This document shows, in pieces, positions 1 through 64,000 of a stretch of 64,000 nt of DNA (within the stretch, counting starts at the first letter, position 1; each line of letters starts with the position of its first letter). The stretch covers positions 1 through 64,000 of the forward strand of contig NZ_AUMA01000003.1 in NCBI RefSeq assembly GCF_000422565.1. The letters run 5' to 3'. This DNA comes from Desulfovibrio aminophilus DSM 12254. GTDB taxonomy: Bacteria; Desulfobacterota; Desulfovibrionia; Desulfovibrionales; Desulfovibrionaceae. The notes under the pieces are model-generated. The model saw only the letters and a program-made list of their open reading frames with translations, ran no database searches and was not told the DNA's origin. Both the position numbers and the translations under genes were made by a program.

Positions 1-220
1 CGTCAAAGAGGAAGCAGAGCACCTGCTTGAAAAGTTCATCGATGGGCGTGCCCTTGGGGTTCTTGCGCATGGAGCCGAAGAGACGGTTGATGTGGGGGAA
101 AAAGTCAATGCCGCGAAGATAGCGAGTAAAGAGGTTGAGCCCGGCTCGGCCTGTCAGGCAATCGCTCGTGACCTGGACATCGTCGATAAATTTTGCTTTG
201 GTATTCTTGAGTTTTGACAT
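1..220 (-). CDS. Transposase, N-terminal part (IS1380-like), cut by window edge
   Basis: The minus strand reads ATG at 220-218 and stays open to the window edge, giving about 73 residues. The start region MSKLKNTKAKF is followed by LTGRAGLNLFTRYLRGIDFF and a stretch about 20 residues later with GTPIDELFKQVLCFLF. This layout (a GL-rich helix, then a helix ending in a hydrophobic LF run) resembles the N-terminus of IS1380-family DDE transposases. A GGAGGG ribosome site lies just before the ATG. The catalytic domain lies outside the window, so family and integrity are inferred. It is the outermost gene of the mobile segment. Confidence 0.7.
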   Translation of the reverse strand, partial: MSKLKNTKAKFIDDVQVTSDCLTGRAGLNLFTRYLRGIDFFPHINRLFGSMRKNPKGTPIDELFKQVLCFLFD

Positions 221-340
221 CCAGCCCTCCACCTGATGGGTGAAATAATCATGATTTGTTGTTGGATGTGATTGTAAACAAAAACAAGGCGATAGGCCAG
301 CTTTGATGTTGTGTCAGGCAGGAGAATCGCTCAGATTAGG
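1..340 (-). mobile_element. Insertion sequence end (IS1380-like), partial
   Basis: The transposase start is followed by about 120 bases without a gene. Read on the minus strand, position 340 inward begins CCTAATCTGAGCG, the CCT start typical of IS1380 terminal repeats. The bases just outside are TATATA, a plausible AT-rich target duplication. The matching right end is outside the window, so the boundary is a proposal. Confidence 0.45.
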
Positions 341-835
341 TATATATTAACTTAAAGAAGTATATTAAAACCCGGTAAAGAAAAAGCCGACCGGTTTTTT
401 TCTTATATAATATCTTAGAGTTAAAAAGAGTAAGAGGCCCGGCGCGGGGCCGGGCATGAAAGGCAGCCGGGGAGAGGGGAAAGGCGACGAGCGGTGGGGG
501 CTCCAAAAAACGCGTCCACGCAAATCGGCATGTATCTAAGACAAACGTCACTTTTTGCCTCAGATTCGAGGCAAGTTTCAGCTCAAGATTTGATGAAGCT
601 GGAGTTGTCCCCCCCTCCCTTCCCTTAGTCGTGGAGGCTAGGCTACATCCTAGCCCCCCCCGGGCGCGCGAGAGGGGCATTTCCTGGGGCACTGGCCCCC
701 CCTCCCTCATCGTCGGGAGGCCTGGACATGCGGAGCGCCCCGGGCGCTTGGCGACGGCAGGCGGGTCGCCGGAGGCCAGGAACCGCGCCCTGATAGGGTA
801 GAGTTCAGACCCGGCACAAGGCCGGGCCTGAACTC
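341..835. other. Gene-free, stem-loop-rich stretch of mobile segment
   Basis: No convincing gene is visible in this 495-base stretch. It carries a run of inverted repeats: 437-455 (GCCCGG/CCGGGC), 555-574 (TTGCCTC/GAGGCAA), 636-655 (GGCTAGG/CCTAGCC), 734-748 (AGCGCC/GGCGCT), 750-770 (GGCGAC/GTCGCC) and 801-835. C-runs occur at 610-616 and 654-661. Possible roles are a replication or transfer origin or a structured RNA, but the sequence does not decide between them. Confidence 0.5.
801..835 (-). terminator. Long stem-loop downstream of hicB
   Basis: A 15-base arm (801-815) pairs with 821-835 around a 5-base loop with a single A/C mismatch. It starts immediately after the hicB stop codon. There is no T-run on either side, so it is either a Rho-assisted terminator or an mRNA 3' end stabiliser. 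Confidence 0.5.
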
Positions 836-1174
836 TTAAGCAGACGCCCCCCGGCTGGTCACAAGCGAATTGATGTACCTGTTGATGCTCACTCCACGTT
901 CGGCTGCTGAAAGCGCAAGATCACGGTGCACGTCCGGGGTAGTCCGCAAAGAGATATGGCCCGAGAATTTTCGCTGACTTATGGGCGCGGGGGGCTGTTC
1001 ATTGTTTTTTGCCATGTCAGTGATCACCTCGCCCACAAGGTGAACAATTCCCTCCAAGGCGGCGAGCTGGCTTTCATCAAGCCAGGAAAGGCTGGGAAAT
1101 TCAGCGCAAAGCCCCACAAATTCTTGATCTTCTTCGGACCAAATAACACGATAGGAGTAGTGCTGTACGTTCAC
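836..1174 (-). CDS. hicB: HicB-family antitoxin
   Basis: This is a 112-residue protein with the HicB plan. The N-terminal part (about 1-55) has the pattern YRVIWSEEDQEFVGLCAEFPS, a partial RNase H-like fold that binds the toxin. The C-terminal part has FSGHISLRTTPDVHRDLAL and INRYINSLV, a ribbon-helix-helix (Arc-type) DNA-binding segment. It starts at GTG (1174) behind a strong AAGGAGG. Its start overlaps the stop of the upstream hicA-like gene (GTGA), so the two are translationally coupled. By analogy with known HicAB systems it should neutralise the toxin and repress the pair's promoter. Its place in a mobile segment fits an addiction module. Confidence 0.8.
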   Translation of the reverse strand: MNVQHYSYRVIWSEEDQEFVGLCAEFPSLSWLDESQLAALEGIVHLVGEVITDMAKNNEQPPAPISQRKFSGHISLRTTPDVHRDLALSAAERGVSINRYINSLVTSRGASA

Positions 1175-1377
1175 TTCGCACCTCCTTGCAATTTTTTTAT
1201 TGCGGCAAGCACTTGCTTAACTTGGTAGCCTTTTCCTTTTCCGTTTTTTTCCTGAATGTTGACTCGCGGGTCGCCTTCCCAGGGAGTTTTGTAGACCTTA
1301 TGGCTTGTCCCTTCCTGCCTTGCCTCTCCAAAAAAATGTTCGGGAGTCAAGTTTTCATGTTTCAGACCCGGCCTCAC
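1171..1377 (-). CDS. hicA: HicA-like mRNA interferase toxin
   Basis: The C-terminal 50 residues carry HicA hallmarks: EGTSHKVYKTP, with the likely catalytic His, then DPRVNIQ and KGKGYQVKQVLAAIKKL. HicA toxins are small double-stranded-RNA-binding-fold RNases that cleave mRNA. The frame stays open to a TTG at 1467, but nothing in 1378-1467 looks like HicA and no ribosome site precedes it. I chose the GTG at 1377, giving 68 residues, normal for HicA. The N-terminus is poorly conserved and the start is uncertain, so a slightly truncated toxin is possible. It overlaps the start of hicB by 4 bases. Confidence 0.65.
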   Translation of the reverse strand: MRPGLKHENLTPEHFFGEARQEGTSHKVYKTPWEGDPRVNIQEKNGKGKGYQVKQVLAAIKKLQGGAK

Positions 1378-1522
1378 GGGAAAAATATAGGGCGTCCCCT
1401 GCCTCGGGTCTAAAAAATTATCATTTAATTTTAAATTGTTACATATATTCAAGAAAAGTGCCGCCAATTTTTTAAAAAGCTAGTTATTTAAATATGTTAT
1501 GTTCATTTTTTTGACCTAAAAA

Positions 1523-1582
1523 AACTAATTAATTCAATTATTTTAATTGGTTAGTTGACATTTGCTTTGAAAATGGTATTTT
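1523..1582 (+). promoter_or_regulatory. Sigma-70 promoter with overlapping inverted repeat
   Basis: TTGACA (1555-1560), a 16-base spacer and TATTTT (1577-1582) form a good promoter for the gene at 1621. An inverted repeat, AACTAATTAATT (1523-1534) against AATTGGTTAGTT (1545-1556), with 10 of 12 positions pairing, overlaps the -35 and could be an operator. The whole stretch 1420-1620 is very AT-rich. Confidence 0.6.
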
Positions 1583-1620
1583 TTGTTAAAAATTGAACTT
1601 AAAGAAGAGGAAAGGTCGAG

Positions 1621-1833
1621 ATGCACAAAAATATTGATAACACGTTGGAAAAAATAGATTTTTTTACCGCCGAGGAGATGGCCGCCATTTTGAGGTATAA
1701 GACTCCTAATTCGTTGAAGAATTTACTTCGCTTGGGGCGGGTGAAGGATTTGCCGCCCGCTCTTCGGGTCGGCAGGCGATTTTTGTTTGAGAAAAAGCAA
1801 TTTTATCGCTGGCTTAATGAGAGACAGGGATAA
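1621..1833 (+). CDS. Helix-turn-helix (excisionase-like) protein
   Basis: This 70-residue protein has the compact winged-helix plan of MerR/Xis-type domains: DFFTAEEMAAILRYKTPNSL (helix-turn-helix), then LPPALRVGRRFLFEKKQFYRWL (wing plus final helix). Such proteins act as excision factors or small regulators in mobile elements. A good ribosome site (GAGGAAAGG) precedes the ATG, and a strong sigma-70 promoter lies 40 bases upstream. No integrase is adjacent, so whether it serves excision or copy and transfer control is unknown. Confidence 0.7.
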   Translation: MHKNIDNTLEKIDFFTAEEMAAILRYKTPNSLKNLLRLGRVKDLPPALRVGRRFLFEKKQFYRWLNERQG

Positions 1834-1842
1834 AAAATGTGC

Positions 1843-1874
1843 GGCCGGCAGGGTGTTCCACCACCCTGCCGGCC
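1843..1874. repeat. Perfect 13-bp stem-loop
   Basis: GGCCGGCAGGGTG pairs perfectly with CACCCTGCCGGCC around the loop TTCCAC. It sits between the helix-turn-helix gene and the next gene. Read on the minus strand it is followed by a T-run, so it could terminate antisense transcription, or act as a stabilising or origin structure. Confidence 0.55.
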
Positions 1875-1925
1875 TCGTCGGTCCCTTCCAGGTGCCTCCC
1901 CCAAGGGGGAGGGAAGGACAAAAAA

Positions 1926-2738
1926 ATGAGTATCAGGTCGCTAAAAGAAAAACAACGTCTGCTTCCGCGCGAGGATCAAGTTTTGGAAATTTTAAGGCAG
2001 CGTAAGTCTTCAGCTCCATTAATTATATTTGAGGCCATGGCCAATTCTCGGCCGTGCTGCTGGGAAGCTCCTGGCCCCCGGGCGCTGCGGCTCGGGGAGC
2101 GCTTGGCCCCCGGCCACAAGGCCCTGGGCCTGACCCGCGATGCCCGGCGACATGGTTTGAAAGTCCTTGAAGTCCTAGGGGTTGCGGTCCTGCGGCCCCT
2201 GCCCGGGGGAGGGCTGGCAGTGCTCCTCCAGGTCGATTTAAATTTAATGGGTGGGGCACAGCGCCAGCTCCGGCCCCAGGCCGAGGCCGCCTTTTTGCAG
2301 GCCCTGGGGCCGCAGCTGGCGGCCCGCCTGGACCCTGAGGAATTGGCGGCCCGTCTATCATTCTGGGATCGTCAAGGGATTTTGGATCAGGCCGTTGCCG
2401 TGGCGCACCAGGCGTCACGATCGGATGAAAATAACTATATTTTACGACCGCTTGCGTGGGTTGACCGGGCCCTGGAGCAGGGCCGGGGCCAGGCCGCCCT
2501 GGCGCAGGAGCAGGGCCGGGCCGCTGAGGCCCGGCGGGCCAAGGCCGCTGAGGCGTGCCGAGCTGCGGCGGCCGCTGGGGCTCGCCGGGCTCAGGCAGTT
2601 TTGGAAACAAACATGAAGGGCAAAAAAATTGCTGATGTCCCGAAGATAAACAATGATTTTATGGTGTTGCGCGAAAAAAGAAGAGCCGATCGGGCGGCCC
2701 TGACCGAGGAGCTGGCCAAGGCCGGGGGTGCCCAGTGA
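1926..2738 (+). CDS. Unrecognised Ala/Arg-rich protein of the mobile segment
   Basis: The start is the ATG at 1926, preceded by GGGAGGGAAGG with normal spacing. The earlier in-frame ATG at 1839 has no ribosome site. The product is 270 residues. Residues 1-33 are Lys/Arg-rich and encoded by AT-rich DNA. The middle is very GC-rich and dominated by Leu, Ala, Gly and Pro. A segment near ENNYILRPLAWVDRALEQG is followed by an Ala/Arg/Gln-rich helix that could form a coiled coil. The phrase resembles, only weakly, an NP-x-GYL-x-x-AL motif of some replication proteins. I do not recognise a family. The next gene overlaps its stop, so they are coupled. Confidence 0.5.
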   Translation: MSIRSLKEKQRLLPREDQVLEILRQRKSSAPLIIFEAMANSRPCCWEAPGPRALRLGERLAPGHKALGLTRDARRHGLKVLEVLGVAVLRPLPGGGLAVLLQVDLNLMGGAQRQLRPQAEAAFLQALGPQLAARLDPEELAARLSFWDRQGILDQAVAVAHQASRSDENNYILRPLAWVDRALEQGRGQAALAQEQGRAAEARRAKAAEACRAAAAAGARRAQAVLETNMKGKKIADVPKINNDFMVLREKRRADRAALTEELAKAGGAQ

Positions 2739-3028
2739 GCACCCCCAGAATTCCCATCTTAACTGAAGAACAGCAAGAAATAATTGATCTTTTTCTTCCA
2801 TCGCTTCCAAGAATGATCGCAAGAGAGAGGGTAAGCCATTTACTGGGATTCATCATTGACCAAAAAACCTTGAGGAATGCCGACTCCAGGGGCGAAGGCC
2901 CTGCAGGTGCGGTACGAATCGGAAGAAAAGTTGTTTATAGAACAGAAAATCTATTGTTGTGGATCGTCCAAAAATATGGTGTATCAAAAATAGAAGATCA
3001 GAAATCTATTTTTTGTAGACATAAATAA
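2735..3028 (+). CDS. Small putative DNA-binding protein
   Basis: This 97-residue protein starts at GTG (2735), overlapping the previous stop as GTGA. Residues about 31-80 follow the pattern of a small winged helix: ERVSHLLGFIIDQKTLRNAD, then GAVRIGRKVVYRTENLLLWI. The close of that segment (basic RIGRKV-Y, then a helix) mirrors the helix-turn-helix protein at 1621. It is probably a second element regulator. The start codon lies in the loop of a GGGGGTGC/GCACCCCC stem-loop (2724-2746). No clear catalytic motif is present. Confidence 0.55.
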   Translation: MSTPRIPILTEEQQEIIDLFLPSLPRMIARERVSHLLGFIIDQKTLRNADSRGEGPAGAVRIGRKVVYRTENLLLWIVQKYGVSKIEDQKSIFCRHK

Positions 3029-3091
3029 AAGAAAAATGCAAAAAAAATGAGCTGAAAGCTGAATTATGTCACAATAAAAAAAGGAGGAGCC

Positions 3092-4561
3092 ATGCGGGCC
3101 ATCCTTGTTTGGGTGCTGGTCTTCACTCTTCTGATTCCCTCGGGAGCCGCGGCTGAAACATGGTTTGATCAATTTGGCGACGATTTGTTGATCCATGACT
3201 CAGGTTCCTGGGAATCACAGCAGCGCGGGTACTTCGCAGCCGGCGGAATATCTTACCGCACTCGGACCAACCGCGAACCTATTTTTTCCATCACGCCGCC
3301 CAAAATGCAGATCGGTTGCGGCGGCATCGACTCCTTTTGGGGTGGCTTTTCTTTCCTGAACCCGGAGTACCTGGTGAAGATGTTTCAGAATATCCTCCAG
3401 GCAGCCCCGGCTTTTGCTTTCAAGCTCGCGCTTTCCTCTCTCTGCACGCAGTGCGACGATGCCATGAGTTCCTTGAACTCCCTGGCAAACTCTTTGAACA
3501 GCCTGGCGATGGACGAATGCAAGGCGTCCCAGGCCCTCACTAATTTGGGCGGCGACTCCATCGCTTCCATGTTGGGCGCGGAGAATCCCCGCGGAGAGAA
3601 TAAAGAAAATTCTTGGCTTTCCCAATCCCTGGGCATGTTGACCGAAACTGCTGACGCATTGAGACAAAAAGTCGATAAGGTTTTGGAATATGAATATTGC
3701 TATGGCATCACCAACCATGATGATCTGAATAAATGCAAGGAATACCTCACACTTGAAGGCAGTCTGTGGGAAAAAGTAAAAGAAAAAGAAGCTCAGACCA
3801 ATCCTGTTTGGTTGAGTGATGAATTCATTGCCATGGTACGCGGGATGTTTGGAGACATTATTTTCGTTCCTCCTGGAAAAGGAGATGGGGCTGATTCATC
3901 TAAATCAACTGGAACAGTCAACTTTGTTACTTCATGTGAAACAGAGCCGATTCAGTATATTAACGCGATGCTTGAACAATCAGATACGCCACACATTAAG
4001 GTCGGATTTCGCTATCAGACTGGAGAATGTGTTCAAGAAGCTTTGCCTGTCAATCTTCGAGTTGGACAAAAGGCAAAAATTGGTATGGATGAACTTTTTA
4101 ACCTTATGGCGACTAATCCATCTGGGGATTTAAGTGAGCCTGCAAAAACTGTAATTGGACAAAGTTCATTGCCAATTTATCAAATCATTAACACGTATGC
4201 ATTTAGAATGAGAGATACTGGGCAATTCGCATCTAGTGCTGAGCGGCAAACATTAACATCAATGGCTGCGCTCGGCCATGCGCTATTCATTATGAACGCT
4301 ACTGTAAATAAGGCATATCAATTAATTACTAAAAACAAACAAGGACTTCAAAATGCCAGAGTAGCCCAAATGGGGTCACATGACTCATTTGAGCAAGGTT
4401 TTGCCGTAATTTCAGACAATATAAATCAGTTTAAACAACAAATTTATCATCAAACAAATTTTGTGCAAACTGAATTTCAACAAAACATGCAGACAATAAT
4501 GGAATATACGGAAATGAGATCAAAATTACAAGGGTTCGTCAGGAATAAGGGTTTGATATAA
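3092..4561 (+). CDS. traH: TraH-like conjugal transfer (F-type T4SS) protein
   Basis: The product is 489 residues, the usual size for TraH, with a signal peptide (about 1-21, ending AAA-E). It carries the family signature IGCGGIDSFWGGFSFLNPEY, then KLALSSLCTQCDDAMSSLNS and CKASQAL, including the paired cysteines. In F-type systems TraH is a periplasmic protein that assembles the pilus with TraF and TraW. The ribosome site AAAGGAGGAGCC is strong. No other tra gene is visible nearby, so it is an orphan here, either the edge of a larger transfer region or a remnant. Base composition drops sharply in the second half (3750-4560 is AT-rich). Confidence 0.8.
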   Translation: MRAILVWVLVFTLLIPSGAAAETWFDQFGDDLLIHDSGSWESQQRGYFAAGGISYRTRTNREPIFSITPPKMQIGCGGIDSFWGGFSFLNPEYLVKMFQNILQAAPAFAFKLALSSLCTQCDDAMSSLNSLANSLNSLAMDECKASQALTNLGGDSIASMLGAENPRGENKENSWLSQSLGMLTETADALRQKVDKVLEYEYCYGITNHDDLNKCKEYLTLEGSLWEKVKEKEAQTNPVWLSDEFIAMVRGMFGDIIFVPPGKGDGADSSKSTGTVNFVTSCETEPIQYINAMLEQSDTPHIKVGFRYQTGECVQEALPVNLRVGQKAKIGMDELFNLMATNPSGDLSEPAKTVIGQSSLPIYQIINTYAFRMRDTGQFASSAERQTLTSMAALGHALFIMNATVNKAYQLITKNKQGLQNARVAQMGSHDSFEQGFAVISDNINQFKQQIYHQTNFVQTEFQQNMQTIMEYTEMRSKLQGFVRNKGLI

Positions 4562-4586
4562 AAACATCAAATAAAGGAGTCTGAAG

Positions 4587-4805
4587 ATGAAGGATTTTTT
4601 TAAGGAAGGATGTGTGTACATTTGTATTTTGGCCAGCAGCATGGCGATTTGCTTCAGCCTTTCTTTTTTGCTCAATTGTGGCACCATTGCCAATTTTACA
4701 GAAACTCTTGGGGCCGCGCTTTGGTTGTCTTTCATTGTAACTGGTCTCTTGTGCTGCAAAAACAGGAAGTGGAGGTGGCGGTGGGAGAAGTCCGCCAGAG
4801 TCTGA
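4587..4805 (+). CDS. Small two-helix membrane protein
   Basis: The 72 residues contain two predicted membrane helices (about 9-29 and 38-57) and a basic C-terminal tail (KNRKWRWRWEK). AAGGAG precedes the ATG. It is probably co-transcribed with the TraH-like gene 25 bases upstream and overlaps no other good gene. No family is recognised; small membrane proteins are common in transfer regions. Confidence 0.5.
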   Translation: MKDFFKEGCVYICILASSMAICFSLSFLLNCGTIANFTETLGAALWLSFIVTGLLCCKNRKWRWRWEKSARV

Positions 4806-4815
4806 GGATGAGAAG

Positions 4816-5115
4816 ATGGAACGCGAACACCAGAAGAATGAACTCGATATTGACGTTAAACGGCAAATCTTTGATCAGATGGAGCCGTATACCCTTTGCC
4901 TGCTGGCAAACGGGCCGGATTTTACAAACCTTTCTGAAGCCATCAACGAGACCAAGGGGTTGGATGAAATGAGGGAAGCCGCATTTCAAGAGTGGCAGAG
5001 TAAAAATATAAGAGGCCGTTGGCGGGCCATGCGAGTGATTGCGTTCGAGGACGACGGCCCAATTGGCCATTTGGCCCGGGAGGTGGCAAAAAAAATTCGA
5101 AGGCAGATGGTGTAA
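4816..5115 (+). CDS. Hypothetical soluble protein
   Basis: This is a 99-residue, charged, mostly helical protein without cysteine clusters or a signal peptide. It starts 10 bases after the small membrane protein stops and ends just before a clear Rho-independent terminator (5142-5168), so it is probably the last gene of the TraH-like transcript. I recognise no domain. Confidence 0.5.
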   Translation: MEREHQKNELDIDVKRQIFDQMEPYTLCLLANGPDFTNLSEAINETKGLDEMREAAFQEWQSKNIRGRWRAMRVIAFEDDGPIGHLAREVAKKIRRQMV

Positions 5116-5141
5116 ACACCCATTCCCATTCCCAATTGGAG

Positions 5142-5168
5142 GCCCCCGGGAGGGGGCTTTCTTGTTTT
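5142..5168 (+). terminator. Rho-independent terminator
   Basis: GCCCCC-GGGA-GGGGGC (5142-5157) is followed by TTTCTTGTTTT. It ends the traH-like transcription unit. Confidence 0.85.
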
Positions 5169-5176
5169 AAAAGTTC

Positions 5177-5243
5177 TTGACTTTTTGAGAATGCATGTCA
5201 CAATAATCAAAATGAACCTTTTGAAACACGGCAAAAAGCCGTT
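5177..5243 (+). promoter_or_regulatory. Recombinase promoter and candidate res-like repeat
   Basis: TTGACT (5177-5182), a 16-base spacer and CACAAT (5199-5204) form a promoter candidate upstream of the serine recombinase. An inverted repeat, AAAC-AC-GGC-AAAAA-GCC-GTTT, lies at about 5224-5243. Resolvase genes usually sit next to the site they act on, so this stretch is a candidate recombination site; the repeats alone do not prove it. Confidence 0.45.
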
Positions 5244-5307
5244 TCCCGGACACCTGGGGGGCGTTCCAAAAGGTAAGCCTTCCGTTGCATGAACCCAGGA
5301 GGTAGAC

Positions 5308-5907
5308 GTGTCCGAAGTTGGATATGTTCGGGTGAGCACCACGGATCAGAAGACGGACAGGCAGCTTGACGGTGTGAAGCTGGACAAGGTGTTTGAGGAG
5401 AAGGCCAGTGCGGCGGACACGGCTAGGCCCCAGCTTCAAGCCTGCATGGAGTACGTCCGGGAAGGGGACACCCTGCACGTCCATTCCATTGACCGACTGG
5501 CCCGGAACCTTCAAGACCTCCTGGCCCTGCTCCAGACCTTCACAGGCAAGGGCGTGGCCGTCCAGTTCCACAAGGAGAGCCTGACCTTCACCGGCCAGGA
5601 CAACCCGTTCCAGAAGCTTCATTTCCAGATTATAGGTGCGGTAGCCGAGTTCGAGCGGGCGCTCATCAAGGAACGGCAGCGGGAGGGCATTGCCAAAGCC
5701 AAGGCCCAGGGCAAGCACCTGGGCAGGGAGAGGAAGCTGGCCCCGGACATGGAACGGGTGATCCGCGACAGGGCCGTAGGCGGGGCGGATAAGTCTGCCC
5801 TGGCTCGGGAGTACGGGATCAGCCGCCAGACGCTTTATCGAGTCATCAAGAGAGGCGCTTTGGTGGGCTTGAATAATTCAACCCAGGAAATGAGGAATTT
5901 TAAATGA
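5308..5907 (+). CDS. Serine recombinase (resolvase/invertase family)
   Basis: The 199 residues are full length for a small serine recombinase. The N-terminal catalytic domain has YVRVSTTDQKTDRQLDG with the nucleophilic Ser, then SIDRLARN with the catalytic Arg. The helix ending AEFERALIKERQREGIAKAKAQG leads into a C-terminal helix-turn-helix (ALAREYGISRQTLYRVIK). It breaks and rejoins DNA at short sites to resolve cointegrates or invert segments. The start is GTG at 5308, behind AGGAGG. A short exported peptide gene overlaps its stop codon (ATGA). Confidence 0.88.
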   Translation: MSEVGYVRVSTTDQKTDRQLDGVKLDKVFEEKASAADTARPQLQACMEYVREGDTLHVHSIDRLARNLQDLLALLQTFTGKGVAVQFHKESLTFTGQDNPFQKLHFQIIGAVAEFERALIKERQREGIAKAKAQGKHLGRERKLAPDMERVIRDRAVGGADKSALAREYGISRQTLYRVIKRGALVGLNNSTQEMRNFK

Positions 5908-6032
5908 GCAAAATGACCATTCTTTTTGCAGTTATGGTGTTTTTTATTGTTTGTTTCCCGGCTTACTCTCAAGCTTCAGATGCCATTATTCCTGGAGACT
6001 TTGACATTATATTAAGGGAAGTCTGTGCATAA
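5904..6032 (+). CDS. Short exported peptide, possibly truncated
   Basis: The ATG at 5904 overlaps the recombinase stop. It encodes 42 residues: a signal peptide (MSKMTILFAVMVFFIVCFPA, then YSQA) and a short mature part ending REVCA. Either it is a genuine micro-peptide, or it is the N-terminus of a longer exported protein broken by a frameshift, because the next frame (6025-6270) stays open and overlaps it by 8 bases. The sequence is AT-rich and unlike the recombinase. Confidence 0.4.
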   Translation: MSKMTILFAVMVFFIVCFPAYSQASDAIIPGDFDIILREVCA

Positions 6033-6270
6033 TGATGTTTTTAATTCCCTGCTCGCTGCGGCATGCGGAAGCATGCGTTCAGGTACGCTTGGAGAGCCAT
6101 TTCCAGCAGACATCGAGATGAAGGAAAAAGCAAAGAAAGTACTAGAATCTATAAGCAAGGCGCACAATGCGTATGATCTGTACAATGCTATCTTGAGGGA
6201 TGCTGATAAAAATATTCAACTACAGATTGAAGAAGGTATTGAAATTGATGATGAATATGCAAGTGACTAG
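6025..6270 (+). CDS. Small acidic hypothetical protein
   Basis: The frame opens at GTG 6025 and gives 81 residues, ending in an acidic tail (IEEGIEIDDEYASD). The middle (EMKEKAKKVLESISKAHNAY) is helical. No ribosome site is seen, so translation would depend on the overlapping upstream peptide. It may be the C-terminal half of that exported protein after a frameshift. No family is recognised. Confidence 0.4.
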   Translation: MHNDVFNSLLAAACGSMRSGTLGEPFPADIEMKEKAKKVLESISKAHNAYDLYNAILRDADKNIQLQIEEGIEIDDEYASD

Positions 6271-6354
6271 GGCTACACAAGATGGAATCTCATCTTATTA
6301 TTCGAAGTAAACGACTATCAAAAAAACATAGTTTGATGACAATGCATCAAATTT

Positions 6355-6600
6355 TGATCATTTTTACATAAGTTTTCAACGTGTCGCTCGTAGTATGCGA
6401 TCACGCGCATAATGTTCTGCATCCAAGCTAAAAGGTGTTCAATCTCCTAGCGATGCCTGAAGCGGCGCAAGGGTCTCCCGTCCTGGAACTTGGGGCGTTT
6501 TCGTCCGCCCCGGTGCGCCGTGATTATCTTGGAGCCTCATGCCTCCCGCAAACGCTAGGCTGGCCTGTCGCTGTCGTATGCCTTTCGCCGATCACTTGGT
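6355..6600 (-). pseudogene. Decayed IS5-family transposase, C-terminal end
   Basis: On the minus strand the translation passes several stops but still reads RRKAYDSDRPA, later GRKRPKFQDGRPLRRFRHR, a stop in place of the usual Trp, then EIEHLLAWMQNIMRVIAYYE and RHVENL. Intact IS5-group transposases have near-identical text at this end (the DKAYDSD block, the RHRWKIERLFAWLQNFRR block, then RYERHVENF). It is therefore a dead fragment. The rest of 6271-6738 shows nothing else recognisable. Confidence 0.75.
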
Positions 6601-6738
6601 TAATGGAGTAGCGCCCTTTTGGGGAGGCCAATGATATTTCCACAGACGGGGGACAATAGGGGGACAAATCAGTTTTTCTGGGGAGAGATTGGGTTGGCGT
6701 GAGGATTGAAACTTACATCTTAATTATTTGATTTTACT

Positions 6739-6827
6739 TGGTACCCGGGGCGGGAGTCGAACCCGCACACCCCTCGCGGAGTTAGGGATTTTAAGTCCCT
6801 TGCGTCTACCAGTTTCGCCACCCGGGC
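6739..6827 (-). tRNA. tRNA-Leu (anticodon UAA)
   Basis: The minus strand folds as a class II tRNA with acceptor GCCCGGG/CCCGGGU, an anticodon loop CTTAAAA giving UAA, a long variable arm and a GCGGG-TTCGACT-CCCGC T-arm. CCA is encoded (6741-6739). Its 3' end faces the mobile segment, a classical integration position. Confidence 0.95.
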
Positions 6828-6933
6828 ACGCCGTCGCGACCATAGCGGGTTGAAGCTTCGCACGCAACGGCTTCCAGGGCGCCCCTTGGCGGGTTTCTCT
6901 AGAGCCAACCTCCCGTTGGACTGGGGGCGCAAA

Positions 6934-8370
6934 TCAGGACTGGTATTCCATGGGGTAGATGCGCATGCTCGGGTAAATGCCCATGAGGTCCGTGTCGGAA
7001 TAGGGCTGGATGATGTTGTACTTGATGTTCTTGGTCATCTGGGCGTGCCCCGCGTTGTCGAAGCCGTCGTAGAAGGCCCCGTTGGCTTCCAGGATATGCT
7101 CGATGCGCCCGGCGAAGCCGGTGACGAAGGTCCCGCCGTCACCCTCGAAGGTCATCCCGCCCACCTTGATCCTGCCGCGCACCTTGCTCAGTTCTTCGAT
7201 GGAAATACTGTTGCGCTTGAGATCCTCGGCGCAGCGCACGTAGCCCCAGACGATGGTGGCGGGCGGAATCTCCAGGGGTTCGCGCAGGTCGATGATGGTG
7301 TGGGGCATGACGATGCCTCCCTCGCCGATCTTGAGCTTGAACTCCGGAGTGCCGCGCAGGAAGGCGTTGAAGCCCACGAAGACCTTGCGGCCCAGGCGGG
7401 TGTGGATGACCTTGCCGCCGTGGGCGGTCACGTCCAGACCGTCGAGTCGGGAGTGCAGGATGTAGCAGTTCTCCTGGGCGTTTGCGCCCTTGCCCAGCCA
7501 GGATTCCTCGACGTAGGCCCGTTGCGCCACCAGGGCGTTCTCGCCGATGTGGCTCTTGCCCTTGACCACGCTGTAGCGGCTGACGAAGCTGCCCTTGGCC
7601 GTGTGCTCGGGCTCGGTGGCGTAGAGGTAGCCGAAGACCCGCTCGTAGTCCGGCTTGCGTTGGTCCAGGAACTTCATGAACACCCCGTCCGGGCGCTTGC
7701 CCGGCTCGGAGCCCACATAGCGCTTGAGCACGCTTTTCGGGTGTTTGTAGCTGAAGTCGAAATTCCCCTCGGAGCGGATCCAGATGTGCCCGGGTTCGAC
7801 TCTCTCGCCGAACAGTTCGCCGGTCTGCACGTAAGCGAAGTCCCCGATGACGCAGTTGCGTACCGTGGTCAGATCCACGGTGGAGAAGGCCCCCATGAAG
7901 CAGCCTTCGGAGGGGGAACCGTGAATGTTGGCGTAGAACATCGAGGCCGTGTTGTGGATCGGGAAACTCTCCGGGTACATGGGATCGTGGGAGAAATTAT
8001 GCACCAGGGTCTTGATGAGGTAACTGTCGCGGATGTGGATGCTCTCGTCGGTGTGCATGGGCACGGGCATGCCCTCCACGTCGAAACGGCCGGTTCGGCG
8101 TTTGAGTTCGTCGCCGCGCACGTCGCTCTTGTAGACGATGGAGTCGAGCACCACGCATTTGCCCAGCAGGTAGCTGCCCGAGAGGCTGGAACGCTCGAAG
8201 CGGAACAGGAGCGGGTGCTCGGAGGTCAGTCCGTAGAAGGCGTAGAAGTTGGTGAACTGGTCCATGCGGATCTGCTCCCGCAGGGACTTGCCCGCGTCGA
8301 AGCCGTGCTTGCGCAGGTTGACGTTGATGCGGGCGATGATGCTTTCGGTCAGTCGCTGAAGTTGCAGCAT
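6934..8370 (-). CDS. Left-handed beta-helix (hexapeptide) transferase-like protein
   Basis: In this 478-residue protein the central and C-terminal thirds show repeated hydrophobic-glycine turns typical of left-handed beta-helix proteins, for example SHIGENALVAQRAYVEESWLG and VFVGFNAFLRGTPEF, with GGIVMPHTIIDL. No acyl- or nucleotidyl-donor domain is evident, so the substrate is unknown. It is the last gene of a run on the minus strand after a histidine kinase and two receivers, with a 27-base gap to the nearer receiver. It could be the enzymatic output of that signalling set, but this rests on position only. Confidence 0.65.
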   Translation of the reverse strand: MLQLQRLTESIIARINVNLRKHGFDAGKSLREQIRMDQFTNFYAFYGLTSEHPLLFRFERSSLSGSYLLGKCVVLDSIVYKSDVRGDELKRRTGRFDVEGMPVPMHTDESIHIRDSYLIKTLVHNFSHDPMYPESFPIHNTASMFYANIHGSPSEGCFMGAFSTVDLTTVRNCVIGDFAYVQTGELFGERVEPGHIWIRSEGNFDFSYKHPKSVLKRYVGSEPGKRPDGVFMKFLDQRKPDYERVFGYLYATEPEHTAKGSFVSRYSVVKGKSHIGENALVAQRAYVEESWLGKGANAQENCYILHSRLDGLDVTAHGGKVIHTRLGRKVFVGFNAFLRGTPEFKLKIGEGGIVMPHTIIDLREPLEIPPATIVWGYVRCAEDLKRNSISIEELSKVRGRIKVGGMTFEGDGGTFVTGFAGRIEHILEANGAFYDGFDNAGHAQMTKNIKYNIIQPYSDTDLMGIYPSMRIYPMEYQS

Positions 8371-8397
8371 GCTGCGGCTCCTCGGCGCGTCGGGCGC

Positions 8398-8814
8398 TCA
8401 GGACGTGTTTTCGTCTCGGCTCCGGCGGGCCGCGTCGGCCGCCTTTTCGATCTTGGCCAGAAGATCCTCGAATTCGCAGGGTTTGATGATGTAGTCGTAG
8501 GCTCCGGCCATGATCGCCTGGCGGGCCTCGGTCTCGCCGCCGTGGCCGGTGAGCATGATGACTCGCATGGAGGGCAGCATCTGTCGGAAGAGACGCAGCA
8601 CCTCCATGCCGTCCATGCGGTCCATCTTCAGGTCCAGCACGGCCACGTCGAAGTCGCGGCTGCGCAACGCCTGGATGGCCTGCGGGCCGCTGGTGGTTGC
8701 GAGGGAGTCGAGACCGCGCAGGGCCAGACGTTTCGCCAACACGGTGACGAAGGAGACCTCATCGTCCACGAGGATGACGCTGACGGGAGCCGTCCGGTTC
8801 ATTTCGCGATCCAT
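8398..8814 (-). CDS. Receiver-only response regulator
   Basis: This 138-residue single CheY-like receiver domain has the acidic pair after VILVDDE, the phospho-acceptor Asp in VAVLDLKMDRMDG, the Thr in VIMLTGHGG and the Lys in YIIKP. It lacks a DNA-binding or enzymatic output domain. It directly follows a second receiver-only gene (1 base between them) and a histidine kinase, so it is probably phosphorylated by that kinase or takes part in a relay. Confidence 0.88.
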   Translation of the reverse strand: MDREMNRTAPVSVILVDDEVSFVTVLAKRLALRGLDSLATTSGPQAIQALRSRDFDVAVLDLKMDRMDGMEVLRLFRQMLPSMRVIMLTGHGGETEARQAIMAGAYDYIIKPCEFEDLLAKIEKAADAARRSRDENTS

Positions 8815-8815
8815 C

Positions 8816-9243
8816 CTAGGCCATGCGGCTCGTGATCTCCTTCAACTGGGCCTGCACGATCTTTTCCTCATGCTTGGCCTTCTTTTCCTTGGCCTCCTGG
8901 ACCTTCTGCACGAGCAGGTCGATGTCGCAGGGCTTCATGAGGTAGTCGAAGGCTCCGAGCTTCATGCCCTCGATGGCGGTCTCCACCGTGGCGTGGCCGG
9001 TGAGCATGATCACCTCGGCCAGGGGGAAGTCCTTCTTGATCATTTGCAGGGTCTGAATGCCGTCCAGGCCGGGCATCTTCACGTCCAGGATGACCACGTC
9101 CAGGGCGTGGTCCTTGCCCAGAGCCTTGAGCCCCGCCTCGCCGCTCAGGGCCGTGACTATGGACAGATTGCGCGTTTCCAGGCGCTTGGAGAGCACCTCG
9201 AGGAAGCCGGACTCGTCGTCGATGAGCAGAACCTTGGCCATGG

Positions 9244-9247
<4 letters not shown>
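8816..9247 (-). CDS. Receiver-only response regulator
   Basis: The 143 residues hold one receiver domain: KVLLIDDESGF, phospho-Asp in VVILDVKMPGLDG, MLTGHATVETAIEGM and FDYLMKPCD. A Lys/Glu-rich helix (about 120-143) follows in place of an output domain. The receiver most resembles those of NtrC-type regulators. It starts at ATG 9247 behind AGGAGA and overlaps the kinase stop codon (ATGA), so kinase and receiver are translationally coupled cognates. Confidence 0.88.
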
Positions 9248-11019
<1,772 letters not shown>

Positions 11020-11278
11020 GACGACCTCCGTTTCCGGGCCTCGTGAAGAGTCAGGTGTGCAACGCGTGGCGTCTGTCCCAGGTGTACACCATGGGCGGAA
11101 GCACGGTCAAAAACGGTCCCGGCTTGTCCTGCCGGAGGAGGCGGGCGCTGGAGCGTGTCCGCCCTCGTCCCCCGGAGACGCCCGCCGCGGCGGGCGCGCC
11201 CCGGGAACTCCGGAAATCCGGATTCCTGAAGGTCGAGGCGCGATCCGCCGTGGCGGTGGTGTCCATCGTTGCTGCCGC

Positions 11279-12751
11279 CTAGCCGGCCAGGGTTACGGGC
11301 ATGCCCATGATGGGCCAGATCACGGTGATGAACAGGGCCAGGACCGCCAGGAGCAGGACGCTGGCGATGAGGCCGTAACGGAAGAACTCACCGCTGGTGA
11401 AGAGTCTGGAGTTGTAGGCGATGGCGTTGGGCGCCGCGCCCACCAGGAGCAGGAAGGGCATGCCCGCGCAGACCAGGGAGGCGTAGAGGATGACCTCCGG
11501 GGCCACTCCAAGGTAGGGGCAGAGCACCAGGGCCACGGGCAGGGAGATGGCGATGGCCGCCACGTTCATGATGAAGTTGGTCATAACCAGAACGAAGAAG
11601 GCCACACCCATGACGAAGATGAACCAGTTGGCCTCCTTGAACATGGCCAGCCAGTTCACGGCCAGCCACTTGGCGGCCTCGGTCTCCCAGAGGCAGAAGC
11701 CGATGCTCATGGCGCCGCTGAAAAGCAGGATGATGTTCCAGGGAATGTCTTCCAGGTCCTTGATGTCCAGGATGTTGAAGACGAAGAAGAGCACCGTGCA
11801 GACGAGCATGATCGCCGACTTGTTCAGGGGCTTGATGGCCGGGATGAAGGACTGCAGGGACATGAAGACGATGACTCCGCCGATGAGCAGGGCGGCGGTG
11901 ATCTCCTTGGCGCTGACCGGGCCCAGGGCCTTGTACAGGGTGGCGGCCTTTTCGCGCAGGCCGTGGATCACCGGCTTTTCGGGCTTGAAGAGGACCATGA
12001 AGAAGCCCCAGAGCAGGAAGGTCATGACCCAGCCGATCGGCGCGAAGTAGTAGGTGAACTCGAAGAAGCTCACTTCCTTGCCCGCCAGCTCCTTGTAGAA
12101 GCCCAGGGCCACGATGCCGCGCGCCGCGCCGAGCAGGGTGATGATCGAGCCCGCGCCGCAGACGTAGGCTAGGCCGATGAACATGGCCTTGCCGAACTTC
12201 GAGGGCTTCATCTCCTCGTCGTAGAGGGAGTAGATGGTCATGAACAGGGGGAACATGGTCGCCGCCACGGCGGTGTGGGCCATGAGATGAGTCAGGAACA
12301 CGGTGACGAGGAAGCATCCGAGCATGATCATGCTCGTCTTCTCGCCTACGATCATGAGCATCTTGTAGGCCATGCGCTTGGTCAGTCCGGTCTTGGTGAA
12401 GACCAGGCCGATGACGATGGAGCCGAAGATGAAGAGCACCGAGGGGTCCATGAAGTCCTTGAAGGCCACGTCCGGCTTGCGGATGAAGAAGAGGGCCTGC
12501 AGGATGCCGATCATGAGCGAGGTTACGCCGATGGGGACCACCTCGAAGACCCACCAGACGCCCGCCAGGAGGAACACTGCCAGCGCGCCTTTGCCCTCGC
12601 GGGACAGGGCGAAGTGCTTGCCCAGGGGGTCCACGGCGTCGGGCCAGGACGGGGAGAAGTAGACGGTGACGAACAACGCCACTCCCAGGAGGATGAAGAA
12701 GATTCTCTTGAGATCGAGCTTCTGCGGTTCGACGGCTTCTGCGGTGCTCAT
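11279..12751 (-). CDS. DASS/SLC13-family anion permease
   Basis: The 490-residue protein has about 11-12 membrane helices. Family markers are VFLTHLMAHTAVAATMFP and NFIMNVAAIAISLP (the two ion/substrate signature turns), plus GAAPNAIAYNS near the C-terminus. DASS carriers move dicarboxylates, sulfate or related anions with sodium; the residues visible here do not fix the substrate. The gene follows a sigma-54-type promoter at 12869-12884 and is separated from the upstream NifX-like gene by a palindromic terminator, so it is a separately regulated unit, probably under the adjacent sigma-54 activator. Confidence 0.88.
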   Translation of the reverse strand: MSTAEAVEPQKLDLKRIFFILLGVALFVTVYFSPSWPDAVDPLGKHFALSREGKGALAVFLLAGVWWVFEVVPIGVTSLMIGILQALFFIRKPDVAFKDFMDPSVLFIFGSIVIGLVFTKTGLTKRMAYKMLMIVGEKTSMIMLGCFLVTVFLTHLMAHTAVAATMFPLFMTIYSLYDEEMKPSKFGKAMFIGLAYVCGAGSIITLLGAARGIVALGFYKELAGKEVSFFEFTYYFAPIGWVMTFLLWGFFMVLFKPEKPVIHGLREKAATLYKALGPVSAKEITAALLIGGVIVFMSLQSFIPAIKPLNKSAIMLVCTVLFFVFNILDIKDLEDIPWNIILLFSGAMSIGFCLWETEAAKWLAVNWLAMFKEANWFIFVMGVAFFVLVMTNFIMNVAAIAISLPVALVLCPYLGVAPEVILYASLVCAGMPFLLLVGAAPNAIAYNSRLFTSGEFFRYGLIASVLLLAVLALFITVIWPIMGMPVTLAG

Positions 12752-12868
12752 GGTCCTCGCTCCTCGTGATTCGATTTCGCGGCCTTCCGGCCGACAACGG
12801 CTTGGTGTCGGTCGCCCCCGGCGTGTGAAACATGTTCTTGTGCCGGATGGAACAATCAGTCGGAAGAA

Positions 12869-12884
12869 AGCAAGGACTGGGCCA
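12869..12884 (-). promoter_or_regulatory. Sigma-54 (-24/-12) promoter of the DASS permease
   Basis: The minus strand reads TGGCCCAGTCCTTGCT, which keeps the TGGC and TTGC blocks of the TGGCAC-N5-TTGC consensus at exact spacing. Transcription would start near 12857, about 105 bases before the permease ATG. A sigma-54 activator gene lies immediately upstream. Confidence 0.7.
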
Positions 12885-12970
12885 GAATGAAAAATCTATT
12901 TATTCATCGTGGATGGTGGAAGATGGTTGGGATGAGGTTCGCGGAGAGAAACAAAACGAAACAAAAATAT

Positions 12971-13004
12971 GGTTCAAAATGTTTCATTTGAAACATTTTG
13001 AACC
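12971..13004 (-). terminator. Palindromic terminator, possible activator site
   Basis: A perfect 15-base inverted repeat (GGTTCAAAATGTTTC/GAAACATTTTGAACC, loop ATTT) contains the stop codon of the NifX-like gene and is followed on the minus strand by a T-rich tail, so it can terminate that transcript. Its core TGTTTCATTTGAAACA is also a typical dyad for a sigma-54 activator and lies about 100 bases upstream of the permease promoter. Confidence 0.7.
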
Positions 13005-13354
13005 ATTCGCTTGGCGGTTTCGTCCGGGATGATGGTCGAGCGCGTCAGGCGGCCTTGGGCGTGGAGCCGCAACACGCCCTCCACCGGCCCGATGACGTCG
13101 TCGATGACCTGCACGGATTTCCAGGTCAGGTAGAGGGATATTTCCTCGTCCACCGCTCCGCAGATCACCGCGCCGACTCCTTCGGCCTGGGCGATGCGGC
13201 AGATTTCCTTGTCCGAGGGCTTGGCCAGCACGAGGTTCTTGCGCGAGAGCGGGCGACCCTTGTCGTCGAGCTGCACGATGAGCACTTCCAGACACTGGTC
13301 CAGGCGGGCCGCGACGTCGTTGTCGCGGATGGCGATCAGGAATTTGGGCTTCAC
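12974..13354 (-). CDS. NifX/NafY-like (dinitrogenase FeMo-cofactor type) protein
   Basis: This 126-residue single-domain alpha/beta protein starts KFLIAIRDNDVAARLDQCLE and continues with ICRIAQAEGVGAVICGAVDEE. This plan matches the NifX/NifB-C-terminal/MTH1175 superfamily, which binds iron-molybdenum cofactor precursors in nitrogen fixers; in sulfate reducers stand-alone members have unknown roles. It overlaps the end of the sigma-54 activator by 4 bases (ATGA), so the two are co-translated. Its stop codon is inside the palindromic terminator. Family assignment is moderate because no metal-binding motif is diagnostic. Confidence 0.6.
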   Translation of the reverse strand: MKPKFLIAIRDNDVAARLDQCLEVLIVQLDDKGRPLSRKNLVLAKPSDKEICRIAQAEGVGAVICGAVDEEISLYLTWKSVQVIDDVIGPVEGVLRLHAQGRLTRSTIIPDETAKRMVQNVSNETF

Positions 13355-14736
13355 GGCTTCTTCTCCCCGGCGAAGCCGTGGCTCTTCAGCTTGCGCCAGA
13401 AGGTCGTGCGCGAAAGGCCCAGGGCTTGGGCCGCCTTGCCCTTGCGGCCCCCGGCCTCCAGCAGGGCCTTGAGCATCCGGCCGCGCTCCAATTCGGCGTA
13501 GTCGGCCTGGGGCGCGCCGTGTTGGGGCTGCTCCGGCTCGGCGGCGCGGGCCTCATCCGGGGCGGGCGCCTGGGGCTTCAGGTAGGCCGGCAGGTCCGAG
13601 GCCGTGATCTGTTCGCCCCGGCACATGGTGCAGGCGTACTCCACGATGTTGCGCAGCTCGCGCACATTGCCCGGATAGGGGTGACCCATGAGCGTGGCCA
13701 GGGCCCGTTCGTCCAGCCCCAGCACGTTTTTGCCCAATTGAGCCGAGCAGACGTTGAGGAAGTGGTCCAGCAGCAGGCGCACGTCCACGCCCCGGTCGCG
13801 CAGCGGCGGCAGGTGGAGGCGGATGACATTGAGCCGGAACATGAGATCCTGGCGGAAGCGTCCGGCGGCCACGGCGGCCTCCAGGTCGTGATGCGTGGCC
13901 GCGATGAGCCGCACGTTGGTCACCACGCCCGACGTGCCGCCCAGGGGGTAGACCACGCGGTCGTCCAGGAAACTCAGGAGCTTCACCTGCAGCGGCAGGG
14001 GCAGGTCGCCCACCTCGGTGAGGAAGAGCGTGCCGCCCTCGGCCAGCTGGATGCGGCCCGGCTTGTCCTTCACCGCGCCGGTGAAGGCTCCTTTGCGATG
14101 ACCGAAAAGTTCGCTCTCCAGCAGGGATTCCGGCAGGGCTCCGCAATTCACCTTGATGAACGGGCCCTTGGAGCGGGGCGAGGCCTGGTGGATGGCCTCG
14201 GCCAGCACGTCCTTGCCCGTGCCGGTCTCGCCGGTGATGAGCAGGGAGGAGTCGGTCTGGGCCACGGCGGGCAGGGTTTCGAACAGGCGCTCCATGGCCG
14301 GGGAACGGCCGATGATGCGTGAAAAGCTCATGGGCCCGCCTTCCAGGGCCGGGCGGATGCCGCCGGGTCGCTCCTCCAGGGTTTCAAGGTAGAAGGCGGG
14401 CGCGCCGGTGTCGTCGGGCACGGCGGACAGACTCAGGCGCACCGGCAGCCGTCTTCGGTCGCGGTTGATCACGTCGCCTTCCAGAGACAGGGGCTTGTCC
14501 TGATTGCCGGCCGCGGCCAGGGGGCAGTCGTCCAGGCAGACGCTGCAGCGCAACACGCAGTCGCAGCGCAGGCCCAGGGCCTCGTCGCGGGAGAAGCCCG
14601 TGAGAGCCTCCATGGCGCGGTTGAGGAAGAGGACGCGGCGTCCCGGGGTGATCACGGCCGTGGCGAAGGGCAGCTTGTCCAGCAGCGTGTCCGCGCCCAA
14701 GGCCGCCATGTGGTGGATGCCCTTCCAGAGTCGCAC
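13351..14736 (-). CDS. Sigma-54-dependent activator (PAS, AAA+, Fis-type HTH)
   Basis: The domains, in order, are PAS (about 15-110, with five cysteines: CDCVLRCSVCLDDCP), AAA+ (about 140-370) and a Fis-type helix-turn-helix (GRKGKAAQALGLSRTTFWRKL). Walker A is GETGTGKD and the sigma-54 contact loop GAFTGA is intact. Walker B reads LFLTEVGDLP instead of the usual LFLDE, so Asp is replaced by Thr (codon 14019-14017). The Cys-rich PAS suggests a metal or Fe-S redox sensor. The annotated start is GTG 14736; the ATG ten codons on (MAALGAD) is an alternative. Likely target: the DASS permease promoter downstream. Confidence 0.88.
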   Translation of the reverse strand: MRLWKGIHHMAALGADTLLDKLPFATAVITPGRRVLFLNRAMEALTGFSRDEALGLRCDCVLRCSVCLDDCPLAAAGNQDKPLSLEGDVINRDRRRLPVRLSLSAVPDDTGAPAFYLETLEERPGGIRPALEGGPMSFSRIIGRSPAMERLFETLPAVAQTDSSLLITGETGTGKDVLAEAIHQASPRSKGPFIKVNCGALPESLLESELFGHRKGAFTGAVKDKPGRIQLAEGGTLFLTEVGDLPLPLQVKLLSFLDDRVVYPLGGTSGVVTNVRLIAATHHDLEAAVAAGRFRQDLMFRLNVIRLHLPPLRDRGVDVRLLLDHFLNVCSAQLGKNVLGLDERALATLMGHPYPGNVRELRNIVEYACTMCRGEQITASDLPAYLKPQAPAPDEARAAEPEQPQHGAPQADYAELERGRMLKALLEAGGRKGKAAQALGLSRTTFWRKLKSHGFAGEKKP

Positions 14737-14806
14737 GTCCCCTCTCTACCCGCAGCGGTCGGTTTTCTCAAGAACGGCGCGCGATGATTACGCCCGATGC
14801 GGCGGA

Positions 14807-15418
14807 TCAGGCCGGAACGGGCGTGGGCTGCTGGTTGAGGAGCAGGAGGCGCGGGCCGTCCGATCGCCAATCGAGCACGTTGCGGCAGCCGGAATCCTGG
14901 CCCAGGCGGAAAACGTGTCCTAGGGGCATGTCGAGAATCCGGCAGAGCAGCGCCCGGTTGGTTCCGGCGTGGGCGACCACGAGCGCGTGGCCCTCGGCCC
15001 GTTCCAGCCGCGGAACCAGCGCGGCCCAGGCCCTGTCCTGGAGGTTCTGGAAGCTCTCGCCTCCGGGCGGCCGGAAAGCGGCCAGGTCGCGGCCCCGGGC
15101 TTCGTACTGGCCCGGGAAGCGCTGCCGCACCTCCTCGCGGCTCAGGCCGTCCCACTGGCCCAGGTCGATCTCACCCAGGCCCGGCAGGGGCTCGATAGTG
15201 ACTTTTCGGCCCGCGAGGATGATCGACGCGGTTTCGCGGCAGCGGCCCAGGTCCGAGCACCAGGCCGCCTGGAAGGGAACGTCCGCCAGGGCCTCGCGCC
15301 AGAACCGGGCCTGGGCCCGGCCTTTGGCCGAGAGGGGAACTTCGCGGCGGCCCAGGAAGCGCCAGGGCGTTTCCGGCTCCACCGCGCCGTGGCGCAGGAG
15401 GTGAACGGTCAGTCCCAC
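14807..15418 (-). CDS. Histidine phosphatase (CobC/phosphoglycerate-mutase-like)
   Basis: The 203 residues begin VHLLRHGAVEPETPWRFLGR, with the catalytic RHG, and include CSDLGRCRETASII, GEIDLGQWDGLSREE and the second His in VVAHAGTNRALL. This matches the branch containing alpha-ribazole phosphatase (CobC) and broad phosphatases. It is the final gene of the aldehyde oxidoreductase run, overlapping the NTP-transferase/HD gene by 10 bases. Since that gene carries a nucleotidyltransferase, the phosphatase may act on the same small molecule; a cobalamin role is less supported because no cob genes are nearby. Confidence 0.8.
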   Translation of the reverse strand: MGLTVHLLRHGAVEPETPWRFLGRREVPLSAKGRAQARFWREALADVPFQAAWCSDLGRCRETASIILAGRKVTIEPLPGLGEIDLGQWDGLSREEVRQRFPGQYEARGRDLAAFRPPGGESFQNLQDRAWAALVPRLERAEGHALVVAHAGTNRALLCRILDMPLGHVFRLGQDSGCRNVLDWRSDGPRLLLLNQQPTPVPA

Positions 15419-16527
15419 GGTCCCTCTCCGTCCAGGATGGCGTCCAGGCTCCGGCCCGCGACGCGCTCCACCAGGGCCCGCATGGCCAGGGCGTGTTCCC
15501 GCCGCCGTGTGATGGCTGTCACGGCCTCGGGGTTCCCGGCGAAGCGGTCCAGCTTTTCCTGGAAGCGCTGCTCCACGTTCACGCGCTCCTGGCCGCGTAC
15601 GAGCTTGTCGGCCAGGTAGACGAGTTCGCGCTCCCCGGGCCGTTCCATCCCGGCGGGGTCGATGTCTCGGTGCGCGGCCACGATTTCGGCCACGGGCGCG
15701 TAGCCGAGGTCGGCCAGAAGCATGCCGCCCTCCTTCTCGTGCTCCTGCGAGCCCTTGGCGATGTCGTGAAGCAGGGCCGCCACCTCCAGCAGTTCGAGGT
15801 CCAGGGACAGCCCGGCCGCCGCGAGCGCCCGGCCCAAGGCCAGGGCCGCGCGGGCCACGCCCTGGGCATGGGCCAGGCCGCGTTCCCCGGCCCGATGCAG
15901 CCGGAGCAGGGCCAGGGCTTCGGCCCGGGTGGGCACGTCCCGCCGTTCCCAGCGGCGCAGCGCCTCGGCATAGGCCTCGGGCGTGTCCAGGTCGAAGAGC
16001 ACGCCCGCGTCGGCCACCTCCAGCGGCTCCACATCCAGGGTGGCCAGGGCCCCGCGAAGGCCGCCCGCGCCGGTCCAGGCCAGGGCCGCGTCCACGGCCG
16101 CCGGGCGGAGCAGGGGCGGGTGCCCTGGCTCGCCGTCGAAGGCGGGGACCAGCACCTGGGCCGGGGACTCCGGCAGCCGTTTAATGAGGCGGCGCACCGT
16201 GGCGGGCCGGACCAGGGGAATGTCCACCGGCAGGACGAACACTCCGTCCAGGCCCGGCGGCAGGGCCTCCAGGCCCGTCTGGACCGAGGAGAACATGCCG
16301 GTCTCGAAATCCGGGTTATGCACGCTCCGCAGTCCCAGGCGTCCGGCCTCCCCGCGCACCTCGTCGGCGCGGTGCCCGGTCACGGCCAGAATGTCCGCGA
16401 TTCCGGCGGCGTGGAAGAGCCGGGCCGCGCGGCCCAGGAGGCTCGCGTCCCCCAGGGGCAGCAAGGGCTTGAGGCGGCCCATGCGCGAGGACAGCCCGGC
16501 GGCCAGGACCAGGGCGGCCAGGCGCAT
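15409..16527 (-). CDS. MobA-like NTP-transferase fused to HD phosphohydrolase
   Basis: In this 372-residue protein, residues about 1-190 are a nucleotidyltransferase of the MobA/MocA type: LVLAAGLSSRMGRLKPLLPL (nucleotide loop), VTGHRADEV and VLPVDIPLV (metal Asp). Residues about 210-370 are an HD domain with LLHDIAKGSQEHEKEGG and AHRDID. MocA-type enzymes attach CMP to molybdopterin for Mop-family enzymes, which fits the operon. The HD part could hydrolyse a nucleotide by-product. This matches what I remember as the DVU_1551-type NTP transferase. The start TGATG overlaps the xdhC-like stop. Confidence 0.85.
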   Translation of the reverse strand: MRLAALVLAAGLSSRMGRLKPLLPLGDASLLGRAARLFHAAGIADILAVTGHRADEVRGEAGRLGLRSVHNPDFETGMFSSVQTGLEALPPGLDGVFVLPVDIPLVRPATVRRLIKRLPESPAQVLVPAFDGEPGHPPLLRPAAVDAALAWTGAGGLRGALATLDVEPLEVADAGVLFDLDTPEAYAEALRRWERRDVPTRAEALALLRLHRAGERGLAHAQGVARAALALGRALAAAGLSLDLELLEVAALLHDIAKGSQEHEKEGGMLLADLGYAPVAEIVAAHRDIDPAGMERPGERELVYLADKLVRGQERVNVEQRFQEKLDRFAGNPEAVTAITRRREHALAMRALVERVAGRSLDAILDGEGPWD

Positions 16528-17552
16528 CAGGCCTCCCTCCGCGCGGCCCGGGCCTGGATGAGCTCGGCCACGATGCTCACGGCGATCTCCTCCGGGGTCT
16601 CGGCCTCGATGGACAGGCCGATGGGGCAGTGCACACGCTCCAGGTCGGCGAGGGTGAAGCCCTCGGACAGGAGCTGGTCGTACACGGCCCGGCGCTTGCG
16701 GCGCGAGCCGATCATGCCGATGTAGCCCGCCGGGGTGCGCAGGGCCTGTCCGAGCGCGGTCTTGTCGAAGAGGTGTCCGCGCGTGACGATGACCACCGAG
16801 GCGTCCGGCCCGGGCGCGCGGCCCGTGAAGCAGTTCTCGAAGCCGTCCAGCACGGCGATCTCCCTGGCCCAGGGAAAGCGTTCGCGGTTGGCGAACTCCG
16901 GCCGGTCGTCCAGGACCGTGACCTGGAAGCCCGCCAGGGCCGCCACCTGGGCCGTTGGCCGGGAGACGTGTCCCGCGCCGACGATGAGCAGGACGGAGGG
17001 CGCGGCCCAGGGTTCCAGGAACCAGGCCGCGTCCCCGCATTCCAGCAGCACCGGGGCCAGGATGCCCGACCCGCGCTCGCGGGCTTGGCGCGCGGCGTCT
17101 TCGGGCAGGGCCGCGCCCCGCGTCCCGTCCGGGAGGAGCAGGCTGCGCGCGCCGCCGTTGTCGGCGGTGAGCAGCAGGCAGCGTTCGCCCCGCGCCAGAT
17201 GCGCCTCCAGTTCCGTGAACAGCGGGGCGTCCTCCGGCGCGATGCGTTCCAGGAAGACCCGCAGCCTGCCGCCGCAGACCATGTCCGCCCCGGCGGCCAT
17301 CTCGCCGGTGAGCTCGAAGGAGAGCAGCGCGGGCGCACCGCCGGTCGTGACCTCGCGCATGGCCTCCAGGACCTGGGCCTCCACCAGCCCGCCGCCCACG
17401 GTTCCGGCCATGCCGCCGTCCGCGAAGCGGAGCATCTTGGAGCCCGCCGAACGGGGCGTGGACCCCTCATGCGTGGCGATGGTGGCCGAAACCACGGGTT
17501 CTCCGGCCGCGAGCCGCTGGTTCAGAATACTCAAAAGTCGTTGCATATGCAT
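16527..17552 (-). CDS. XdhC-family molybdenum hydroxylase maturation factor
   Basis: The 341 residues hold an XdhC/CoxI N-terminal domain (SATIATHEGSTPRSAGSKML, GTVGGGLVEA) and a C-terminal Rossmann domain (LLIVGAGHVSRPTAQVAALA, VTRGHLFDK, IGMIGSRRKR). XdhC proteins bind molybdenum cofactor, promote its sulfuration and hand it to xanthine/aldehyde-oxidase family enzymes. The start chosen is ATG 17552, 6 bases after AAAGGA, which overlaps the AMP-ligase gene by 22 bases. Its job here is almost certainly maturation of the Mop oxidoreductase in the same operon. Confidence 0.9.
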   Translation of the reverse strand: MHMQRLLSILNQRLAAGEPVVSATIATHEGSTPRSAGSKMLRFADGGMAGTVGGGLVEAQVLEAMREVTTGGAPALLSFELTGEMAAGADMVCGGRLRVFLERIAPEDAPLFTELEAHLARGERCLLLTADNGGARSLLLPDGTRGAALPEDAARQARERGSGILAPVLLECGDAAWFLEPWAAPSVLLIVGAGHVSRPTAQVAALAGFQVTVLDDRPEFANRERFPWAREIAVLDGFENCFTGRAPGPDASVVIVTRGHLFDKTALGQALRTPAGYIGMIGSRRKRRAVYDQLLSEGFTLADLERVHCPIGLSIEAETPEEIAVSIVAELIQARAARREA

Positions 17553-18598
17553 CTTTTTCCTTTGCGCGGGTGGACCGTGCGCCACCCGGCGCCATGCGGT
17601 TCGATGCGCCCCGGCACGGTCTCCAGCCGGGGCAGGGGGCAGCCGCAGGGACAGGGCCCGGGCAGCAGCCGCGCCGCGTCGCCGGTGCGGTAGCGGATGA
17701 GCGGCATGCCGCGCCGGTTCAGGGTGCTCAGCACCAGCTCGCCCGGTTCGCCAAGCGGCAGGGGCGCGGCCGTGAGCGGATCGATCACTTCCAGGAAGAG
17801 GTCGGCCATGCGCGGATGATAGCCCGCATGGGCCGCGCATTCCACCCCTCCACCCCAGCCCGTCTCGGTCATGCCCCAGTGGTCGAAGACCTCGCAGCCC
17901 CAGGCGCGTTCCAGGTCCGCGCGCAGACCCGCGTCCAGGGGTTCGGCGCTGGAGAGCAGGGCCGCGAGCCGCGCCCGGGCGGCCCGGGAGAATTCGGCGT
18001 CATCGAGGAGTCCCCGCAGTTGGCTGGGCGCGGCCACCATGCGCGTCACGCCCTCGCGTTTCATGAGCCGGACCAGATCCCCGGCGGTCCAGGACTCCGG
18101 CGGAAGCACGGCCCGGGCCGCGATGCGCGGCAGGGCGCGGGCCAGCAGGTCGGCCACCCCGTCCGGGCGGCGGCCCGGCAGGAGCACGAGGACCGCGTCC
18201 CCGGCTCCGGCGAGGGTGGACATGCCCACGGCGAAGAAATCCAGCGTGGCCTCGATGTCCTCCGGGGTGAAGAAGAGGCGCTTGGGCGGGCCGCTGGTGC
18301 CTGAGGTTTCCAGCGTGACCACCCGGGCGATTTCGCCGCCGGAGACGCAGAGCATGGCCTCGCCGCGCGCGGCCAGGTCCTCCGCCGTGGTCAGGGGCAG
18401 GGCGGCCATGTCCGCGCGCCGGGCCGGGAACCCGGGCGGCAGGTCGGCCAGCCGTTGCCGGTGAAAGGGGCTGTGGCGCGCGGCGTGGGCCAGCGTTCGC
18501 CGCAAGGCTTCCAATTGCCGGGCCTCCACGGCATCGGGGGCGAGGTCCGGGAGGCCCAGGCGGGCGGCGATCCAGGCGTCCAAAGGCGTGCGCCGCAT
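17531..18598 (-). CDS. AMP-dependent CoA ligase-like protein (PaaK type)
   Basis: This 355-residue protein belongs to the short phenylacetate-CoA ligase-like branch. It has the P-loop TLETSGTSGPPKRLFFT, the HWGMTETGWGG adenylate motif and RYRTGDAARL. The C-terminal lid domain is short and ends in a Cys pair cluster (GPCPCGCPLP). Such enzymes adenylate carboxylates and may form CoA thioesters. In an aldehyde oxidoreductase operon it could activate the carboxylic acid product, though cofactor modification is equally possible. Its start overlaps the radical SAM stop as TGATG. It resembles what I recall as the DVU_1553 family. Confidence 0.82.
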   Translation of the reverse strand: MRRTPLDAWIAARLGLPDLAPDAVEARQLEALRRTLAHAARHSPFHRQRLADLPPGFPARRADMAALPLTTAEDLAARGEAMLCVSGGEIARVVTLETSGTSGPPKRLFFTPEDIEATLDFFAVGMSTLAGAGDAVLVLLPGRRPDGVADLLARALPRIAARAVLPPESWTAGDLVRLMKREGVTRMVAAPSQLRGLLDDAEFSRAARARLAALLSSAEPLDAGLRADLERAWGCEVFDHWGMTETGWGGGVECAAHAGYHPRMADLFLEVIDPLTAAPLPLGEPGELVLSTLNRRGMPLIRYRTGDAARLLPGPCPCGCPLPRLETVPGRIEPHGAGWRTVHPRKGKRCICNDF

Positions 18599-19935
18599 CA
18601 GCAGCGCCCCCGGTAGAGCGTCCGGCCCTCGGCCGAGGTGAGGTTGTAGAGGCAGAAGGGGATGCGCCGCCCGTCGGCCTCGGCCACGTGGATGCAGCAG
18701 CCGCGCACCCGCTCCAGATCCACGGTCCAGGCGTCCTGGAAGGCCATGCAGGAGACGCTGAAGCGGTCGCGGGTGGAGAATCCGGCCAGGAAGCGTTCGA
18801 AGTCGTCGGCCCCGGTCCGGGGTGCGCGGGGCTGGTCCGGCGCGGCCCACTGGCGGGCCGTGATCGAGCGAGACTGCATCGCGCCTTCGCGGGCTTCCAG
18901 GGGCTGGCCCGGGGAGCAGCAGGAGCCGCCCTGGGACAAAGGGATGAGCCGCCCACCTTTCAACCGGAACTGGGCGCTGAAAGAACACATCTCGTGTTCG
19001 CAGCAGGGCGGGTGGAAGTCCTCGGCCCGGAGCAGACCGTGGGACTGGGCCACCAGGGCCGTGAGCACCTCGGGCAGGGTCAGGCGCGGCCGTTCCGGGG
19101 TCCAGGGGAAGCGGCCGAAGCTGGCGGCGGGCTGGAAGTGCACGCCCCGCACCGTTGGGCTGTTGGACAGTCCCAGGTCTAGGATGTGCCCCAACTCCGC
19201 GTCGTTGATTCCCGGGACCAAGGTGGGCACCAGGATCACGCCCAGCCCGGCCTCGGCGCAGGCATCGATGGCCTGGAGCTTTTCCGCCAGCAACGGACGG
19301 CCGCGCAGGGCGGCGCAGGCGCTGTCGGAACCGTCGAACTGGAGGAAGACCGAGTCCAGCCCGGCGTCGGCCAGGGCGCGGGCGAATTCCGGCTCCCGGG
19401 CCAGGCGCAGGCCGTTGCTGTTGATCTGGACCAGGGCGAAGTCCGCGCTCCGGGCGGCGGCCACGATGGCGGGCAGGTCGTCGCGGGTGGCGGGTTCGCC
19501 GCCGGAAATCTGGACATTGCAACGCCCGGCCACCCGGCGCAGGGCCGTCAGCCGGGCGGCCAGGGCCTCCAGCGTGGGCTCCGGCGCGTTCGCCGCGCCC
19601 GAGGACGCGAAGCAGACCGGGCAGCCCAGGTCGCAGGCCTGGGTGATTTCCACCAGGGCCGTGCAGGTGTGCTGGCCGTGTTCCGGGCAGAGTCCGCAAT
19701 CCAGGGGGCAGCCTTGGTTCGCGGGCGTCTGCGGGCGTTCCGGCCGGGAGGGCGTCTTGGGCCGGCGCCAGCGCTCCAGGTCCGGCTTGCCGCGCCAGAC
19801 CGCGACCTTGAATTCGCCGTGATCCGGGCAGGTCCGGGCGAGGAACACCGTGCCGTCCTCCAGGATGCGCACGGCGGGCAGGCGCTTCAGGCAGACCGGA
19901 CAGAGGCTTTCCGTGCGGCCGAGGATTTCGGCCAT
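18598..19935 (-). CDS. Radical SAM protein with Tes/MJ0619-like N-terminal Cys region
   Basis: The 445 residues begin with a Cys-rich N-terminal region (CPVCLKRLPA, CPDHGEF, then CPLDCGLCPEHGQHTC) that leads into the SAM cluster motif CDLGCPVCF (CX3CX2C) and the glycine motif ISGGEPATR. This N-terminal arrangement is characteristic of the Tes/MJ0619-like branch of radical SAM enzymes. A C-terminal Cys cluster (HPPCCEHEMCSF) follows. The start ATG 19935 overlaps the preceding stop (TGATG); ATG 19938 is too close to the GGAGG. Its substrate is unknown. It probably works with the adjacent methyltransferase and C_GCAxxG protein. Confidence 0.85.
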   Translation of the reverse strand: MAEILGRTESLCPVCLKRLPAVRILEDGTVFLARTCPDHGEFKVAVWRGKPDLERWRRPKTPSRPERPQTPANQGCPLDCGLCPEHGQHTCTALVEITQACDLGCPVCFASSGAANAPEPTLEALAARLTALRRVAGRCNVQISGGEPATRDDLPAIVAAARSADFALVQINSNGLRLAREPEFARALADAGLDSVFLQFDGSDSACAALRGRPLLAEKLQAIDACAEAGLGVILVPTLVPGINDAELGHILDLGLSNSPTVRGVHFQPAASFGRFPWTPERPRLTLPEVLTALVAQSHGLLRAEDFHPPCCEHEMCSFSAQFRLKGGRLIPLSQGGSCCSPGQPLEAREGAMQSRSITARQWAAPDQPRAPRTGADDFERFLAGFSTRDRFSVSCMAFQDAWTVDLERVRGCCIHVAEADGRRIPFCLYNLTSAEGRTLYRGRC

Positions 19936-20387
19936 CATTCCTCCCTGGGCACGGCCGGGTCCAGGCCCTGTTCGGTCAGAAGCAGGAGGATGCGGGCCCA
20001 GGCGTCGGCCAGGAGTTGGCCGCAGCGGGAGACGTCCGGCTTGCCGCCATCGTCGCCCAGGATGGCCGCGCAGGTGATGCCGCCGTATTGCGGCACGGCG
20101 CGCTCGGTGAACCAGTCCACGAAGGTGGCGACCGCCAGTTCGGCCTGCTCCAGGGGCGCTTCGTCGTCCGATCCCTTGCCCAGGTAGAGTCCAAGCACGC
20201 AGCAGCCGCCGCTGAGGATGCCGCAGGCGCCGCCGCTCTGGCCCATGCCGTGGCACAGGCCGCTCAGGGAGCGGATGAGGTCCGGGTTTTCGCGGCCCTG
20301 GGCGCGCAGGGCCAGGAGGCCGAGAATTTGGCTGCAGCAGTATCCTTTGCCCGCCAGGGGCAGGATGTCGAGAAGGATGTCGCTCAT
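19935..20387 (-). CDS. C_GCAxxG_C_C-family redox-type protein
   Basis: The 150 residues show the spaced cysteine pattern of this family: GYCCSQIL, then GLCHGMGQSGGACGILSGGCCVLGLYLG, later GITCAAILG and SRCGQLL. The middle motif GGACGILSGG replaces the usual GCAxxG. Members are thought to bind metal or Fe-S groups; their biochemistry is poorly known. It overlaps both neighbours and corresponds to what I recall as the DVU_1555 type tied to aldehyde oxidoreductase loci. No signal peptide is visible. Confidence 0.8.
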   Translation of the reverse strand: MSDILLDILPLAGKGYCCSQILGLLALRAQGRENPDLIRSLSGLCHGMGQSGGACGILSGGCCVLGLYLGKGSDDEAPLEQAELAVATFVDWFTERAVPQYGGITCAAILGDDGGKPDVSRCGQLLADAWARILLLLTEQGLDPAVPREE

Positions 20388-21079
20388 GAGGCCTCCTTTG
20401 CGGCGATGATGAGGCAGTAGCCCAGGTCACGGGGATCGCGGCGGCCGCATCCGCCGCCTCCGGTCAGGTTCCGCAGGGCGTCCAGGGAGCCGTGTTGGAA
20501 GATGAGCCGTCCGGCCAGTTCGCTCAGGGCCCGGCTGTGGTCCTCCACGTGGAGCGGCCGCAGGCCGTGCCGCCGCAGGAGGCCTTCCATGTCCTCCAGG
20601 GGGCGGGCTCCGGCGGCGCAGCCCGCGATGCCGCCCGCCGCGCCGGGGCGGCGGACGTAGAGGTCGCTGAGAAGCAGGCGGCCGCCGGAGCGCAGCGTCC
20701 GGGCCATCTCGGCCAGGACCGGGCCGGGGTCGGCCAGGGTCGAGAGCACGCATTCGCAGCACAGGCCGTCCAGGCCGCCGTCGGCCAGGGGCAGGGCCTC
20801 CACCCGCGCCCGCAGCAGGGGCGTTCCGGGCTGTTCGGCGCGGGCCCTGGCGAGGAATTCCGCCGAGGCGTCCAGGCCCAGGGCGCGCAGGCCCCGGCCG
20901 GTGAGCAGGCCGAGGGTCGCGCCCGGGCCGCAGCCCAGGTCCGTCACCCGGTCCCCGGGGCCGAAGCCGCACAAATCCAGGCCGCGCGCGGTGAGTTCCG
21001 CGCCTCCGGGACGCAGGGCCGGGCCGCTGGCCTCCTGGAAGGCCGGGTGTTCGTACAGGGGCCGGACGACCTCGCTCAC
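20384..21079 (-). CDS. SAM-dependent class I methyltransferase
   Basis: This 231-residue protein has the SAM-binding motif VTDLGCGPGATLGLL, the acidic loop LGLDASAEFL, a post-I motif DGLCCECVLSTL and SGGRLLLSDLYV. It resembles the ubiquinone/arsenite methyltransferase class, but the CCECVL stretch has an unusual Cys pair. The C-terminal part contains GGGGCGRRDPRDLGY. It starts at GTG 21079, overlapping the dicluster protein stop (GTGA). The acceptor is unknown; the radical SAM enzyme two genes on suggests a shared small-molecule or cofactor substrate. Confidence 0.82.
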   Translation of the reverse strand: MSEVVRPLYEHPAFQEASGPALRPGGAELTARGLDLCGFGPGDRVTDLGCGPGATLGLLTGRGLRALGLDASAEFLARARAEQPGTPLLRARVEALPLADGGLDGLCCECVLSTLADPGPVLAEMARTLRSGGRLLLSDLYVRRPGAAGGIAGCAAGARPLEDMEGLLRRHGLRPLHVEDHSRALSELAGRLIFQHGSLDALRNLTGGGGCGRRDPRDLGYCLIIAAKEAS

Positions 21080-23580
21080 TTGTCCTCCAGCAGGCGCTCC
21101 ACCTCGGCCATGCGGCCCAGGGCCAGGGATTCGGGCACGAGGCAGAGTCCGCACTCCGGGCAGGCCAGGAGCGAGATGTTGAAGGAACTGCCGAGATAGG
21201 TCGCCTCCACCGGCCGGGGCTCCAGGGCGTCGTGGCCGCAGGACCATCGACCCGAGTCCGGGGTGTAGGTCTGGTCCACCTTGAGCCCGGCCGCACCCGC
21301 GCCCGGCCGCACCTCCATGCGGTGGCGCCAGGCTCCCAGGACGCGGAACGCCTCGCCCTCGCGGGCGTATTCCAGCCAGTAGGTCACGTTGCGCGGCCGG
21401 TGGGGCGCGAGGAGGCGTTCGCCCCCGGTCTCGCGGAACACGCGTCCCGAGGCCTCGGCGTGGGCCAGCGCGCGGCGGACGTCCTCCACCAGGATGTGCC
21501 GCTCCTCCATGCGGGCCAGGACCTCGGGCGCGATGCGCAGTTCCGGGCCGGGTTCCGCCTCCCCGGCTTGGCCGAGGTATTCCCGGGCCAGTTCTCGCCG
21601 CAGCCCGGCGCGTGCCGCGTGGCGGGCCGAGAACCCCGGGGCGGGTGCGGCCGCCGGGTCATCCGGTCCGCCGGGGAAGATGAAATCCAGGACGTGGTAA
21701 GCCCGCTTGCCCTCGGCGGCCAGCCGGTCACGGCACATGGCGCAGGAGGCCACGTAATCCAAGGGGCTCGCGGCCGCGCGCCGGGCGGCCACCTCGTGGG
21801 CCAGGTCCGGGTCCACGTTGGACATGAGCCCGCCGTAGCCGCAGCATTCGGTGAGGCGGCCGGACAGGGGCAGTTCCTCGCGGGCCACGCCGCAACGGTC
21901 CAGCAGGCCGCGCACGGCCGCGCGGGCGGTCTCGTCGTGGCGCGTTGTGCAGGGGTCGTGCACGGCCAGAGGCGCGTTCGGCGCGGGCGCGCCCGGCGTT
22001 TCTGACAGGCCGGTTTCGGCCAGGATCTCCCAGAGCGAAACCGCGGGCAGGTCCGGCGAGCGGCGACGGAGGATGTCCAGGCAGGAGGAGCAGGCCGCCA
22101 CGATGCGCGGCCGCCCCAGGCCTTCCCACTGGGCCCGGAACGCGACCTGGGCCTCGGTGAAGAGGTCCTCGCGCCCGGCCCAGTGGGCCGGGATGCCGCA
22201 GCAGCGCAGCATGAGCCCCACGCCGCCGGAGAGTGCGGCGCGAAGGTGTTCGAAGACCGAGCGCACGTGGTGCGGGTGCGAGGCCGCCAGCTGGCAGCCG
22301 GGAAAGAAGACGTGGGCGCACGCGCCGTCCGGCCCGGGCAGGGTCAGGGCGAAGTCCGGGCCGTTGTTGAAGGCCATGTCCTCTAGGGCGAATTCGTGGG
22401 CCGAGGGCGGCATCTTGCCCCGGGCCACCATGTCGCGCCGGGCCTCCAGACAGAGGTCGGCCATGGCGAAGCCCTCGGGGCAGACCTCCGCGCACAGGCC
22501 GCAGAGGCTGCAGGAATTGATCAGGCGGTTGGCCTCGTGCAGGCCCTTGACGATGGCCGCGTTGTTGTAGACCTGGCGGGCGTATTTCTTGGGGTAGCCT
22601 TTGTGGCGTTCGAGATAGGCGCAGACCCGCACGCACTCCATGCACTGGCAGTTCAGGCAACGCGCGGCCTCCTGGGTGGCCTCCTCCGGGGCGTAGCCGT
22701 TATCGGGAGCCGCCGGGGCAACCCGGGACAGGGGCGCGATCCCGGCGAGGTTCGTGAATAGGCGCGTCTCGCAGGGGCCTTCTTTCTCGCGGGCGGCGGT
22801 GAGCGAGACGCCGCTCATGTGCCGGTCCATGGACGAGGCGGCGCGGCGGCCGTCGGCGGCCTGGTCGATGAAAGACACGCCGCTGGGCGCGGAAAACCCG
22901 CCCAGAAAGAAGCCGGAACGATCCCCGGCCAGGGTCACGGGATCCACGGCCGCGCGGTCGTCACGGGCCAGGCCGGGAACCTCGGAGAGGTCCGCGAACA
23001 CGGCCGCGAATTCGGACAGGGCTTGGTCCAGCAAGACCGCGTCCAGGGATTGGCCGGCGCGGACCTCGGGCTTGAGGGCCAGGACGCGGGCGAGTTCCTC
23101 CTCCATGGCGGCCTTGGGGAGCCGGGATTCGGGCAGGTCGCGCAGACGGCCGCCGAGGGCGTCGTCGGCGACGAGGAAGGTCACGCCGTAGCCCTTGCGC
23201 AACAGGTCCCAGGCGCAGACCAGGGCGGCGAGGCCGCCGCCGAGTACTGCGGCGCGCTTGCTCCGGGAGGGCAGGACCGTGGGTTTGGCCCCGGCGGGAG
23301 CGGAGCCCACGCAGGCTCGCTCCAGGTCGCCGACGGCCAGGGCGTCGCCCGCCTCGGCGCGCTTGCAGACCGTTTCGCAAGGATGCTCGCAGAGCCTGCC
23401 CAGGACGCCGGACAGGGGCATGCTCCGCTCCAACACCTTGCGGGCCCCGGCCGGGTCGCCCTTGGCCATGCGTTCGAGAAAGGCGCGCACGTCCACGCGC
23501 AGCGGGCAGGCCGCCTGGCACCAGGGCAGCTCTTCCTGGATGCAGCGCTGTTCCCAGGCCCTCAGTTCCTGTTGCTCCAT
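21076..23580 (-). CDS. FAD/NAD-type oxidoreductase with Fe-S and CCG domains, fused redox tail
   Basis: The 834 residues carry several parts. The N-terminal Fe-S linker of the GltD/DPYD type (CQAACPLRVDVRAF, CEHPCETVCKR) is followed by a degenerate nucleotide fold (VLGGGLAALVCAWDLL). Next come two ferredoxin motifs (CLNCQCMECVRVC, CSLCGLCAEVCPEGF) and HdrD-like CCG blocks (FFPGCQLAASHP, ECCGYGG). The last 130 or so residues end in SFNISLLACPECGLCLVPES, which looks like a separate small redox protein (DVU_1557 type as I recall) fused on. It probably passes electrons from Mop to a carrier. It starts 82 bases after mop. Confidence 0.82.
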   Translation of the reverse strand: MEQQELRAWEQRCIQEELPWCQAACPLRVDVRAFLERMAKGDPAGARKVLERSMPLSGVLGRLCEHPCETVCKRAEAGDALAVGDLERACVGSAPAGAKPTVLPSRSKRAAVLGGGLAALVCAWDLLRKGYGVTFLVADDALGGRLRDLPESRLPKAAMEEELARVLALKPEVRAGQSLDAVLLDQALSEFAAVFADLSEVPGLARDDRAAVDPVTLAGDRSGFFLGGFSAPSGVSFIDQAADGRRAASSMDRHMSGVSLTAAREKEGPCETRLFTNLAGIAPLSRVAPAAPDNGYAPEEATQEAARCLNCQCMECVRVCAYLERHKGYPKKYARQVYNNAAIVKGLHEANRLINSCSLCGLCAEVCPEGFAMADLCLEARRDMVARGKMPPSAHEFALEDMAFNNGPDFALTLPGPDGACAHVFFPGCQLAASHPHHVRSVFEHLRAALSGGVGLMLRCCGIPAHWAGREDLFTEAQVAFRAQWEGLGRPRIVAACSSCLDILRRRSPDLPAVSLWEILAETGLSETPGAPAPNAPLAVHDPCTTRHDETARAAVRGLLDRCGVAREELPLSGRLTECCGYGGLMSNVDPDLAHEVAARRAAASPLDYVASCAMCRDRLAAEGKRAYHVLDFIFPGGPDDPAAAPAPGFSARHAARAGLRRELAREYLGQAGEAEPGPELRIAPEVLARMEERHILVEDVRRALAHAEASGRVFRETGGERLLAPHRPRNVTYWLEYAREGEAFRVLGAWRHRMEVRPGAGAAGLKVDQTYTPDSGRWSCGHDALEPRPVEATYLGSSFNISLLACPECGLCLVPESLALGRMAEVERLLEDK

Positions 23581-23662
23581 GTTCTCACCTCGCGGGAAAG
23601 AAAGGGGCGGACGCGGACACTTTCCGCGCCCGCCCCGATGGCGTCAAGAGGCCGTCAGACGT

Positions 23663-26383
23663 CTACTTCGTCTTGAGCCCGGCCAGGACCTTCTCGGGCA
23701 GGGCCGGGAGCTTGGTGATGCGCACGCCGCAGGCGTTGTAGATGGCGTTGATCACCGAGGCGTGCGGGCAGGTCAGCGGGATCTCGCCCGCGCCGGAGGC
23801 CCCGAAGGGGCCGTCCGGGCGCTCGGACTCCACGTAGATGACCTCCATGTTGTCCGGGATCTGCTTGATGTACGGGAAACCGGCGCCCGCCAGGGTGGAG
23901 TGCTTCTTGATGTCCTCATAGTCTTCGGTCAGGGCCAGGCCGATGCCCTGGGCCAGGCCGCCGTACATCTGGCCGTCCACCACGAGGCGGTTGTTCACCT
24001 TGCCGATGTCGGCCACCATGGTGATCTTCTCCATGGTGGTCTTGCCCGTGGCCAACTCCACGGCCACCTCGGACATGAACAGGCCGTACATGTAGCAGCA
24101 GAAGGGCTTGCCCTGGCCGTTCTCGTCGCAGTTGGTGGCCGGGGCGGTCCACTTGCCGCTGATTTTGGTGGGGATCTTCTCGGCCACCATCTCGGCATGG
24201 GTCCGGTAGCTCTTGTCGGCCTTGCGCATGGAGGCCAGCAGGAGTTCACAGCCGGCCTTGATGGCGTTGCCGGTCATGACCTGGGAGCGGCTGCCGCCGG
24301 CCGGGCCGGAGTTGGGGGCCTTGCTCGTGTCGTTCATGACCAGGCGGATCTTGTCCGGGGACAGGCCCAGGGGACGCAGGGCCTCGTGGGCCGTGCCCAG
24401 GGAACCGGCGTCCGCGCCCTGGCCGTGGTCCTCCCAGCAGGAGTACACGGTGACCCCGTTGTCCTCGTTCAGTTCCACGAAGACCTCGGAGGAGTCCGGG
24501 CCGTCCAGGCCCGCGCCGTACACGCCCACGCAGACGCCCACGCCGCGCTTGACCTCGGCCGTGGAGTTCGCCTTGGCCCGCTTGAGGGCCTCCTGGTACT
24601 TGGGCCGCAGGATGTCGATCATCTCGGGCAGGCTGTAGACCTCGGGGTCCTGGCCCGTGGGCGTGGTCGAGCCCTTGCGGTAGACGTTCTTGTAGCGCAG
24701 CTCCAGGGGATCCATGCCGAGCTTCTCGGCCAGTTCGTCCATGAGCAACTCGGAGCCGAACTCGCTCTCCGGCCCGCCGTAGCCGCGGAAGGCCGCGCCC
24801 CAGGCGTGGTTCGTGCAGACCGTGCGGCCCTCGCCCCGGATGCTCGGGATGTCGTAGCCCGCGCCGATGAACTGGGCTCCGCGCAGGGTCAGCAGGTCGC
24901 CGAACTCGGAGTAGGGGCCGTGGTCCACGGTCCAGTCGGTCTCCATGGCCAGGAGCTTGCCGTCCTTCTCGGCGGCGAAGCGCACGGTGGTGAACTGGGG
25001 CGAACGCTTGCCGGTGTAGGTCTGCTGCTGGTGATAGGTGTAGTTCAGGTACACCGGGCGTCCGGTGGCCATGGCGGCCACGCCCAGCAGGGCCTCCATG
25101 GTCGGGCTGAACTTGTAGCCGAAGGTGCCGCCCGTGGGGTTCTGGACCATGACGATCTTGTCCGCCTCCAGCCCGATGCCGGGAGCGATCATATACAGGT
25201 GCAGGTGCAGGCCGATGGACTTGGAATGGATGACCAACTGGCCCTGCTCGTTCATGTAGGCGCACCCGACGTCCGGTTCGATGGGCAGGTGCGGCTGACG
25301 GGAGGTGTAGAAGTCGCCCTCCACCACCACGGGAGCCTTGTCGAACAGGGGCTTGGTCTCCGGCCCCTTGGCGATCTTCTGGATGTAGTAGACGTTGGGC
25401 GTGCCGGGGTGGATTTCGATGGCGTCCTCGGCCATGGCCGCGGGCGCGCTCATGTATTCGGGCAGTTGCTCCAGGTCCACCTTGACCTTCTCGGCGGCCG
25501 CCTTGGCCTGCTTCTCGGTCTCGGCGCAGACGATGGCGATGGCGTCGCCGTACTGGAAGACCTTCTCGTCACAGAGGATGGGCCGGTCCCAGCCGTCGCC
25601 CTTGTTGGTGGGGAAGGTGATCAGGCCGGTGATCCGGTTCTTGCCCTTGACGTTCTTGTGGGTCACGACCTTGTACACGCCGGGCATCTTCTCGGCCTCG
25701 GAGGTATCGATGCCCTTGATGTTGGCGTGGGAGACCGTGGCCTGGACCAGGGCCAGGTGCAGGGTGCCCTCGGGCATCTTCAGGCCGAGGTCCGCGCCGA
25801 AGTCCCAGGTGCCGGTGACCTTGGCCACGGCGCTGGGGCGGGGCAGGTTCGTGCCCCAGACACGGCCGTCGGCGGGCAGCTTGTAGCGCACGTCGGCCGC
25901 GCGCATCTCGCCGCGCAGTATCTTGGCCGCGTCCATGACCGCGTCGGTGAGCTGCTTGTAGCCGGTGCAGCGGCAGGCGTTGCGATGCTTCTGGAACCAG
26001 TCGCGGACGTCCTCGCGGCTGGGCCGGGAGTTTTCGTCCAGCAGGGCCTTGGCCGAGACGATGAAGCCCGGGGTGCAGAAGCCGCATTGCGCTCCGCCGT
26101 GAGCCATCCAGGCCTCCTGGATGGGATGGAGGTTGTCGGGCGTGCCGATGCCCTCCACTGTGGTCACGCCGGCGCCGTCGGCCACGCGCTTCATCTTGGT
26201 CACGCACGATCGCACGAGCTTGCCGTCCAGGATCACGCTGCATGCGCCGCACTGGCCCTGGCCGCAGCCGACCTTGACCCCGGTGAGCAGAAGCTGCTTG
26301 CGGAGCACGTCCGCGAGGCTCTCCTCGGGATCGACAACCAGGGTTCTCGGAACCCCGTTGACGGTCAGGTTCAACTTGATCAT
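23663..26383 (-). CDS. mop: Molybdopterin aldehyde oxidoreductase (Mop)
   Basis: The 906 residues are nearly the length of the Desulfovibrio gigas enzyme. Two [2Fe-2S] domains come first (CGQGQCGACSV and CGFCTPG with CRCTGY). The molybdenum domains follow, with GTNLPRPSAVAKVTG, GGTFGYKFSP, RGYGGPESEFGSELL and, near the end, GASGAGEIPL, which holds the catalytic Glu. It oxidises aldehydes to acids using molybdopterin cytosine dinucleotide. The ATG at 26383 follows AAGGAGG. The surrounding genes supply cofactor maturation and electron acceptors. All expected cluster ligands are present. Confidence 0.95.
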   Translation of the reverse strand: MIKLNLTVNGVPRTLVVDPEESLADVLRKQLLLTGVKVGCGQGQCGACSVILDGKLVRSCVTKMKRVADGAGVTTVEGIGTPDNLHPIQEAWMAHGGAQCGFCTPGFIVSAKALLDENSRPSREDVRDWFQKHRNACRCTGYKQLTDAVMDAAKILRGEMRAADVRYKLPADGRVWGTNLPRPSAVAKVTGTWDFGADLGLKMPEGTLHLALVQATVSHANIKGIDTSEAEKMPGVYKVVTHKNVKGKNRITGLITFPTNKGDGWDRPILCDEKVFQYGDAIAIVCAETEKQAKAAAEKVKVDLEQLPEYMSAPAAMAEDAIEIHPGTPNVYYIQKIAKGPETKPLFDKAPVVVEGDFYTSRQPHLPIEPDVGCAYMNEQGQLVIHSKSIGLHLHLYMIAPGIGLEADKIVMVQNPTGGTFGYKFSPTMEALLGVAAMATGRPVYLNYTYHQQQTYTGKRSPQFTTVRFAAEKDGKLLAMETDWTVDHGPYSEFGDLLTLRGAQFIGAGYDIPSIRGEGRTVCTNHAWGAAFRGYGGPESEFGSELLMDELAEKLGMDPLELRYKNVYRKGSTTPTGQDPEVYSLPEMIDILRPKYQEALKRAKANSTAEVKRGVGVCVGVYGAGLDGPDSSEVFVELNEDNGVTVYSCWEDHGQGADAGSLGTAHEALRPLGLSPDKIRLVMNDTSKAPNSGPAGGSRSQVMTGNAIKAGCELLLASMRKADKSYRTHAEMVAEKIPTKISGKWTAPATNCDENGQGKPFCCYMYGLFMSEVAVELATGKTTMEKITMVADIGKVNNRLVVDGQMYGGLAQGIGLALTEDYEDIKKHSTLAGAGFPYIKQIPDNMEVIYVESERPDGPFGASGAGEIPLTCPHASVINAIYNACGVRITKLPALPEKVLAGLKTK

Positions 26384-26460
26384 TCCCTGCCTCCTTGCCG
26401 TTTGAGGGTCTTCAGTGTCTTGTTTCGCTCGCGACGCGGAGCGTTCCGCCTCGTCGGCGG

Positions 26461-27501
26461 TCAACGCCCCTTGCCGAAGGGGCAAATGGGGAAACGGCAC
26501 TGCGCGCAGCCGGAGCAGAAGCCGCCGTGACCCAGGTCCACGATGTCCTTCTTTGTCACGGTGTCCCCGGCCAGCAGCCGGGGCACGATGAGATCGAAGA
26601 TGCTGGCCTTGTGGTACATGACGCAGCCCGGCAGCCCGAGCACCGGCACCTCGCCGATGAAGGCCAGCAGAAACATGGCTCCGGGCAGGACCGGCGCTCC
26701 GTAGGTGACGACCCGGGCCCCTGCGGAACGGATGGCCGAGGGGGTGCGGTCGTCGGGGTCCACGGACATGCCGCCGGTGGCCACGATCATCTCCGCGCCC
26801 GCGTCGAGCAACTCCCGGATGGCCCCGGCGGTCATGGATTCGTCGTCCGAGACCAGAATTTGGCGGAAGACCTCGCTGCCGAGGTCATGGAATTTTTCGC
26901 GCACCACCGGGCCGAAACCGTCCTGGATGCGGCCGTGGTAGACCTCGCTGCCCGTGGTCACCATGCCCACGCGCAGGCAGCGGAATGCCTTCACCCGGAT
27001 GATCGAGCCCCGGGCGCAGACCGACTCGGCGCGTTTGAGCTTTTCCTCTTCGATGACCAGGGGCACCACGCGGGTTCCGGCCACGGCCTGGCCCGCGCGC
27101 ACCCGCTGGTTGCCGTGCAGGGTGGCGAAGACCATGTCGTCCACGGAGTTCAGCTCGCGCAGGGCGTCCACGTCCACCGAGAGCAGACCATCGTGGGCGG
27201 CAGTGAGGGTGATCTTGCCTTCAGATGGTTCGGACAGGTTCAGCCCGGGGCCGGCGGCCGCGACGGCGATGCGGCGGGCGGCTTCATCCTCGTGAACGAA
27301 ACCCTGTTGGAGGTCGAAGACGTAGATGTTGTCTTTGCCGATCTGGAGCAGCCCGGGGATGTCCTCTGGGCGGATGACGTGGCCTCTGCGGAAGGCCGGG
27401 CCCTTGCTGCGGCCCGGGACGATACGGGTGAGGTCGTGGCCCAAAACGGTGCCGACGGCTTCCTGGACCGGGATTGTCTTCATGCCCTTTGTGGAGCGCA
27501 T
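26461..27501 (-). CDS. Molybdopterin-binding (MoeA/MogA-like) protein with Cys tail
   Basis: The 346-residue protein has the molybdopterin-binding fold in its middle: VGMVTTGSEVYHGRIQD, IVATGGMSVDPDDRTPSAIR and GVPVLGLPGC-type text (EVPVLGLPGCVMYHK). It ends in a Cys-rich tail, GGFCSGCAQCRFPICPFG, which could hold an Fe-S or zinc site. The start is ATG 27501, behind GGAGGA; the extra ten codons upstream lack a ribosome site. It leads the Mop operon and lies 77 bases before mop, so it probably inserts or delivers the molybdenum cofactor. Confidence 0.85.
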   Translation of the reverse strand: MRSTKGMKTIPVQEAVGTVLGHDLTRIVPGRSKGPAFRRGHVIRPEDIPGLLQIGKDNIYVFDLQQGFVHEDEAARRIAVAAAGPGLNLSEPSEGKITLTAAHDGLLSVDVDALRELNSVDDMVFATLHGNQRVRAGQAVAGTRVVPLVIEEEKLKRAESVCARGSIIRVKAFRCLRVGMVTTGSEVYHGRIQDGFGPVVREKFHDLGSEVFRQILVSDDESMTAGAIRELLDAGAEMIVATGGMSVDPDDRTPSAIRSAGARVVTYGAPVLPGAMFLLAFIGEVPVLGLPGCVMYHKASIFDLIVPRLLAGDTVTKKDIVDLGHGGFCSGCAQCRFPICPFGKGR

Positions 27502-27641
27502 GATGCTCACTCCTCCAGGATGTTCCGGCAATCCGGCCGAAGTGGGGAGGCGACACGGACAGCGGATATTCCGTGAGTTTTTCTTACGCCAGTCGTGACA
27601 TAAGAGTCAAATCAAAAGAGTGATTCGTCCTGTTGAATCAA

Positions 27642-27659
27642 TATGTTAAAGTGAACATA
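27642..27659. promoter_or_regulatory. Inverted repeat upstream of the Mop operon
   Basis: TATGTT-AAAGTG-AACATA is a perfect 6-6-6 inverted repeat about 140 bases upstream of the first Mop-operon start codon, in the AT-rich part of the 227-base gap. It is a candidate operator for a dimeric regulator. No clear -10/-35 or -24/-12 could be fixed nearby. Confidence 0.4.
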
Positions 27660-27728
27660 ACAGCTATTAAAACGGTCCGGTCGGTTGATCGGCCGCGTTC
27701 GAGGATCATGTGCGGAAATGGAAGGCCG

Positions 27729-29702
27729 TCAGCGGAGGCGGGAAAGGTTTTTGAGGTCGTCGCCGGTCTCGAAGTTGCAGACCACGGTGAGCACGTTTTT
27801 GCCGTTCCGCCGGTCGTAGCTCAAGGAGGACATGTACTTGCGGAGGCGGTAGATCTGACGATCCGCGCGGGAACCGGAGGCCAGGCCTTCATCGGTGTCG
27901 GGGCCCAGGGCCGCCAGGGGGTCGTCCGGGGGGCCGTCCTCGGCCATCTCGATGATGATGGCCTGGGGCAGCACCGTGAAGACCAGTTCCAGATCCGGGC
28001 GGCGGCCGTCGAGCATGCGGGCCAGGGCGCGTGTGCCGTAGGACTCGACGGCCCCCGCGCGTTGGTTTTCGTATTCCAGGTAACGCAGCAGGGCGTATGT
28101 CATCAGTTCCTCCAGGGCCGTGCAGGCGTCGAAGATGGGCTTGACCCCGATCCCGGCCGCCTGGGCCAGGCGGGTCAGGGCGCGTTCGGCCGTGACGATT
28201 TCGCTGGCTTCGTTCTTGACCACCAGATGCAGGGTTCGGGCAGGCTCGGCCTGGTCCATGTGCTTGGCTTGTCGGCGGCGGATCAGCGGGTCGCAAAGCT
28301 TTGCCGCGATGATCACTGCGGCCACGAAGCCCAGGAACCACCAGAGCGGTTCCAGGCCGGGCGTACCGATGTCGGCGTTTTGCGGGAGTGGCGCGAGGTT
28401 CTCCCGGGGGGTGCGCGTGAGAATCCAGACGAACAGGCCGCAAAGGATCGTGAAGGTGGCCGCGAAGGGCGTGATGGAGGCCCATATCTTGCGCTGACGA
28501 CTGAAGAACGTCCCGGCCGCGTAACGCACGGCGGCCATGGCGAGCAGGAAGCCGACGCCTAGGGAAAGGAACTGAACGGCATGCACGAGTGTGGCGTCGG
28601 GGGACATGCCCAAGGGCAGGTCCAAGCCGTAGCGCTGTTCCGCCATCCATTGCAGCACCGTGCTGCCGCGGGCGAAGAGGTGCAGTCCCTGGGCCAGATG
28701 AGCGCCCAGGATGAGCGGGATGATGGCGTAGCTGAAGACCGAGAAGTTCATCTTCACGGAGACGCCGTTGAACAGCGTGGCCGCCTGGCTCGCCAGGGTC
28801 AGGCCCAGAAGGAAGAGCCCCTGCCAGGCCAGGAAGAAGAAGGTGAAGCCGGTTCGGTAGCCGAAGTGCCGGGAGAGTAGGTCGAGCACCTCGGGGAAGG
28901 CATGCTGGAACTGGGTCGCCGAGATGACCCCACCCAGGAGCACGGAGAGGATCGCCTCCATGAGTCCGGGCTTGCGCAACAGCCAGAGTTCCCTTGAGGG
29001 CAAGCGGAACTCCACTTTGGCCGAGTCCTTGGGGCAGGATTTCACGCAGTTGCCGCAAAAGATGCAGTAGGCGTTGGTCTCCTTGATGCGCGGGAATTCG
29101 TTCATCGGGCAGCCCGCCACGTGGCTGTTGCCGTAATAGCAGATTGCCGCGTTGCACGTGCGGCACTTGTCCGGGTTGCCGCGGATCTGGAGCATGCCGA
29201 CCCGGGCGTAGGCCACACCCATGCCGCCCAGAGGGCACATGTAGCGGCACCATGCCCGGCGTTCGAACACCGCCGAGGCCGCCAGCACGCAGCCCACCAC
29301 CACCAGGAGCAGGATGGCCGTGGCTTTGGGGTGGGAGGGAATGACGAACGCTTCCTCGGCCCAGACGATGAGCACCAGGAAGAAGCCGATGACCAGCGGG
29401 CCGAATTTCTTGACCCAGTTGGGCACGGGCAGGTTCAGGCCGCAAACCGCGCGCAGACCGTCGCCCAGGCAGCCGAAGGGGCAGACCGCGCACCAGAACC
29501 GGCCCAGGAGGAGGTATTGGACGATGAACAGGGGCCACCAGAACAGCCACATGAGCACGTTGCTCGGGTTGTCCGTGGGGTTCTGGGAACCGGCCAGAAG
29601 GAAATAGACGCCAAGCCCCAGCAGGGCCACGGAGACGGCCCGGAGGATGCCCGGAAAGTAGGGCGACTTGAAAAGCCGCTTCGTCCTGAAGAGTTGGGCC
29701 AT
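27729..29702 (-). CDS. NapH/NosR-like membrane polyferredoxin fused to GHKL ATPase domain
   Basis: In this 657-residue protein, residues about 1-480 hold multiple membrane helices, two CX2-3CP motifs at helix ends (CAVCPFGCLGD, CRYMCPLGG) and ferredoxin clusters (CRTCNAAICYYG, CIFCGNCVKSCP), the plan of NapH and NosR electron-transfer proteins. Residues about 489-657 look like an RsbW-type GHKL ATPase domain: CTALEELMTYALLRYL (N box) and IIIEMAEDGPPDDPLA (G1), followed by RLRKYMSSLSYDRRNGKN. This links membrane electron transfer with a possible kinase or anti-sigma output. It sits just downstream of apbE and rnf. No Shine-Dalgarno precedes the ATG. Confidence 0.8.
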   Translation of the reverse strand: MAQLFRTKRLFKSPYFPGILRAVSVALLGLGVYFLLAGSQNPTDNPSNVLMWLFWWPLFIVQYLLLGRFWCAVCPFGCLGDGLRAVCGLNLPVPNWVKKFGPLVIGFFLVLIVWAEEAFVIPSHPKATAILLLVVVGCVLAASAVFERRAWCRYMCPLGGMGVAYARVGMLQIRGNPDKCRTCNAAICYYGNSHVAGCPMNEFPRIKETNAYCIFCGNCVKSCPKDSAKVEFRLPSRELWLLRKPGLMEAILSVLLGGVISATQFQHAFPEVLDLLSRHFGYRTGFTFFFLAWQGLFLLGLTLASQAATLFNGVSVKMNFSVFSYAIIPLILGAHLAQGLHLFARGSTVLQWMAEQRYGLDLPLGMSPDATLVHAVQFLSLGVGFLLAMAAVRYAAGTFFSRQRKIWASITPFAATFTILCGLFVWILTRTPRENLAPLPQNADIGTPGLEPLWWFLGFVAAVIIAAKLCDPLIRRRQAKHMDQAEPARTLHLVVKNEASEIVTAERALTRLAQAAGIGVKPIFDACTALEELMTYALLRYLEYENQRAGAVESYGTRALARMLDGRRPDLELVFTVLPQAIIIEMAEDGPPDDPLAALGPDTDEGLASGSRADRQIYRLRKYMSSLSYDRRNGKNVLTVVCNFETGDDLKNLSRLR

Positions 29703-29713
29703 GACACACTGGA

Positions 29714-29741
29714 ATTAGGCGCAAAGGGAGGGAGGTGTCAA
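29714..29741 (-). promoter_or_regulatory. Sigma-70 promoter almost touching the start codon
   Basis: On the minus strand TTGACA (29741-29736), a 16-base spacer and CCTAAT (29719-29714) are followed only 11 bases later by the ATG of the polyferredoxin gene. Transcription would begin about 5 bases before the ATG, giving a nearly leaderless message. Confidence 0.55.
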
Positions 29742-29886
29742 CGCGGCCCCCGGACGAATCGGGGCCGGAGCGTCTGCTTGGCGATCAAAACGGCGAGGCC
29801 GATCCCGGCGACGGGGTGCGTCGCAGCGGGTCCGGCCTCGCGAGGGGCATGGTCCGGCTGCTGCCGGAGGAGTTTTCAGTCCACCG

Positions 29887-30921
29887 TCAGGCCTTTTCGA
29901 AAACAGGCCAATCCCGTGAACGGGCCTGGGCTCCCGAGGAGGAGATCAGGAGGCAGGCCCGCCCGGGGAGGGCGTCCGCCGTGGCCAGCGCCTGTCCCGG
30001 AGGCAGGACGAACAGGGCCGTGGCCAGGGCGTCGGCCTCCATGGCCGAGGGCGCGGCCACGGAGACGCTGGTGATCTGTCGGGGGCAGCCGCCGGTGCGC
30101 GGATCCACGATGTGGTGCAGGCGGCCGGATGCGTCCAGGGGGGCTTCATAGCTGCCGGAGGTGGCCACCGCGCCGTCGCGCAGGCGGAGAATCGAGGGGT
30201 AGCGGCCCCGGCGTTCGGGATCCTCCACCGCCACGCTCCAGGCCCGTCCGGGCGCGGGGCCGCCAGCGGCGCGGATGTCGCCTCCGGCGTTGATGAGATG
30301 GTCGTTCACGCCGAAGCTCCGAAGGGTGTCCGAGGCGCGATCCACGATGTAGCCCTTGGCGATGCCGTCCAGGGTCAGTGCCATGCCCTGCCGGCCGAGG
30401 CGAACGGTCCCGGAGTCGAGACCGACCGCCCCGGCGTCCACGAGGTCGAGAACCTCGCGGATCTCGGCGCGGGAAGGACCGGGATCGCCGGGGGCTCGGC
30501 CAGCCCGATCCTTGAGCAGGGTCACCAGCGGAAGCACCGTAGGGTCGAATGCTCCGCCGGCGACATCGCGCGTCCGCAACGCCCGATCCACCACGAACGA
30601 CAGCTCCGGGGGGGCGTTCCGAAGCGTTCCGTGCCGGTTCAGGTGGGACAGGGGGGTATCGTCGCGGTGGCGATCCAGGATGCCGCAGAGACGTTCCATC
30701 TCGGCGAAAGCCGCCTCAATGGCCTCTTCGGCCCGGTCCTGCGAGGGGTGCATGGCGGTCATGGTCACGAAGGTGCCCATGAGGAAACGGGTCCGCTCCA
30801 GGCGCAGGCGCTCGGGGGCGGCGGCTTCGGCCGCGGCCAGGGACGGGGCCAGGGACAGGCCCAGGCCCAGGATGCCTCCGGCGCGGAGGAATTGACGGCG
30901 GGTGAGGATGGCGTCAGGCAT
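29887..30921 (-). CDS. apbE: FAD:protein FMN transferase ApbE
   Basis: The 344 residues begin with a twin-arginine signal (LTRRQFLRAGG, then a hydrophobic run to about 30), so export is through Tat. ApbE motifs follow: TRFLMGTFVTM, ALTLDGIAKGYIVD, LINAGGDIRAAGG, TSGSYE and HHIVDPRTGG. ApbE uses FAD to attach FMN covalently to Thr in SGAT sites of RnfG and RnfD. It overlaps the end of rnfB by 8 bases and closes the rnf operon. In this operon only RnfG keeps a clear SGAT target. Confidence 0.93.
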   Translation of the reverse strand: MPDAILTRRQFLRAGGILGLGLSLAPSLAAAEAAAPERLRLERTRFLMGTFVTMTAMHPSQDRAEEAIEAAFAEMERLCGILDRHRDDTPLSHLNRHGTLRNAPPELSFVVDRALRTRDVAGGAFDPTVLPLVTLLKDRAGRAPGDPGPSRAEIREVLDLVDAGAVGLDSGTVRLGRQGMALTLDGIAKGYIVDRASDTLRSFGVNDHLINAGGDIRAAGGPAPGRAWSVAVEDPERRGRYPSILRLRDGAVATSGSYEAPLDASGRLHHIVDPRTGGCPRQITSVSVAAPSAMEADALATALFVLPPGQALATADALPGRACLLISSSGAQARSRDWPVFEKA

Positions 30922-33046
30922 TGCCTTGCTCCTTGCGGGAACCGGGGTGGGGCTTCACGTCTCGGTCTCCGGCGAATTCGAATCCGGCATCGGCGTCGTA
31001 ACAGGTCAGGCCGCAGCGCAGGCAGCGGCTGGATTCCTTGATCGCCTCGCGCTCCTGAATGCCCCGGCGCACTTCCATGGTGAAATGCTGCCGTCGCATG
31101 TCCACGGGGATTTCCGGGGCGATGACGCGGGGGATGGTGTACTTCACGCGCATGTCCTTGAGGATGCTTTCAGGGATGACCCGGACCTGGGGTTCGACGG
31201 GTTGCGCCACCTCGCCGCTGGTCACGAAGAGGTGGATGGAGCGCGCGGCCTTGCGGCCGTCGGTCACGGCCTCCATGACGATGGCGCGACCGCGGCGGAC
31301 CTCGCCGCCCACGAAGACGTTCGGCAGGTTGGTCTGCATGGTCGTGTCGTCGCCGTCCAGGGTGTCCCGGCGGCTCCGCTTCAGGCCCGCCAGACCGCTG
31401 GCTTCGTTGAAGGGCGTGAGATCGGGCTTGCGGTCCGTGGCCGCGATGATCAGGTCCACGTCCTCGATGATCTCGTCGGTGTCCGGGAGGGGGATGATCT
31501 CGCCGGTGGCCTTTTCTTGGTCCTTGTAGCGGCACTGTTGGAACCAGACCTTGGTGCCGCGCCCCGAGGCGTCGGTGACGATGGATACGGGCAGGGTCTG
31601 GAAGAGCACTTCGGCCCCGATTTCCTTGGCGCGCTCGACCTCTTCCTTGTTGGCGGGCATCTTGCGCTGAATGTTCGGAGAAAGAACCACGGTGCGGCGG
31701 GCGCCCATGCGGGCCACGGCCCGCGCGCAGTCCAGGGCCGTGTTCGTGTCGCCGATGATGACCACCGTCTGGTTGCGCAGCGAGGACCAGAGCGAGCCGA
31801 GACCGGTGAGGAATTCCACTCCGCCCTGGAGGTTGCGGGCGTCCGAGCCGGGGATGTCCAGGAGCGGCGTGGTCCAGGCGCCAGTGGCCAGGAACACGGC
31901 CTTGAAACCTTCCGCCTCCAGATCCTTGAGCCCGAACTCGCGGCCCAGTGTCATGTAAGTGCGCAGCTCCACGCCCAGGTCCAGGATGCCCTGGACTTCC
32001 CAGTCCACCACGTGGCGGGGCAGGCGGAATTCCGGCACGGCGTAGCGCAGCAGGCCTCCCGCCTCGGCCCGGGATTCGAAGATCACCGGGTGATGTCCCA
32101 GGCGGCGCAGGAAGTAGGCGCAGGAGAGCCCCGATGGGCCGCCGCCCACGATGGCGATCTTGATTCCGGTGTCCGGGCCGCAATGGATGGGCACGCGCTG
32201 GCCGGAGTGCATCTCCCAGTCGGCCACGAAGCGCTCCAGGGTGTTGATGGCCACGCCTTCGTCCACCAACTTGCGGCGGCAGATGTCCTCGCAGGGGTGG
32301 GGGCAGACGCGGCCCACGATGGCGGGCAGCGGGTTGCGGTTCTTGAGCGTCAGCAACGCGCTTCGGTAGTCGCCGCTCTTGACCTGCTGGATGAAGGTGC
32401 GCACGTCCAACTGCACCGGGCACTTCTGCATGCAGGGGGCCAGACAGTCGTCGAGTTTGTTCACGTGCAGAAGGCTGGCGGAGAAGCTGGTGATGCGGAT
32501 GGCCCCGGTGGGGCAGACCTCGGCGCACTTGCCGCAGGAACGACAGAGGGCCTTGTTCACGATGGGCAGGCCCTCGGCCCCCAGGCGCACGGCCCCGAAG
32601 GGACAGGCCCGGACGCAGGAGCCCATTCCGATGCAGCCCATGCCGCAGGTCTTTTCGCCGCCGTAGAGCATGGCCTCGGCGCGGCAGTCGCGTACGCCTT
32701 CATAAGCGAACATTTGGCGGGCCCGGTCGCCACCGGAGCAGATCAGCGAGGCGACCTTGGGCTCCTTGTAGGCCACGCTGAGGCCCATGACCTTGGCTAT
32801 GGCTTCGGCCACGTCCATGCCGCCGGCCACACAGACCTCGGGCGGAGCCTCTCCCGCCACCACGGCGGCGGCCGCCGCCGAACAGCCGGGGAAGCCGCAG
32901 CCGCCGCAGTTGGCGCCGGGCATCACTCCTTCGACCTCGGCCACGCGCGGATCTTCCTTGACTGAAAACACCTTGGAGGCCGCAGCCAGGAGCAGGGCGG
33001 CCGCCAGACTGAGACCGAATACGACCAGAACCGAAGTGGTGACCAT
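30914..33046 (-). CDS. rnfB: RnfB ferredoxin subunit fused to GltD-like FAD/NAD(P) module
   Basis: This 710-residue protein is far longer than ordinary RnfB. Residues 1-190 are RnfB: an N-terminal membrane helix, the GANCGGCGFPGC cluster, then CGMGCIGMGSCVRACP and CRSCGKCAEVCP. From about 200 a GltD/NfnB-like module begins with its own Fe-S part (CLAPCMQKCPVQLD, CPHPCEDICRRK), an FAD site VGGGPSGLSCA near 300, and a nucleotide site VVIIGDTNTALDCARAVARMG near 430. RnfB links ferredoxin to the membrane complex; the added module could link NAD(P)H or a second donor. It lies 10 bases downstream of rnfA. Confidence 0.9.
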   Translation of the reverse strand: MVTTSVLVVFGLSLAAALLLAAASKVFSVKEDPRVAEVEGVMPGANCGGCGFPGCSAAAAAVVAGEAPPEVCVAGGMDVAEAIAKVMGLSVAYKEPKVASLICSGGDRARQMFAYEGVRDCRAEAMLYGGEKTCGMGCIGMGSCVRACPFGAVRLGAEGLPIVNKALCRSCGKCAEVCPTGAIRITSFSASLLHVNKLDDCLAPCMQKCPVQLDVRTFIQQVKSGDYRSALLTLKNRNPLPAIVGRVCPHPCEDICRRKLVDEGVAINTLERFVADWEMHSGQRVPIHCGPDTGIKIAIVGGGPSGLSCAYFLRRLGHHPVIFESRAEAGGLLRYAVPEFRLPRHVVDWEVQGILDLGVELRTYMTLGREFGLKDLEAEGFKAVFLATGAWTTPLLDIPGSDARNLQGGVEFLTGLGSLWSSLRNQTVVIIGDTNTALDCARAVARMGARRTVVLSPNIQRKMPANKEEVERAKEIGAEVLFQTLPVSIVTDASGRGTKVWFQQCRYKDQEKATGEIIPLPDTDEIIEDVDLIIAATDRKPDLTPFNEASGLAGLKRSRRDTLDGDDTTMQTNLPNVFVGGEVRRGRAIVMEAVTDGRKAARSIHLFVTSGEVAQPVEPQVRVIPESILKDMRVKYTIPRVIAPEIPVDMRRQHFTMEVRRGIQEREAIKESSRCLRCGLTCYDADAGFEFAGDRDVKPHPGSRKEQGNA

Positions 33047-33056
33047 GGTTACTCCC

Positions 33057-33632
33057 TTACGAAGCCATGCCGGTGAAGGCCAGGAAGGCGAGCGACATGA
33101 GACCCGCCGTGATCAGCGCGATGGGCACTCCCCGGAAGACATGGGGGATGGGGGAAATGTCGAACCGTTCGCGGATGGACGAGATGATGACCAGGGCCAG
33201 GGTGAAGCCCACTCCGGTGGCCAGGCCGAAGACCACCGACTTGGTGAAGCCGTAAGAGTTCTTCTGCACCAGGATGGCCGAGCCGAGCACAGCGCAGTTG
33301 GTGGTGATGAGCGGAAGGTAGAGGCCGAGGGCCCGGTACAGGGGCGGGATCATCTTCTTCAGGAACATCTCCACGAACTGCACCAGGGAGGCGATGACCA
33401 GGATGAAGACGATGGTGCGGAGATAGTCCAGTCCATACGGTTCCAGGAGCATCTTCTGAATCGGCCAGGTCAGGGCCACCGACATGCCGATGACGAAGAT
33501 CACCGCTCCGCCCATGCCAAGGGCCACGTCCGTGGACTTGGAAGTGCCCAGGAAGGGGCAGGTGCCGAGGTATTGCACCAGGACGATGTTGTTGATGAAC
33601 ACCGCCGAGATGATGAGCAGGAAGTATTCCAT
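33057..33632 (-). CDS. rnfA: Rnf complex membrane subunit RnfA
   Basis: This 191-residue protein has six membrane helices. The family Cys residues that hold the intramembrane [2Fe-2S] with RnfE are visible in VQYLGTCPFLGTSKS and TTNCAVLGSAILVQ. RnfA and RnfE form the electron path across the membrane. It starts 21 bases after rnfE stops and ends 10 bases before rnfB starts. Length and motifs are normal. Confidence 0.93.
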   Translation of the reverse strand: MEYFLLIISAVFINNIVLVQYLGTCPFLGTSKSTDVALGMGGAVIFVIGMSVALTWPIQKMLLEPYGLDYLRTIVFILVIASLVQFVEMFLKKMIPPLYRALGLYLPLITTNCAVLGSAILVQKNSYGFTKSVVFGLATGVGFTLALVIISSIRERFDISPIPHVFRGVPIALITAGLMSLAFLAFTGMAS

Positions 33633-33653
33633 GGTTCCTTTCCTTCGCGCCCG

Positions 33654-34337
33654 CTAATCCCGGGAGCACAACTTGCAGCTGCCGCAGGTCGAACACGAGC
33701 TGATGGCCTCCAGGGCTCGCGGAGGCTCGTTTTCGTGGCGCTTGGCGTTCCAGCGGTTGAGCGCGTTCATGCCGGCCAGGATCAGGCCCAGGCAGATGAA
33801 CGCTCCGGGGGCCTTGACCAGGATGCTCACGGGCTCGAAGCTCGACCAGGTCACGACCTTGCCGAAAAGCGTACCCGCGCCGATGAGCTCACGCAGGCCG
33901 CCCAGGAAGGTCAGGGACATGGTGAAGCCCATACCCATACCCAGCCCGTCCAGAACCGAGAGAAAGACGGGGTTGCGCGAGGCGAAGGCCTCGGCGCGGC
34001 CTAGAATGATGCAGTTGACCACGATGAGCGGCACGAAGATGCCCAGTTCCAGGTACAGCGGATAGGTGTAGGCCTGCATGAGCAGCTCCACCGCCACCAC
34101 CACTGTGGCCGCGATGAGAATGAAGCAGGCGATGCGGACCTTGGAGGGGATGATCTTGCGCAGCAGGGCCACCAGGAAGTTGGAGACCACGAGCACGAAG
34201 ATCACCGCGCATCCCATGCCCAGGCCGTTTTTGGCGCTGGTGGTCACGGCCAGGGTCGGGCAGAGGCCGAGAACGATGCGGAACGGCGGCAGTTCCCGCC
34301 AGAGTCCCTTGGTGAATTCCTTGACGGCGCGTCCCAT
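33654..34337 (-). CDS. rnfE: Rnf complex membrane subunit RnfE with Cys tail
   Basis: The 227 residues carry six membrane helices and RnfE/NqrD markers, LGLCPTLAVTTS and VNCIILGRAEAFA, each with the Cys expected to share an intramembrane [2Fe-2S] with RnfA. The C-terminus adds a tail ending ISSCSTCGSCKLCSRD, with four cysteines in a ferredoxin-like spacing. Typical RnfE sequences known to me end without such a cluster. It lies 13 bases after rnfG. Confidence 0.92.
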   Translation of the reverse strand: MGRAVKEFTKGLWRELPPFRIVLGLCPTLAVTTSAKNGLGMGCAVIFVLVVSNFLVALLRKIIPSKVRIACFILIAATVVVAVELLMQAYTYPLYLELGIFVPLIVVNCIILGRAEAFASRNPVFLSVLDGLGMGMGFTMSLTFLGGLRELIGAGTLFGKVVTWSSFEPVSILVKAPGAFICLGLILAGMNALNRWNAKRHENEPPRALEAISSCSTCGSCKLCSRD

Positions 34338-34350
34338 GCGGACCTCCCTG

Positions 34351-34932
34351 TCAGCGAGGCCAGGCGGCCAGGGCGCCCGGCTTGATTGCGGTGTAGGCCT
34401 CCGCGGCCTTGCGTACGGCAGTGACCATGCCCGTGGAGGAGTAGGTGGCCCCGGACACGGCGTCGATGTCGCCGCCCTTGTTCTTGAGGTCGAGGCCGGT
34501 CAGCGGGTGGTCCTTGTATCGTGAGGTCACTGCGGGCTGGAACACGCGCGTTCCAAGGCCCGGCGTTTCGGAATGGGTGGTCACGCCAATGGCCTGGACC
34601 ACATCCTTGCCGGGATCGAAGGCGACCATCACGCCCACGTTGCCGCCGTAGCCTGGGCCATGACCCTCTATGGCCAGCGCCACGAGTTTGCCGGCGGAGA
34701 GAGCCGGATAGACCGTGATTTCCGCCCCGTCGGCCAGGGCCATCTTGCGGCGGTCGGCGATCGGGTTGTTTTCATGCTCGGGGAGCACCGCGGCCAGGGC
34801 CGGGCCCTGCACGAAGGTCAACACCTGCTCCTCGATTCGGGTCCGGGTGGCCTCCTTGAGCGAGGCCAGGGTGAAGCCCGAGGCCGTGCCGATGAGCGAG
34901 AGGACCACGATCATCTTGATGATTTCACGCAT
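34351..34932 (-). CDS. rnfG: Rnf complex FMN subunit RnfG
   Basis: This 193-residue protein has an N-terminal membrane anchor (MIVVLSLIGTASGFTLA) and an extracytoplasmic FMN domain. The covalent flavin site reads DAVSGATYSSTGMV, with the Thr that ApbE modifies. TTHSETPGLGTR is the other family signature. The start ATG 34932 overlaps the rnfD stop by 8 bases. RnfG is the outer flavoprotein and a natural partner for the periplasmic cytochrome encoded first in the operon. Confidence 0.94.
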   Translation of the reverse strand: MREIIKMIVVLSLIGTASGFTLASLKEATRTRIEEQVLTFVQGPALAAVLPEHENNPIADRRKMALADGAEITVYPALSAGKLVALAIEGHGPGYGGNVGVMVAFDPGKDVVQAIGVTTHSETPGLGTRVFQPAVTSRYKDHPLTGLDLKNKGGDIDAVSGATYSSTGMVTAVRKAAEAYTAIKPGALAAWPR

Positions 34933-35905
34933 GGCGTCTGCCTCCGAAGAACTTGGGCCGGACGCGGTCCAACAGCGGGGCCAGGAGGTTGGCCAGGAGA
35001 ATGGCGAAGGGGACGCCATCGGGGTAGATGCCCCACTGGCGGATGACCAGAACCAGAACTCCGGCCAGGAAGCCGTAGAGAATCATGGCCCGGTGCCCGG
35101 AGGGCGAGGAGCCGGGGTCCGGGGCCAGGAAGAAGGCGCCCAGCAGCACTGAACCGGTGCAGAGATGGAACAGGGGGCCCGCCTGGGTCAGCGGGTCCAG
35201 CCAATGGAACAGCGCGGCCATGGCCGCAACTCCGGCCAGGAAGGCCAGGGGGATGTGCGGCCGCAGGCGGCGGGAGGCGATCAGGAACAGGCCTCCCGCC
35301 AACAGCGCGATGCCCTGGGAGGCGCCGATGGCGCCCAGCTGGTTGCCCAGGAAGAGGTCGGCCAGGGGGAGGTGGTCGATGGCTCCTGTCCCCAGATATT
35401 TGAGCTGCGCCAACGGGTCCGGGGTTGGCCAGTGGGCGAGCATGAGATCCAGGTCCATGTACTTGGGCCAGGAGACCTCACAGACGGCCCAGCCGATGAG
35501 CGGGGGACAGAAGGGGTTGGACCCGAAGCCCCCGAAGACCGTCCGACCCAGCGCGATGGTGCAGAAGCTGCCTGCCGCCACAAGCCACCAGGGGGCCGTC
35601 GCGGGCAGAAGCATGGCCAGGAGCAGGCCATGGAACAGGGCCGTGCCGTTGTCCACGTCCACCTCGCGTCCGGCCAGCATCTCCAGCAGGATCTCGCTGA
35701 TCACCGCCATGGCGCCGGCCAAGGCCACCACGCGGGCGGCGTCCAGTCCGTACCGCCATGTGCCCATACCGAGGGCCGGGAGCAGGGCCAGGCAGGAAAG
35801 GGCCATGAGCGAACCCAGGGTCCGACCGCAGCGCCAGTGCGAGGGCGGGCCGACGGTGAGACGGACCTGGGTGATGGCGTGTGGTTTTACGACAAGGGCG
35901 GCCAT
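34925..35905 (-). CDS. rnfD: Rnf complex membrane subunit RnfD, SGAT motif not evident
   Basis: The 326 residues carry about nine membrane helices and RnfD/NqrB text such as GRTVFGGFGSNPFCPPLIGWA, DLFLGNQLGAIGASQGIALL and FFLAPDPGSSPSGHRAM. The usual flavin site just before the DLFLG block reads SGATPL in canonical RnfD. Here the aligned stretch reads WPTPDPLAQLK, so the Thr acceptor appears absent. A nearby TGAI does not restore it. The gene lies between rnfC and rnfG. Confidence 0.9.
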   Translation of the reverse strand: MAALVVKPHAITQVRLTVGPPSHWRCGRTLGSLMALSCLALLPALGMGTWRYGLDAARVVALAGAMAVISEILLEMLAGREVDVDNGTALFHGLLLAMLLPATAPWWLVAAGSFCTIALGRTVFGGFGSNPFCPPLIGWAVCEVSWPKYMDLDLMLAHWPTPDPLAQLKYLGTGAIDHLPLADLFLGNQLGAIGASQGIALLAGGLFLIASRRLRPHIPLAFLAGVAAMAALFHWLDPLTQAGPLFHLCTGSVLLGAFFLAPDPGSSPSGHRAMILYGFLAGVLVLVIRQWGIYPDGVPFAILLANLLAPLLDRVRPKFFGGRRHA

Positions 35906-35933
35906 GCGAACTCCTCATTCATCCGTTGGGCGT

Positions 35934-37091
35934 TCAATGGACCACTCCGTCCATGGGCCAGGGGTTGGCCGCGTCGGCCAGCTCCTTGCGGGCGAAGCGG
36001 ATGTAGTGCAGCAGGGGGCGGCGGGCCGTGCACCAGTAAGAGCACTGGCCGCACTCCATGCAGGAGGCCAAGCCGTAGGCCAGGGTTTTTTCGAACTGGC
36101 CATATTCCGCGTAGCGGCCGATCATGTCCGGCCGGATGCGCGCCGGGCAGTGCAGGACGCATTCGCTGCAATTGATGCAGGGATCGCCGACCATGGGGGG
36201 GAAGGCGTCCTTGGGAACCACGGTCACTGCATAGGCGCCTTTCTCCAGGCCGTGGTCCACGTCGTAGACCGTGTAGCCGCGCATGGGGCCGCCGATCACG
36301 AGGCGGTCGCCCGCGTTGATGGGCACCCCGGCGAATTCGAGAATGTAGGACAACGGGGTGCCGAGGACGGCTCGATAGTTCTTGCCCGCGAGGGTGAAGA
36401 CGGTGTCCGTCACCGGACGTCCGGTCTCCATGATCCGGCCGATGAACCAAAGCTTCATGACGCTGACCGCGATGGTGTTTTCCGGCTTCTCCCGCCCCGT
36501 GGCGGCGAGAACCGCGAGGTCGGACAGGGAGTTGGGGTACTCCGGTTTGACCCGTACCGTTTCGCAGCCGGGCAGATTCTGGTCCAGGGTCGCGGTGACA
36601 AGGACCATGCGCTGGGGGGCGATGAGCTTGCGCACCGCCTCAAGGCCGCGCAGAAGGGTGGGCTGGGCATCGCGCATGAGCTGCTCGGCGACGGATACGG
36701 TGGGTTCGGGGTTGACCCCGTTTATGACCAGAATCTCTCTGTTCAGCATGAAGCGATCCATGCGCACGCCGAGCGTCCGCAGAGCCTCGCGCAAGCCCTC
36801 GGTATCCTCGGGAATATCCATGGGCGGTAGGGGATCCAAGGCGGCCGAAGCCTTCATGGTGACATAGGCGAAGTCGGCCTTGTCCACCACGGCGCTCATG
36901 GGCGCATGCACCACGCCGCCCAGGGGCTTGGGATGCCTGGCCAATTCCGCGCCGGCGGCCAGCTTTTGGCCTCGCTGCACCTGGATGTCGTAGCCGCAGA
37001 CATAGAGGTTCAGCCAGTCCGGGGCTGGGACGTCGATGATCTCGGAGGACAGGGGACTTTGCAGTGAAAACGTTGGCTTGCGCATGCTCAT
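35934..37091 (-). CDS. rnfC: Rnf complex subunit RnfC, short form lacking the Gly-rich nucleotide loop
   Basis: The 385 residues are shorter than the usual 430-450. The barrel-sandwich region (GGVVHAPMSAVVDK), the SLBB text (VIGGPMRGYTV) and two C-terminal ferredoxin clusters (CINCSECVLHCP, CMECGQCSYWC) are present. The stretch between GLREALRTLGV and EILVINGVNPEP is about 10 residues; in canonical RnfC it carries the GLGGATFPT-type loop for NADH/FMN. That loop is missing. It overlaps the cytochrome gene by 4 bases, so electrons may enter by cytochrome instead of NADH. Confidence 0.92.
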   Translation of the reverse strand: MSMRKPTFSLQSPLSSEIIDVPAPDWLNLYVCGYDIQVQRGQKLAAGAELARHPKPLGGVVHAPMSAVVDKADFAYVTMKASAALDPLPPMDIPEDTEGLREALRTLGVRMDRFMLNREILVINGVNPEPTVSVAEQLMRDAQPTLLRGLEAVRKLIAPQRMVLVTATLDQNLPGCETVRVKPEYPNSLSDLAVLAATGREKPENTIAVSVMKLWFIGRIMETGRPVTDTVFTLAGKNYRAVLGTPLSYILEFAGVPINAGDRLVIGGPMRGYTVYDVDHGLEKGAYAVTVVPKDAFPPMVGDPCINCSECVLHCPARIRPDMIGRYAEYGQFEKTLAYGLASCMECGQCSYWCTARRPLLHYIRFARKELADAANPWPMDGVVH

Positions 37092-37573
37092 TTCCTTTGC
37101 AGATGGCAGGCGTTGCAGCTCTCTTTCCCGAACGGCCCCGCGCCCATGCTTTCATGGCAGTTCATGCATTGGGCATGGAGAGCGTCGGTGCGCAGGGGAA
37201 TGCCGGAGACGTCGGGCTGGTCTGTCGCGGTCTGGTCGGCCTTCGGCGGTGCGGCGTGGCAACGCGTGCAGGCGTTGATGCTTTTGAAGGCGGTACGGTG
37301 GGTCGCCTTGAACGTCGCATCGAAAGCCGCGGGGTGACATGAGCCGCAGGCCTCGGGATTCATTGGATCCGCCCCGTCGTGGTGGCAGTCGCCACAGGCC
37401 AGACCGAGGTCGTCGGCATGGTGCCCGTGGCTGAAGAGGACTCGGCCTCCGGCGTTGTCCAAGACGATGCGCGGGGGGGTGCCCTGGGCCGGGGCGATGT
37501 GCAGATAGCCGAATACGGCCACCAAGCACAGAACCGCCGTAATGGCGGCGATGGGATAATACCTTTTGCTCAT
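37088..37573 (-). CDS. Multihaem cytochrome c (five CXXCH), Rnf-associated
   Basis: The 161 residues begin with a signal anchor (about 8-30, YYPIAAITAVLCLVAVFGYL). Five haem sites are visible: CGDCH, CGSCH, CTRCH, CMNCH and CNACH. FSHGHH near the N-terminus offers axial histidines as in class III cytochromes. The common Desulfovibrio Rnf cytochrome is multihaem, so five is plausible. The start is ATG 37573, behind AAGGCACT. It is the first gene of the rnf operon and likely exchanges electrons between the periplasmic cytochrome pool and RnfG/RnfC. Confidence 0.9.
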   Translation of the reverse strand: MSKRYYPIAAITAVLCLVAVFGYLHIAPAQGTPPRIVLDNAGGRVLFSHGHHADDLGLACGDCHHDGADPMNPEACGSCHPAAFDATFKATHRTAFKSINACTRCHAAPPKADQTATDQPDVSGIPLRTDALHAQCMNCHESMGAGPFGKESCNACHLQRK

Positions 37574-37659
37574 AGTGCCTTGCCTTGGTCCGACGTTGTG
37601 GCCCCATATTCCTTTACGCAAACACTCGGGCAGGGGCTGATTCAGCAATCAGGCCCTTT

Positions 37660-37675
37660 AGCAATACTTGTACCA
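37660..37675 (-). promoter_or_regulatory. Sigma-54 promoter of the rnf operon
   Basis: The minus strand reads TGGTACAAGTATTGCT, matching TGGCACG-N4-TTGCT at 10 of the 12 fixed positions with exact spacing. Transcription would start near 37648, about 75 bases before the cytochrome start codon. Confidence 0.65.
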
Positions 37676-37755
37676 AGAAAAAATGGCGAGAGCGAATTCG
37701 CGCATAAGTTAATCATATTAATGTATTATGCCGCTTATCGCAAGCCGGTCATGAA

Positions 37756-37814
37756 AATTTTGCGCGAAATTCAGACTGATCTTGCCACGTGTTTGCCGCA
37801 AATGTTGCGCGATT
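37756..37814. promoter_or_regulatory. Cluster of TTTGCGCGAAA-like dyads (candidate enhancer sites)
   Basis: Three related near-palindromes stand 95-165 bases upstream of the rnf -24/-12 promoter: AATTTTGCGCGAAATT (37756-37771), TTTGCCGCAAA (37792-37802) and TGTTGCGCGATT (37803-37814). The distance is right for sigma-54 activator sites. The rest of 37574-38176 (603 bases between the divergent rnf and HD-GYP genes) has no convincing gene. A GCGAATTCGC palindrome is at 37692-37701 and a stem GGGGCTGATT/AATCAGGCCC at 37633-37656. Confidence 0.5.
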
Positions 37815-38107
37815 CCTCGCGGTTGATACACGCGAAGAGGGAAGGGCAATGGTGTTTCTTTCTCCCAACTCCAGCCAACATGTGGGCTTATCGGGGAAAT
37901 TTCTAGATGTGATTGCCCGCTTCTTCGAGCAAGGCATCGAGAGGCCGTCACAAAGGATTTCACCCCTGCGCACCTTGTCTTACTGTGTCTCGCGCTATTT
38001 TTCAGCGATGCCTCGAGAGCATTTCAAGGAAACCGGAAATCCACATGCTCAGAGTGAATGGAGGAAGTTCCCCGCGTCTGTCCTCTTCGGGACGGATCAT
38101 CCTGGGG

Positions 38108-38123
38108 GGGCTTGCCTTTTGCT
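38108..38123 (+). promoter_or_regulatory. Candidate sigma-54 promoter of the HD-GYP gene
   Basis: GGGCTTGCCTTTTGCT keeps the GG and GC doublets ten bases apart and the TTGCT block. The predicted start is near 38135, about 40 bases before the ATG. The G-rich surroundings make a chance match more likely than for the rnf site. Confidence 0.4.
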
Positions 38124-38176
38124 GCATGAGACGATAGGAATTTTCAGCTTTAGAAAAACTGTAGACCGGAGCCCGA

Positions 38177-39373
38177 ATGCTCAAGCGAATATCGTCCCAG
38201 AACCTGAGGGTAGGGATGTTCGTCGTGGAGTATGGCGACGGTTCTTTCGATTGCCCCCGTGTGCGCCTGGACCGGCAACTGGAGTCCCTGGCCGACGTGG
38301 AGGCCGTGCGGCGAGAGAGCAAGGAAGCCATGGTGGACATGGCCTTGAGCCGCATCAGTCCGGAGCCTGCCCCTCCTGAGAGCGAAGGGCTTTCCTCCAT
38401 CCCACCATTCCTGCCCAGCGGCACGCTGGGGCCGGAACCCATGATTTCCCTGGCCGAAGAACTGCGCGTGGCGCGTGCGGTCTACAACAAGTCCCTGGAC
38501 TTCATGAGTCGCTTTCTGCGCGACGTGAAGCTGGGCCGCGCGACCAGCGTGGGGGAGGCCGAGCAGGTTGCCGGTGAGATCGGCGCCAGCGCGGCCCGCA
38601 ACCATAAGGCCGCCAGCAGCCTGTCCATCACCCGAAGCCACGGCTATGTGACCAATCACAGTGTCAACGTGGCTTTCCTGGCGGCCGCCCTGGGTGTGCG
38701 GCTGTCGTTGCCCGAGTCCCATCTGCATACGCTGACTCTGGCGGCTCTTCTGCACGACGTGGGCAAGGCCCTGCTGCCTGACGCCGTACTGCACAAGCCC
38801 GGCAAGCTTACAGCCAAGGAATATGCCCTGGTCAAGCGCCATCCTCAGGACGGCCATGATCTGTTGGCGGCCCAGCACCTCTTCTCCCGCGATGTGCTGG
38901 ACGCGGTTCGGGATCACCATGAGTCGCGTGACGGCACCGGCTACCCCGGGGGCAAGGCCGGTGAGGAGATCAATCCCTTCGCCCACTACCTGAGCATCCT
39001 GGACGTCTACGACGCCCTCATCAGCTACCGCACCTACCGTAGGGCCCTGACACCCTTCCAGGCCCTCAAGTTCCTTTACGCCAATCGCGAGACGCGCTTC
39101 AGCTCACCGCACCTGTTGGCGTTCATCCGCTTCATTGGGATCTACCCGGTGGGCAGCTTCGTACGGCTGGCCGACGGCTGCTACGGCTTGGTCACGGACT
39201 TTCACGAAGACAAGCCCGACGCGCCCCGGGTCAAGGTGGTCTTCGACAAGCGGCTGCGTCCCATGCGTCCGGTGACCGTGGACACGGCCCAGGGCAACGG
39301 TGGGGCGAGGGTGGTGGAACTGGGGCTCAACCCCAAGGACTACCATCTGAACACGGAACTCTTCTTCCCCTGA
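38177..39373 (+). CDS. HD-GYP cyclic di-GMP phosphodiesterase
   Basis: The 398 residues begin with a DUF3391-type N-terminal domain (LKRISSQNLRVGMFVVEYGDG). The HD-GYP core follows with LAALLHDVGKALLPD, RHPQDGHDLL, DHHESRDGTGYPGG and SILDVYDALISYRTYR. All metal-binding His/Asp and the GYP signature are intact, so it should hydrolyse c-di-GMP. The ATG follows GGAG. It is divergent from rnf across a 600-base regulatory gap and convergent with the YcaO-domain gene. Confidence 0.9.
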   Translation: MLKRISSQNLRVGMFVVEYGDGSFDCPRVRLDRQLESLADVEAVRRESKEAMVDMALSRISPEPAPPESEGLSSIPPFLPSGTLGPEPMISLAEELRVARAVYNKSLDFMSRFLRDVKLGRATSVGEAEQVAGEIGASAARNHKAASSLSITRSHGYVTNHSVNVAFLAAALGVRLSLPESHLHTLTLAALLHDVGKALLPDAVLHKPGKLTAKEYALVKRHPQDGHDLLAAQHLFSRDVLDAVRDHHESRDGTGYPGGKAGEEINPFAHYLSILDVYDALISYRTYRRALTPFQALKFLYANRETRFSSPHLLAFIRFIGIYPVGSFVRLADGCYGLVTDFHEDKPDAPRVKVVFDKRLRPMRPVTVDTAQGNGGARVVELGLNPKDYHLNTELFFP

Positions 39374-39396
39374 CGCGCTGGCCTTCCGGCCGGTGG

Positions 39397-41097
39397 TCAT
39401 TCTCCTCTGAACATCTCGAGATAATTGGCGAAGAGCCTCGGGCTCAGGCGAGAGAACTGGTCGAAGTCGGCCACGATCTCCAGTCCCGGCACGATGGCCC
39501 GGGCCACCGGGATGCCCAGATCCTTGCGGGTCAGGTCCGCGTAGATCACCGGGTAGCCGTTGGCGATGAGGGTCTCCTCCAGCACGAGCAGGTCGCCTTC
39601 CGGGCTGCCCGTGCCGAAGTCCGGCAGATCCTCCAGGCGTCGCACGGCCAGTCCCTCGGGCGCGGGCGACCCGGCAGGGCCCGGAAAGGGGTAGGGCGTC
39701 TCGGTCATGCCCGAGACCAGGGCCCGGCGGCCGGAGAGGTTGCAGCCCATGCCCTTGTTCACGTCGCCCCGGCGGCCCAGGACGATGGACTTCCAGCAGG
39801 GCACCCCGAACTCCGGGGTGACGTCCAGGAACCAGGGGGCGATGCCGCAGGCGGCATAGTCTTCCAGAAGCTTGCCCACGAGGGGGTCGTTTGTCTTCAG
39901 GCGGAAGCAGCGCGCCGGATCGAAGGGGCGCACGGCTTCGGCGTCGCGCTCCAGAACCTCGCAGAGTCCGGCCAGTCGCGCCTCCTCCGGGGTGTTGCCC
40001 GAGGCCAGCCCGGTGGAGCCCAGGGCGCTGAACAGGGCGGGCTCGTCCAGGTTGCAGAAGAGGAAGACCAATTGGGCCGGGATGAGGATCGGGCGGCGGC
40101 CCTTGGCGTCCGCCATCTCGGCCTCCATCCACCAGAGCTTCTGCCCGGTGTAGGGGGCCTCCAGACGCAGGTGGTTGGGGTCCAGGGCTTCGGCTGTGGC
40201 GGAAACCTCGGCGTGGCTGCCGTGGACCAGGGGATAGTCCCTGGAATAGCCCCGGATGCCGTTCGCATCGCAGCTCGCGTAGGAGGAATAGCGTTCGCAC
40301 ATCTCCATGAGATAGGAGGCTCGGGCGGCCTCCAGGCTCAACCCGCGGCCGTAGGCGGTCTGCATGCCCTGGAACTGGACGTCCTGGCGGCCGCTGTCCG
40401 CGCGGAAGCGCGCCAGCCAGGAACGCAGCAGGGAAAATGGACTCAGGGCCGCCTTGTGGGCCATCTCCCGGGTCAGGATGCAGCCGACCTTTTGCAGTCG
40501 TTCCGTGGCCAGGGCGATAGTCTCTTCCAGCGGGCGGCGTTCACGGGGGGCGGGCAGGCGGCCTTCGTCGCGCAGGCGGTCGCGCGTGACGGTGGCGGTT
40601 ACGGCCGGTCCGTCGGGCAGATCCTCGGGCGCGAAGGGTATGGCCAGTCCCGTCTCGTCTGGCGCGGGCAGGGGGGCATGGGCCGTGAGGTTGGCCTGGA
40701 ACAACCGGATCCACTGGCGGTGCAGATCCTGGTCCGGCATGAGGCTTGACCGGATGTGAATGAGCGGGGTGTTTTCAGACAGCTCCCGGGGATCAAGTCC
40801 GTCCAGGCGGGGCAGGAGATGGGCGAATCTCTCGTGGGCCAGACATGTCTCGCGCAGCAGCGCGGCCAGCACGAGGTCGCCTCGGCGCTCCCCCGTGGTC
40901 ACCTCGTCGATGAGTTTTTCCAGCTTGCGTGTGCGGTGTCCGCTCATGCCCTGAAGCAGGAACTGATGCATGAAGTCGTCCAGGGGATGCTCCCGCAGAT
41001 ACTCCAGCATGTCGTTGAAGCTCAGGTTCTGGGCTGGATGGGCCATGAAGCAGCCCACTCCGGCGACGTTGTCCATCAGCCGCAGTTCGTAGCGCAT
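39397..41097 (-). CDS. YcaO-domain protein
   Basis: The 566-residue start ATG 41097 follows GAGGAACG. An N-terminal helical region (about 1-170) precedes a YcaO ATPase-like domain with SLEAARASYLMEMCERYSSY, EEARLAGLCEVLERDAEAVR and GMTETPYPF-containing text near the C-terminus. YcaO proteins activate amide bonds with ATP; E. coli YcaO assists beta-methylthiolation of ribosomal protein S12, while others make azoline or thioamide peptides. No precursor peptide, dehydrogenase or protease is nearby, so a housekeeping role like E. coli YcaO is more likely than natural-product synthesis. Confidence 0.85.
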   Translation of the reverse strand: MRYELRLMDNVAGVGCFMAHPAQNLSFNDMLEYLREHPLDDFMHQFLLQGMSGHRTRKLEKLIDEVTTGERRGDLVLAALLRETCLAHERFAHLLPRLDGLDPRELSENTPLIHIRSSLMPDQDLHRQWIRLFQANLTAHAPLPAPDETGLAIPFAPEDLPDGPAVTATVTRDRLRDEGRLPAPRERRPLEETIALATERLQKVGCILTREMAHKAALSPFSLLRSWLARFRADSGRQDVQFQGMQTAYGRGLSLEAARASYLMEMCERYSSYASCDANGIRGYSRDYPLVHGSHAEVSATAEALDPNHLRLEAPYTGQKLWWMEAEMADAKGRRPILIPAQLVFLFCNLDEPALFSALGSTGLASGNTPEEARLAGLCEVLERDAEAVRPFDPARCFRLKTNDPLVGKLLEDYAACGIAPWFLDVTPEFGVPCWKSIVLGRRGDVNKGMGCNLSGRRALVSGMTETPYPFPGPAGSPAPEGLAVRRLEDLPDFGTGSPEGDLLVLEETLIANGYPVIYADLTRKDLGIPVARAIVPGLEIVADFDQFSRLSPRLFANYLEMFRGE

Positions 41098-41189
41098 TCG
41101 CGTTCCTCGTTGTCGGTTCGGCGGGCGGAGCGCCCGCCGGGAACGATAGGCCAAGCGTGCGGGGGATTCAAGTCCGACGGGGGGCGGGA

Positions 41190-42125
41190 TCAGAGATCCT
41201 GAGTCGGCTCCTCGTCGCCCCAGGCGACCACTCGGTTGCGGCCTTGTCCCTTGGCCCGGTAGAGCGCCTGGTCGGCGCGCTCGAGCATGTCTTCGAAGAC
41301 GTTGGAGCCGAAGAGCGGCGTCCGGGAATGTTCGGCTACGCCGATGCTCACGGTGTTGTCGAGGCGCGCGCCGCCTTCCTCGCAGGGGGTACGGACCACA
41401 GCCAGACGGATACGGTCGGCCAGGAGACGTGCTTCCTCGGTGTTGGAGCCGGGGGCCAGAACCACGAACTCCTCGCCTCCGGCCCGGGCCAGGAGGTCCG
41501 AGGTCCGGATGTTGGCCGCCACCACCCGGGTCAGATGCACCAGGAAGCGGTCGCCGACGAGGTGCCCGTGCTGGTCGTTGACCCGCTTGAAATGGTCGAT
41601 GTCGATCATCAGGCAGGAGAAGGAGGCCCCGGAGCGCAACGCGACCTGCAACAGGCGGGGGCCTTCCGTGACCAGGAAACGGCGGTTGTGGATTCCGGTG
41701 AGTTGGTCCGTGATCGTGGCCTGTTCGAGAGCCTCGATGTGCTCCTGGGTGGTTTCGGACATGCGGTTGAAACTTTGGCCCAGGAGTCGGAATTCCAGCG
41801 GCGAGTCGCGGAATGTCTCCATATCCACCGTGGTTCCGTAGCGGCCTTCGTGGATGTCCTGGGCCGCGCGCAGCAGGCGCCCCAGGGGATCGATGATGCG
41901 CCGCGCCAGGAGGCGGGCCAGAAACAGGGCCGCCAACAGGGCCAGGGCCAGGCCTGAAAGGATGAGCAGCAGGGCCCAGACCCAGGACAACCCCTCGCCC
42001 ACGGCCACCAGCGCCGCCACGGCCACCAGGGTCGGCGTCAGGAGCAGGCCCCAGCCGCAGAGCCGCAACAGTCCCTGGATGTGCTGGGTCTGGAAGATCA
42101 GGCGGGAGGCGCGATCGTCGTCCAT
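41190..42125 (-). CDS. Membrane diguanylate cyclase (HAMP-GGDEF)
   Basis: In this 311-residue protein, two membrane helices (about 19-42 and 47-72) are followed by a HAMP-like linker (ARRIIDPLGRLLRAAQDI) and a GGDEF domain. The active site reads AGGEEF, the inhibitory RXXD site is RTSD five residues before it, and the metal/guanine region is DIDHFKRVNDQHGHLVGD. It should make c-di-GMP with product inhibition. There is no extracellular sensor domain; the inter-helix loop is very short. It lies 3 bases downstream of a small membrane protein gene on the same strand. Confidence 0.9.
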   Translation of the reverse strand: MDDDRASRLIFQTQHIQGLLRLCGWGLLLTPTLVAVAALVAVGEGLSWVWALLLILSGLALALLAALFLARLLARRIIDPLGRLLRAAQDIHEGRYGTTVDMETFRDSPLEFRLLGQSFNRMSETTQEHIEALEQATITDQLTGIHNRRFLVTEGPRLLQVALRSGASFSCLMIDIDHFKRVNDQHGHLVGDRFLVHLTRVVAANIRTSDLLARAGGEEFVVLAPGSNTEEARLLADRIRLAVVRTPCEEGGARLDNTVSIGVAEHSRTPLFGSNVFEDMLERADQALYRAKGQGRNRVVAWGDEEPTQDL

Positions 42126-42128
42126 GGT

Positions 42129-42737
42129 CTAACCTCGCGCCTTGTGCTCGCGCAGGCGTTCGCGCAGCTCACGCACCGCCAGACCCGCTTCCCCGGAATG
42201 GTCCTCGTATTCGATGACCGCTCCGCCGGAGGTGTGCAGGGCCACAGCCTTGCCGTTGACCTCCACGTGGGTGATGTCGCGGTAGTAGACGTCCAGGGTT
42301 CCGGCGTCGCGCATCTCATACGCCAGGGGCAGGTAGGAAAGCGGCGGAAAGATGCGGCCCTCCTTGCGGGCCACCACCAGAAAGTCCTGGCGCGGCGCCA
42401 TGAGGGTCAGGAGCACGTGGTCCGGCAGGCTTTTGACCAGCCAGTGGTTCAGGCAGCCGCCGTACTCCAGGACGGGAAAGGCCGGTTCGCCCGGAGCCAG
42501 GCCGCATTCCCGACGGGCCTCGTCCTCCAGCAATTCCAGCAGGTCTTCGCGGAATCCGTCGTAGAGGCCGCGGATGAGCCTGGCCCCATGCATGTCGGCC
42601 AGGAGCGGAACCAGAACCAGGAATGCGCCCGGGCCCTGGAACAGGAGCAGTCCCCCGGCCAGGCACAGGGCGTAGGCCAGGGTCTTGAGGCCGGGGCTGG
42701 CGGCGAAGCGGAGGAAAAGGCGGTCCCGGAGGTCCAC
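42129..42737 (-). CDS. Hypothetical membrane-associated protein
   Basis: The 202 residues hold two adjacent hydrophobic segments (about 17-34 and 36-47), then a soluble domain. The soluble part ends YYRDITHVEVNGKAVALHTS and GGAVIEYEDHSGEAG, which looks like a small beta-rich, PH-like fold. No family is recognised with confidence. It is likely co-transcribed with the following cyclase gene (3 bases apart). Confidence 0.6.
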   Translation of the reverse strand: MDLRDRLFLRFAASPGLKTLAYALCLAGGLLLFQGPGAFLVLVPLLADMHGARLIRGLYDGFREDLLELLEDEARRECGLAPGEPAFPVLEYGGCLNHWLVKSLPDHVLLTLMAPRQDFLVVARKEGRIFPPLSYLPLAYEMRDAGTLDVYYRDITHVEVNGKAVALHTSGGAVIEYEDHSGEAGLAVRELRERLREHKARG

Positions 42738-42806
42738 GAGCGGCTCCCTGCGCTGAATGGCCGAGCTATAAATGGCTGCGCGGGCCGCGTCAACGAGCCT
42801 GCGGGT

Positions 42807-43367
42807 TCAGGCCGGACCGTCGAGCAGGGCCTCGACCCAGGGCAGCAGACTCGCGGTCATGGCTTCCACCCCCAGGGCGTTGGGGTGCAGACCGTCCGGC
42901 AGAGTCAGCGCCGGGTCGCCGAAATAGGGTTCCAGGATGTCCGGGTAAAGCGGCAGGCCGAGTCGGGCGGAGAGGCGCGGGAAGAGCGCCTGGAATTCCC
43001 GGCCGTAGGTTTCGTCCACCCAAGGCAGGGCGCGCACGCCGACCAGGAGCACGGCCGAGCCCGCTCGTCGCAGACCGGTGGCCATGGCCGCCAGATTGCC
43101 TTCGGTCTCCTCGGGAGGAACCAACTGGTGGCAGTCGTTGGCCCCGAATTCCAGCAGCGTGGCGCGGGGAGAGTTGGCCAGGACGTCGTCCAGCCGACGC
43201 AATCCGTCGGCCGAGGTCTCACCGGAAATCCCTAGGTTCAGTGCGCGGAGTTCGCGGCCGTCCGCGCGCAGGAGCGCCTCCAGGCGGGCGGGCAGGGCTC
43301 GGGCGGCGGGCAGGCCGTACCCGGCGAAGAGGCTGTCTCCGAAACAAGCCAGGCGTTGCAGCGCCAC
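42807..43367 (-). CDS. GDSL/SGNH hydrolase (TesA-like)
   Basis: The 186 residues begin with RLACFGDSLFAGYGLP, containing the catalytic Ser block. The other SGNH blocks follow: NLGISGETSADGLRRL (Gly), LLEFGANDCHQ (Asn) and PDGLHPNALGVEAM with the Asp and His. TesA-type enzymes are esterases or lysophospholipases. A signal peptide is not evident, so it may be cytoplasmic. It lies 4 bases downstream of an RdgC-like companion gene. Confidence 0.85.
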   Translation of the reverse strand: MALQRLACFGDSLFAGYGLPAARALPARLEALLRADGRELRALNLGISGETSADGLRRLDDVLANSPRATLLEFGANDCHQLVPPEETEGNLAAMATGLRRAGSAVLLVGVRALPWVDETYGREFQALFPRLSARLGLPLYPDILEPYFGDPALTLPDGLHPNALGVEAMTASLLPWVEALLDGPA

Positions 43368-43371
43368 GGGC

Positions 43372-43896
43372 TCACTCCTGGTTCATCCAGGCGCCCACGG
43401 CCTTGGCCGCCTTGGGCCATTCGGCCGAGAGGCGGAGCTTGAGGAATTCGGCGAACACGGAGTCCAGAAGCTCCACGCACTTCTCCAGAAGGTAGATCTT
43501 CTCCAGGAATTTGGAGTCCGGGTCTTCGTCCTCCTGGTCGCGCAGGTCCACCTTGGGGGTCTTCAGCCCCGAAATCCCGAAGTCGTCGGCCTTGAGCGTG
43601 ACCTGCCAGGCATCCTGGTCGATCTCCAGGCGCAACTGGGCCTTGTTGACCTTCTTGCCGGTGCGCAGACCCGTCTTGGCCTCGGCCAGCTCGCCGCGCG
43701 GGCTGCTCACCGTGGCGGTTTCCAGGCTCTCGCCCTCGCCGCCCTGCACCGAAACCTTCTGCTCCACATGCAGGGCGAAGGACTGGCCGGTCTTGCTGCT
43801 GAACATGCCGTCGCGCTTTTCCGAGGCGTACCAAAGCCAGGTGAGGAAATCCTGTCCCAGGATGGAGTTTTCGCGTTGTACCAGAGTGAGATCCAT
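43372..43896 (-). CDS. Companion of RdgC-like protein, possible C-terminal half
   Basis: The 174 residues start 9 bases after the stop of the RdgC-like gene. The protein begins LVQRENSILGQDFLTWLWY, has a middle sheet-rich part and ends in a helix. I do not recognise an independent family. Its position and FLTWLWY text suggest it supplies what is the C-terminal half in longer RdgC homologues. Both genes keep good starts and no frameshift joins them. Confidence 0.5.
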   Translation of the reverse strand: MDLTLVQRENSILGQDFLTWLWYASEKRDGMFSSKTGQSFALHVEQKVSVQGGEGESLETATVSSPRGELAEAKTGLRTGKKVNKAQLRLEIDQDAWQVTLKADDFGISGLKTPKVDLRDQEDEDPDSKFLEKIYLLEKCVELLDSVFAEFLKLRLSAEWPKAAKAVGAWMNQE

Positions 43897-43905
43897 GCCG
43901 GGCTC

Positions 43906-44520
43906 CTAGACGAAGAGGGTGGGTTCGAGGTGTTCCAGAGAGGCGGCCGCGTCCTCGCCGAGCATTTCCAGGGCCAGGAAAAAGGGCGAGAGGGGCTCGA
44001 GGTGCAACTCGAAGGTCATGGCGAAGTGGTCTTCGAACAGGGCCCGGACCTTGCTGTTGGTGGTGTCCAGCCAGACCTGGTTGGTCTGGGTGTTCCAGAG
44101 CGCGCCGAAGACCGCCGGAATGGGCAGGGAGCGGGCCATGAGCTTGAGGTGGACCTGCTCCTTGAGCTCGCGTTTGCGGTCGCGGGAGAGGAAGTTCTTG
44201 CCCTGCTCCTTGGCCTTGGCCAGCTCGGCGTTGAGGGCCAGCTGATAGTGTTTTTTGAACACGGCGGGCTGCACCCGGCGGGTCTCCAGGCGCAGGGAGA
44301 AGGCCAGGTAGTGCGCCTTCTCCGGCGGCGAGGCGGCCCAGCGCACGTCGAGCATGTCGTCGATGTTGGCCCATCCGAAGGAACGCTCGTCGGCCGTGGC
44401 GTCGATGTCGCGGAAGGCCCACTCCTTGAGCCGATCCGGGACGGCCTGGAACAGCGTGTCCGGCACGTCCTCCACGATGCGGTAGCGGGTCAGGCCGACG
44501 CTGGATGAAAGAAAGCTCAC
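43906..44520 (-). CDS. RdgC-like recombination-associated protein
   Basis: The 204-residue N-terminal part begins FLSSSVGLTRYRIVEDVP, followed by LRLETRRVQPAVFKKHYQLAL, the basic DRKRELKEQVHLKLMARSLP and NTQTNQVWLDTTNSKVRALF, which parallels the E. coli RdgC segment that reads WIDTVNG. RdgC is a ring-shaped DNA-binding protein that limits RecA loading. E. coli RdgC is about 300 residues; this one is shorter and followed by a partner gene. Assignment by eye is moderate. Confidence 0.6.
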   Translation of the reverse strand: MSFLSSSVGLTRYRIVEDVPDTLFQAVPDRLKEWAFRDIDATADERSFGWANIDDMLDVRWAASPPEKAHYLAFSLRLETRRVQPAVFKKHYQLALNAELAKAKEQGKNFLSRDRKRELKEQVHLKLMARSLPIPAVFGALWNTQTNQVWLDTTNSKVRALFEDHFAMTFELHLEPLSPFFLALEMLGEDAAASLEHLEPTLFV

Positions 44521-44663
44521 GAAGACCTCCTGGACGGCCGGGGTGGCCGGTTGCCCACCTGGGTAAAGACAAAACCGCCGGTTGTCCAGCCCGGGTGGTG
44601 GGCTTGAGCGCGTCGTCCTCTTGTCCTATTCTTGCGGCGGGCTTTGAAAATGAGGAGGAGTAC

Positions 44664-45038
44664 GTGAACGAGAACTCCCTGGAACTGCTGGGGGCGTTTC
44701 TGGAAGAGCGGGCCGCCCTGGTACGGGCCCTGGAGTCGGAGGCGTTCGGCCTGCTGCACGGCGGCAACGACCAGAAGGGATATGAGGAGAAGATGCGGGA
44801 GAAGGCTGCGCTTCTGGCCGCCCTGGCCGAGGACGCCGCCCCCTTGCTGGAGGACGTGGACGACGAGACGGCCGATGCCCTGGCCTCCCGGCTGGAGGCG
44901 TTTTCCCGCAGCGCGGCCAACTCCCTGCGGGTGAAGAGCGTGTTCTACATGTCCGCGCTGCTTTACCCGGAGGACTACGTGGACGGAGCCAAGAACGACC
45001 TGGAGAACTTCATCGACGAGGTGCGCCGCCGGGCTTAG
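44664..45038 (+). CDS. Hypothetical helical protein
   Basis: Translation starts at GTG 44664 behind GAGGAGGAG. The 124 residues are Glu/Ala/Leu-rich, probably all-helical (ALLAALAEDAAPLLEDVDDE). No cysteine or catalytic motif is visible. The gene is divergent from the RdgC-like pair, and its last 29 bases overlap the end of the PilZ gene on the other strand. Confidence 0.6.
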   Translation: MNENSLELLGAFLEERAALVRALESEAFGLLHGGNDQKGYEEKMREKAALLAALAEDAAPLLEDVDDETADALASRLEAFSRSAANSLRVKSVFYMSALLYPEDYVDGAKNDLENFIDEVRRRA

Positions 45039-45786
45039 GCGTGGCTTTGGGAGTTCCTGGTCTGGTCGTCGGCGCGGTCGTGCGGGCCGAAACCGTCGTC
45101 GGTGTTTTGGCCGGGACTTTCACCGGACCCTTGATCGGGGCTTTGCCTGGGGTCGCGGCGGCGGACGTGGTTCCGGGTTTGGCCTGCTGGGGCTGGGAGG
45201 AACGTTGGGCCGTCAGCACGATCTTGTACACCGCGTCTTCCTGGGGCCGAGTCAACTCCAGAAAGGCGCAGCCCACCACGCCGGAGTCGTGGCGCATGGC
45301 CTTGGCCGGGAGCCCCTGAGCCAGGACTTTGCCTCCTCCCCGCAAGGTCAGGGTGAGGACCGTGCCGCCCTTGACGCGCGGACCCTGGAAACGGAAGCCG
45401 AGGCCCGTGGCCGATATGTCCGTGGTATGGTAGACGCCGCCCAACTCGGGGCAGGCCACGTCGAGGCCACGGACGGTGACACGGAAGGCTCGCCTCTTTT
45501 CGTTTTTTACCTCGGGTTCCTTGATGTCAAGGGGCAGATCGCCAGGCCCCTGAGCCTCGGCGTCGGGTTGCGTCTGAGGGGGAACCTTGGCCGTGGCGGT
45601 CTTGGCCTTGGCGGGATCGGGTTTGTAGCTGAAGGCGAAAGGAACGGGCGTGGCCGTGGCGTCTTTCTTCCTGGTGGGCTTCTTGAGCTTCGGCGCGGAT
45701 TTTTTCGGGGCGGCGGTGGATTTCGGCTTCCGCCGCAGACAGTTGAGCAGGGCGTCCCACAGGGGCGCGAACAGGCGCTTGAACAC
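45010..45786 (-). CDS. PilZ-domain protein with basic linkers
   Basis: In this 258-residue protein, a PilZ core (about 100-195) is flanked by long Lys/Pro/Ala/Thr-rich tails (for example AAPKKSAPKLKKPTRKK and the final 50 residues). The c-di-GMP motif reads KRRAFRV, and the second motif is DISATGLGFRF in place of the D/NxSxxG consensus. It should bind c-di-GMP, and HD-GYP and GGDEF genes lie 4-7 kb away. The tails resemble flexible or nucleic-acid-binding linkers. Confidence 0.8.
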   Translation of the reverse strand: MFKRLFAPLWDALLNCLRRKPKSTAAPKKSAPKLKKPTRKKDATATPVPFAFSYKPDPAKAKTATAKVPPQTQPDAEAQGPGDLPLDIKEPEVKNEKRRAFRVTVRGLDVACPELGGVYHTTDISATGLGFRFQGPRVKGGTVLTLTLRGGGKVLAQGLPAKAMRHDSGVVGCAFLELTRPQEDAVYKIVLTAQRSSQPQQAKPGTTSAAATPGKAPIKGPVKVPAKTPTTVSARTTAPTTRPGTPKATPKPGGAPRR

Positions 45787-45983
45787 GGCAAACCCCCGGA
45801 TTCAAGGTGCGATGATTCCGCCCTAAGCGCTCAAGATCAAAAAATCAAGCTCGGACGGCCTGCGTGAGCCGATTTCGAGGAGTCGTCCGTGAGCGTCATG
45901 CCCCTTGACTTTTTTCGTCTTCCGGGACAGAGAAGAAAAGCCCTTCCGAGCGGAAGGCAAGCGATCCACAAGGAGGCTTCGAC

Positions 45984-46127
45984 ATGATCGGCGAACTCAT
46001 CACGGACATGGCCCACAGCACCACCCAGGGCATGATCGGCGTTTCCCTCATCTTCATCTACTTGGCCTGGATCGTTTCCGTGGCCTTCATCCGCATCCAG
46101 CAGGGCAAGAAGGAAGAGCATCACTAG
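45984..46127 (+). CDS. Small single-helix membrane protein
   Basis: This 47-residue gene starts at ATG 45984, behind AAGGAGG with 7-base spacing, and ends before a strong terminator. Residues about 17-38 (MIGVSLIFIYLAWIVSVAFI) form one membrane helix, followed by a basic-histidine tail (QQGKKEEHH). It resembles small subunits or regulators of membrane complexes, but no partner is visible. The start signal and terminator support a real gene. Confidence 0.65.
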   Translation: MIGELITDMAHSTTQGMIGVSLIFIYLAWIVSVAFIRIQQGKKEEHH

Positions 46128-46180
46128 AATTTTTCCCGCCGCCGGACACGTTCCGTGCGGAGTGGATTGCGGAAGCGAAA

Positions 46181-46224
46181 AGCGGATGCCGTCTCCTCAA
46201 AAAGGGCGGCATCCGCTTTTTTTT
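46181..46224. terminator. Bidirectional Rho-independent terminator
   Basis: AGCGGATGCCG (46181-46191) pairs with CGGCATCCGCT (46207-46217), followed by eight T on the plus strand and a TTTT on the minus. It separates the small membrane protein gene from the convergent rfbA. Confidence 0.85.
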
Positions 46225-46234
46225 CAGGGCGAGG

Positions 46235-47110
46235 TCAACTCCTTGATTCTTTAGCGAGTTCAATGAGATAGCGTCCGTAATCGTTCTGCTTCATCTCCAT
46301 GCCGAGGGCTTCCAGCCGATCCGCGTCGATGAGGCCCATGCGGAAGGCGATCTCCTCCAGACAGGCCACGATGAATCCCTGGCGCTCTTGGATGGCGCTC
46401 ACGAAGTTCGCCGCCCGTAGGAGCGATTCGTGGGTGCCCATGTCCAGCCAGGCGAAACCCCGTCCCATGACTTCCACGCGGAGTTCGCCCCGTTCGAGGT
46501 AGACGTTGTTCACGTCCGTGATTTCCAGTTCCCCCCTGGCGGAAGGCTTGAGGCCCCGGGCGATCTCCACCACGCGGTTGTCGTAGAAGTAGAGCCCGGT
46601 GACGGCATACTTGGACTTGGGCTCCTTGGGCTTCTCTTCGATGCAGACGGCTTGTCCCGAGGCGTCGAACTGGACCACGCCGTAGCGTTCCGGATCCTTG
46701 ACCGGGTAAGCCAGGACCACGCCGCCATGCTCGAGCTTGGAGCACTCCTGGAGCAGCGTGCTGAGCCCCTGGCCGTAGTAGAGGTTGTCCCCGAGCACGA
46801 GGCAGACCGAATCCCGGCCGATGAATTCCGCGCCGATGAGAAAGGCCTGGGCCAGACCGCCGGGCGTGGGCTGTTCGGCATAGGAGAGCGAGAGCCCCAG
46901 GCGGGAGCCGTCTCCGAGCATGGCCTGGAAGCGCGGCAGATCCTCGGGCGTGGAGATGATGAGGATCTCCCGGATGCCCGCCAGCATGAGTACGGACATG
47001 GGGTAATAGATCATGGGCTTGTCGAAGACGGGCAGGAGCTGCTTGCTCACCACGCGGGTCAGGGGATGCAGCCGGGTGCCCGAGCCACCCGCCAGAATGA
47101 TGCCTTTCAT
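46235..47110 (-). CDS. rfbA: Glucose-1-phosphate thymidylyltransferase
   Basis: The 291 residues match the normal RfbA/RmlA length. It begins [27 protein letters not shown] (nucleotide and sugar-phosphate loop), with [29 protein letters not shown] and [19 protein letters not shown]. It makes dTDP-glucose from glucose 1-phosphate and dTTP, the first step toward dTDP-rhamnose. The partner rfbB-D genes are not in the window, so here it stands alone and convergent with a small membrane protein gene. Confidence 0.95.
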
Positions 47111-47152
47111 GGGCCCCTCGTCTCGCCCGGGCGATGCGGCCCGGTGTTGTGT

Positions 47153-47181
47153 TTTACATTCGCTGGGAGCTACGCTATCAG
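47153..47181 (+). promoter_or_regulatory. Sigma-70 promoter
   Basis: TTTACA (47153-47158), a 17-base spacer and TATCAG (47176-47181) stand about 85 bases upstream of the DUF1614-type gene, which leads a three-gene unit. Confidence 0.45.
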
Positions 47182-47266
47182 CCAGGGTCAGACGGAGGCG
47201 AGAGTATCTTCCCGAGCCTCCGATGGCAACCGGCGCGGCCGCCGCCGCGCCGCCTCGAGCGTGCGC

Positions 47267-47998
47267 ATGTTCGGATCACCCGTCTTCCCTGGTCTCTGGG
47301 CCGTCGTGCTGATGCTGGCCTTCCTGGCCGGCCTGTTCTTTCTGTTCGTCTTTCTTCCCGTGAGTTTGGCGGCCGGGGCCTTCGCCAAGCTCGGCCTGAC
47401 TCCGCTTCAGGGGCTGCTCGTGTTCGTCCTGACCCTCCTGGGCCGGACCACCGACATTCCGTTGTTCCGCACGGGGCGGCTGGTGCGTCATTTCGGCGTG
47501 ACCATGCTGGGCCCGTTTTTATGCGTCTCTCCCCTCAACCGTCCGAATCGGCCCGAGGCCCTGCTGGCCGAACTGCGGGAGCAGACCGTGGCCGTGAACG
47601 TGGGCGGCTGCCTCATCCCGATGTTCGTGTCCGGCTACCTGCTGCTGCGGGACGGCGGAATCCTGGCGGCCTCTCCCTGGTTCTGGCTGTGCCTGGGGCT
47701 GGTGGCCGCAGCCTCCTTCGCTGCCGCGCGGGTGGTGCCGCATTTCGGTCTGCGCCTGCCCTTTTGGGTTCCCCCCGTGGCCACGGTGGTCACGGCGGCC
47801 ATGTTCGCGCCCGTGAACCTGGCCCCCGGCGTGGCCTACGCCGCCGGTACTCTGGGCGCGTTGCTCGGCGGCAACGTGCTTCATTATCTTGACCCACGTT
47901 CCATGGGTCGCCTGGACGCGCCCATCCTTTCCGTGGGCGGAGCGGGCACCTTCGGCGGCGTCTTTCTGGCGGGAATTCTCTCGGTGCTGCTTTCATGA
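47267..47998 (+). CDS. DUF1614-family membrane protein
   Basis: In this 243-residue protein, about seven membrane helices carry family-like turns [49 protein letters not shown] and [15 protein letters not shown]. Function is unknown for the family. The ATG at 47267 lacks a strong ribosome site; GTG 47261 is a possible alternative. The last codons overlap the DUF523 gene by 4 bases, and the MoaB-like gene follows, so they form one transcript. Confidence 0.8.
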
Positions 47999-48528
47999 AC
48001 CACGCAGCACTTCCCTTGGTGGGCGTGAGCCGCTGTCTGCTGGGCCAGCGCGTACGTTACGACGGACGCGACAAGTTCGCGCCCCGGGTGGCCGCCCTGG
48101 CCGGGTACTGCCTCCTTGTGCCGTTCTGCCCGGAGGTGGAGGCGGGTATGCCCGTCCCGCGCGAGCCCGCTCACGTGGGCGGCTCACCTCTCGAACCGCG
48201 TTTTGTCGGCAACCGCAGCCTGGAGGACCACACCTTCCGGCTCATGGGCCGGATCATGGCCCGGCTGGAAGAACTGGCGCGTACGCCGCTCTCCGGCTAC
48301 GTCTTCAAGAGCGGGTCGCCGAGTTGCGCGGCCGTGGAGATGGTTTCCGTGTTCGACGACCTCGGCCGGACGCGCGGGCGATCCCTGGGATTGTTCGCCC
48401 GGGCTTTCCGGGAGCGTTTTCCCTGGATTCCGGTGGCCGACGAGCGTGTGCTGGCCGACCATTCCCGCTGGGCGGACTTTTTTAAGGCCGTGCGCCGCCG
48501 CCATCGGCGGCGGGGAGGAGAGGTATGA
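47995..48528 (+). CDS. DUF523/TudS-like protein
   Basis: The 177 residues hold family cysteines in VSRCLLGQRVRYDG, PFCPEVEAGM and FKSGSPSCA. The family includes TudS, an Fe-S-dependent thiouracil desulfidase, in which three cysteines bind the cluster. These three positions are conserved here, so an Fe-S desulfidase-type role is plausible though not shown. It overlaps the DUF1614-type gene by 4 bases and the MoaB-like gene by 4. Confidence 0.8.
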   Translation: MNHAALPLVGVSRCLLGQRVRYDGRDKFAPRVAALAGYCLLVPFCPEVEAGMPVPREPAHVGGSPLEPRFVGNRSLEDHTFRLMGRIMARLEELARTPLSGYVFKSGSPSCAAVEMVSVFDDLGRTRGRSLGLFARAFRERFPWIPVADERVLADHSRWADFFKAVRRRHRRRGGEV

Positions 48529-49298
48529 AGGAATTGACCGCGCGCATCGACGGAGAGTTCCTTGCCGGGCAGCGCTTCGTGCTCGCCGACGGCGAAGTGA
48601 CCGCGGCGCGTTGGCCCGTGCTGGCGGGGCGGAACATTCCGCCCCTGCGCGTCGGCGACGTGCTGACGCGCGGCGGGGAACCGTTCGCGCGCGTGGAGTC
48701 CGCGTCCTGGTGGACGGGGAATCCCTCACGGCGTGTCTGGATCCTGGAGGCTTTGGCCCGGCTGGAGCCTGGCGAAGTGGCCCTCGAGCATGAGCGCCGG
48801 GGGCGGACCCTGGCCTGGATCACCTTGAGCGACAAGGGTGCCGCCGGCCTTCGGGCCGACGCCTCCGGGCCGCTTATCGAGGAGATGGTGCGGGCGATCC
48901 TGCCCCTCGGGCTGGCGCGCGGATTCGTGCTGCCCGACGACGAACGGGCCCTGCGGGCGCTCATCGCGGATCTGGCTCTGGTCCAAGGCTACGACCTGAT
49001 TCTGACCACGGGTGGCACCGGGGTGGCCCCGCGCGACGTGACCCCGGAGGCGACCCTGGCCGTGATCGAGAAGCGTCTGCCTGGTTTCGAGCGGGCCATG
49101 ACCGCCGCCAGCCTGACCAAGACGCCGTTCGGGGCGGTTTCCCGGGCCGTGGCCGGAACCCTGGGACAAAGCCTCGTGCTCAACCTTCCCGGCAGCCCCA
49201 AAGCCGTGCGTGAATGCCTGGAGCCGTTGCTGCCAGCCTTGGCCCATACGCTGGACAAGCTTCAGGGCGACCCGGCCGAGTGTGGCGGTCCGGCCTGA
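48525..49298 (+). CDS. MogA/MoaB-like molybdopterin-binding protein
   Basis: The 257 residues split into two. Residues about 95-250 are a MoaB/MogA fold: AWITLSDKGAAGLR, LILTTGGTGVAPRDVTPEAT and LVLNLPGSPKAVRECLEPL. These enzymes adenylate molybdopterin before molybdenum insertion. The N-terminal ~95 residues (DGEVTAARWPVLAGRNIPPL onward) I do not assign; they may be a MOSC-like or binding extension. Overlap with DUF523 by 4 bases suggests co-transcription. The molybdoenzyme in this window would benefit. Confidence 0.82.
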   Translation: MKELTARIDGEFLAGQRFVLADGEVTAARWPVLAGRNIPPLRVGDVLTRGGEPFARVESASWWTGNPSRRVWILEALARLEPGEVALEHERRGRTLAWITLSDKGAAGLRADASGPLIEEMVRAILPLGLARGFVLPDDERALRALIADLALVQGYDLILTTGGTGVAPRDVTPEATLAVIEKRLPGFERAMTAASLTKTPFGAVSRAVAGTLGQSLVLNLPGSPKAVRECLEPLLPALAHTLDKLQGDPAECGGPA

Positions 49299-49371
49299 TG
49301 GCCCCGGCGTTGCGCGCTACGTCTTGCATCCTGTAAAGAAACTTGGTACTTGGGCAAAGTCTGTCCTGCGA

Positions 49372-49389
49372 ATTAAATGTTTGTTTAAT
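49372..49389. promoter_or_regulatory. Inverted repeat in the tolC-type promoter region
   Basis: ATTAAA-TGTTTG-TTTAAT is a perfect 6-6-6 inverted repeat 30 bases before the start codon. A weak promoter (TTGGGC, 17 bases, TTAAAT) overlaps it, so it could be a repressor site. Confidence 0.4.
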
Positions 49390-49418
49390 CCGGACGCGAG
49401 CCAGTCACGGAGTCCTGC

Positions 49419-50798
49419 ATGACACTGAAATCTAAATTTTTTCTGTGGGCGATGCCGCTATTTTTCCTCTTGCTGGCCGTCCCCGCCTGGACCCAGGACG
49501 CCCCGGACGCGGCGGCCGAGCCCGCCAAAATCCCGCCCATTCCGGCGGGAGCCAAGCTGGACATGCGCGCGGCGGTGCAGCGCGGTCTGGACGCCAACCC
49601 GGCCATCGTCGCGGCTCGGCACGCCCTGCTGGGGTCCGAGTCCGGGCGCAAGTCCGCCTTGGCCGACTTTTTCCCTACGGCCAGCTCCAGTTACGGCTGG
49701 ACCCATGACGACCGCGTACCCCGGCAGGCCGGCGTCCGCGTCGGCGACCAGGATTCCTGGGCCTACCAGTTCAACCTGAATCAGCCCCTGTTCACCGGCT
49801 TCCGTCTCCTGTCCACCTACCAGAAGGCGCGATTGGCCAAGGAGCAGAACGAGGACAAACTCTATCAGGCCGAACTGAGCCTGATCCAGAGCATCCAGAC
49901 GGCCTTTTTGAGTCTGCTGCAGGGCCGCATGGACGTGAAGAGCGCCCAGGACTCCGTGGAGCGCCTCAAGTCCCAGTTGCAGGTCACCCAGGCGTTTTAC
50001 GAGGTCGGACTGAAACCCCGCCTGGACGTGCTCCAGGCCGAGGTTCAGTTGGCCACGGCCCAGCAGGAACTGCTCAAGGCCCAGAACGCCGTGGACACGC
50101 AGACTGCCCAGCTGAACACCCTCTTGGATCTGCCGCTCGAGGCGGGCGTGAACTATGTCGGTGAGCTGGACTACGCCCCCTTCACGCGGACCCTGGAACA
50201 ATGTCTGACCCAGGCCTACAAGGAACGCCCGGACCTGCGCATCGGCGAGAAGAGTGTGCAGATGGCCGAGAAGGACTCCACCATCACGGCCAGCGCGTAC
50301 TACCCCCAGGTATCCGCCGACTACAACTACAACAAGGCGGGGGACGACCCGCTGACCGGGGAAAGCAAGCATCTGAGCAATTCCAACCAGGAAAACTGGA
50401 ACGTGGGCCTCAATCTCCAATGGAAGATGTGGCAGTGGGGCAGCACCTACTACGCCCATGACCAGAGCCAGGAGACCGTGAAGCAGATCCGGTCCGAGCT
50501 GGACAAGACCCGGCTCAACGCCGGCTTCGAGGTCAAGAGCGGGATGCTGAGCATGCGGGAGGCCGCGGACCGCATCGGCGTGGCCCGCAAGTCCGTGGAG
50601 GCCGCCCGTGAGTCCTACCGCATGGCCCTGGCCCGGTATCAGGCCCAGGTGGGAACCAACACCGACCTGCTCAACGCCCAGTCGGACGTGAGCAAGAGCG
50701 AAGCCGAACTGAACGGCGCCCTGGCCGACTACGCCAAGGCCTTGTCCAACCTCTACGTGTCCATGGGCCAGAAGAATCCCGGTTTGGCCATCGAGTAG
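49419..50798 (+). CDS. TolC-family outer membrane efflux/secretion protein
   Basis: The 459 residues begin with a signal peptide (about 1-25, ending AVPAWTQ). Two repeated TolC halves are visible: the first ending QFNLNQPLFTGFRL, the second with WNVGLNLQWKMWQWGSTYYA, each with long Gln/Ala/Asp-rich coiled-coil hairpins (LDVLQAEVQLATAQQELLKA; NTDLLNAQSDVSKSEAELNG). TolC trimers form the outer channel of type I secretion or RND pumps. No inner-membrane partner is adjacent; a zinc-ribbon protein and a lytic transglycosylase follow. Confidence 0.92.
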   Translation: MTLKSKFFLWAMPLFFLLLAVPAWTQDAPDAAAEPAKIPPIPAGAKLDMRAAVQRGLDANPAIVAARHALLGSESGRKSALADFFPTASSSYGWTHDDRVPRQAGVRVGDQDSWAYQFNLNQPLFTGFRLLSTYQKARLAKEQNEDKLYQAELSLIQSIQTAFLSLLQGRMDVKSAQDSVERLKSQLQVTQAFYEVGLKPRLDVLQAEVQLATAQQELLKAQNAVDTQTAQLNTLLDLPLEAGVNYVGELDYAPFTRTLEQCLTQAYKERPDLRIGEKSVQMAEKDSTITASAYYPQVSADYNYNKAGDDPLTGESKHLSNSNQENWNVGLNLQWKMWQWGSTYYAHDQSQETVKQIRSELDKTRLNAGFEVKSGMLSMREAADRIGVARKSVEAARESYRMALARYQAQVGTNTDLLNAQSDVSKSEAELNGALADYAKALSNLYVSMGQKNPGLAIE

Positions 50799-50801
50799 CG
50801 C

Positions 50802-50993
50802 ATGGACACGCAAGGGCGGTCGTCCCTGGCCTGCCCCGCCTGCCGGGGACGCCTCCATCCCGTGCGCGGCTGCCGCGAAGTCGCGCTGGTCTGCGCTGAC
50901 TGCGGCGCGAAATACCCGGTACGCCGGTTCGCCGCTTTTTTGGATGATGCTTTTGAGGAGGAAGTAGCCCTTGTTCCTCTGGACCGACTCTGA
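50802..50993 (+). CDS. Small zinc-ribbon (Trm112-like) protein
   Basis: The 63 residues have two CXXC knuckles, LACPACRGRL and LVCADCGAKYPVRRF, and the hydrophobic end typical of Trm112-like proteins. It starts 3 bases after the TolC-family stop and is probably co-transcribed. Trm112-like proteins pair with methyltransferases or serve as adaptors; the partner here is unknown. Confidence 0.75.
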   Translation: MDTQGRSSLACPACRGRLHPVRGCREVALVCADCGAKYPVRRFAAFLDDAFEEEVALVPLDRL

Positions 50994-51015
50994 TTGTTCG
51001 GGGCGCGCGCCTCGC

Positions 51016-51936
51016 ATGGGCCGGGGCCTGGCGGCCCTGGCCCTTTTTTTCTGTCTGCTGGCCGCGGATGTCCGGGCCTCGGGCGATCAACGTTCGGGGT
51101 ATGAGGTCTGGACGCCCCTGGTCGAGCGGCTCGTGGCCGACGGCTTCGCCCCTGGCGACCTGCGACGGCTGTTTTCCGATCCCGTCATGGTCTATGACCC
51201 CCAGGTCATGGCCCGCAAGATGAGCCCCCTGTTGGATGCCAAGCTGGCGCCGCCCGAGCCGAAGGCCGCCGAGCCCGAGGTTGACGCGCGTTATCTCAAC
51301 CCCATCCTGCTGGCCGGAGCCTACGGCTATCTGCGGGAGAACAAGGATCTGCTGCGGAGGCTGCGCGACCGCTATGGGGTTCCCGAAGAGGTGCTGGTGG
51401 CCCTGCTGCTGGTGGAGACCAAGCTCGGGCTGAACACCGGCACGGCCAAGGCCGCCTGGGCGCTGGCCAACATGGCCCTGGCCCGGAACCTTTCGGACAT
51501 CGAGCCCTATCTTTCGCGCTCGGACCTGGACCCGGAGATCCGCGTCTGGCTCGACGAGCGCACCCGCCAGAAATCGGACTGGGCCTATGAGGAACTGGAA
51601 GCGCTGCTGCGCTATGCCGAGGCTTTGGGGCGCGATCCTCTGGACATTCCCGGTTCGGCTTACGGGGCCATAGGACAGTGTCAGTTCATGCCCACCAACG
51701 CCCTGGCCTATGGCGAGGACGGCGACGGCGACGGCCGCGTGGATCTCTTCGCCAAGGAGGACGCCCTGGCCAGCATGGCCCGCTTCCTCAAGGAGCACGG
51801 CTGGAAGGATGGACTCGACGAACAGGGGCGCTTCCGCGTCATCTACCGCTACAACCATTCCGCGAGCTACGCCCGCACCGTGCTGGCGGTGGCCGACAGC
51901 CTGACCCGCATCGGCCGGACCTTCGGCGCCGGTTGA
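51016..51936 (+). CDS. Lytic murein transglycosylase (MltB-like)
   Basis: The 306 residues start at ATG 51016; the signal peptide is GLAALALFFCLLAADVRA. The catalytic Glu lies in LLLVETKLGLNTG, followed by YGAIGQCQFMPTNAL and the calcium-like loop GDGDGRVD, then YRYNHSASYARTVL. MltB-type enzymes cleave peptidoglycan to anhydromuropeptides in the periplasm. An upstream TTG (50971) with GAGGAGG is an alternative start, but the later start gives a proper signal sequence. Confidence 0.88.
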   Translation: MGRGLAALALFFCLLAADVRASGDQRSGYEVWTPLVERLVADGFAPGDLRRLFSDPVMVYDPQVMARKMSPLLDAKLAPPEPKAAEPEVDARYLNPILLAGAYGYLRENKDLLRRLRDRYGVPEEVLVALLLVETKLGLNTGTAKAAWALANMALARNLSDIEPYLSRSDLDPEIRVWLDERTRQKSDWAYEELEALLRYAEALGRDPLDIPGSAYGAIGQCQFMPTNALAYGEDGDGDGRVDLFAKEDALASMARFLKEHGWKDGLDEQGRFRVIYRYNHSASYARTVLAVADSLTRIGRTFGAG

Positions 51937-51937
51937 C

Positions 51938-53047
51938 TCAGGCCGAGATCAGGCCCTGGTAGAGGCTCAGTGTGCGGGTCAGGAAGTCCCGCCCCGAGAG
52001 CTGGGAGATGACCAGACGTTGCTCGGCGGCCAGGGATTCCCGAAAGGTCGGGCTTTCCACCGCCTCGCGCAGCTTGAGGGCCAGGGCCCGCGGGTCGCCC
52101 GGGGAAACCAGGGCGCGACGGCTGACCAGATCGGGCATCACGCCCACGTCCGTGGAGACGAGCGGACGGCCGGAGACCATGATTTCCAGGGCGGCCCGGG
52201 CGATGGTTTCGGACCAGAGGGAGGCCACCACGCCCAGGTCCAGGGCCGAGAGGCAGGCCGAGATGTCCTCGCGTCGGCCGCTGATCCGGGTGCTGTCCGC
52301 GACCCCGTATCGGTCGAGCCAGTCCGTCACCTCGCGGGTCCGGGTGGCCGAGTCGAAGCCGATCAGGAACAGCCGCGCCTGGGACAGCCCCATCTCGCCG
52401 CGCAGCAGGGAGACCGCCTCGATGCACTCCTTCTGGCCCTTGACCCGGTCGAAACGGCCCACCAGGCCCAGGACCACGTCCGAGGGGGCGAAGCCGAATT
52501 CGCGTCGCACCCGATCCCGGCCTTCGGGATCGAAGCGGAAGGCCTCGGTGTCCACGCCGCCTGGGATGATCCAGAGCGCGCGTTCCGGCGTCTTCATCCT
52601 GGTCAGGAAGTGCCGGGCCATGGCCTTGTTCGTCACGACCACGGCGTCGGCCGCCTCGGCGTGCAGCCAGCGGTTCAGGGCGTCATGGCGCGGGGGGCGT
52701 TGATCGCCCCGGGTGCGCACGAGCTTGAAGTCGTGGCCGAAGCGTTTGAGCAGGGCCCAGAGGAAGAAGCCTTCGCCCCGATGGCAGTTGACGATTTGCG
52801 GCCGGAATTCCCGGAGCATCCGGGCGGCCTGGCGCGCGGAACGCAGCAGCGTCAAGGGGTTGTTGCTGTTCAGGTCCAGGGACAGCACCGGCAGGCCGAA
52901 CTCATGGGCCTTGCGTTCCGGCTCGGTGTCGGGCTGGACCACCATGAGCACGCCGTGCCCGGCATCCCGAAGCAGGCGGCCCAAATACAGGGCGTACCAC
53001 GCGGTGGCGTTGTACCAACGGACGTTGATGACCTGGACGACGTTCAT
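51938..53047 (-). CDS. Glycosyltransferase family 4
   Basis: The 369 residues start at ATG 53047, behind GGGGAGAAGC. The GT-B fold is indicated by the N-terminal VVQVINVRWYNATAWYALYL and the C-terminal donor domain: LVGRFDRVKGQKECIEAV, LFLIGFDSA, SALDLGVVASLWSETIARAA with the Glu-x7-Glu-like motif, and RPLVSTDVGVMPDLV. It transfers a sugar from an activated nucleotide donor, likely to lipopolysaccharide or another surface glycan. It stands alone, facing a MoaE-like gene across a 137-base gap. Confidence 0.88.
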   Translation of the reverse strand: MNVVQVINVRWYNATAWYALYLGRLLRDAGHGVLMVVQPDTEPERKAHEFGLPVLSLDLNSNNPLTLLRSARQAARMLREFRPQIVNCHRGEGFFLWALLKRFGHDFKLVRTRGDQRPPRHDALNRWLHAEAADAVVVTNKAMARHFLTRMKTPERALWIIPGGVDTEAFRFDPEGRDRVRREFGFAPSDVVLGLVGRFDRVKGQKECIEAVSLLRGEMGLSQARLFLIGFDSATRTREVTDWLDRYGVADSTRISGRREDISACLSALDLGVVASLWSETIARAALEIMVSGRPLVSTDVGVMPDLVSRRALVSPGDPRALALKLREAVESPTFRESLAAEQRLVISQLSGRDFLTRTLSLYQGLISA

Positions 53048-53184
53048 GCTTCTCCCCGGGGCCTGGCCCCGGCCAGGGATTATGACAGCGCGAGGCTTCG
53101 GCCGCAACCGTGCGCGGCGATGGTTTTTTTCCGCGCCGCCCCATATAGGGAAACACGGGACAGGCCGAAATGACGGGAGGAAGC

Positions 53185-53547
53185 CTAGCCCATGATTTCG
53201 CGCTTGGCCACGGCCTCGGATTTGATGCGGTCCAGGAGGTCGGCGAGGGCGGGCTTCACGTTCTCACGGATGTCTCCGGCCACGACCAGGAAGAGTACGT
53301 CGTCGCCGGGTTTGAGCAGGCCGGAGCGGCACTCGGCCAGGACGCGGAAGATGCCCGGGCGGTTCTGGATTTCGTCGCAGATGGCGTTCATCCGCTCCTC
53401 GTCGTGGGTGATGTCCACGGCCACGACGTTTTCCCTGTTGGCGCGCGACCAGCCGCGGACCACGCCGTTGTGGACCAGGATCATGCCGACATTTTCGGTG
53501 AAGCCGGGTTCGGTTTTGAGTTTTGCGATGGCTGCTGATATGTCCAT
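53185..53547 (-). CDS. MoaE-like protein
   Basis: The 120 residues follow the MoaE plan: GMILVHNGVVRGWSR, VAVDITHDEERMNAICDEI and CRSGLLKPGDDVLFLVVAG ending with NVKPALADLLDRIKSEAVAKREIMG. MoaE carries the active site of molybdopterin synthase and its Lys near the C-terminus. The catalytic text usually reads HRxG; here CRSG replaces it and the IWKKE end is altered, so it may be a relative with a different job. The ATG 53547 follows AAGGAG. A MoaD is not adjacent. Confidence 0.65.
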   Translation of the reverse strand: MDISAAIAKLKTEPGFTENVGMILVHNGVVRGWSRANRENVVAVDITHDEERMNAICDEIQNRPGIFRVLAECRSGLLKPGDDVLFLVVAGDIRENVKPALADLLDRIKSEAVAKREIMG

Positions 53548-53585
53548 TTTCGGGCTCCTTGGGCACTGATTGATCGGGAGTGACA

Positions 53586-56351
53586 ATGTACAATCTCTCC
53601 GTCCTCTTGCAAAGCCTCCCGCATATCCAGCAATCGCGCTTGGTCGGCTCGGGCTATGCGGCCTGGCTCTCCTGGTCCGGCGCGCCCAACACGTCCATGG
53701 CCCACACGCTGAAGGACTACGGCGGGGTGCTCATGGCCCAGGATACGGGCCAAGCCCTGTGGTTCTTCCCCGGGATGGAAGTCTTCCGGGCCGTGGCCCG
53801 GCTCCAGATATGGTCCCGGCTCAACGCCATGCCCATGCTCTGCCAGGTGGTCCCGGCCACGTTCCTGGTAGGCTACGACTTCGCGCTCTCGCTCTCCCTG
53901 TCGCCGGAGCTGACCGACCAGCAGGCCAACCCGGGCCAGGACTTCGCCGTCTGGATTCACCCCAAGCTCAAGGAGGCGGTGGAGAGCATCCCCGGCCTGG
54001 ACCTCAAGCCCGGCCCCGGGGTCACGGGGTTCGCCTCCTCGGTGCAGTGGCTTCAGTTTCATGCCGACCAGGGCCTGGACTACGAAACCAGCCTGGGCTG
54101 GTTTTTCGTCATCAAGCCCCTGGGCAAGCTCGGCGACAAGGAGAGCATCCTGGTCTGGCGGGGTTTCTTCTCCGAAATTCAGACGGCGCTCCAGCGTCTG
54201 GACCTGAAATACATCTCCGACGTGCGCGACGGCTACGTCATCTTTCCGCTGGGCAGCGTCCGTCTTTTGCGCGCCTGGTGCCAGGAGATGCTCAACCTGA
54301 CCGCTTCGGTGAAGGAGGGCGGGCGGGAGTATTGGCCCTGCGTCATGGCCGCGGTCCCGCAGAAGGGGCTGACCTTCAGCGCCGAACTGCCCAAGAAGGT
54401 CGGACTGGACTGGGAGCGTTTGGCCCCGGACTACCCGCATCTGCAATACCGCGACGCCTTTCCCCTGGCGGAATGGTTCAAGATCAACGAGATCCGCCAC
54501 GGGGTCGATCAGGAGGGTCTGGAAACCTGGTGCAACCTGAGCCTGAAGGCCGGGGAGGGGCGCGGCGGCGAAGGCAGCCTGGAGGTTCCCCTGCCGCGCA
54601 AGCTGACCGTCGGCGAGGGCCAGGGCTGTTTCTATTGCGGGCTCAAGGACCACGGACCGGCCACATGCCCCACCAGGGGCCTGACCCGCATCGCCCCGGA
54701 GGTTTGGAACAAGCTGGCCACGGTCAACATGGACGCCCTGGTGGCCGGGCTCCAGACCCTGGAAAAGTCCCTGGAGCCGTCCCGGGTGGCAGCCTCCCTG
54801 GAGCATCTCGCCGGTGGCGGGGACAAGCTGGAAAACCTGCTGGCCCGCGCCGTGTTCGAAATCAACGCGCCGAGTCAACTGCGCATACTGCAACTGGTCT
54901 GGCGCAGCAGGGGCAAGGAGTGGTCCACGGGCCTGAGCCAGCTGGCTCCGGAGGACGCCCCCTATGCCTGGGCCTCGCTGGAGGCCGTGCGCGGCGGTGA
55001 TCTGGACCGGGCCGAATCCATGCTCAAACAGGCCAGTCTGAAGTACATGCGCAGCTACCAGCCGCCCTCGCTGCTGGGTTTCGTGGCCCTGGAGAAAGGC
55101 GATGCGCATCAGGCCGGGTTCTATTGGCAGGAGGCTGAACGCCTGAGCTACACGCCGTTGCAGCAGGGGTATTTCCTCTACCTTCAGGGGCGTGTTCTTG
55201 AGATTCAGGGCGAGTTCAAGGAAGCCTCGTCGCTGTTCAAGCGCGCCGCCTCGGTTTCGCCGGACTGGCTGGATCCGACCTATCGCGAGGCCGTCTGCCT
55301 CGTGAAGATGGGCTTCACCGGGCAGGGCATGGATATCCTTGAGCGGCTCATCGAGCGTGATCCGAACATATTCAACCGCATCCTGCTCGACATGGAGCTG
55401 GACCGCGGGCGGATGCAGATCATGGGCGCGCTCTTCAGCCTCTGGCGCGTGGCCGAAACCAAGTGCGAAGAGGAGAAGGCCCTGGTGGCCACGCTGTCTT
55501 CCGAGGTGGCCCAGCGCTTCGAGGATGGCCACGCCTTCTTCGAACCGGCCCAGGAGCGCCTGGAGCGTATGCGCCGGCTCACCGAGCGGCGCAACTTCGT
55601 GGCTTTCCGCACCCTTGTGAGCGGTGTGGACGAGTTCGCGGCCGAGATGAACACCCAGGTGGAGACCGACATCAAGCGCATTCGGGCCCGGGCCGACCAC
55701 TATTACGATCGCCTGCGCGAGATCCAGCGCGAGGCAGCCTGGTTTCCCTTTCCCAAGTTGCTTCTGGAGTTCAATAAGGACTTCAATTTCTGCGTCGAGA
55801 AGATGAACTGGATGCGGGACCAGCACCTCAAGGTGGCCGAGAACTTCCGCAAGACCCTGCGTTTTCTGGGTGAGATCGAGGACCGCATCGGCAGGCTCCA
55901 GAAACGGCTGGTGACGTTGCGCATCGTGCGCGACAGCACGCTCTTCGTCCTGCTCCTTGGGCGCACCTTCATCTGGCTGGAGATCATCGGCCTGGGCTTG
56001 GCCCTGGTGACCATCCCGCTGCTCATCTACATGACCAGGCAGGCTCCCGGGAATTGGCTGGTGACGCTCATCCTGGAGCAGAAGTGGGAGTTTCAGAAGG
56101 GACTCGTGATCATTCTCTCCGTTTTGGCCCTCGCCTTGGCCGCGGTCAAGACCGCCTTCTCCTTCGAGAAGCGCAAGCGCCAGCTCTTCGAGCGCAAGGA
56201 ACAGGAGTTCCAGGACCGCGTCCAGGCCCGCAGGGCGGCCATGAAGGGTGGGGCTCCGGGGACCGGAAAGGCGCAGACCAGGACTCCGGCCAAGCCTTTG
56301 GTCAAGAGTCCCGCCAAGCCTCCGGCCAAGCCCGGAGCCAAGGGAAAATAA
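53586..56351 (+). CDS. Large membrane protein with TPR-like repeats and a CCHC zinc-knuckle motif
   Basis: In the 921 residues, the first 340 are a soluble region without a recognised family. Residues 348-361 read CFYCGLKDHGPATC, exactly C-X2-C-X4-H-X4-C, the zinc-knuckle spacing. After that come TPR-like helices (near VALEKGDAHQAGFYWQEAER and LQGRVLEIQGEFKEASSLFK), a coiled-coil region, two membrane helices (about 778-818 and 838-858) and a Lys/Pro/Ala tail (KPLVKSPAKPPAKPG). Start ATG 53586 is supported by GGGAG. The gene is divergent from the MoaE-like gene 38 bases away. Confidence 0.75.
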   Translation: MYNLSVLLQSLPHIQQSRLVGSGYAAWLSWSGAPNTSMAHTLKDYGGVLMAQDTGQALWFFPGMEVFRAVARLQIWSRLNAMPMLCQVVPATFLVGYDFALSLSLSPELTDQQANPGQDFAVWIHPKLKEAVESIPGLDLKPGPGVTGFASSVQWLQFHADQGLDYETSLGWFFVIKPLGKLGDKESILVWRGFFSEIQTALQRLDLKYISDVRDGYVIFPLGSVRLLRAWCQEMLNLTASVKEGGREYWPCVMAAVPQKGLTFSAELPKKVGLDWERLAPDYPHLQYRDAFPLAEWFKINEIRHGVDQEGLETWCNLSLKAGEGRGGEGSLEVPLPRKLTVGEGQGCFYCGLKDHGPATCPTRGLTRIAPEVWNKLATVNMDALVAGLQTLEKSLEPSRVAASLEHLAGGGDKLENLLARAVFEINAPSQLRILQLVWRSRGKEWSTGLSQLAPEDAPYAWASLEAVRGGDLDRAESMLKQASLKYMRSYQPPSLLGFVALEKGDAHQAGFYWQEAERLSYTPLQQGYFLYLQGRVLEIQGEFKEASSLFKRAASVSPDWLDPTYREAVCLVKMGFTGQGMDILERLIERDPNIFNRILLDMELDRGRMQIMGALFSLWRVAETKCEEEKALVATLSSEVAQRFEDGHAFFEPAQERLERMRRLTERRNFVAFRTLVSGVDEFAAEMNTQVETDIKRIRARADHYYDRLREIQREAAWFPFPKLLLEFNKDFNFCVEKMNWMRDQHLKVAENFRKTLRFLGEIEDRIGRLQKRLVTLRIVRDSTLFVLLLGRTFIWLEIIGLGLALVTIPLLIYMTRQAPGNWLVTLILEQKWEFQKGLVIILSVLALALAAVKTAFSFEKRKRQLFERKEQEFQDRVQARRAAMKGGAPGTGKAQTRTPAKPLVKSPAKPPAKPGAKGK

Positions 56352-56416
56352 TGGACGCGGGCGGCGCCCCCTGGTGACGATGCGCCAGGGGCGCGGCCCC
56401 TAAGGAGAGAAACGTC

Positions 56417-57160
56417 ATGCATACCCTCGTGCTCATCCGCCACGGCCAGAGCGCCTGGAACCTGGAAAACCGTTTCACTGGCTGGACCGACGTGGACCTC
56501 ACGTCCCAGGGCGTGGGCGAGGCCCGCGAAGCCGCCCGCCTGCTGCGCGAGGGCGGCTTCGGTTTTGACGTCTGCCACACCTCGCTGCTCAAGCGCGCCA
56601 TCCGCACGCTCTGGATCGTGCAGGAGGAGATGGACTCCATGTGGCTGCCGGTGTTCAAGACTTGGCGGCTCAATGAACGACACTACGGTGCGCTGCAGGG
56701 GCTGAACAAGTCCGAAACCGCCGCGAAGTACGGCGAGGAGCAGGTCTTCATCTGGCGGCGGAGTTTCGACACGCCCCCTCCGGCCCTGGAGCCGGACGAC
56801 CCGCGTCATCCCGGCCGCGACCCGCGCTACGCCGATCTGGCGGCCTTCGAATTGCCGCTGTGCGAGAGCCTCAAGGACACCATCGCCCGGACCATGCCCT
56901 ACTGGCACGACGTTCTGGCCCCGCAGATCAGCCAGGGCCGCAGGCTCTTGGTGGTGGCCCACGGCAATTCCCTGCGCGGGCTGGTGAAGTACCTGGACGG
57001 CATGGACGAGGCGGCCGTGACGGCTCTGAACATCCCCACCGGAGTCCCCCTGGTCTACGAGCTGGATGATGGACTGCGCGCGCTCCGGAGATTCTACCTC
57101 GGCGATCCCGAGGCCGTGGAGCGGGCGGCCAAGGCCGTGGCGGCCCAGGGCAAGGCGTGA
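56417..57160 (+). CDS. gpmA: 2,3-bisphosphoglycerate-dependent phosphoglycerate mutase
   Basis: The 247 residues begin [20 protein letters not shown], with the phospho-His, and contain [43 protein letters not shown] and the second His in [15 protein letters not shown]. Length and all motifs match GpmA. It interconverts 3- and 2-phosphoglycerate in glycolysis and gluconeogenesis. AAGGAG precedes the ATG. The stop overlaps the mutY start (GTGA). Confidence 0.96.
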
Positions 57161-58305
57161 GCAGGACCGACGCCTCGCGCCATGTGCCCGACATGACGGG
57201 CATGGACCGCCCGGCCCTGGCGCGGGCCCTGTTGGGCTGGTTCGCCTCCGCCGGTCGTGACCTGCCCTGGCGGCGCACCTACGATCCCTATCACGTGCTC
57301 GTCTCCGAGGTCATGCTCCAGCAGACCCAGATGGAGCGGGTGGTGCCGTATTTCCAACGCTGGGTGGAGCGTTTCCCGGACCTGGAGAGCCTGTCCCGGG
57401 CCTCGGAGGACGAGGTCCTGCGTCTCTGGGAAGGTCTGGGTTATTACAGCCGGGGGCGGGCCCTGCTGGCGGCGGCCGGGGTTTTGGTGCGGGAGCACGG
57501 CGGTGCGGTGCCGAACGACCGCGATGCCTTGCTGGCCCTGCCCGGCGTCGGCCCCTATACCGCCGGGGCCGTGCGCAGCGTGGCCTTCAATCTGCCGGAA
57601 CCGGCGGTGGACGCCAATGTGGAGCGGGTCTTGGCGCGGCTGACCAACCTGGAATTGCCCGCGCGCGATCCGAGAGCCAAGGAGTTCCTGCGCGAGACCG
57701 CGCGGGGTCTGATCCCCGAGGGGCGGGCCCGGGATTTCAACCAGGCTCTCATGGAATTGGGGGCCTTGGTCTGTCTGCCCCGGACGCCGCGTTGCAGGGA
57801 GTGCCCGCTGGTTTTCTTCTGCGTGGCCAGGAGTCTGGGCGTGGCCGAGAATCGCCCCCTGGCCGGGCCGCCCAAGGAGGTCGTGCGGCTCCAGATGGCC
57901 TCGGGACTGCTTCTGCGCCGTGGCCGCCTCTATATCCAGAAGCGCCGCCCGGATGACGTCTGGCCCGGGCTGTGGGAGTTTCCCGGCGGCGTGCTGGAGG
58001 AGGGCGAGAGCCCCGAGCAGGCCCTGGCCCGGGAGTTCCGCGAGGAGGTCGAGCTGAACGTGCGGCCCCTGGCTCCGGTGGTCCAGGTACGCTACAGCTA
58101 CACCCGCTACCGTGTGACCATGCACGCCTTCTACTGCGCCGACACGGAGGGCATGGCGGCCGAGCCGCGTCTGAACGAGGCCGTGGACGGCCGCTTCGTG
58201 ACTCCCGAGGAGTTGTCCGGCTACGCCTTTCCGGCGGGCCACCGTCGGGTCATCGCCTTTATCCTCGAAGATCCCCGCTTGGCTGAATACCTGGCCCGTT
58301 CCTGA
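57157..58305 (+). CDS. mutY: Adenine DNA glycosylase MutY
   Basis: The 382-residue protein has an HhH-GPD domain with the catalytic Glu in [12 protein letters not shown], the hairpin [14 protein letters not shown] and the Asp in [13 protein letters not shown]. The [4Fe-4S] loop CX6CX2CX5C is intact ([17 protein letters not shown]). A C-terminal NUDIX-like domain ([21 protein letters not shown]) checks for 8-oxoG. It removes A opposite 8-oxoG. The GTG 57157 overlaps the gpmA stop. The NUDIX-like box is intact for recognition. Confidence 0.95.
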
Positions 58306-58318
58306 CGATTCCCGCTCT

Positions 58319-58334
58319 GGGCATGTTTTTTGCT
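58319..58334 (+). promoter_or_regulatory. Sigma-54 promoter of the muramidase-like gene
   Basis: GGGCATGTTTTTTGCT keeps GG and GC ten bases apart with the TTGCT block. Transcription would start near 58345, 38 bases before the ATG. A TTGACA at 58363-58368 is too close to the start codon to serve the gene. Confidence 0.55.
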
Positions 58335-58382
58335 CACCCCCTGTCGGGATACTCGGAATCTTGACAGGCAGAGGAGTCGCGC

Positions 58383-59363
58383 ATGGCTTACGACACGAAC
58401 TCCCTTGGCGGGGTACGCGCCCTGAACGAGGCGGAGAAGATGCTCAACGGCGGAGGGCGGGGCCGGAGCGCCGAAGCCCCGGCCTTGTCCGAGGCGCGCC
58501 GGATGGCGTTCCAGACCCAACTGGCCGCAGTGCGGCAGGTCGCGGACGAGCCCGGGGCCGATGAGTCCGAGCGGCGGTTCAGCGTGGACCCCGGCGTGCT
58601 CAACGATTCGCTCATGCTCGATGCCCTGCGCACCATCGCCCGGCTGACGCGCGAGTCCGCGAACGACCTGAGCCGTGATGCCGGACTCTCGGCCGGGAGG
58701 GGGAAACGCGGCCCCATCGCGGGCAACGGTCTCGGCGGGCTCTCGGCCCGTTTCGAGTCCGGCGCCGAGGGCGTGGCGGCCATCGGCTACGACCGGGTGG
58801 GCGGCACGTCCTACGGCAAATACCAGCTTTCCTCCAAGGCCGGAACCATGGGGCGCTTCATCGATTTTCTGCGCGACAAGGAGCCCCAGTGGGCCGCGCG
58901 CCTGAGCCAGGCCGGTCCGGCCGACACCGGTGCGCCCCAGGGAGCCATGCCCCGGGCCTGGCGGCAGATCGCCCAGGAGAATCCCACGCGTTTCGAGCAG
59001 TTGCAGCACGATTTCGTGCGCAACGAGCACTATCTGCCTGCGCGGGAACGGATTCTGGAGACCACGGGCGTGGACATCGACGCCGGACCGGCGGCGCTAC
59101 GCGAGGTTCTTTGGAGCACCTCGGTGCAGCATGGAGCCGGCGGCGCGGCGCGCATCTTCAGCCGGGTCATTTCCGACGTGTTGGATAAGAACGGCGGAGA
59201 GGCGGCGGGACGGCACATCATCGACGGGATCTACTCCGACCGGCAAAAGCAGTTCTCTTCTTCCACAGAGGCGGTTCGCAAGAGTGTGCGCAACCGTTTG
59301 CGCGAGGAACGGGGGTTGGCCCTGGCCATGCTCGACAGCGCCCAGGTGCGCAAGATCGTCTGA
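58383..59363 (+). CDS. Muramidase/VgrG3-type peptidoglycan hydrolase-like protein
   Basis: The 326 residues start with a disordered part (1-100) without a signal peptide. The domain then follows: LSARFESGAEGVAAIGYDRVGGTSYGKYQLSS-type text, with a candidate catalytic Glu in RFESG, then FVRNEHYLPARERI and WSTSVQHGAGGAARIF. This matches glycoside hydrolase-like domains attached to VgrG3-type spikes and flagellar or phage muramidases. Lack of a signal peptide and a sigma-54-type promoter hint at release through flagellar or other secretion. Enzyme activity is unproven. Confidence 0.7.
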   Translation: MAYDTNSLGGVRALNEAEKMLNGGGRGRSAEAPALSEARRMAFQTQLAAVRQVADEPGADESERRFSVDPGVLNDSLMLDALRTIARLTRESANDLSRDAGLSAGRGKRGPIAGNGLGGLSARFESGAEGVAAIGYDRVGGTSYGKYQLSSKAGTMGRFIDFLRDKEPQWAARLSQAGPADTGAPQGAMPRAWRQIAQENPTRFEQLQHDFVRNEHYLPARERILETTGVDIDAGPAALREVLWSTSVQHGAGGAARIFSRVISDVLDKNGGEAAGRHIIDGIYSDRQKQFSSSTEAVRKSVRNRLREERGLALAMLDSAQVRKIV

Positions 59364-59387
59364 CGTCTTTCGGAGAGCGGGGGGGAG

Positions 59388-59410
59388 AAGGGCGCCGCGG
59401 CGCCCTTTTT
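59388..59410 (+). terminator. Rho-independent terminator
   Basis: AAGGGCGCCG/CGGCGCCCTT forms a perfect stem followed by five T. It ends the muramidase-like gene and lies at the end of the convergent RqcH-type gene. Confidence 0.8.
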
Positions 59411-60912
59411 CATTCCCCCGGAGATGTTTCGACCAGGCGGCGTTCCAGGTCGCGGTCCAGGTCCACGCGCAGGGTCTCCTGGAGGGAGTCCACCTGCACC
59501 TGTCCGGGCGGCGCGCCTTTCACCGGGCGAACGTCCTTGGCCAAAGCGCAGATCACGTCGGCCCGCATGTCCTCGGAGCGCCAGCTTTTGAGCGCGGCCA
59601 GGACCGCCGCCTCGATGAGGCTGCGGCGTGGAACCTCCTGGTTCGGGAAGTCGCGTTTGAGGAGCACATGCGAACCAGGACCGCCCTGGACGTGGAACCA
59701 GAGGTCGAAGGGGCTGGCCGCCTTGGTCACCAGGGCGTGGTTGGCGGTCTTGTTTTTACCGCGCAAAAGCCAAAAACCGTCCGAGGAGCGGAAGGCCTGT
59801 GCGGCGATGTCCCGGCAGCGCCGGGGCAGGGGGGCTGTCCGGGCCGGGGCCGCGTTCCCGGCCATTGTCGCGGTTCCGGGAGCTGGGAGCCGTCCCAGTT
59901 CGTCCAGCTCGGCCCGCAACTGGACCCGGCGGCGTTCCAGATGTTCGAGCCCGCGCTCGGCCTTGCCCGCCAGCTTGAACAGACGGGCCATGTTCTCCGC
60001 CGGGGAGAGGCGCGGGTCCAGGGACAGGAGCAGGGCGTCCTCGCCCGGACGGTCCAACTCGGCTTCCGTCAGGCCTTCCTCGTCCTTGATGCGCCAGAGA
60101 TTGGCCCGTAGCGCCTCGGCATCCCCCTTGCGCCCGAGCATGTCGCGCAGACGCTTCTCCTCCTGGTCCAGCTTGGCCAGGTTGCGGGTCAGACGCTTGC
60201 GAGCGGCCTTGAGCCGGTCGCGTTCCTCGCTGTCGGCCAGACGCTCCAGATGCGGGAAGAGCAGACGTTCCCCGTGAGCCGTGGCGGCCTCCAGGGCCGT
60301 GGCGAACCCGCGGCGTTCTCCTCCGGGATCCCAGGCCAGGGGAGGCTCGGTGTCGTTGAGGAAAAATGCCGGGGCCAAGCCCTGGCGGACGGCCTCATAC
60401 GCCTGTGAGGCTTCCGCGCCCAGACCACCCAGAAAGCGGCGCAACGGGGGAGAGATTTGGGGGTGGCGGCGCCAGACCTCGGGATTGCTGAGCACGGCGT
60501 CCAGCTCAGGCCATTCCGGCTCACGGCCGAAATCCTCGGGCAGGTCATCGACCAGACGCAAATCCTGGCGCAGGTCGAAGAGCAGGTGGCGACCCTCGCC
60601 GGGCGAGAGGGAGAAGGCCAGACGCAGGTTGGGCCAGTCCACCGCGGCTTCCAGGAGTCGGCGGCCGGAGAGACGCTTGCGCAGCCACATGACCCGGGCC
60701 GGGGGGCTGGCCGGGTTGGTCGGTTTGACGGCGGAGAGGAAAAGAAGGCCCGCCTGCTTGGCGGGCCGGAACAGAAGATGTCTGCGGTCTCTTGGGGCCG
60801 GGACTTCCAGGGTCAGGGCGCCGTCGGCCGGGGCGAATATCTTGCCCACGCGGCGTCCAGGCAGCAAAGCGGCCAACTCGGCGGCGAGATGGCGGAAAAA
60901 GCTCGCCTCCAT
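59410..60912 (-). CDS. NFACT-family ribosome quality control protein (RqcH-like)
   Basis: The 500 residues start at ATG 60912. The N-terminal NFACT-N region contains FFRHLAAELAALLPGRRVGK; a central coiled coil (ARKRLTRNLAKLDQEEKRLR and LEHLERRRVQLRAEL) is followed by the NFACT-R domain (FWLLRGKNKTANHALVTKAA, DLWFHVQGGPGSHVLLK, EAAVLAALKSW). RqcH binds stalled 50S subunits and adds Ala tails. Length is shorter than many RqcH proteins (about 570). It is convergent with the muramidase-like gene and 38 bases downstream of dksA on the same strand. Confidence 0.85.
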   Translation of the reverse strand: MEASFFRHLAAELAALLPGRRVGKIFAPADGALTLEVPAPRDRRHLLFRPAKQAGLLFLSAVKPTNPASPPARVMWLRKRLSGRRLLEAAVDWPNLRLAFSLSPGEGRHLLFDLRQDLRLVDDLPEDFGREPEWPELDAVLSNPEVWRRHPQISPPLRRFLGGLGAEASQAYEAVRQGLAPAFFLNDTEPPLAWDPGGERRGFATALEAATAHGERLLFPHLERLADSEERDRLKAARKRLTRNLAKLDQEEKRLRDMLGRKGDAEALRANLWRIKDEEGLTEAELDRPGEDALLLSLDPRLSPAENMARLFKLAGKAERGLEHLERRRVQLRAELDELGRLPAPGTATMAGNAAPARTAPLPRRCRDIAAQAFRSSDGFWLLRGKNKTANHALVTKAASPFDLWFHVQGGPGSHVLLKRDFPNQEVPRRSLIEAAVLAALKSWRSEDMRADVICALAKDVRPVKGAPPGQVQVDSLQETLRVDLDRDLERRLVETSPGE

Positions 60913-60950
60913 GTGCGGCTGCGCCCCTCCCTGGGCGGGTCTCGGCGGGG

Positions 60951-61313
60951 CTAATCGCCCCGGATGTGCTCGTCGGCTTCCTGCTTGCTCTTGCAGGCGA
61001 TGCAGAGCGTGGTCATGGGCCGGGCCTTGAGACGGGCCACGCCGATTTCCTCGCCGCATTCCTGGCAGATGCCGAACTCGCCGTCCTCGATGCGCTGCAG
61101 GGCCTGCTGGATTTTCTTGATCAGTTTGCGTTCACGGTCGCGCAGCCGCAGGGTGAAGGCCCGGTCGGACTCGGCGGTGGCGCGGTCGGCCGGATCGGCG
61201 TAGACCTCCACGGACTCGGTCATGTCCTCGATGGTGGCCTGGCTGTTCTGCAGGATGTCATTGAGCGTGTTGGTCAGTACCTCGCGGAAGTACTCAAGAT
61301 CCTTGGCATCCAT
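60951..61313 (-). CDS. dksA: DksA/TraR-family transcription regulator
   Basis: This 120-residue DksA-type protein has a coiled-coil N-terminal half (MDAKDLEYFREVLTNTLND onward) and a C4 zinc finger, CQECGEEIGVARLKARP then CIACK. The tip motif DPADRAT matches the conserved DxxDxA. It acts in the RNA polymerase secondary channel with ppGpp. The ATG at 61313 lies 8 bases after GAGG. GTG 61322 is less likely because it would sit directly on the ribosome site. It precedes the RqcH-type gene. Confidence 0.93.
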   Translation of the reverse strand: MDAKDLEYFREVLTNTLNDILQNSQATIEDMTESVEVYADPADRATAESDRAFTLRLRDRERKLIKKIQQALQRIEDGEFGICQECGEEIGVARLKARPMTTLCIACKSKQEADEHIRGD

Positions 61314-61649
61314 CAATAGCACCTCGTTTGGGAACGAAGTCCGCCGCCGGAAGTCCGACGGCGGTATCGCGGTGGAAAGTGAAATGAAGTCTTTAATCTA
61401 AAACGCCTGTCAAAGTAAAGCCCTGACCCCCGCTCTGGAGATCGAAGCCAATATATTGATATCCATCGTGAATATAGAGCATGGCGCTTCCTCTGAGCGG
61501 GTGGGCGCTCCGCCTCTTTGTCGGCGTTCGGTATGAAAGCCTTGACCTGCAAGCGTATTTCAAGATTCAGGGAAGAAAAGGAAAAAAAGGCCGACATCAA
61601 ATCTTGACAGCTTCGGGGGTTCGCGGGTAAGACGAGCTTCCCTTTGAGA
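61314..61649. promoter_or_regulatory. dksA leader and tRNA cluster promoter region
   Basis: This 336-base gap has no gene. A dyad CCGCCG/CGGCGG (61341-61364) lies in the dksA leader. A promoter for the tRNAs, TTGACA (61604-61609), 17 bases, GTAAGA (61627-61632), ends 18 bases before the first tRNA. A TTGACA also lies on the minus strand near 61410 and could serve dksA. Confidence 0.5.
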
Positions 61650-61724
<75 letters not shown>

Positions 61725-61732
61725 GCTCAAAG

Positions 61733-61807
<75 letters not shown>

Positions 61808-61808
61808 C

Positions 61809-61883
<75 letters not shown>

Positions 61884-61890
61884 GAAAACG

Positions 61891-61921
61891 AAAGGCCGGT
61901 CCGGAAGGACCGGCCTTTTTA
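61891..61921 (+). terminator. Rho-independent terminator of the tRNA cluster
   Basis: AAAGGCCGGTCC-GGAA-GGACCGGCCTTT with a following T-run forms a strong terminator just after the last tRNA. The minus strand is also T-rich after the stem, so it may stop the convergent nitroreductase gene. Confidence 0.88.
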
Positions 61922-61935
61922 CATTGCCCGATCCG

Positions 61936-62745
61936 TCAGAGCCAGTGCAGCCGCAGAGGATGCCGTTCCGGCACCCGGGCGTAGCGCACGGCCGGACGGC
62001 CGAGCATGAGCCCGCCTTGGACCACATGCCCCTCGGGCAGGTTCAGTGCGGCCTTGAGAGGGGCCCAGTGTTGGGCGGCGCGGGTGAATATCCCGGCCCA
62101 GCAGGCGCCGAAGCCGTTGGCGGCGGCCAGGATTTCCATCCAGGCCACGGCCGTGGCGCAGTCCACCTGGCCCCATCGGGCGCTTTCCGGGGCATGAGCC
62201 AGGACGAGGTGCGGCGCGCCGTGCAGGATTCTGTCCTGTCCCTGGTCCCAGGCCGTTATCCAGCCCTTGTAGGGCATGTCCGGCACACTGCGCATCCAGT
62301 CCACGGTCATTCCGGCCAGCTCCCGGGTCCGCGCCGGCTCGAGGCTCGCGGCCCAATGCACGGGCTGGGAGTTCACCGCCGAGGGCGCGAAACGGGCAAC
62401 GTTCAGCAGGGCTTCGATCTCCCGACGGTCCAGGGGCTCGGGCTTATAGGCCCGGATGGAGCGCCGCGACTTGAGAAGCAGCGTGACGCTTTCCGGTTCC
62501 GGAAGGGCGTGGCGTTCCACGGCCGGGAGCGAGCTGGCCGAAATCCCGTTCAGGCTGAGCGCGGCGCGGGGGCAGATGGCCACGCAATGGCCGCAGCCGA
62601 TGCACATTTTTTCCGCGGCGCGGCGTAGCGAGGGCAAGCCCTCGGCGTCCACCTCGATGAGCCCGAAGGGGCATTCGCGGGCGCAGAGCCCGTCACGCGC
62701 GCAAAGATTGAAATCCACGTCCAGGCGGACGGTTCCGTTCATCAT
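61936..62745 (-). CDS. Ferredoxin-nitroreductase fusion protein
   Basis: The 269 residues hold an N-terminal ferredoxin part (CARDGLCARECPFGL, CIGCGHCVAICPRAAL) and a nitroreductase domain from about 90: SRRSIRAYKPEPLDRREIE, PSAVNSQPVHW and GILAAANGFGACW-like text (MEILAAANGFGACWAG). The fused Fe-S domain would feed the FMN directly, as in other ferredoxin-nitroreductases. The substrate is unknown. The start is ATG 62745 behind AAGGAAAC. It lies 97 bases downstream of a second nitroreductase on the same strand. Confidence 0.88.
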   Translation of the reverse strand: MMNGTVRLDVDFNLCARDGLCARECPFGLIEVDAEGLPSLRRAAEKMCIGCGHCVAICPRAALSLNGISASSLPAVERHALPEPESVTLLLKSRRSIRAYKPEPLDRREIEALLNVARFAPSAVNSQPVHWAASLEPARTRELAGMTVDWMRSVPDMPYKGWITAWDQGQDRILHGAPHLVLAHAPESARWGQVDCATAVAWMEILAAANGFGACWAGIFTRAAQHWAPLKAALNLPEGHVVQGGLMLGRPAVRYARVPERHPLRLHWL

Positions 62746-62842
62746 GTTTCCTTTTGACGACGTGTTGTTTCTGCGGGTCGCGGCGACCCTCCGGAAATCG
62801 GTTTCCACCGGACCGGGAGGGGTTTCGCGACGTCGCGTTCGT

Positions 62843-63352
62843 TCACCAGCGGTCCGCGTGGATGCGTTCCGGCTTGAAGCGGTCGCGGCGTCCGGATTCC
62901 TGGGCGGGACGGCCCAGGACCGCGAAGCCGAGCGGCTTGACGGTTTCGGGCAGGGCGAGGAGCTTGCGGAAGCCCTCTTCGCGGTCGGCCATGGGATGGA
63001 CCCCGGTCCAGACCGCGCCCAAGCCCTTGCCGTGGGCCGCCAGAAGAAGGTTCTGCATGGCCGCCGAACAGTCCTGCACCCAGTAGCCGGGATACTTCTC
63101 CAGAGTCAGCTCGGCGCAGACCAGGATGCCCAGGGGCGCGTGGACGATCATGCCCGCGTAGGGACTGAAGGCGGGGATGGCCTCGCGCAGGGCCTTGTCG
63201 CGGATCACGATGAAATGCCATGGCTGGGCGTTGCCCGCGCTGGGCGCGCTCATGGCTGCTTCCAGGATATCCCGGACCAGTTCGTCGGACACCGGCGCGT
63301 CCTCGAACTTGCGGATGCTGCGCCGGGTATGGATGGCTTCGAAGAGTTCCAT
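62843..63352 (-). CDS. Nitroreductase-family protein
   Basis: The 169-residue FMN enzyme begins LFEAIHTRRSIRKFEDAPVS and has MSAPSAGNAQPWHFIVI (FMN loop), MQNLLLAAHGKGLGAVWTG and PLGFAVLGRPAQ. It is a short nitroreductase (the classic is about 215 residues), so part of the C-terminal exchange helix is missing. It is divergent from an HxlR regulator gene 104 bases away, with an inverted repeat between them, and probably repressed by it. Confidence 0.9.
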   Translation of the reverse strand: MELFEAIHTRRSIRKFEDAPVSDELVRDILEAAMSAPSAGNAQPWHFIVIRDKALREAIPAFSPYAGMIVHAPLGILVCAELTLEKYPGYWVQDCSAAMQNLLLAAHGKGLGAVWTGVHPMADREEGFRKLLALPETVKPLGFAVLGRPAQESGRRDRFKPERIHADRW

Positions 63353-63372
63353 GACGGCTCCTTTGGTTTCCG

Positions 63373-63406
63373 GTTTACACTGCCCACTGTTTCATGCAGT
63401 ATACAC
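63373..63406. promoter_or_regulatory. Divergent operator between nitroreductase and HxlR genes
   Basis: GTTTACACTG (63373-63382) and CAGTATACAC (63397-63406) form an inverted repeat with 8 of 10 matching positions and a 14-base spacer. It lies in the gap between the two divergent starts, the usual HxlR operator position. TATACT on the minus strand (63404-63399) could be the -10 for the nitroreductase genes. Confidence 0.55.
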
Positions 63407-63456
63407 AAAAAAGCAAGCAGGCACCTGAAAGTCATATAGTATCCGGAAGGAAACCA

Positions 63457-63858
63457 ATGAAGAAAGACAACGCGGAACAGGAATCCAAGAGTTGCGCGGT
63501 GAAGCGGTTGTGCGGCAAGGAATACTGCTGCTCAGTGGAGTTGACGCTCCAGGTCATCGGCGGCAAGTGGAAACCCGTGATCCTCTATCATCTGGGCCGC
63601 CGGGGCACCCTGCGTTTCGGGCAAGTCCGCAAGTCCATGCCGAGCATCACCCAGAAGATGCTCACTCAGCAGCTGCGCGAACTGGAGGCCGACGGCATGG
63701 TGCACCGCGAGGTGCATGCCCAGGTGCCGCCGAAGGTGGAATATTCCCTGACCGAGCTGGGCTTGAGCGTCATGCCGGTGCTCAAGGAGCTGTGCCGCTG
63801 GGGCGGGCAGTACGAGAAGCTGCTCAAGGAGCGCGAGGCGGCGGAACAAGCCGCCTGA
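63457..63858 (+). CDS. HxlR-family regulator with N-terminal cysteines
   Basis: This 133-residue winged-helix protein has the HxlR core LTLQVIGGKWKPVILYHLGR, LRFGQVRKSMPSITQKMLTQ and YSLTELGLSVMPVL. The N-terminal stretch SCAVKRLCGKEYCCSVE contains four cysteines, ahead of the helix-turn-helix. HxlR proteins with N-terminal cysteines sense electrophiles or redox stress by thiol modification. The start is ATG 63457, behind AAGGAAACC. It probably controls the divergent nitroreductase operon. Confidence 0.88.
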   Translation: MKKDNAEQESKSCAVKRLCGKEYCCSVELTLQVIGGKWKPVILYHLGRRGTLRFGQVRKSMPSITQKMLTQQLRELEADGMVHREVHAQVPPKVEYSLTELGLSVMPVLKELCRWGGQYEKLLKEREAAEQAA

Positions 63859-63976
63859 GCTGTTCAGTGCGTCTCGCCGCGGCGCATCCGCCTTGAGCGG
63901 TACGGTCCCTGCAAGGTGGCGCGGAGGGGAAAAAAATACCCCCGCCCCATCAACCGAATCGAGGGAGCCGTCCTTC

Positions 63977-64000
63977 ATGCCGCTGTTCGCCGCCGCCAAT
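63977..64000 (+). CDS. Possible gene start cut by window edge
   Basis: An ATG at 63977 follows GAGGGAG by about ten bases and reads eight codons (MPLFAAAN) to the window edge. It is too short to judge. The preceding 118 bases (63859-63976) hold no gene. Confidence 0.25.

Follow-up and report, generated by a model that had tools for sequence, protein, structure and literature searches.

The aldehyde oxidoreductase (Mop) of Desulfovibrio gigas has served for almost forty years as a model of molybdenum enzymes (excerpts of PMC10223205). Its structures contain the usual pyranopterin cytidine dinucleotide cofactor (PMC3877041; excerpts of PMC10223205). At 1.28 A this ordinary cofactor is without an equatorial sulfido; the enzyme is active with an oxo ligand in its place and takes many aldehydes (PMC3877041). 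Flavodoxin has been used as the stand-in acceptor for the flavin-less enzyme, and an operon partner goes without mention in the excerpted text of PMC10223205. Among proteins with CCG cysteine motifs, EtfD, which only transfers electrons, lacks one of the CCG cysteines, whereas Hdr has them all (PMC13083937). The gene neighbourhood described below is already represented in NCBIfam by models named after D. vulgaris DVU_1551-DVU_1559 (NF045645, NF045646 and NF045663-NF045669), with no function assigned there. In the literature on DVU1551-1559, DVU1559 appears as an entry in proteomics tables. The radical SAM member, TrsS, is found in a published selenoprotein list that includes selenoprotein forms (PMC13188914).

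The window, a 64,000-nucleotide stretch of Desulfovibrio aminophilus DSM 12254, contains ten genes on the minus strand that run as one operon from the ATG of a MoeA-like gene at 27501 to the stop of a phosphatase gene at 14807 (Table 1). Starting from the MoeA-like end, gaps of 77 and 82 bp are followed by overlaps of 4, 4, 1, 1, 22, 1 and 10 bp. Third-position GC is 0.87-0.95 in all ten genes, as expected for coding sequence. The gene order is kept in dozens of genomes, so the arrangement is not due to chance. The ten-gene operon proposed in the first-pass annotation is borne out, and the gene identities given there were right. In the profile search 8/10 proteins were assigned above cut-off to NCBIfam models of equivalog or exception type; the two that reached no equivalog cut-off are the CobC-like phosphatase and the MoeA-like protein. 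All of the DVU_1551-1559 models are above cut-off and clustered in the window, in conserved order. Unlike D. vulgaris, the window and its own genus have the DVU_1557 protein fused to the flavin/Fe-S protein, and the ligase of the window is truncated.

Table 1. Features of the operon and its upstream region.
Feature	Coordinates	Strand	Evidence
Palindrome TATGTT-N6-AACATA (perfect), upstream of operon	27642..27659		Sequence search
MoeA-like molybdopterin-binding protein, 346 aa, first operon gene	26461..27501	-	PF00994 77.8 bits; MoCF_biosynth domain only
Mop, molybdenum aldehyde oxidoreductase, 906 aa	23663..26383	-	NF045668 1723.9 bits, cut-off 1100
Flavin/Fe-S/double-CCG protein, 834 aa, fused DUF7479 (DVU_1557) tail	21076..23580	-	NF045663 987 bits, cut-off 530; NF045645
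Class I SAM methyltransferase, 231 aa, DVU_1556 family	20384..21079	-	NF045667 224 bits, cut-off 155
C_GCAxxG_C_C redox-type protein, 150 aa, DVU_1555 family	19935..20387	-	NF045669 174 bits, cut-off 103; PF09719
TrsS, Tes-like radical SAM enzyme, 445 aa	18598..19935	-	NF045646 621.9 bits, cut-off 490
PaaK-like AMP-forming ligase, 355 aa, DVU_1553 family	17531..18598	-	NF045666 424 bits, cut-off 300
XdhC-family maturation factor (XdhC_rel_AOR)	16527..17552	-	NF045664 404.5 bits, cut-off 350; PF13478, PF02625
MobA/MocA-like NTP transferase with fused HD domain, DVU_1551 family	15409..16527	-	NF045665 429 bits, cut-off 315; PF12804 and PF01966
Histidine phosphatase, alpha-ribazole-phosphatase-like	14807..15418	-	TIGR03162 149.4 bits, below cut-off 162.9; PF00300

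The neighbourhood itself is not new, NCBI curators having already recognised it. New here are the loss of the NAD(P) domain from Mop-linked flavoproteins that keep flavin, Fe-S and two HdrB-type CCG motifs, the full set of checked tetraether-synthase metal ligands in TrsS, the ArsM active-site cysteine pair in the DVU_1556-family methyltransferase, and the loss of the ligase C-terminal domain in most Desulfovibrionaceae.

The 834-aa flavin/Fe-S/CCG protein, which carries DUF7479 as a fusion, was passed over in the first-pass annotation and is central here. The name of its NCBIfam model, pyridine nucleotide-disulfide oxidoreductase, does not suit it, because the NAD(P)-binding domain is absent. 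NfnA residues 287-450 (~160 residues), which form this domain as an insertion that divides the FAD domain into two halves, have no counterpart in the protein, and a Pfam search gave no Pyr_redox_2 match in it; L021 and L064 do match. In every Mop-linked locus examined, the N-terminal flavin half lacks the NAD(P) domain. In Mop-less settings the flavin half is either absent or complete with Pyr_redox_2 (L064 and the second, Mop-less-type module of L021).

Two complete CX~30CCX~35CX2C motifs are present in the 834-aa protein (C429-C460C461-C497xxC500 and C544-C579C580-C613xxC616). Among the aligned proteins 51/52 have both complete, the exception being L091, and so do the nine Mop-less-type homologues without exception. 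As controls, two unrelated Fe-S proteins were checked, and neither has both. The predicted model (pLDDT 92.5) matched NfnABC/StnABC chains with Z 31 and HdrB chains with Z 17; the VIA-align rows fall mostly on residues 15-293 of the model, and families missing from the list are uninformative. HdrB and its relatives (LutA, EtfD) are the closest known systems: residues 421-648 have the same fold, and both CCG motifs are complete, as in HdrB. Unlike these proteins, the 834-aa chain also has an NfnA/GltD-like flavin domain, from which the NAD(P) domain is missing. Since that domain is lost while flavin, Fe-S clusters and both CCG motifs are kept, Mop likely passes its electrons to the 834-aa protein, which probably reduces a disulfide. 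CCG domains can also serve plain electron transfer, which counts against disulfide reduction. Conserved linkage of Mop and the flavoprotein, taken alone, does not prove electron transfer between them.

Mop is a single chain with two [2Fe-2S] domains and Mo domains, and the domain search placed no FAD domain in it. It is orthologous to the D. gigas and D. desulfuricans aldehyde oxidoreductases (1VLB, 1SIJ, 1DGJ), with ~70% identity to the D. gigas enzyme. D. gigas has the same operon (L098), in which tblastn gave no NTP-transferase match. The NTP transferase of the window scored 125.2 bits against the MocA cytidylyltransferase model TIGR03310 (cut-off 186) and is assigned to NF045665 instead; its probable product is the cofactor in cytidine dinucleotide form. 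Its HD domain is a correction to the first-pass annotation, as is the missing C-terminal domain of the ligase. The MoeA-like protein has a conserved C-terminal cysteine tail in the conservation alignment. The first-pass annotation explained cofactor maturation by XdhC, the MobA-type transferase and the molybdopterin-binding protein. Their roles are predicted from family. It should not be assumed that XdhC sulfurates Mop, because D. gigas Mop works with oxo rather than sulfido.

The co-occurrence of Mop and TrsS is one-sided. TrsS is present in 34/35 Mop genomes (127/132 in the family), and 13/47 TrsS genomes in the phylum sample are without Mop. The Mop-less copies form their own clade in a quick tree. 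Frequent occurrence of the accessory genes apart from Mop had been named in advance as evidence against their serving it, and the outcome is mixed: a separate clade does without Mop, and nearly all Mop genomes have TrsS. Solo Mop copies were seen only in genomes that also have Trs genes, which suits a Trs service usable in trans. Part of the Mop-less clade (L021, L023, L041, L063) has double-cubane-type reductase subunits and a BadF-type activase beside the Trs core, as in double-cubane-cluster reductase and 2-hydroxyacyl-CoA dehydratase systems; neither was seen in the operon of the window. Other inputs also lie near the core at Mop-less loci: L023 has NuoE/NuoF, and L064 has a GltD-type half that is complete. 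A corrinoid protein and RACo are present in L064 as well.

TrsS, for which Haft and Tolstoy 2025 is said to be the source paper, scored 314.3 bits against the Tes tetraether lipid synthase model NF045702 (cut-off 450), and a quick tree placed it in a clade separate from archaeal Tes. Its model superimposes on the Tes/GDGT-MAS structure (7TOL, MJ0619) with a TM of 0.82. All Tes metal ligands that were checked are kept, including those of the rubredoxin iron and of the N-terminal and radical SAM clusters (C12 C15 C36 H39; C76 C80 C83 H86; C101 C105 C108). M397, equivalent to the labile Met439 of Tes, and C413 and C428, the two conserved cysteines of the C-terminal cluster, are, like these ligands, shared with the archaeal members. 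The TrsS-specific residues C91, N172 and H266 suggest a substrate different from, and more polar than, that of Tes. No in-frame stop indicating selenocysteine was reported among the TrsS matches.

In the methyltransferase, C110 and C154 (NCVxN and GCxxGA motifs) align with the active-site cysteine pair of ArsM loci; each is kept in at least 93% of relatives. The C_GCAxxG protein has conserved C18, C55, C106 and C122. The ligase retains an intact adenylation core and ends after the hinge, so that the C-terminal domain with the catalytic lysine is missing; it scored 89.7 bits against the PaaK phenylacetate-CoA ligase model TIGR02155 (cut-off 646). This domain is lost in most Desulfovibrionaceae, and the ligase is full length in D. 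gigas and most other lineages. The first-pass annotation considered these three proteins and TrsS to lie outside known Mop chemistry, and we agree. Given the ArsM cysteine pair, the Tes ligand set of TrsS and the NifS/SclA-like genes found in some clusters, the four extra enzymes seem to serve sulfur- or selenium-type chemistry and not the molybdenum cofactor.

The palindrome upstream of the operon (Table 1) is a possible operator. It is also found upstream of moeA in L015, L056 and L077, and the D. gigas version is TATGCTTTAGCAAGCATA. A whole-genome search for a regulon found, beyond the operon's own site, a single other one, near peroxiredoxin- and thioredoxin-like genes, and nothing more was learned from it.

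Our main reading, with a probability of about 0.4, is that the operon links the oxidation of aldehydes to a disulfide-type reductase of its own and combines Mop maturation genes with a separable Trs set, of which TrsS, the methyltransferase and the ligase would make or maintain the substrate of the reductase. Mop would oxidise an aldehyde to the acid, as is known for the D. gigas orthologue. Electrons from its [2Fe-2S] clusters would pass to the FAD of the 834-aa protein, with Mop replacing NAD(P)H, as the domain loss suggests. From there, judging by motifs and fold, they would flow through [4Fe-4S] clusters to two HdrB-type noncubane sites and on to a disulfide or related soft-atom substrate. 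The weakest step is the last, in which TrsS, the ArsM-like methyltransferase and the ligase may supply or maintain that substrate; it could be a small thiol or selenol carrier, or a protein disulfide such as one on the C_GCAxxG or DUF7479 protein. By family, the MoeA-like, XdhC and MobA-like proteins would mature the ordinary cofactor of Mop. In sister systems that lack Mop, other redox enzymes may feed or drain the same core.

Alternatively, Mop may be one step of a biosynthetic or degradative route in which the ligase activates a carboxylate, TrsS and the methyltransferase act on the carbon skeleton and no special redox carrier is needed. We consider this rather unlikely. Several features are in keeping with it: the intact adenylation core of the ligase and its full length in D. 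gigas and most other lineages, the membership of TrsS in the carbon-carbon-bond-forming Tes family, a MaoC-like gene in L023 and L040, the double-cubane-type subunits with BadF-type activase, and TRAP-like transporters, judged by eye, beside the Mop-less clusters L044, L045 and L064. At some Mop-less loci these transporters and, in L064, the corrinoid protein and RACo are signs of transport or catabolism that would fit a degradation pathway better than the main reading. However, the broad aldehyde range of Mop (PMC3877041) and the iron-ADH-like genes, again judged by eye, that adjoin it in L012, L053 and L099 make it look like a general enzyme, and its near-strict tie to TrsS would then be odd. 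The truncated ligase of the window also counts against this route. The truncation in most Desulfovibrionaceae is a difficulty for the main reading too, as no simple CoA-ligase step accommodates it easily.

The near absence of Mop without TrsS, and the position of the extra genes among MoeA-, XdhC- and MobA-like genes, would also suit a role of TrsS, the methyltransferase, the C_GCAxxG protein and the ligase in modifying the molybdenum cofactor or a Mop residue. The core genes also occur without Mop, however, and D. gigas has the operon and yet an ordinary cofactor with no equatorial sulfido (PMC3877041). A modified molybdenum cofactor on Mop was set aside because of the D. gigas structure, the extra genes are poorly supported as its builders, and we regard such a role as improbable. 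The undescribed cofactor suggested in the first-pass annotation is unlikely to be Mop's own molybdenum cofactor, but may be a separate cofactor or carrier used with Mop, which is our preferred reading of the extra genes. Equally improbable, in our view, is an organometalloid pathway drawn by analogy with ArsM plus ArsS and arsenosugar synthesis, in which the methyltransferase would bind As, Se or a similar element between its two cysteines and TrsS would add an organic group. The conserved ArsM-like pair and the listed selenoprotein forms of TrsS (PMC13188914) are in line with such chemistry. Against it, the methyltransferase widely misses the ArsM cut-off (56.5 of 263 bits, NF008823), Tes is the closest to TrsS in the searches made, and no arsenic genes were seen in the operon.

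On a more far-reaching view, the Trs genes might make an undescribed thiol or selenol electron carrier of anaerobic bacteria. The flavin/Fe-S/CCG protein would reduce the disulfide of this carrier, with Mop drawing the electrons from aldehydes, and the Mop-less clade would rely on a carrier of this kind together with NADH or with double-cubane reductases driven by ATP. This extension is unlikely; if true, bacteria would have in this carrier system a counterpart to the coenzyme M/coenzyme B heterodisulfide system. The loss of the NAD(P) domain names a concrete candidate acceptor for Mop, and lets a group of gene families that had remained uncharacterised be tested as one redox system common to many anaerobes.

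The operon comprises ten genes, all on the minus strand. They are transcribed in the order MoeA-like protein, Mop (the molybdenum aldehyde oxidoreductase), an 834-aa flavin/Fe-S/CCG protein (the flavoprotein), methyltransferase, C_GCAxxG_C_C protein, TrsS (the Tes-like radical SAM enzyme), PaaK-like ligase, XdhC, MobA-like transferase with an HD domain and histidine phosphatase. Gaps of 77 and 82 bp separate the first three genes; every junction after these is an overlap of 1 to 22 bp. Dedicated NCBIfam models recognise 8/10 genes; several of the models take their names from D. vulgaris genes in the range DVU_1551 to DVU_1557. NCBI curators had therefore already recognised the neighbourhood, naming no function for it, and TrsS is included in a published selenoprotein family list (PMC13188914).

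Relatives were examined in 37 loci from a scan using one genome per species, with regions of further genomes added later. The recurring order is moeA, mop, flavoprotein, DVU_1557, methyltransferase, C_GCAxxG, TrsS, ligase, XdhC, NTP transferase, phosphatase. It is full in Desulfovibrionaceae, Desulfoluna, Geobacter and Desulfopila, where moeA is relocated, and partial in one Clostridia bin and in Anaerolineae.

Coordinates of the operon and of features noted in the window, in relatives' loci (L numbers) and elsewhere in the source genome (G000)
Location	Strand	Feature	Remark
14807-27501	minus	Mop operon	
11279-12751 and 13351-14736	minus	DASS-type anion transporter and PAS/sigma-54-type regulator	Downstream of operon; translations judged by eye
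27642-27659		Palindrome TATGTTCACTTTAACATA	Upstream of operon; few other genomes have similar sites upstream of moeA
27729-29702	minus	Membrane protein fusing NapH/NosR-like Fe-S domains with a histidine-kinase-like ATPase domain	Odd combination
29887-30921		Apparent ApbE-like gene	Upstream of the fusion gene
L064:12503-14998		831-aa protein with full GltD-like half	Close genome to L065, same first residues; recent domain gain/loss or assembly error
L065:12138-13238		366-aa protein without that half	As for L064
L064:15023-17528		Corrinoid protein and RACo-type activator	After Trs core, Mop-less cluster
L051:6156-8114		Tungsten-type aldehyde ferredoxin oxidoreductase gene	Divergent from TrsS cluster; same genome's Mop on another contig
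L024:9977-11860		TrsS frame ~200-300 residues over usual, insertion-like	Likewise in genomes G478, G480, G493 and G504 (~675-745 aa)
L112 (G000:C6:141886-142644)		ArsM-like arsenite methyltransferase	In-frame TGA at second active-site cysteine

The strict co-occurrence with Mop that the first-pass annotation put up for survey held, almost without exception, in one direction. Among 395 genomes of the phylum, Mop was found in 35, TrsS in 47 and both in 34, and in the sole genome with Mop and no TrsS the Mop genes are interrupted by contig ends. Among 199 genomes of the family, Mop was found in 132 (the query being a 206-residue stretch of D. gigas Mop), TrsS in 131 and both in 127, and the five with Mop alone are all drafts in 180 or more contigs. 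These counts come from related genomes and so are not independent. Other xanthine-oxidase-family enzymes, taken as a control, have no such tie to TrsS: in a 158-genome sample TrsS passed the cut-off in 11/11 genomes where Mop did, and most of the 45 genomes with only weaker relatives lacked TrsS over the cut-off. Cases without linkage support the association. Two Geobacter genomes carry TrsS (L091, L093) apart from the Mop operon (L036, L033), and solitary Mop genes without operon neighbours were seen only in genomes that also carry Trs genes.

In the other direction the co-occurrence failed, since 13/47 TrsS genomes of the phylum sample lack Mop. TrsS passed the cut-off in 10 of the 13; two of these (G253, G358) are possibly incomplete and the other eight span three families. 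In a quick TrsS tree nine Mop-less copies form one group, separate from Mop-linked copies and archaeal Tes (tetraether lipid synthase), although the first TrsS of L021, tagged Mop-less there, belongs to a Mop operon on the same contig (L095). HgdB/BcrB-like subunits close to double-cubane reductases and a BadF-type ATPase lie near this clade at L021, L023, L041 and L063, NuoE/NuoF-like genes adjoin at L023, and at L064 a corrinoid protein and its activator accompany a fumarate-reductase-like flavoprotein. The Fe-S/CCG protein, methyltransferase and TrsS, with the ligase in most loci, are common to both settings, and these core genes thus do not serve Mop exclusively.

Mop lacks the flavin domain found in its relatives, and flavodoxin has served as an in vitro partner for it (PMC10223205). 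The gene adjoining mop encodes an NfnA/GltD-like N-terminal half, more Fe-S motifs, an HdrB-like part and a tail. Its alignment to NfnA skips from NfnA residue 287 to 450, so that the NAD(P)-binding domain is gone. The AlphaFold model (pLDDT 92.5) shows the same gap in its match to NfnABC and StnABC chains (Z ~31), and its residues 421-648 match HdrB chains at Z ~17. The shortened flavin half was seen in all Mop-linked loci examined; in the Mop-less setting the flavin half is absent, or complete with Pyr_redox_2 (L064 and the second module of L021). Most simply, Mop would supply the flavin with electrons in place of NAD(P)H. Two complete CCG motifs are present in 51/52 aligned proteins, the exception being L091, and in 9/9 Mop-less-type homologues checked. 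The EtfD structure explains the lack of catalysis at its cluster by an absent cysteine; Hdr, in contrast, has all its cysteines and cleaves a disulfide (PMC13083937). Unlike EtfD, which is short of one cysteine, the window flavoprotein has the full set, as Hdr does, and by this standard is predicted to be of the catalytic kind.

The metal-ligand motifs of Tes are retained in TrsS, the labile methionine (M397 here) among them, and the TrsS model superposes on the Tes structure 7TOL with a TM of 0.82. TrsS differs from Tes at C91, N172 and H266, which are conserved across both TrsS clades. The highly conserved C110 and C154 of the methyltransferase align with the active-site pair of the arsenite methyltransferase ArsM, which is the metalloid site of that enzyme. 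In the same genome's arsenite methyltransferase the second cysteine of the pair is read from TGA, and that protein is, judging from its reading frame, probably a selenoprotein. The adenylation core of the ligase is intact, but in the window and most Desulfovibrionaceae the protein ends past the hinge; it is full-length in D. gigas and other families, mostly with a near-terminal lysine. NifS/SclA-like genes lie inside the cluster at L036 and L061. Taken together, TrsS, the methyltransferase, the NifS/SclA-like genes and the CCG and C_GCAxxG proteins point to thiol, selenol or similar soft-atom chemistry.

The accessory genes had been proposed to build or modify a cofactor. As a change of Mop's own molybdenum cofactor this is unlikely. 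One genome encodes a Mop identical to the D. gigas structure 1SIJ across the 206 residues compared and was taken as D. gigas. Its locus (L098) carries the operon from moeA through phosphatase, tblastn giving no match there for the NTP transferase. At 1.28 Å the D. gigas enzyme contains the usual pyranopterin cytidine dinucleotide, with an oxo ligand at the sulfido position of xanthine oxidase, and is active without the sulfido (PMC3877041). It is thus improbable that TrsS or the methyltransferase visibly alters this ordinary cofactor, and sulfuration of Mop by XdhC is not required.

A serious rival is that Mop's aldehyde or acid is a pathway intermediate, whose carboxylate the ligase would activate and on whose carbon skeleton TrsS and the methyltransferase would act. 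In the redox-partner reading, electrons would pass from Mop into the flavoprotein, which would reduce a disulfide, and TrsS, the methyltransferase and the ligase would supply whatever the flavoprotein reduces. Mop itself appears to need the Trs genes.

Follow-up and report, generated by a model that had tools for sequence, protein, structure and literature searches.

The Tol2-type (Rnf2) arrangement of Rnf genes has already been published for Desulfobacteraceae, as described in PMC5109826. The function of Rnf in sulfate reducers has been presented in different ways: it has been called a ferredoxin:NADH oxidoreductase (PMC4215793), and another account leaves both ferredoxin:cytochrome c3 and ferredoxin:NAD+ activities possible (PMC10920352). 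In Desulfovibrio alaskensis, vesicle experiments intended to demonstrate an ion gradient linked to the oxidation of ferredoxin and the reduction of NAD+ reportedly did not succeed (PMC4841214), and the Rnf of Methanosarcina acetivorans was described as having no interaction with NAD or NADP (PMC4023990). Regarding the site of ion pumping, an Acetobacterium woodii-type model assigns it to RnfA/RnfE (PMC11889175), and the structure from Clostridium tetanomorphum led to a model of Na+ translocation in RnfD that is tied to the semiquinone of the RnfD FMN (PMC9588780).

Loci and Scoring

Loci were drawn from the matches listed, and the numbers of second Rnf copies per genome are lower bounds. Among these matches, the clade of the locus under study (F1) comprised 19 loci and its sister class (F2) comprised 30. 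Both were assigned by the YRR...MPA motif of the RnfB module, and counts of this motif per class are, therefore, partly circular; the GGE motif, the replacement of Gly by Thr/Ser, the number of hemes, and the trees are independent of the class-defining motif. In the family set, a cytochrome was recognized by its homology to that of the window; in the other sets, at least three CXXCH motifs in one ORF within 2.5 kb of rnfC were required. L264 and L272 were scored as being without a cytochrome, a gene with 22 CXXCH motifs lying farther away in both.

The loop table was restricted to full-length RnfC and contained six near-identical pairs (L118/L117, L266/L191, L274/L201, L279/L225, L305/L139, and L306/L084), the last being one contig-cut fused copy, of which the full table places L306 in the unfused group and L084 in the fused group. 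L107, which has an unfused RnfB in an over-long ORF, was scored as unfused. L119 contains a run of unread bases, L148 has no classifiable gene, L149 carries a fused rnfB without other rnf genes, and G097:C26 was left out, its RnfB being off the contig. The set labeled Fx (19 rows) includes L258, L260, and L270, the GGGNSA...YRR site of which was mislabeled as altered by the regular expression; these three stand within the Fx rows of the RnfC, RnfD, RnfA, RnfE, and RnfG alignments and are absent from the wider-sampled tree. By inspection, the RnfB nucleotide site was altered in L277, L295, and L233, and partly in L273. Forty-four rows among the matches listed, with scores between the loop-less group and the cut-off, were left aside as what we take to be PduS-like proteins; rnfD, rnfE, and rnfA were absent from approximately 4 kb around each of 26 of them (L035-L060). 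The sequence downstream of 20 of the 30 "solo" RnfB genes matched none of rnfC, D, G, E, and A.

Results

The 64-kb window, by which we mean the whole stretch of DNA that was analyzed, contains an rnf operon on the minus strand with the gene order cyt c, rnfC, rnfD, rnfG, rnfE, rnfA, rnfB, and apbE, and thus the full set of six rnf genes (rnfC, D, G, E, A, and B). The features discussed below are as follows.

37088-37573, minus: small c-type cytochrome gene, first of the operon, matching Cytochrom_CIII and Cytochrome_C7
35934-37091, minus: rnfC, 385 aa, loop-less, eight cluster cysteines kept
36738-36764, minus: short link in rnfC (codons 110-118), at the place of the canonical GxGGAxFPT loop
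34925-35905, minus: rnfD, 326 aa, FMN-attachment site lost
35417-35419, minus: RnfD residue 163, Asp in the alignment column of the FMN-bearing Thr
35489-35491, minus: RnfD residue 139, Trp replacing an Arg that is invariant in loop-bearing complexes
34351-34935, minus: rnfG, NCBIfam RnfG_DVU2794, FMN site SGAT kept
34444-34446, minus: FMN-attachment Thr of RnfG
33654-34337, minus: rnfE, membrane cluster cysteines kept
33057-33632, minus: rnfA, membrane cluster cysteines kept
30914-33046, minus: rnfB fused to a GltD/NfnB/StnC-like module, 710 aa
32054-32161, minus: FAD Rossmann site of the RnfB module, GGGPSG...E...GG, intact
31649-31765, minus: second Rossmann site of the RnfB module, VVIIGDTNTALD...LSPNIQRKMPA, an altered NAD(P) site
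31286-31309, minus: GGEVRRGR, second FAD motif of the RnfB module, a clade-specific change ([GA]GDxx[TS]GP in F2)
29887-30921, minus: apbE, flavin transferase, the target site of which is kept in RnfG and not in RnfD

In the window RnfC, nine residues separate GLREALRTLGV from EILVINGVNPEP, which bears out the sequence-only reading that a link of approximately 10 residues stands in place of the FMN/NADH loop. All three motifs that mark the canonical FMN/NADH pocket (GxGGAxFP, ECEPY, and YPQGxEKQLI) are missing together, and TIGR01945 aligned only from profile position 156, with 151 bits where the cut-off is 246. The same reading had credited RnfC with an SLBB domain and two ferredoxin clusters. 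Both four-cysteine clusters are present, the eight cysteines being kept in 19/19 F1 loci, and an SLBB-like stretch aligns with solved RnfC, although a search against Pfam gave no SLBB match in this protein. Since an AlphaFold model (mean pLDDT 89.3) matched solved RnfC with a TM score of 0.84 by query length, the RnfC fold stands without the loop. The possibility of a loop elsewhere in RnfC was rejected because the three motifs were lost together and the fold model was complete.

The combination of a loop-less RnfC and a fused RnfB is common to the 19 F1 loci and is not an artefact of one sequence. The loop was found in 0/100 loci with a fused RnfB, 1/37 unfused loci linked to a cytochrome, and 20/22 unfused loci without a cytochrome; the removal of the six copies gave 0/96, 1/35, and 20/22, respectively, and a figure of 18/22 for the last group reflects a search limited to residues 80-200. 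The RnfB fusion was thus rejected as the cause of loop loss because unfused complexes also lack the loop. For the same reason, the suggestion that the loop disappeared through a transfer of nucleotide entry to RnfB does not hold, the loop being missing from 36 of the 37 unfused cytochrome-linked loci (34 of 35 when deduplicated).

Domain matches divided RnfB into an RnfB N terminus, Fer4_20, and Pyr_redox_2. The dimensions read from the sequence were accurate: the protein has 710 residues, with an FAD site at 301-306 (expected near 300) and a nucleotide-type site at 432-437 (expected near 430). The module has a fold of the GltD/NfnB/StnC type and keeps its FAD Rossmann and Fer4_20 cysteines, and sequence searches of solved structures found nothing closer to it than the Nfn-ABC/Stn chains. 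The nucleotide site of F1 has changed from GGGNTA to G(D)TNTA, YRR is altered, and EMPA has become KMxAN; elsewhere in the module, GGD has become GGE and AIGQ is mostly ATDR. The third Gly of GGGNTA is Thr or Ser in 19/19 F1 loci versus Gly in 30/30 F2 loci, and GGE occurs in 19/19 F1 loci versus Asp at the same position in 30/30 F2 loci. The column of the StnC ligand K170 is occupied by H, E, or L in F1, K being absent, and R341, which aligns with R239 of StnC, is kept. The NAD(P) Rossmann domain is the least conserved part of the module within F1 (.55, with Fer4_20 at.77); this is not the case in F2, in which it reaches.66.

The central proposal of the sequence-only reading, that nucleotide entry moved from RnfC to RnfB, therefore fails for the window and for the 19-locus clade, in which the GltD-like site is altered. 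That reading had missed the alteration, although it had itself named a degenerate nucleotide site as grounds for refutation. The motif changes, which are concerted and run through the whole clade, suggest that the F1 module has ceased to accept NAD(P)H and may be vestigial or serve another donor. Four charged residues (K462, R539, E582, and R587) are each fixed in 19/19 F1 loci, and such fixation speaks against simple decay. Regarding F2, the proposed move fits this sister class, the NADPH-type site being intact in 30/30 loci, a count that is partly given by the definition of the class.

When four long canonical rows served as the root, a first tree suggested that the unfused group was paraphyletic and that the fusion followed the loss of the loop; wider sampling reversed this order. 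In the wider-sampled tree, the unfused complexes of the family form one clade nested among fused ones, which indicates that they most likely lost the module; the exact place of this loss is uncertain because monophyly of the fused family members was not rejected by an AU test (p 0.13). Five changes between intact and altered sites were counted over 62 chosen rows labeled by motif.

The new finding is that loop-less complexes have lost the FMN-attachment Thr of RnfD and retained the ligands of the outbound route. This Thr was present in 21/21 loop-bearing complexes, 0/115 loop-less complexes with an adjacent cytochrome, and 8/21 loop-less complexes without one (21/21, 0/112, and 7/18, respectively, with copies removed). 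The Fisher value for the contrast, 9e-8, is optimistic because the rows are related, with the eight that have the Thr belonging to two small clades. The Arg replaced by Trp-139 in the window occurred in 21/21 loop-bearing and 0/136 loop-less complexes, and the riboflavin/Na+ position of RnfD held Asp in 17 and Glu in two of the 19 F1 rows; RnfD may hold a non-covalent flavin. The cluster cysteines were kept in every aligned row of RnfA and every loop-less row of RnfE, and Thr or Ser was found at the FMN site of RnfG in every aligned row. Averaged over classes, the columns invariant in canonical complexes were kept at.90-.94 in RnfA,.90-.96 in RnfE, and.79-.94 in RnfG versus.59-.65 in RnfD and.42-.48 in RnfC.

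The operon cytochrome has five CXXCH motifs, as do its counterparts in 19/19 F1 loci, and an N-terminal membrane anchor that was recognized by eye; from these features, it should be periplasmic. RnfG, with its FMN site kept, is the subunit facing the cytochrome. The earlier proposal that this cytochrome feeds RnfC was right in naming a likely partner of the complex and probably misplaced the contact: electron transfer to RnfC is topologically unlikely because solved Rnf structures place RnfC at the cytoplasmic face (PMC9588780) and the cytochrome is expected on the opposite side of the membrane.

Discussion

We regard it as moderately probable, judging from motifs and alignments, that the Rnf of the window works only in the outbound direction, as a ferredoxin:cytochrome c oxidoreductase that perhaps pumps ions and has a vestigial or repurposed module. 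Electrons would flow one way to a periplasmic cytochrome because recognizable sites for NAD, together with the anchors of two return-path flavins, have been lost. Reduced ferredoxin would donate to the RnfB clusters, from which electrons would cross the membrane through the Fe-S centre of RnfA/RnfE to the periplasmic-side FMN of RnfG (the ligands are observed, and the route is that of published structures) and would then pass to the five-heme cytochrome of the operon or another periplasmic cytochrome. The canonical return limb leads from the RnfG FMN through the RnfD FMN, riboflavin, and the RnfC clusters to the RnfC FMN and NAD; in the window, the RnfD FMN anchor and the motifs of the RnfC FMN/NADH pocket are lost. 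Against an outbound-only complex, part of the return limb is still under selection, the cluster cysteines of RnfC and the Asp/Glu of RnfD being kept. Ion pumping could persist if it is located at RnfA/RnfE before RnfG, as in the disputed A. woodii model; under the C. tetanomorphum model, the loss of the RnfD FMN would break it (PMC9588780).

Several observations touch on the direction of electron flow. The unsuccessful D. alaskensis vesicle experiments, as reported in PMC4841214, count in favor of an outbound-only complex, as do the losses of the loop and of the RnfD Thr and Arg in two cytochrome-bearing Methanosarcinaceae MAGs, which branch apart from the window clade and belong to the family of M. 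acetivorans with its published NAD-independent Rnf (PMC4023990). Twenty-one loop-less loci without a multiheme gene called beside rnfC count against it, as does L313, in which a cytochrome accompanies a return limb that is intact.

A repurposed module, with a different two-electron carrier or a protein partner binding at the charged pocket (K462, R539, E582, and R587) to reduce the FAD, which would then feed RnfB, appears somewhat unlikely: the fixed charges, the retained FAD motif and R341, and a second Rnf, F2-like or canonical, in at least 17 of the 19 F1 genomes are consistent with it, whereas the NAD(P) domain overall is the fastest-changing part of the F1 module. It is doubtful that electrons travel all the way round to the clusters of RnfC by way of a non-covalent RnfD flavin and exit to a cytoplasmic acceptor other than NAD. 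The retained RnfC cysteines and RnfD Asp/Glu would be accounted for, and a non-NAD partner of RnfC has been proposed for Tol2 (PMC5109826); however, both flavin sites were lost together, with no exception wherever a cytochrome adjoins a loop-less rnfC. Entry of NAD(P)H at the RnfB module instead of RnfC is improbable since the F1 changes in GGGNTA, Tyr-Arg-Arg, EMPA, GGD, AIGQ, and the K170 column outweigh the fold, the FAD site, the intact site of F2 (a class partly defined by it), and the precedent of StnC, in which the same module delivers electrons from NADPH to a chain of Fe-S clusters (PMC10482914).

More tentatively, the outbound-only reading may be extended to a large bacterial clade (including 84 of the 88 classed family complexes among the matches listed), in which the complex would pump ions, the return limb would be electrically dead, and the original NAD chemistry would be lost; an NADPH module would have been grafted later onto RnfB and repeatedly switched off or retuned, the F1 module having come to use another two-electron donor. 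The loss of both return-limb flavin sites with the outbound ligands kept provides a residue-level reason to favor the cytochrome route. If this is true, loop-less complexes are predicted to reduce no NAD+, and the redox balances drawn for such bacteria would change. These complexes also represent a natural test between the two pump models, one centred on RnfA/RnfE (PMC11889175) and the other on RnfD and its FMN (PMC9588780).

Among known systems, the Tol2-type/Rnf2 complexes of Desulfobacula toluolica and Desulfococcus multivorans are alike by published description in having an RnfB of approximately 700 aa with a nucleotide-binding module, an RnfC without the NADH domain, and a cytochrome in the cluster (PMC5109826; PMC11887813). 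The window differs in the altered nucleotide site of RnfB, as judged at the motif level, and the passages describing Rnf2 in these accounts make no mention of a loss of the RnfD FMN site. The Rnf of Methanosarcina with MmcA, represented here by two Methanosarcinaceae MAGs and not by M. acetivorans itself, shares the multiheme gene, the loop-less RnfC, the missing RnfD FMN Thr, and the change from Arg to Trp; unlike the window complex, it has no fused module, is archaeal, and stands on a separate branch of the tree. The NADPH modules of NfnB, StnC, and GltD share the fold, FAD site, Fer4_20 cysteines, and an Arg near the flavin, whereas the window module does not conserve the GGGxTA...YRR nucleotide site and is fused to the membrane subunit RnfB. 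The canonical complexes of A. woodii, C. tetanomorphum, and A. vinelandii agree with it in the six subunits, the cysteines of RnfA and RnfE, and the FMN site of RnfG; relative to these, the window complex is without the RnfC FMN/NADH pocket and the RnfD FMN anchor and has gained a cytochrome and a module.

The rnf operon and its RnfC

The window carries a single rnf operon, which lies among the following features.

Minus strand: rnf operon, comprising a five-heme cytochrome, rnfC, rnfD, rnfG, rnfE, rnfA, rnfB (710 residues) and apbE
27729-29702, on the operon's strand and directly downstream of it: NapH-like ferredoxin-type protein
21076-26500: molybdopterin aldehyde oxidoreductase, adjoining a Fer4_20 and CCG-domain protein (NF045663)
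6739-6827: tRNA-Leu
3092-4561: TraH-like conjugation gene
1-8000: low-GC region (GC ~0.51 against 0.63-0.73 elsewhere)

The region 1-8000 is likely the edge of an integrated conjugative element. The NapH-like protein has a C-terminal match to HATPase_c_2 (anti-sigma-like; below Pfam's own cut-off), an odd fusion, and the NF045663 protein is the second one related to GltD that is encoded close to the operon. The RnfG of the window matched the NCBIfam model RnfG_DVU2794 with a score above the cut-off.

Regarding RnfC, the sequence-only reading held that the nucleotide-binding loop was missing, and this was borne out: nine residues lie between GLREALRTLGV and EILVINGVNPEP, and the loop is gone. 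Its fold is nevertheless predicted to be intact despite the missing loop, the model (pLDDT 89.3) having a TM-score of 0.84 against the solved RnfC, and the cluster cysteines are kept (8/8) in the rows checked. When the FMN/NADH-pocket motif GxGGAxFP was scored in 159 RnfC proteins, it was found at 0 of the 100 loci with a fused RnfB (0/96 once six near-identical copies were removed), at 1 of the 37 unfused loci that lie near a cytochrome gene (1/35 without copies), and at 20 of 22 unfused loci without a cytochrome (20/22 also after copy removal). The other pocket motifs, ECEPY and YPQGxEKQLI, vanish along with it.

Ligands of the outbound and return limbs of the electron path

In the solved Rnf complexes, electrons leave RnfB, cross the RnfA/RnfE centre and reach the RnfG FMN on the outside; they then return by way of the RnfD FMN, riboflavin and RnfC to NAD (PMC9588780, PMC11889175). 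We scored the ligands of this path by alignment column. On the outbound limb, both RnfA cysteines were present in all rows, both RnfE cysteines in all loop-less rows (one is Ala in 4 canonical rows), and every aligned row had Thr or Ser at the FMN site of RnfG, five canonical loci being without an RnfG call. On the return limb, the RnfD FMN Thr occurred at 21/21 loop-bearing loci and at none of the 115 loop-less loci with a cytochrome (0/112 without copies); of the 21 loop-less loci that have no adjacent cytochrome, 8 show a Thr in this column (7/18 without copies), lacking its usual context. An RnfD Arg, present at 21/21 loop-bearing loci, is gone from all 136 loop-less ones, 103 of which have Trp.

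A wider check of columns at least 90% conserved in canonical rows, with ranges covering classes U (unfused RnfB), F1, Fi and Fx, gave mean retained fractions of.90-.94 for RnfA,.90-.96 for RnfE and.79-.94 for RnfG (10 columns), against.59-.65 for RnfD and.42-.48 for RnfC, which indicates that the old constraint still acts on the outbound half, and far less on the return half. The RnfC clusters are kept, as is, in most rows, the Asp or Glu at the RnfD riboflavin/Na+ position, and we can account for this only in part.

The module fused to RnfB

The proposal that RnfB bears a GltD-like module stood. The RnfB N-terminus found in the 710-residue protein (profile match) shows that it is a fusion; the nucleotide site attributed to it, however, is altered in the window and its clade. 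The nearest sequence relatives of the module are chains of Nfn-ABC and StnABC, and the RnfB model had a mean pLDDT of 78.6 (per-ten-residue means 64-97 across 191-610).

We sampled 88 regions chosen among the matches listed in 149 family genomes, one from another family, and the window. These comprised 4 canonical loci without a cytochrome; 33 unfused loci, with a cytochrome called in all except L147; 30 fused loci with a 10-CXXCH cytochrome and an intact NADPH-type site (F2); and 19 fused loci with a 5-CXXCH cytochrome and an altered site (F1), including the window. L084 (a contig-cut copy) and L119 (unread bases) are fused and neither F1 nor F2, and L148 and L149 were excluded.

In this protein family, the 2'-phosphate of NADPH is bound by the Arg pair, and the dinucleotide through the third Gly. 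F1 and F2 were assigned by the YRR...MPA motif, the remaining F1 changes playing no part: the third Gly of GGGNTA is Thr or Ser (19/19), Glu462 is Lys (19/19), Gly-Gln at 538-539 is Asp-Arg (18/19 and 19/19), Asp582 is Glu and Pro587 is Arg (19/19 each). All 19 F1 loci keep the glycines of the FAD motif, as well as R341, the counterpart of StnC R239 in the alignment. At the column of StnC K170, F2 has Lys in 30/30 and F1 has His (10), Glu (8) or Leu (1); according to PMC10482914, K170 is a ligand of the Fe-S cluster beside FAD, and NfnB has Glu there. Within F1 the NAD(P) domain shows the lowest conservation in the module (mean identity.55 against.77 for Fer4_20); this does not hold within F2 (.66 against.71). 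Judged from these motifs, the F1 module keeps its FAD and cluster ligands and has no recognisable pyridine-nucleotide site.

Among the regions sampled, a second complex accompanies F1 in 17 of the 19 genomes: in 14 it is fused and of the other kind, one of these having unread bases, and in 3, of the window's genus, it is canonical. The remaining 2 have none. That of the window's genome (L061, G000:C3:208651-213982) is canonical: its RnfC has the loop, its RnfD has the FMN Thr, and its RnfB is 297 aa long.

Phylogeny

In a tree of RnfD, E and A (62 chosen rows), all loop-less complexes except those of Methanosarcinaceae formed a single branch (52 rows, 100/100). Its neighbour L313 (97/91), which is unfused, has the loop and the RnfD FMN Thr intact and a 4-heme cytochrome gene near rnfC, is a possible intermediate toward the loop-less complexes. 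F1 is monophyletic (8/8 rows, 100/100), and the unfused family members form one clade (13/13, 99/97) nested within fused ones.

We read 60 further module-bearing loci outside the family; by our own reading of motifs, the nucleotide site is altered in 26, and 14 genomes hold one intact and one altered copy (two candidates per genome scored). Since sites are altered outside the family and copies are mixed, the nucleotide site seems to have been lost more than once, and five intact/altered changes, with motif-based labels, were counted on the 62-row tree. L277 and L295, on contigs labelled as Spirochaetes and Aminicenantes MAGs, have a fused RnfB with an altered site and a loop-less RnfC, a placement that suggests transfer or binning error.

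Membrane-anchored RnfB-GltD genes also occur alone (L182-L186, L188-L190, L193, L195 and others), with no other rnf genes found within ~9 kb upstream, as far as the contigs extend, nor up to ~10 kb downstream (20/30 searched). L182 adjoins succinyl-CoA ligase-like genes.

The tree places L314 and L321, from two Methanosarcinaceae MAGs, on its canonical side, yet both have a multiheme ORF, a loop-less RnfC, no RnfD Thr, and Trp in place of the Arg. The Rnf of M. acetivorans is reported not to interact with NAD or NADP, and RnfG is proposed as the donor to cytochrome c (PMC4023990). This independent case points the same way as the loop-less bacterial complexes.

Proposed function and relation to known systems

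We favour a one-way ferredoxin:cytochrome c oxidoreductase, a reading of sequence comparisons in which ferredoxin electrons would cross to cytochrome c in one direction. The transfer from cytochrome c to RnfC that had been proposed earlier is disfavoured, as topology argues against contact. Against the one-way reading stands the decaheme cytochrome of D. alaskensis, for which a phenotype is missing. Gene order and protein sizes suggest that both D. alaskensis and D. vulgaris have an Rnf of the unfused class. Ion pumping would be possible in the one-way complex if coupling occurs at RnfA/RnfE, as proposed for A. woodii (PMC11889175). For C. tetanomorphum, Na+ transport is instead linked to RnfD with its FMN (PMC9588780), a model on which such complexes would no longer pump. 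In F2, by analogy with StnC, NADPH could enter via the module.

The return-limb losses in loop-less complexes are a new point: in the passages and search listings covered, we found no mention that the RnfD FMN site is lost, nor any of altered nucleotide sites in large RnfB proteins. The general type has already been described (PMC5109826) in Desulfobacula toluolica, with a large RnfB containing NAD sites and an RnfC without the NADH domain, and in Desulfococcus multivorans, with a cytochrome in the cluster; its mode of action is stated there to await verification. The type is named Rnf2 in PMC11887813, where Rnf1 is given as occurring in Desulfovibrionaceae; in the present study the large RnfB was common in the family of the window, taken as Desulfovibrionaceae.
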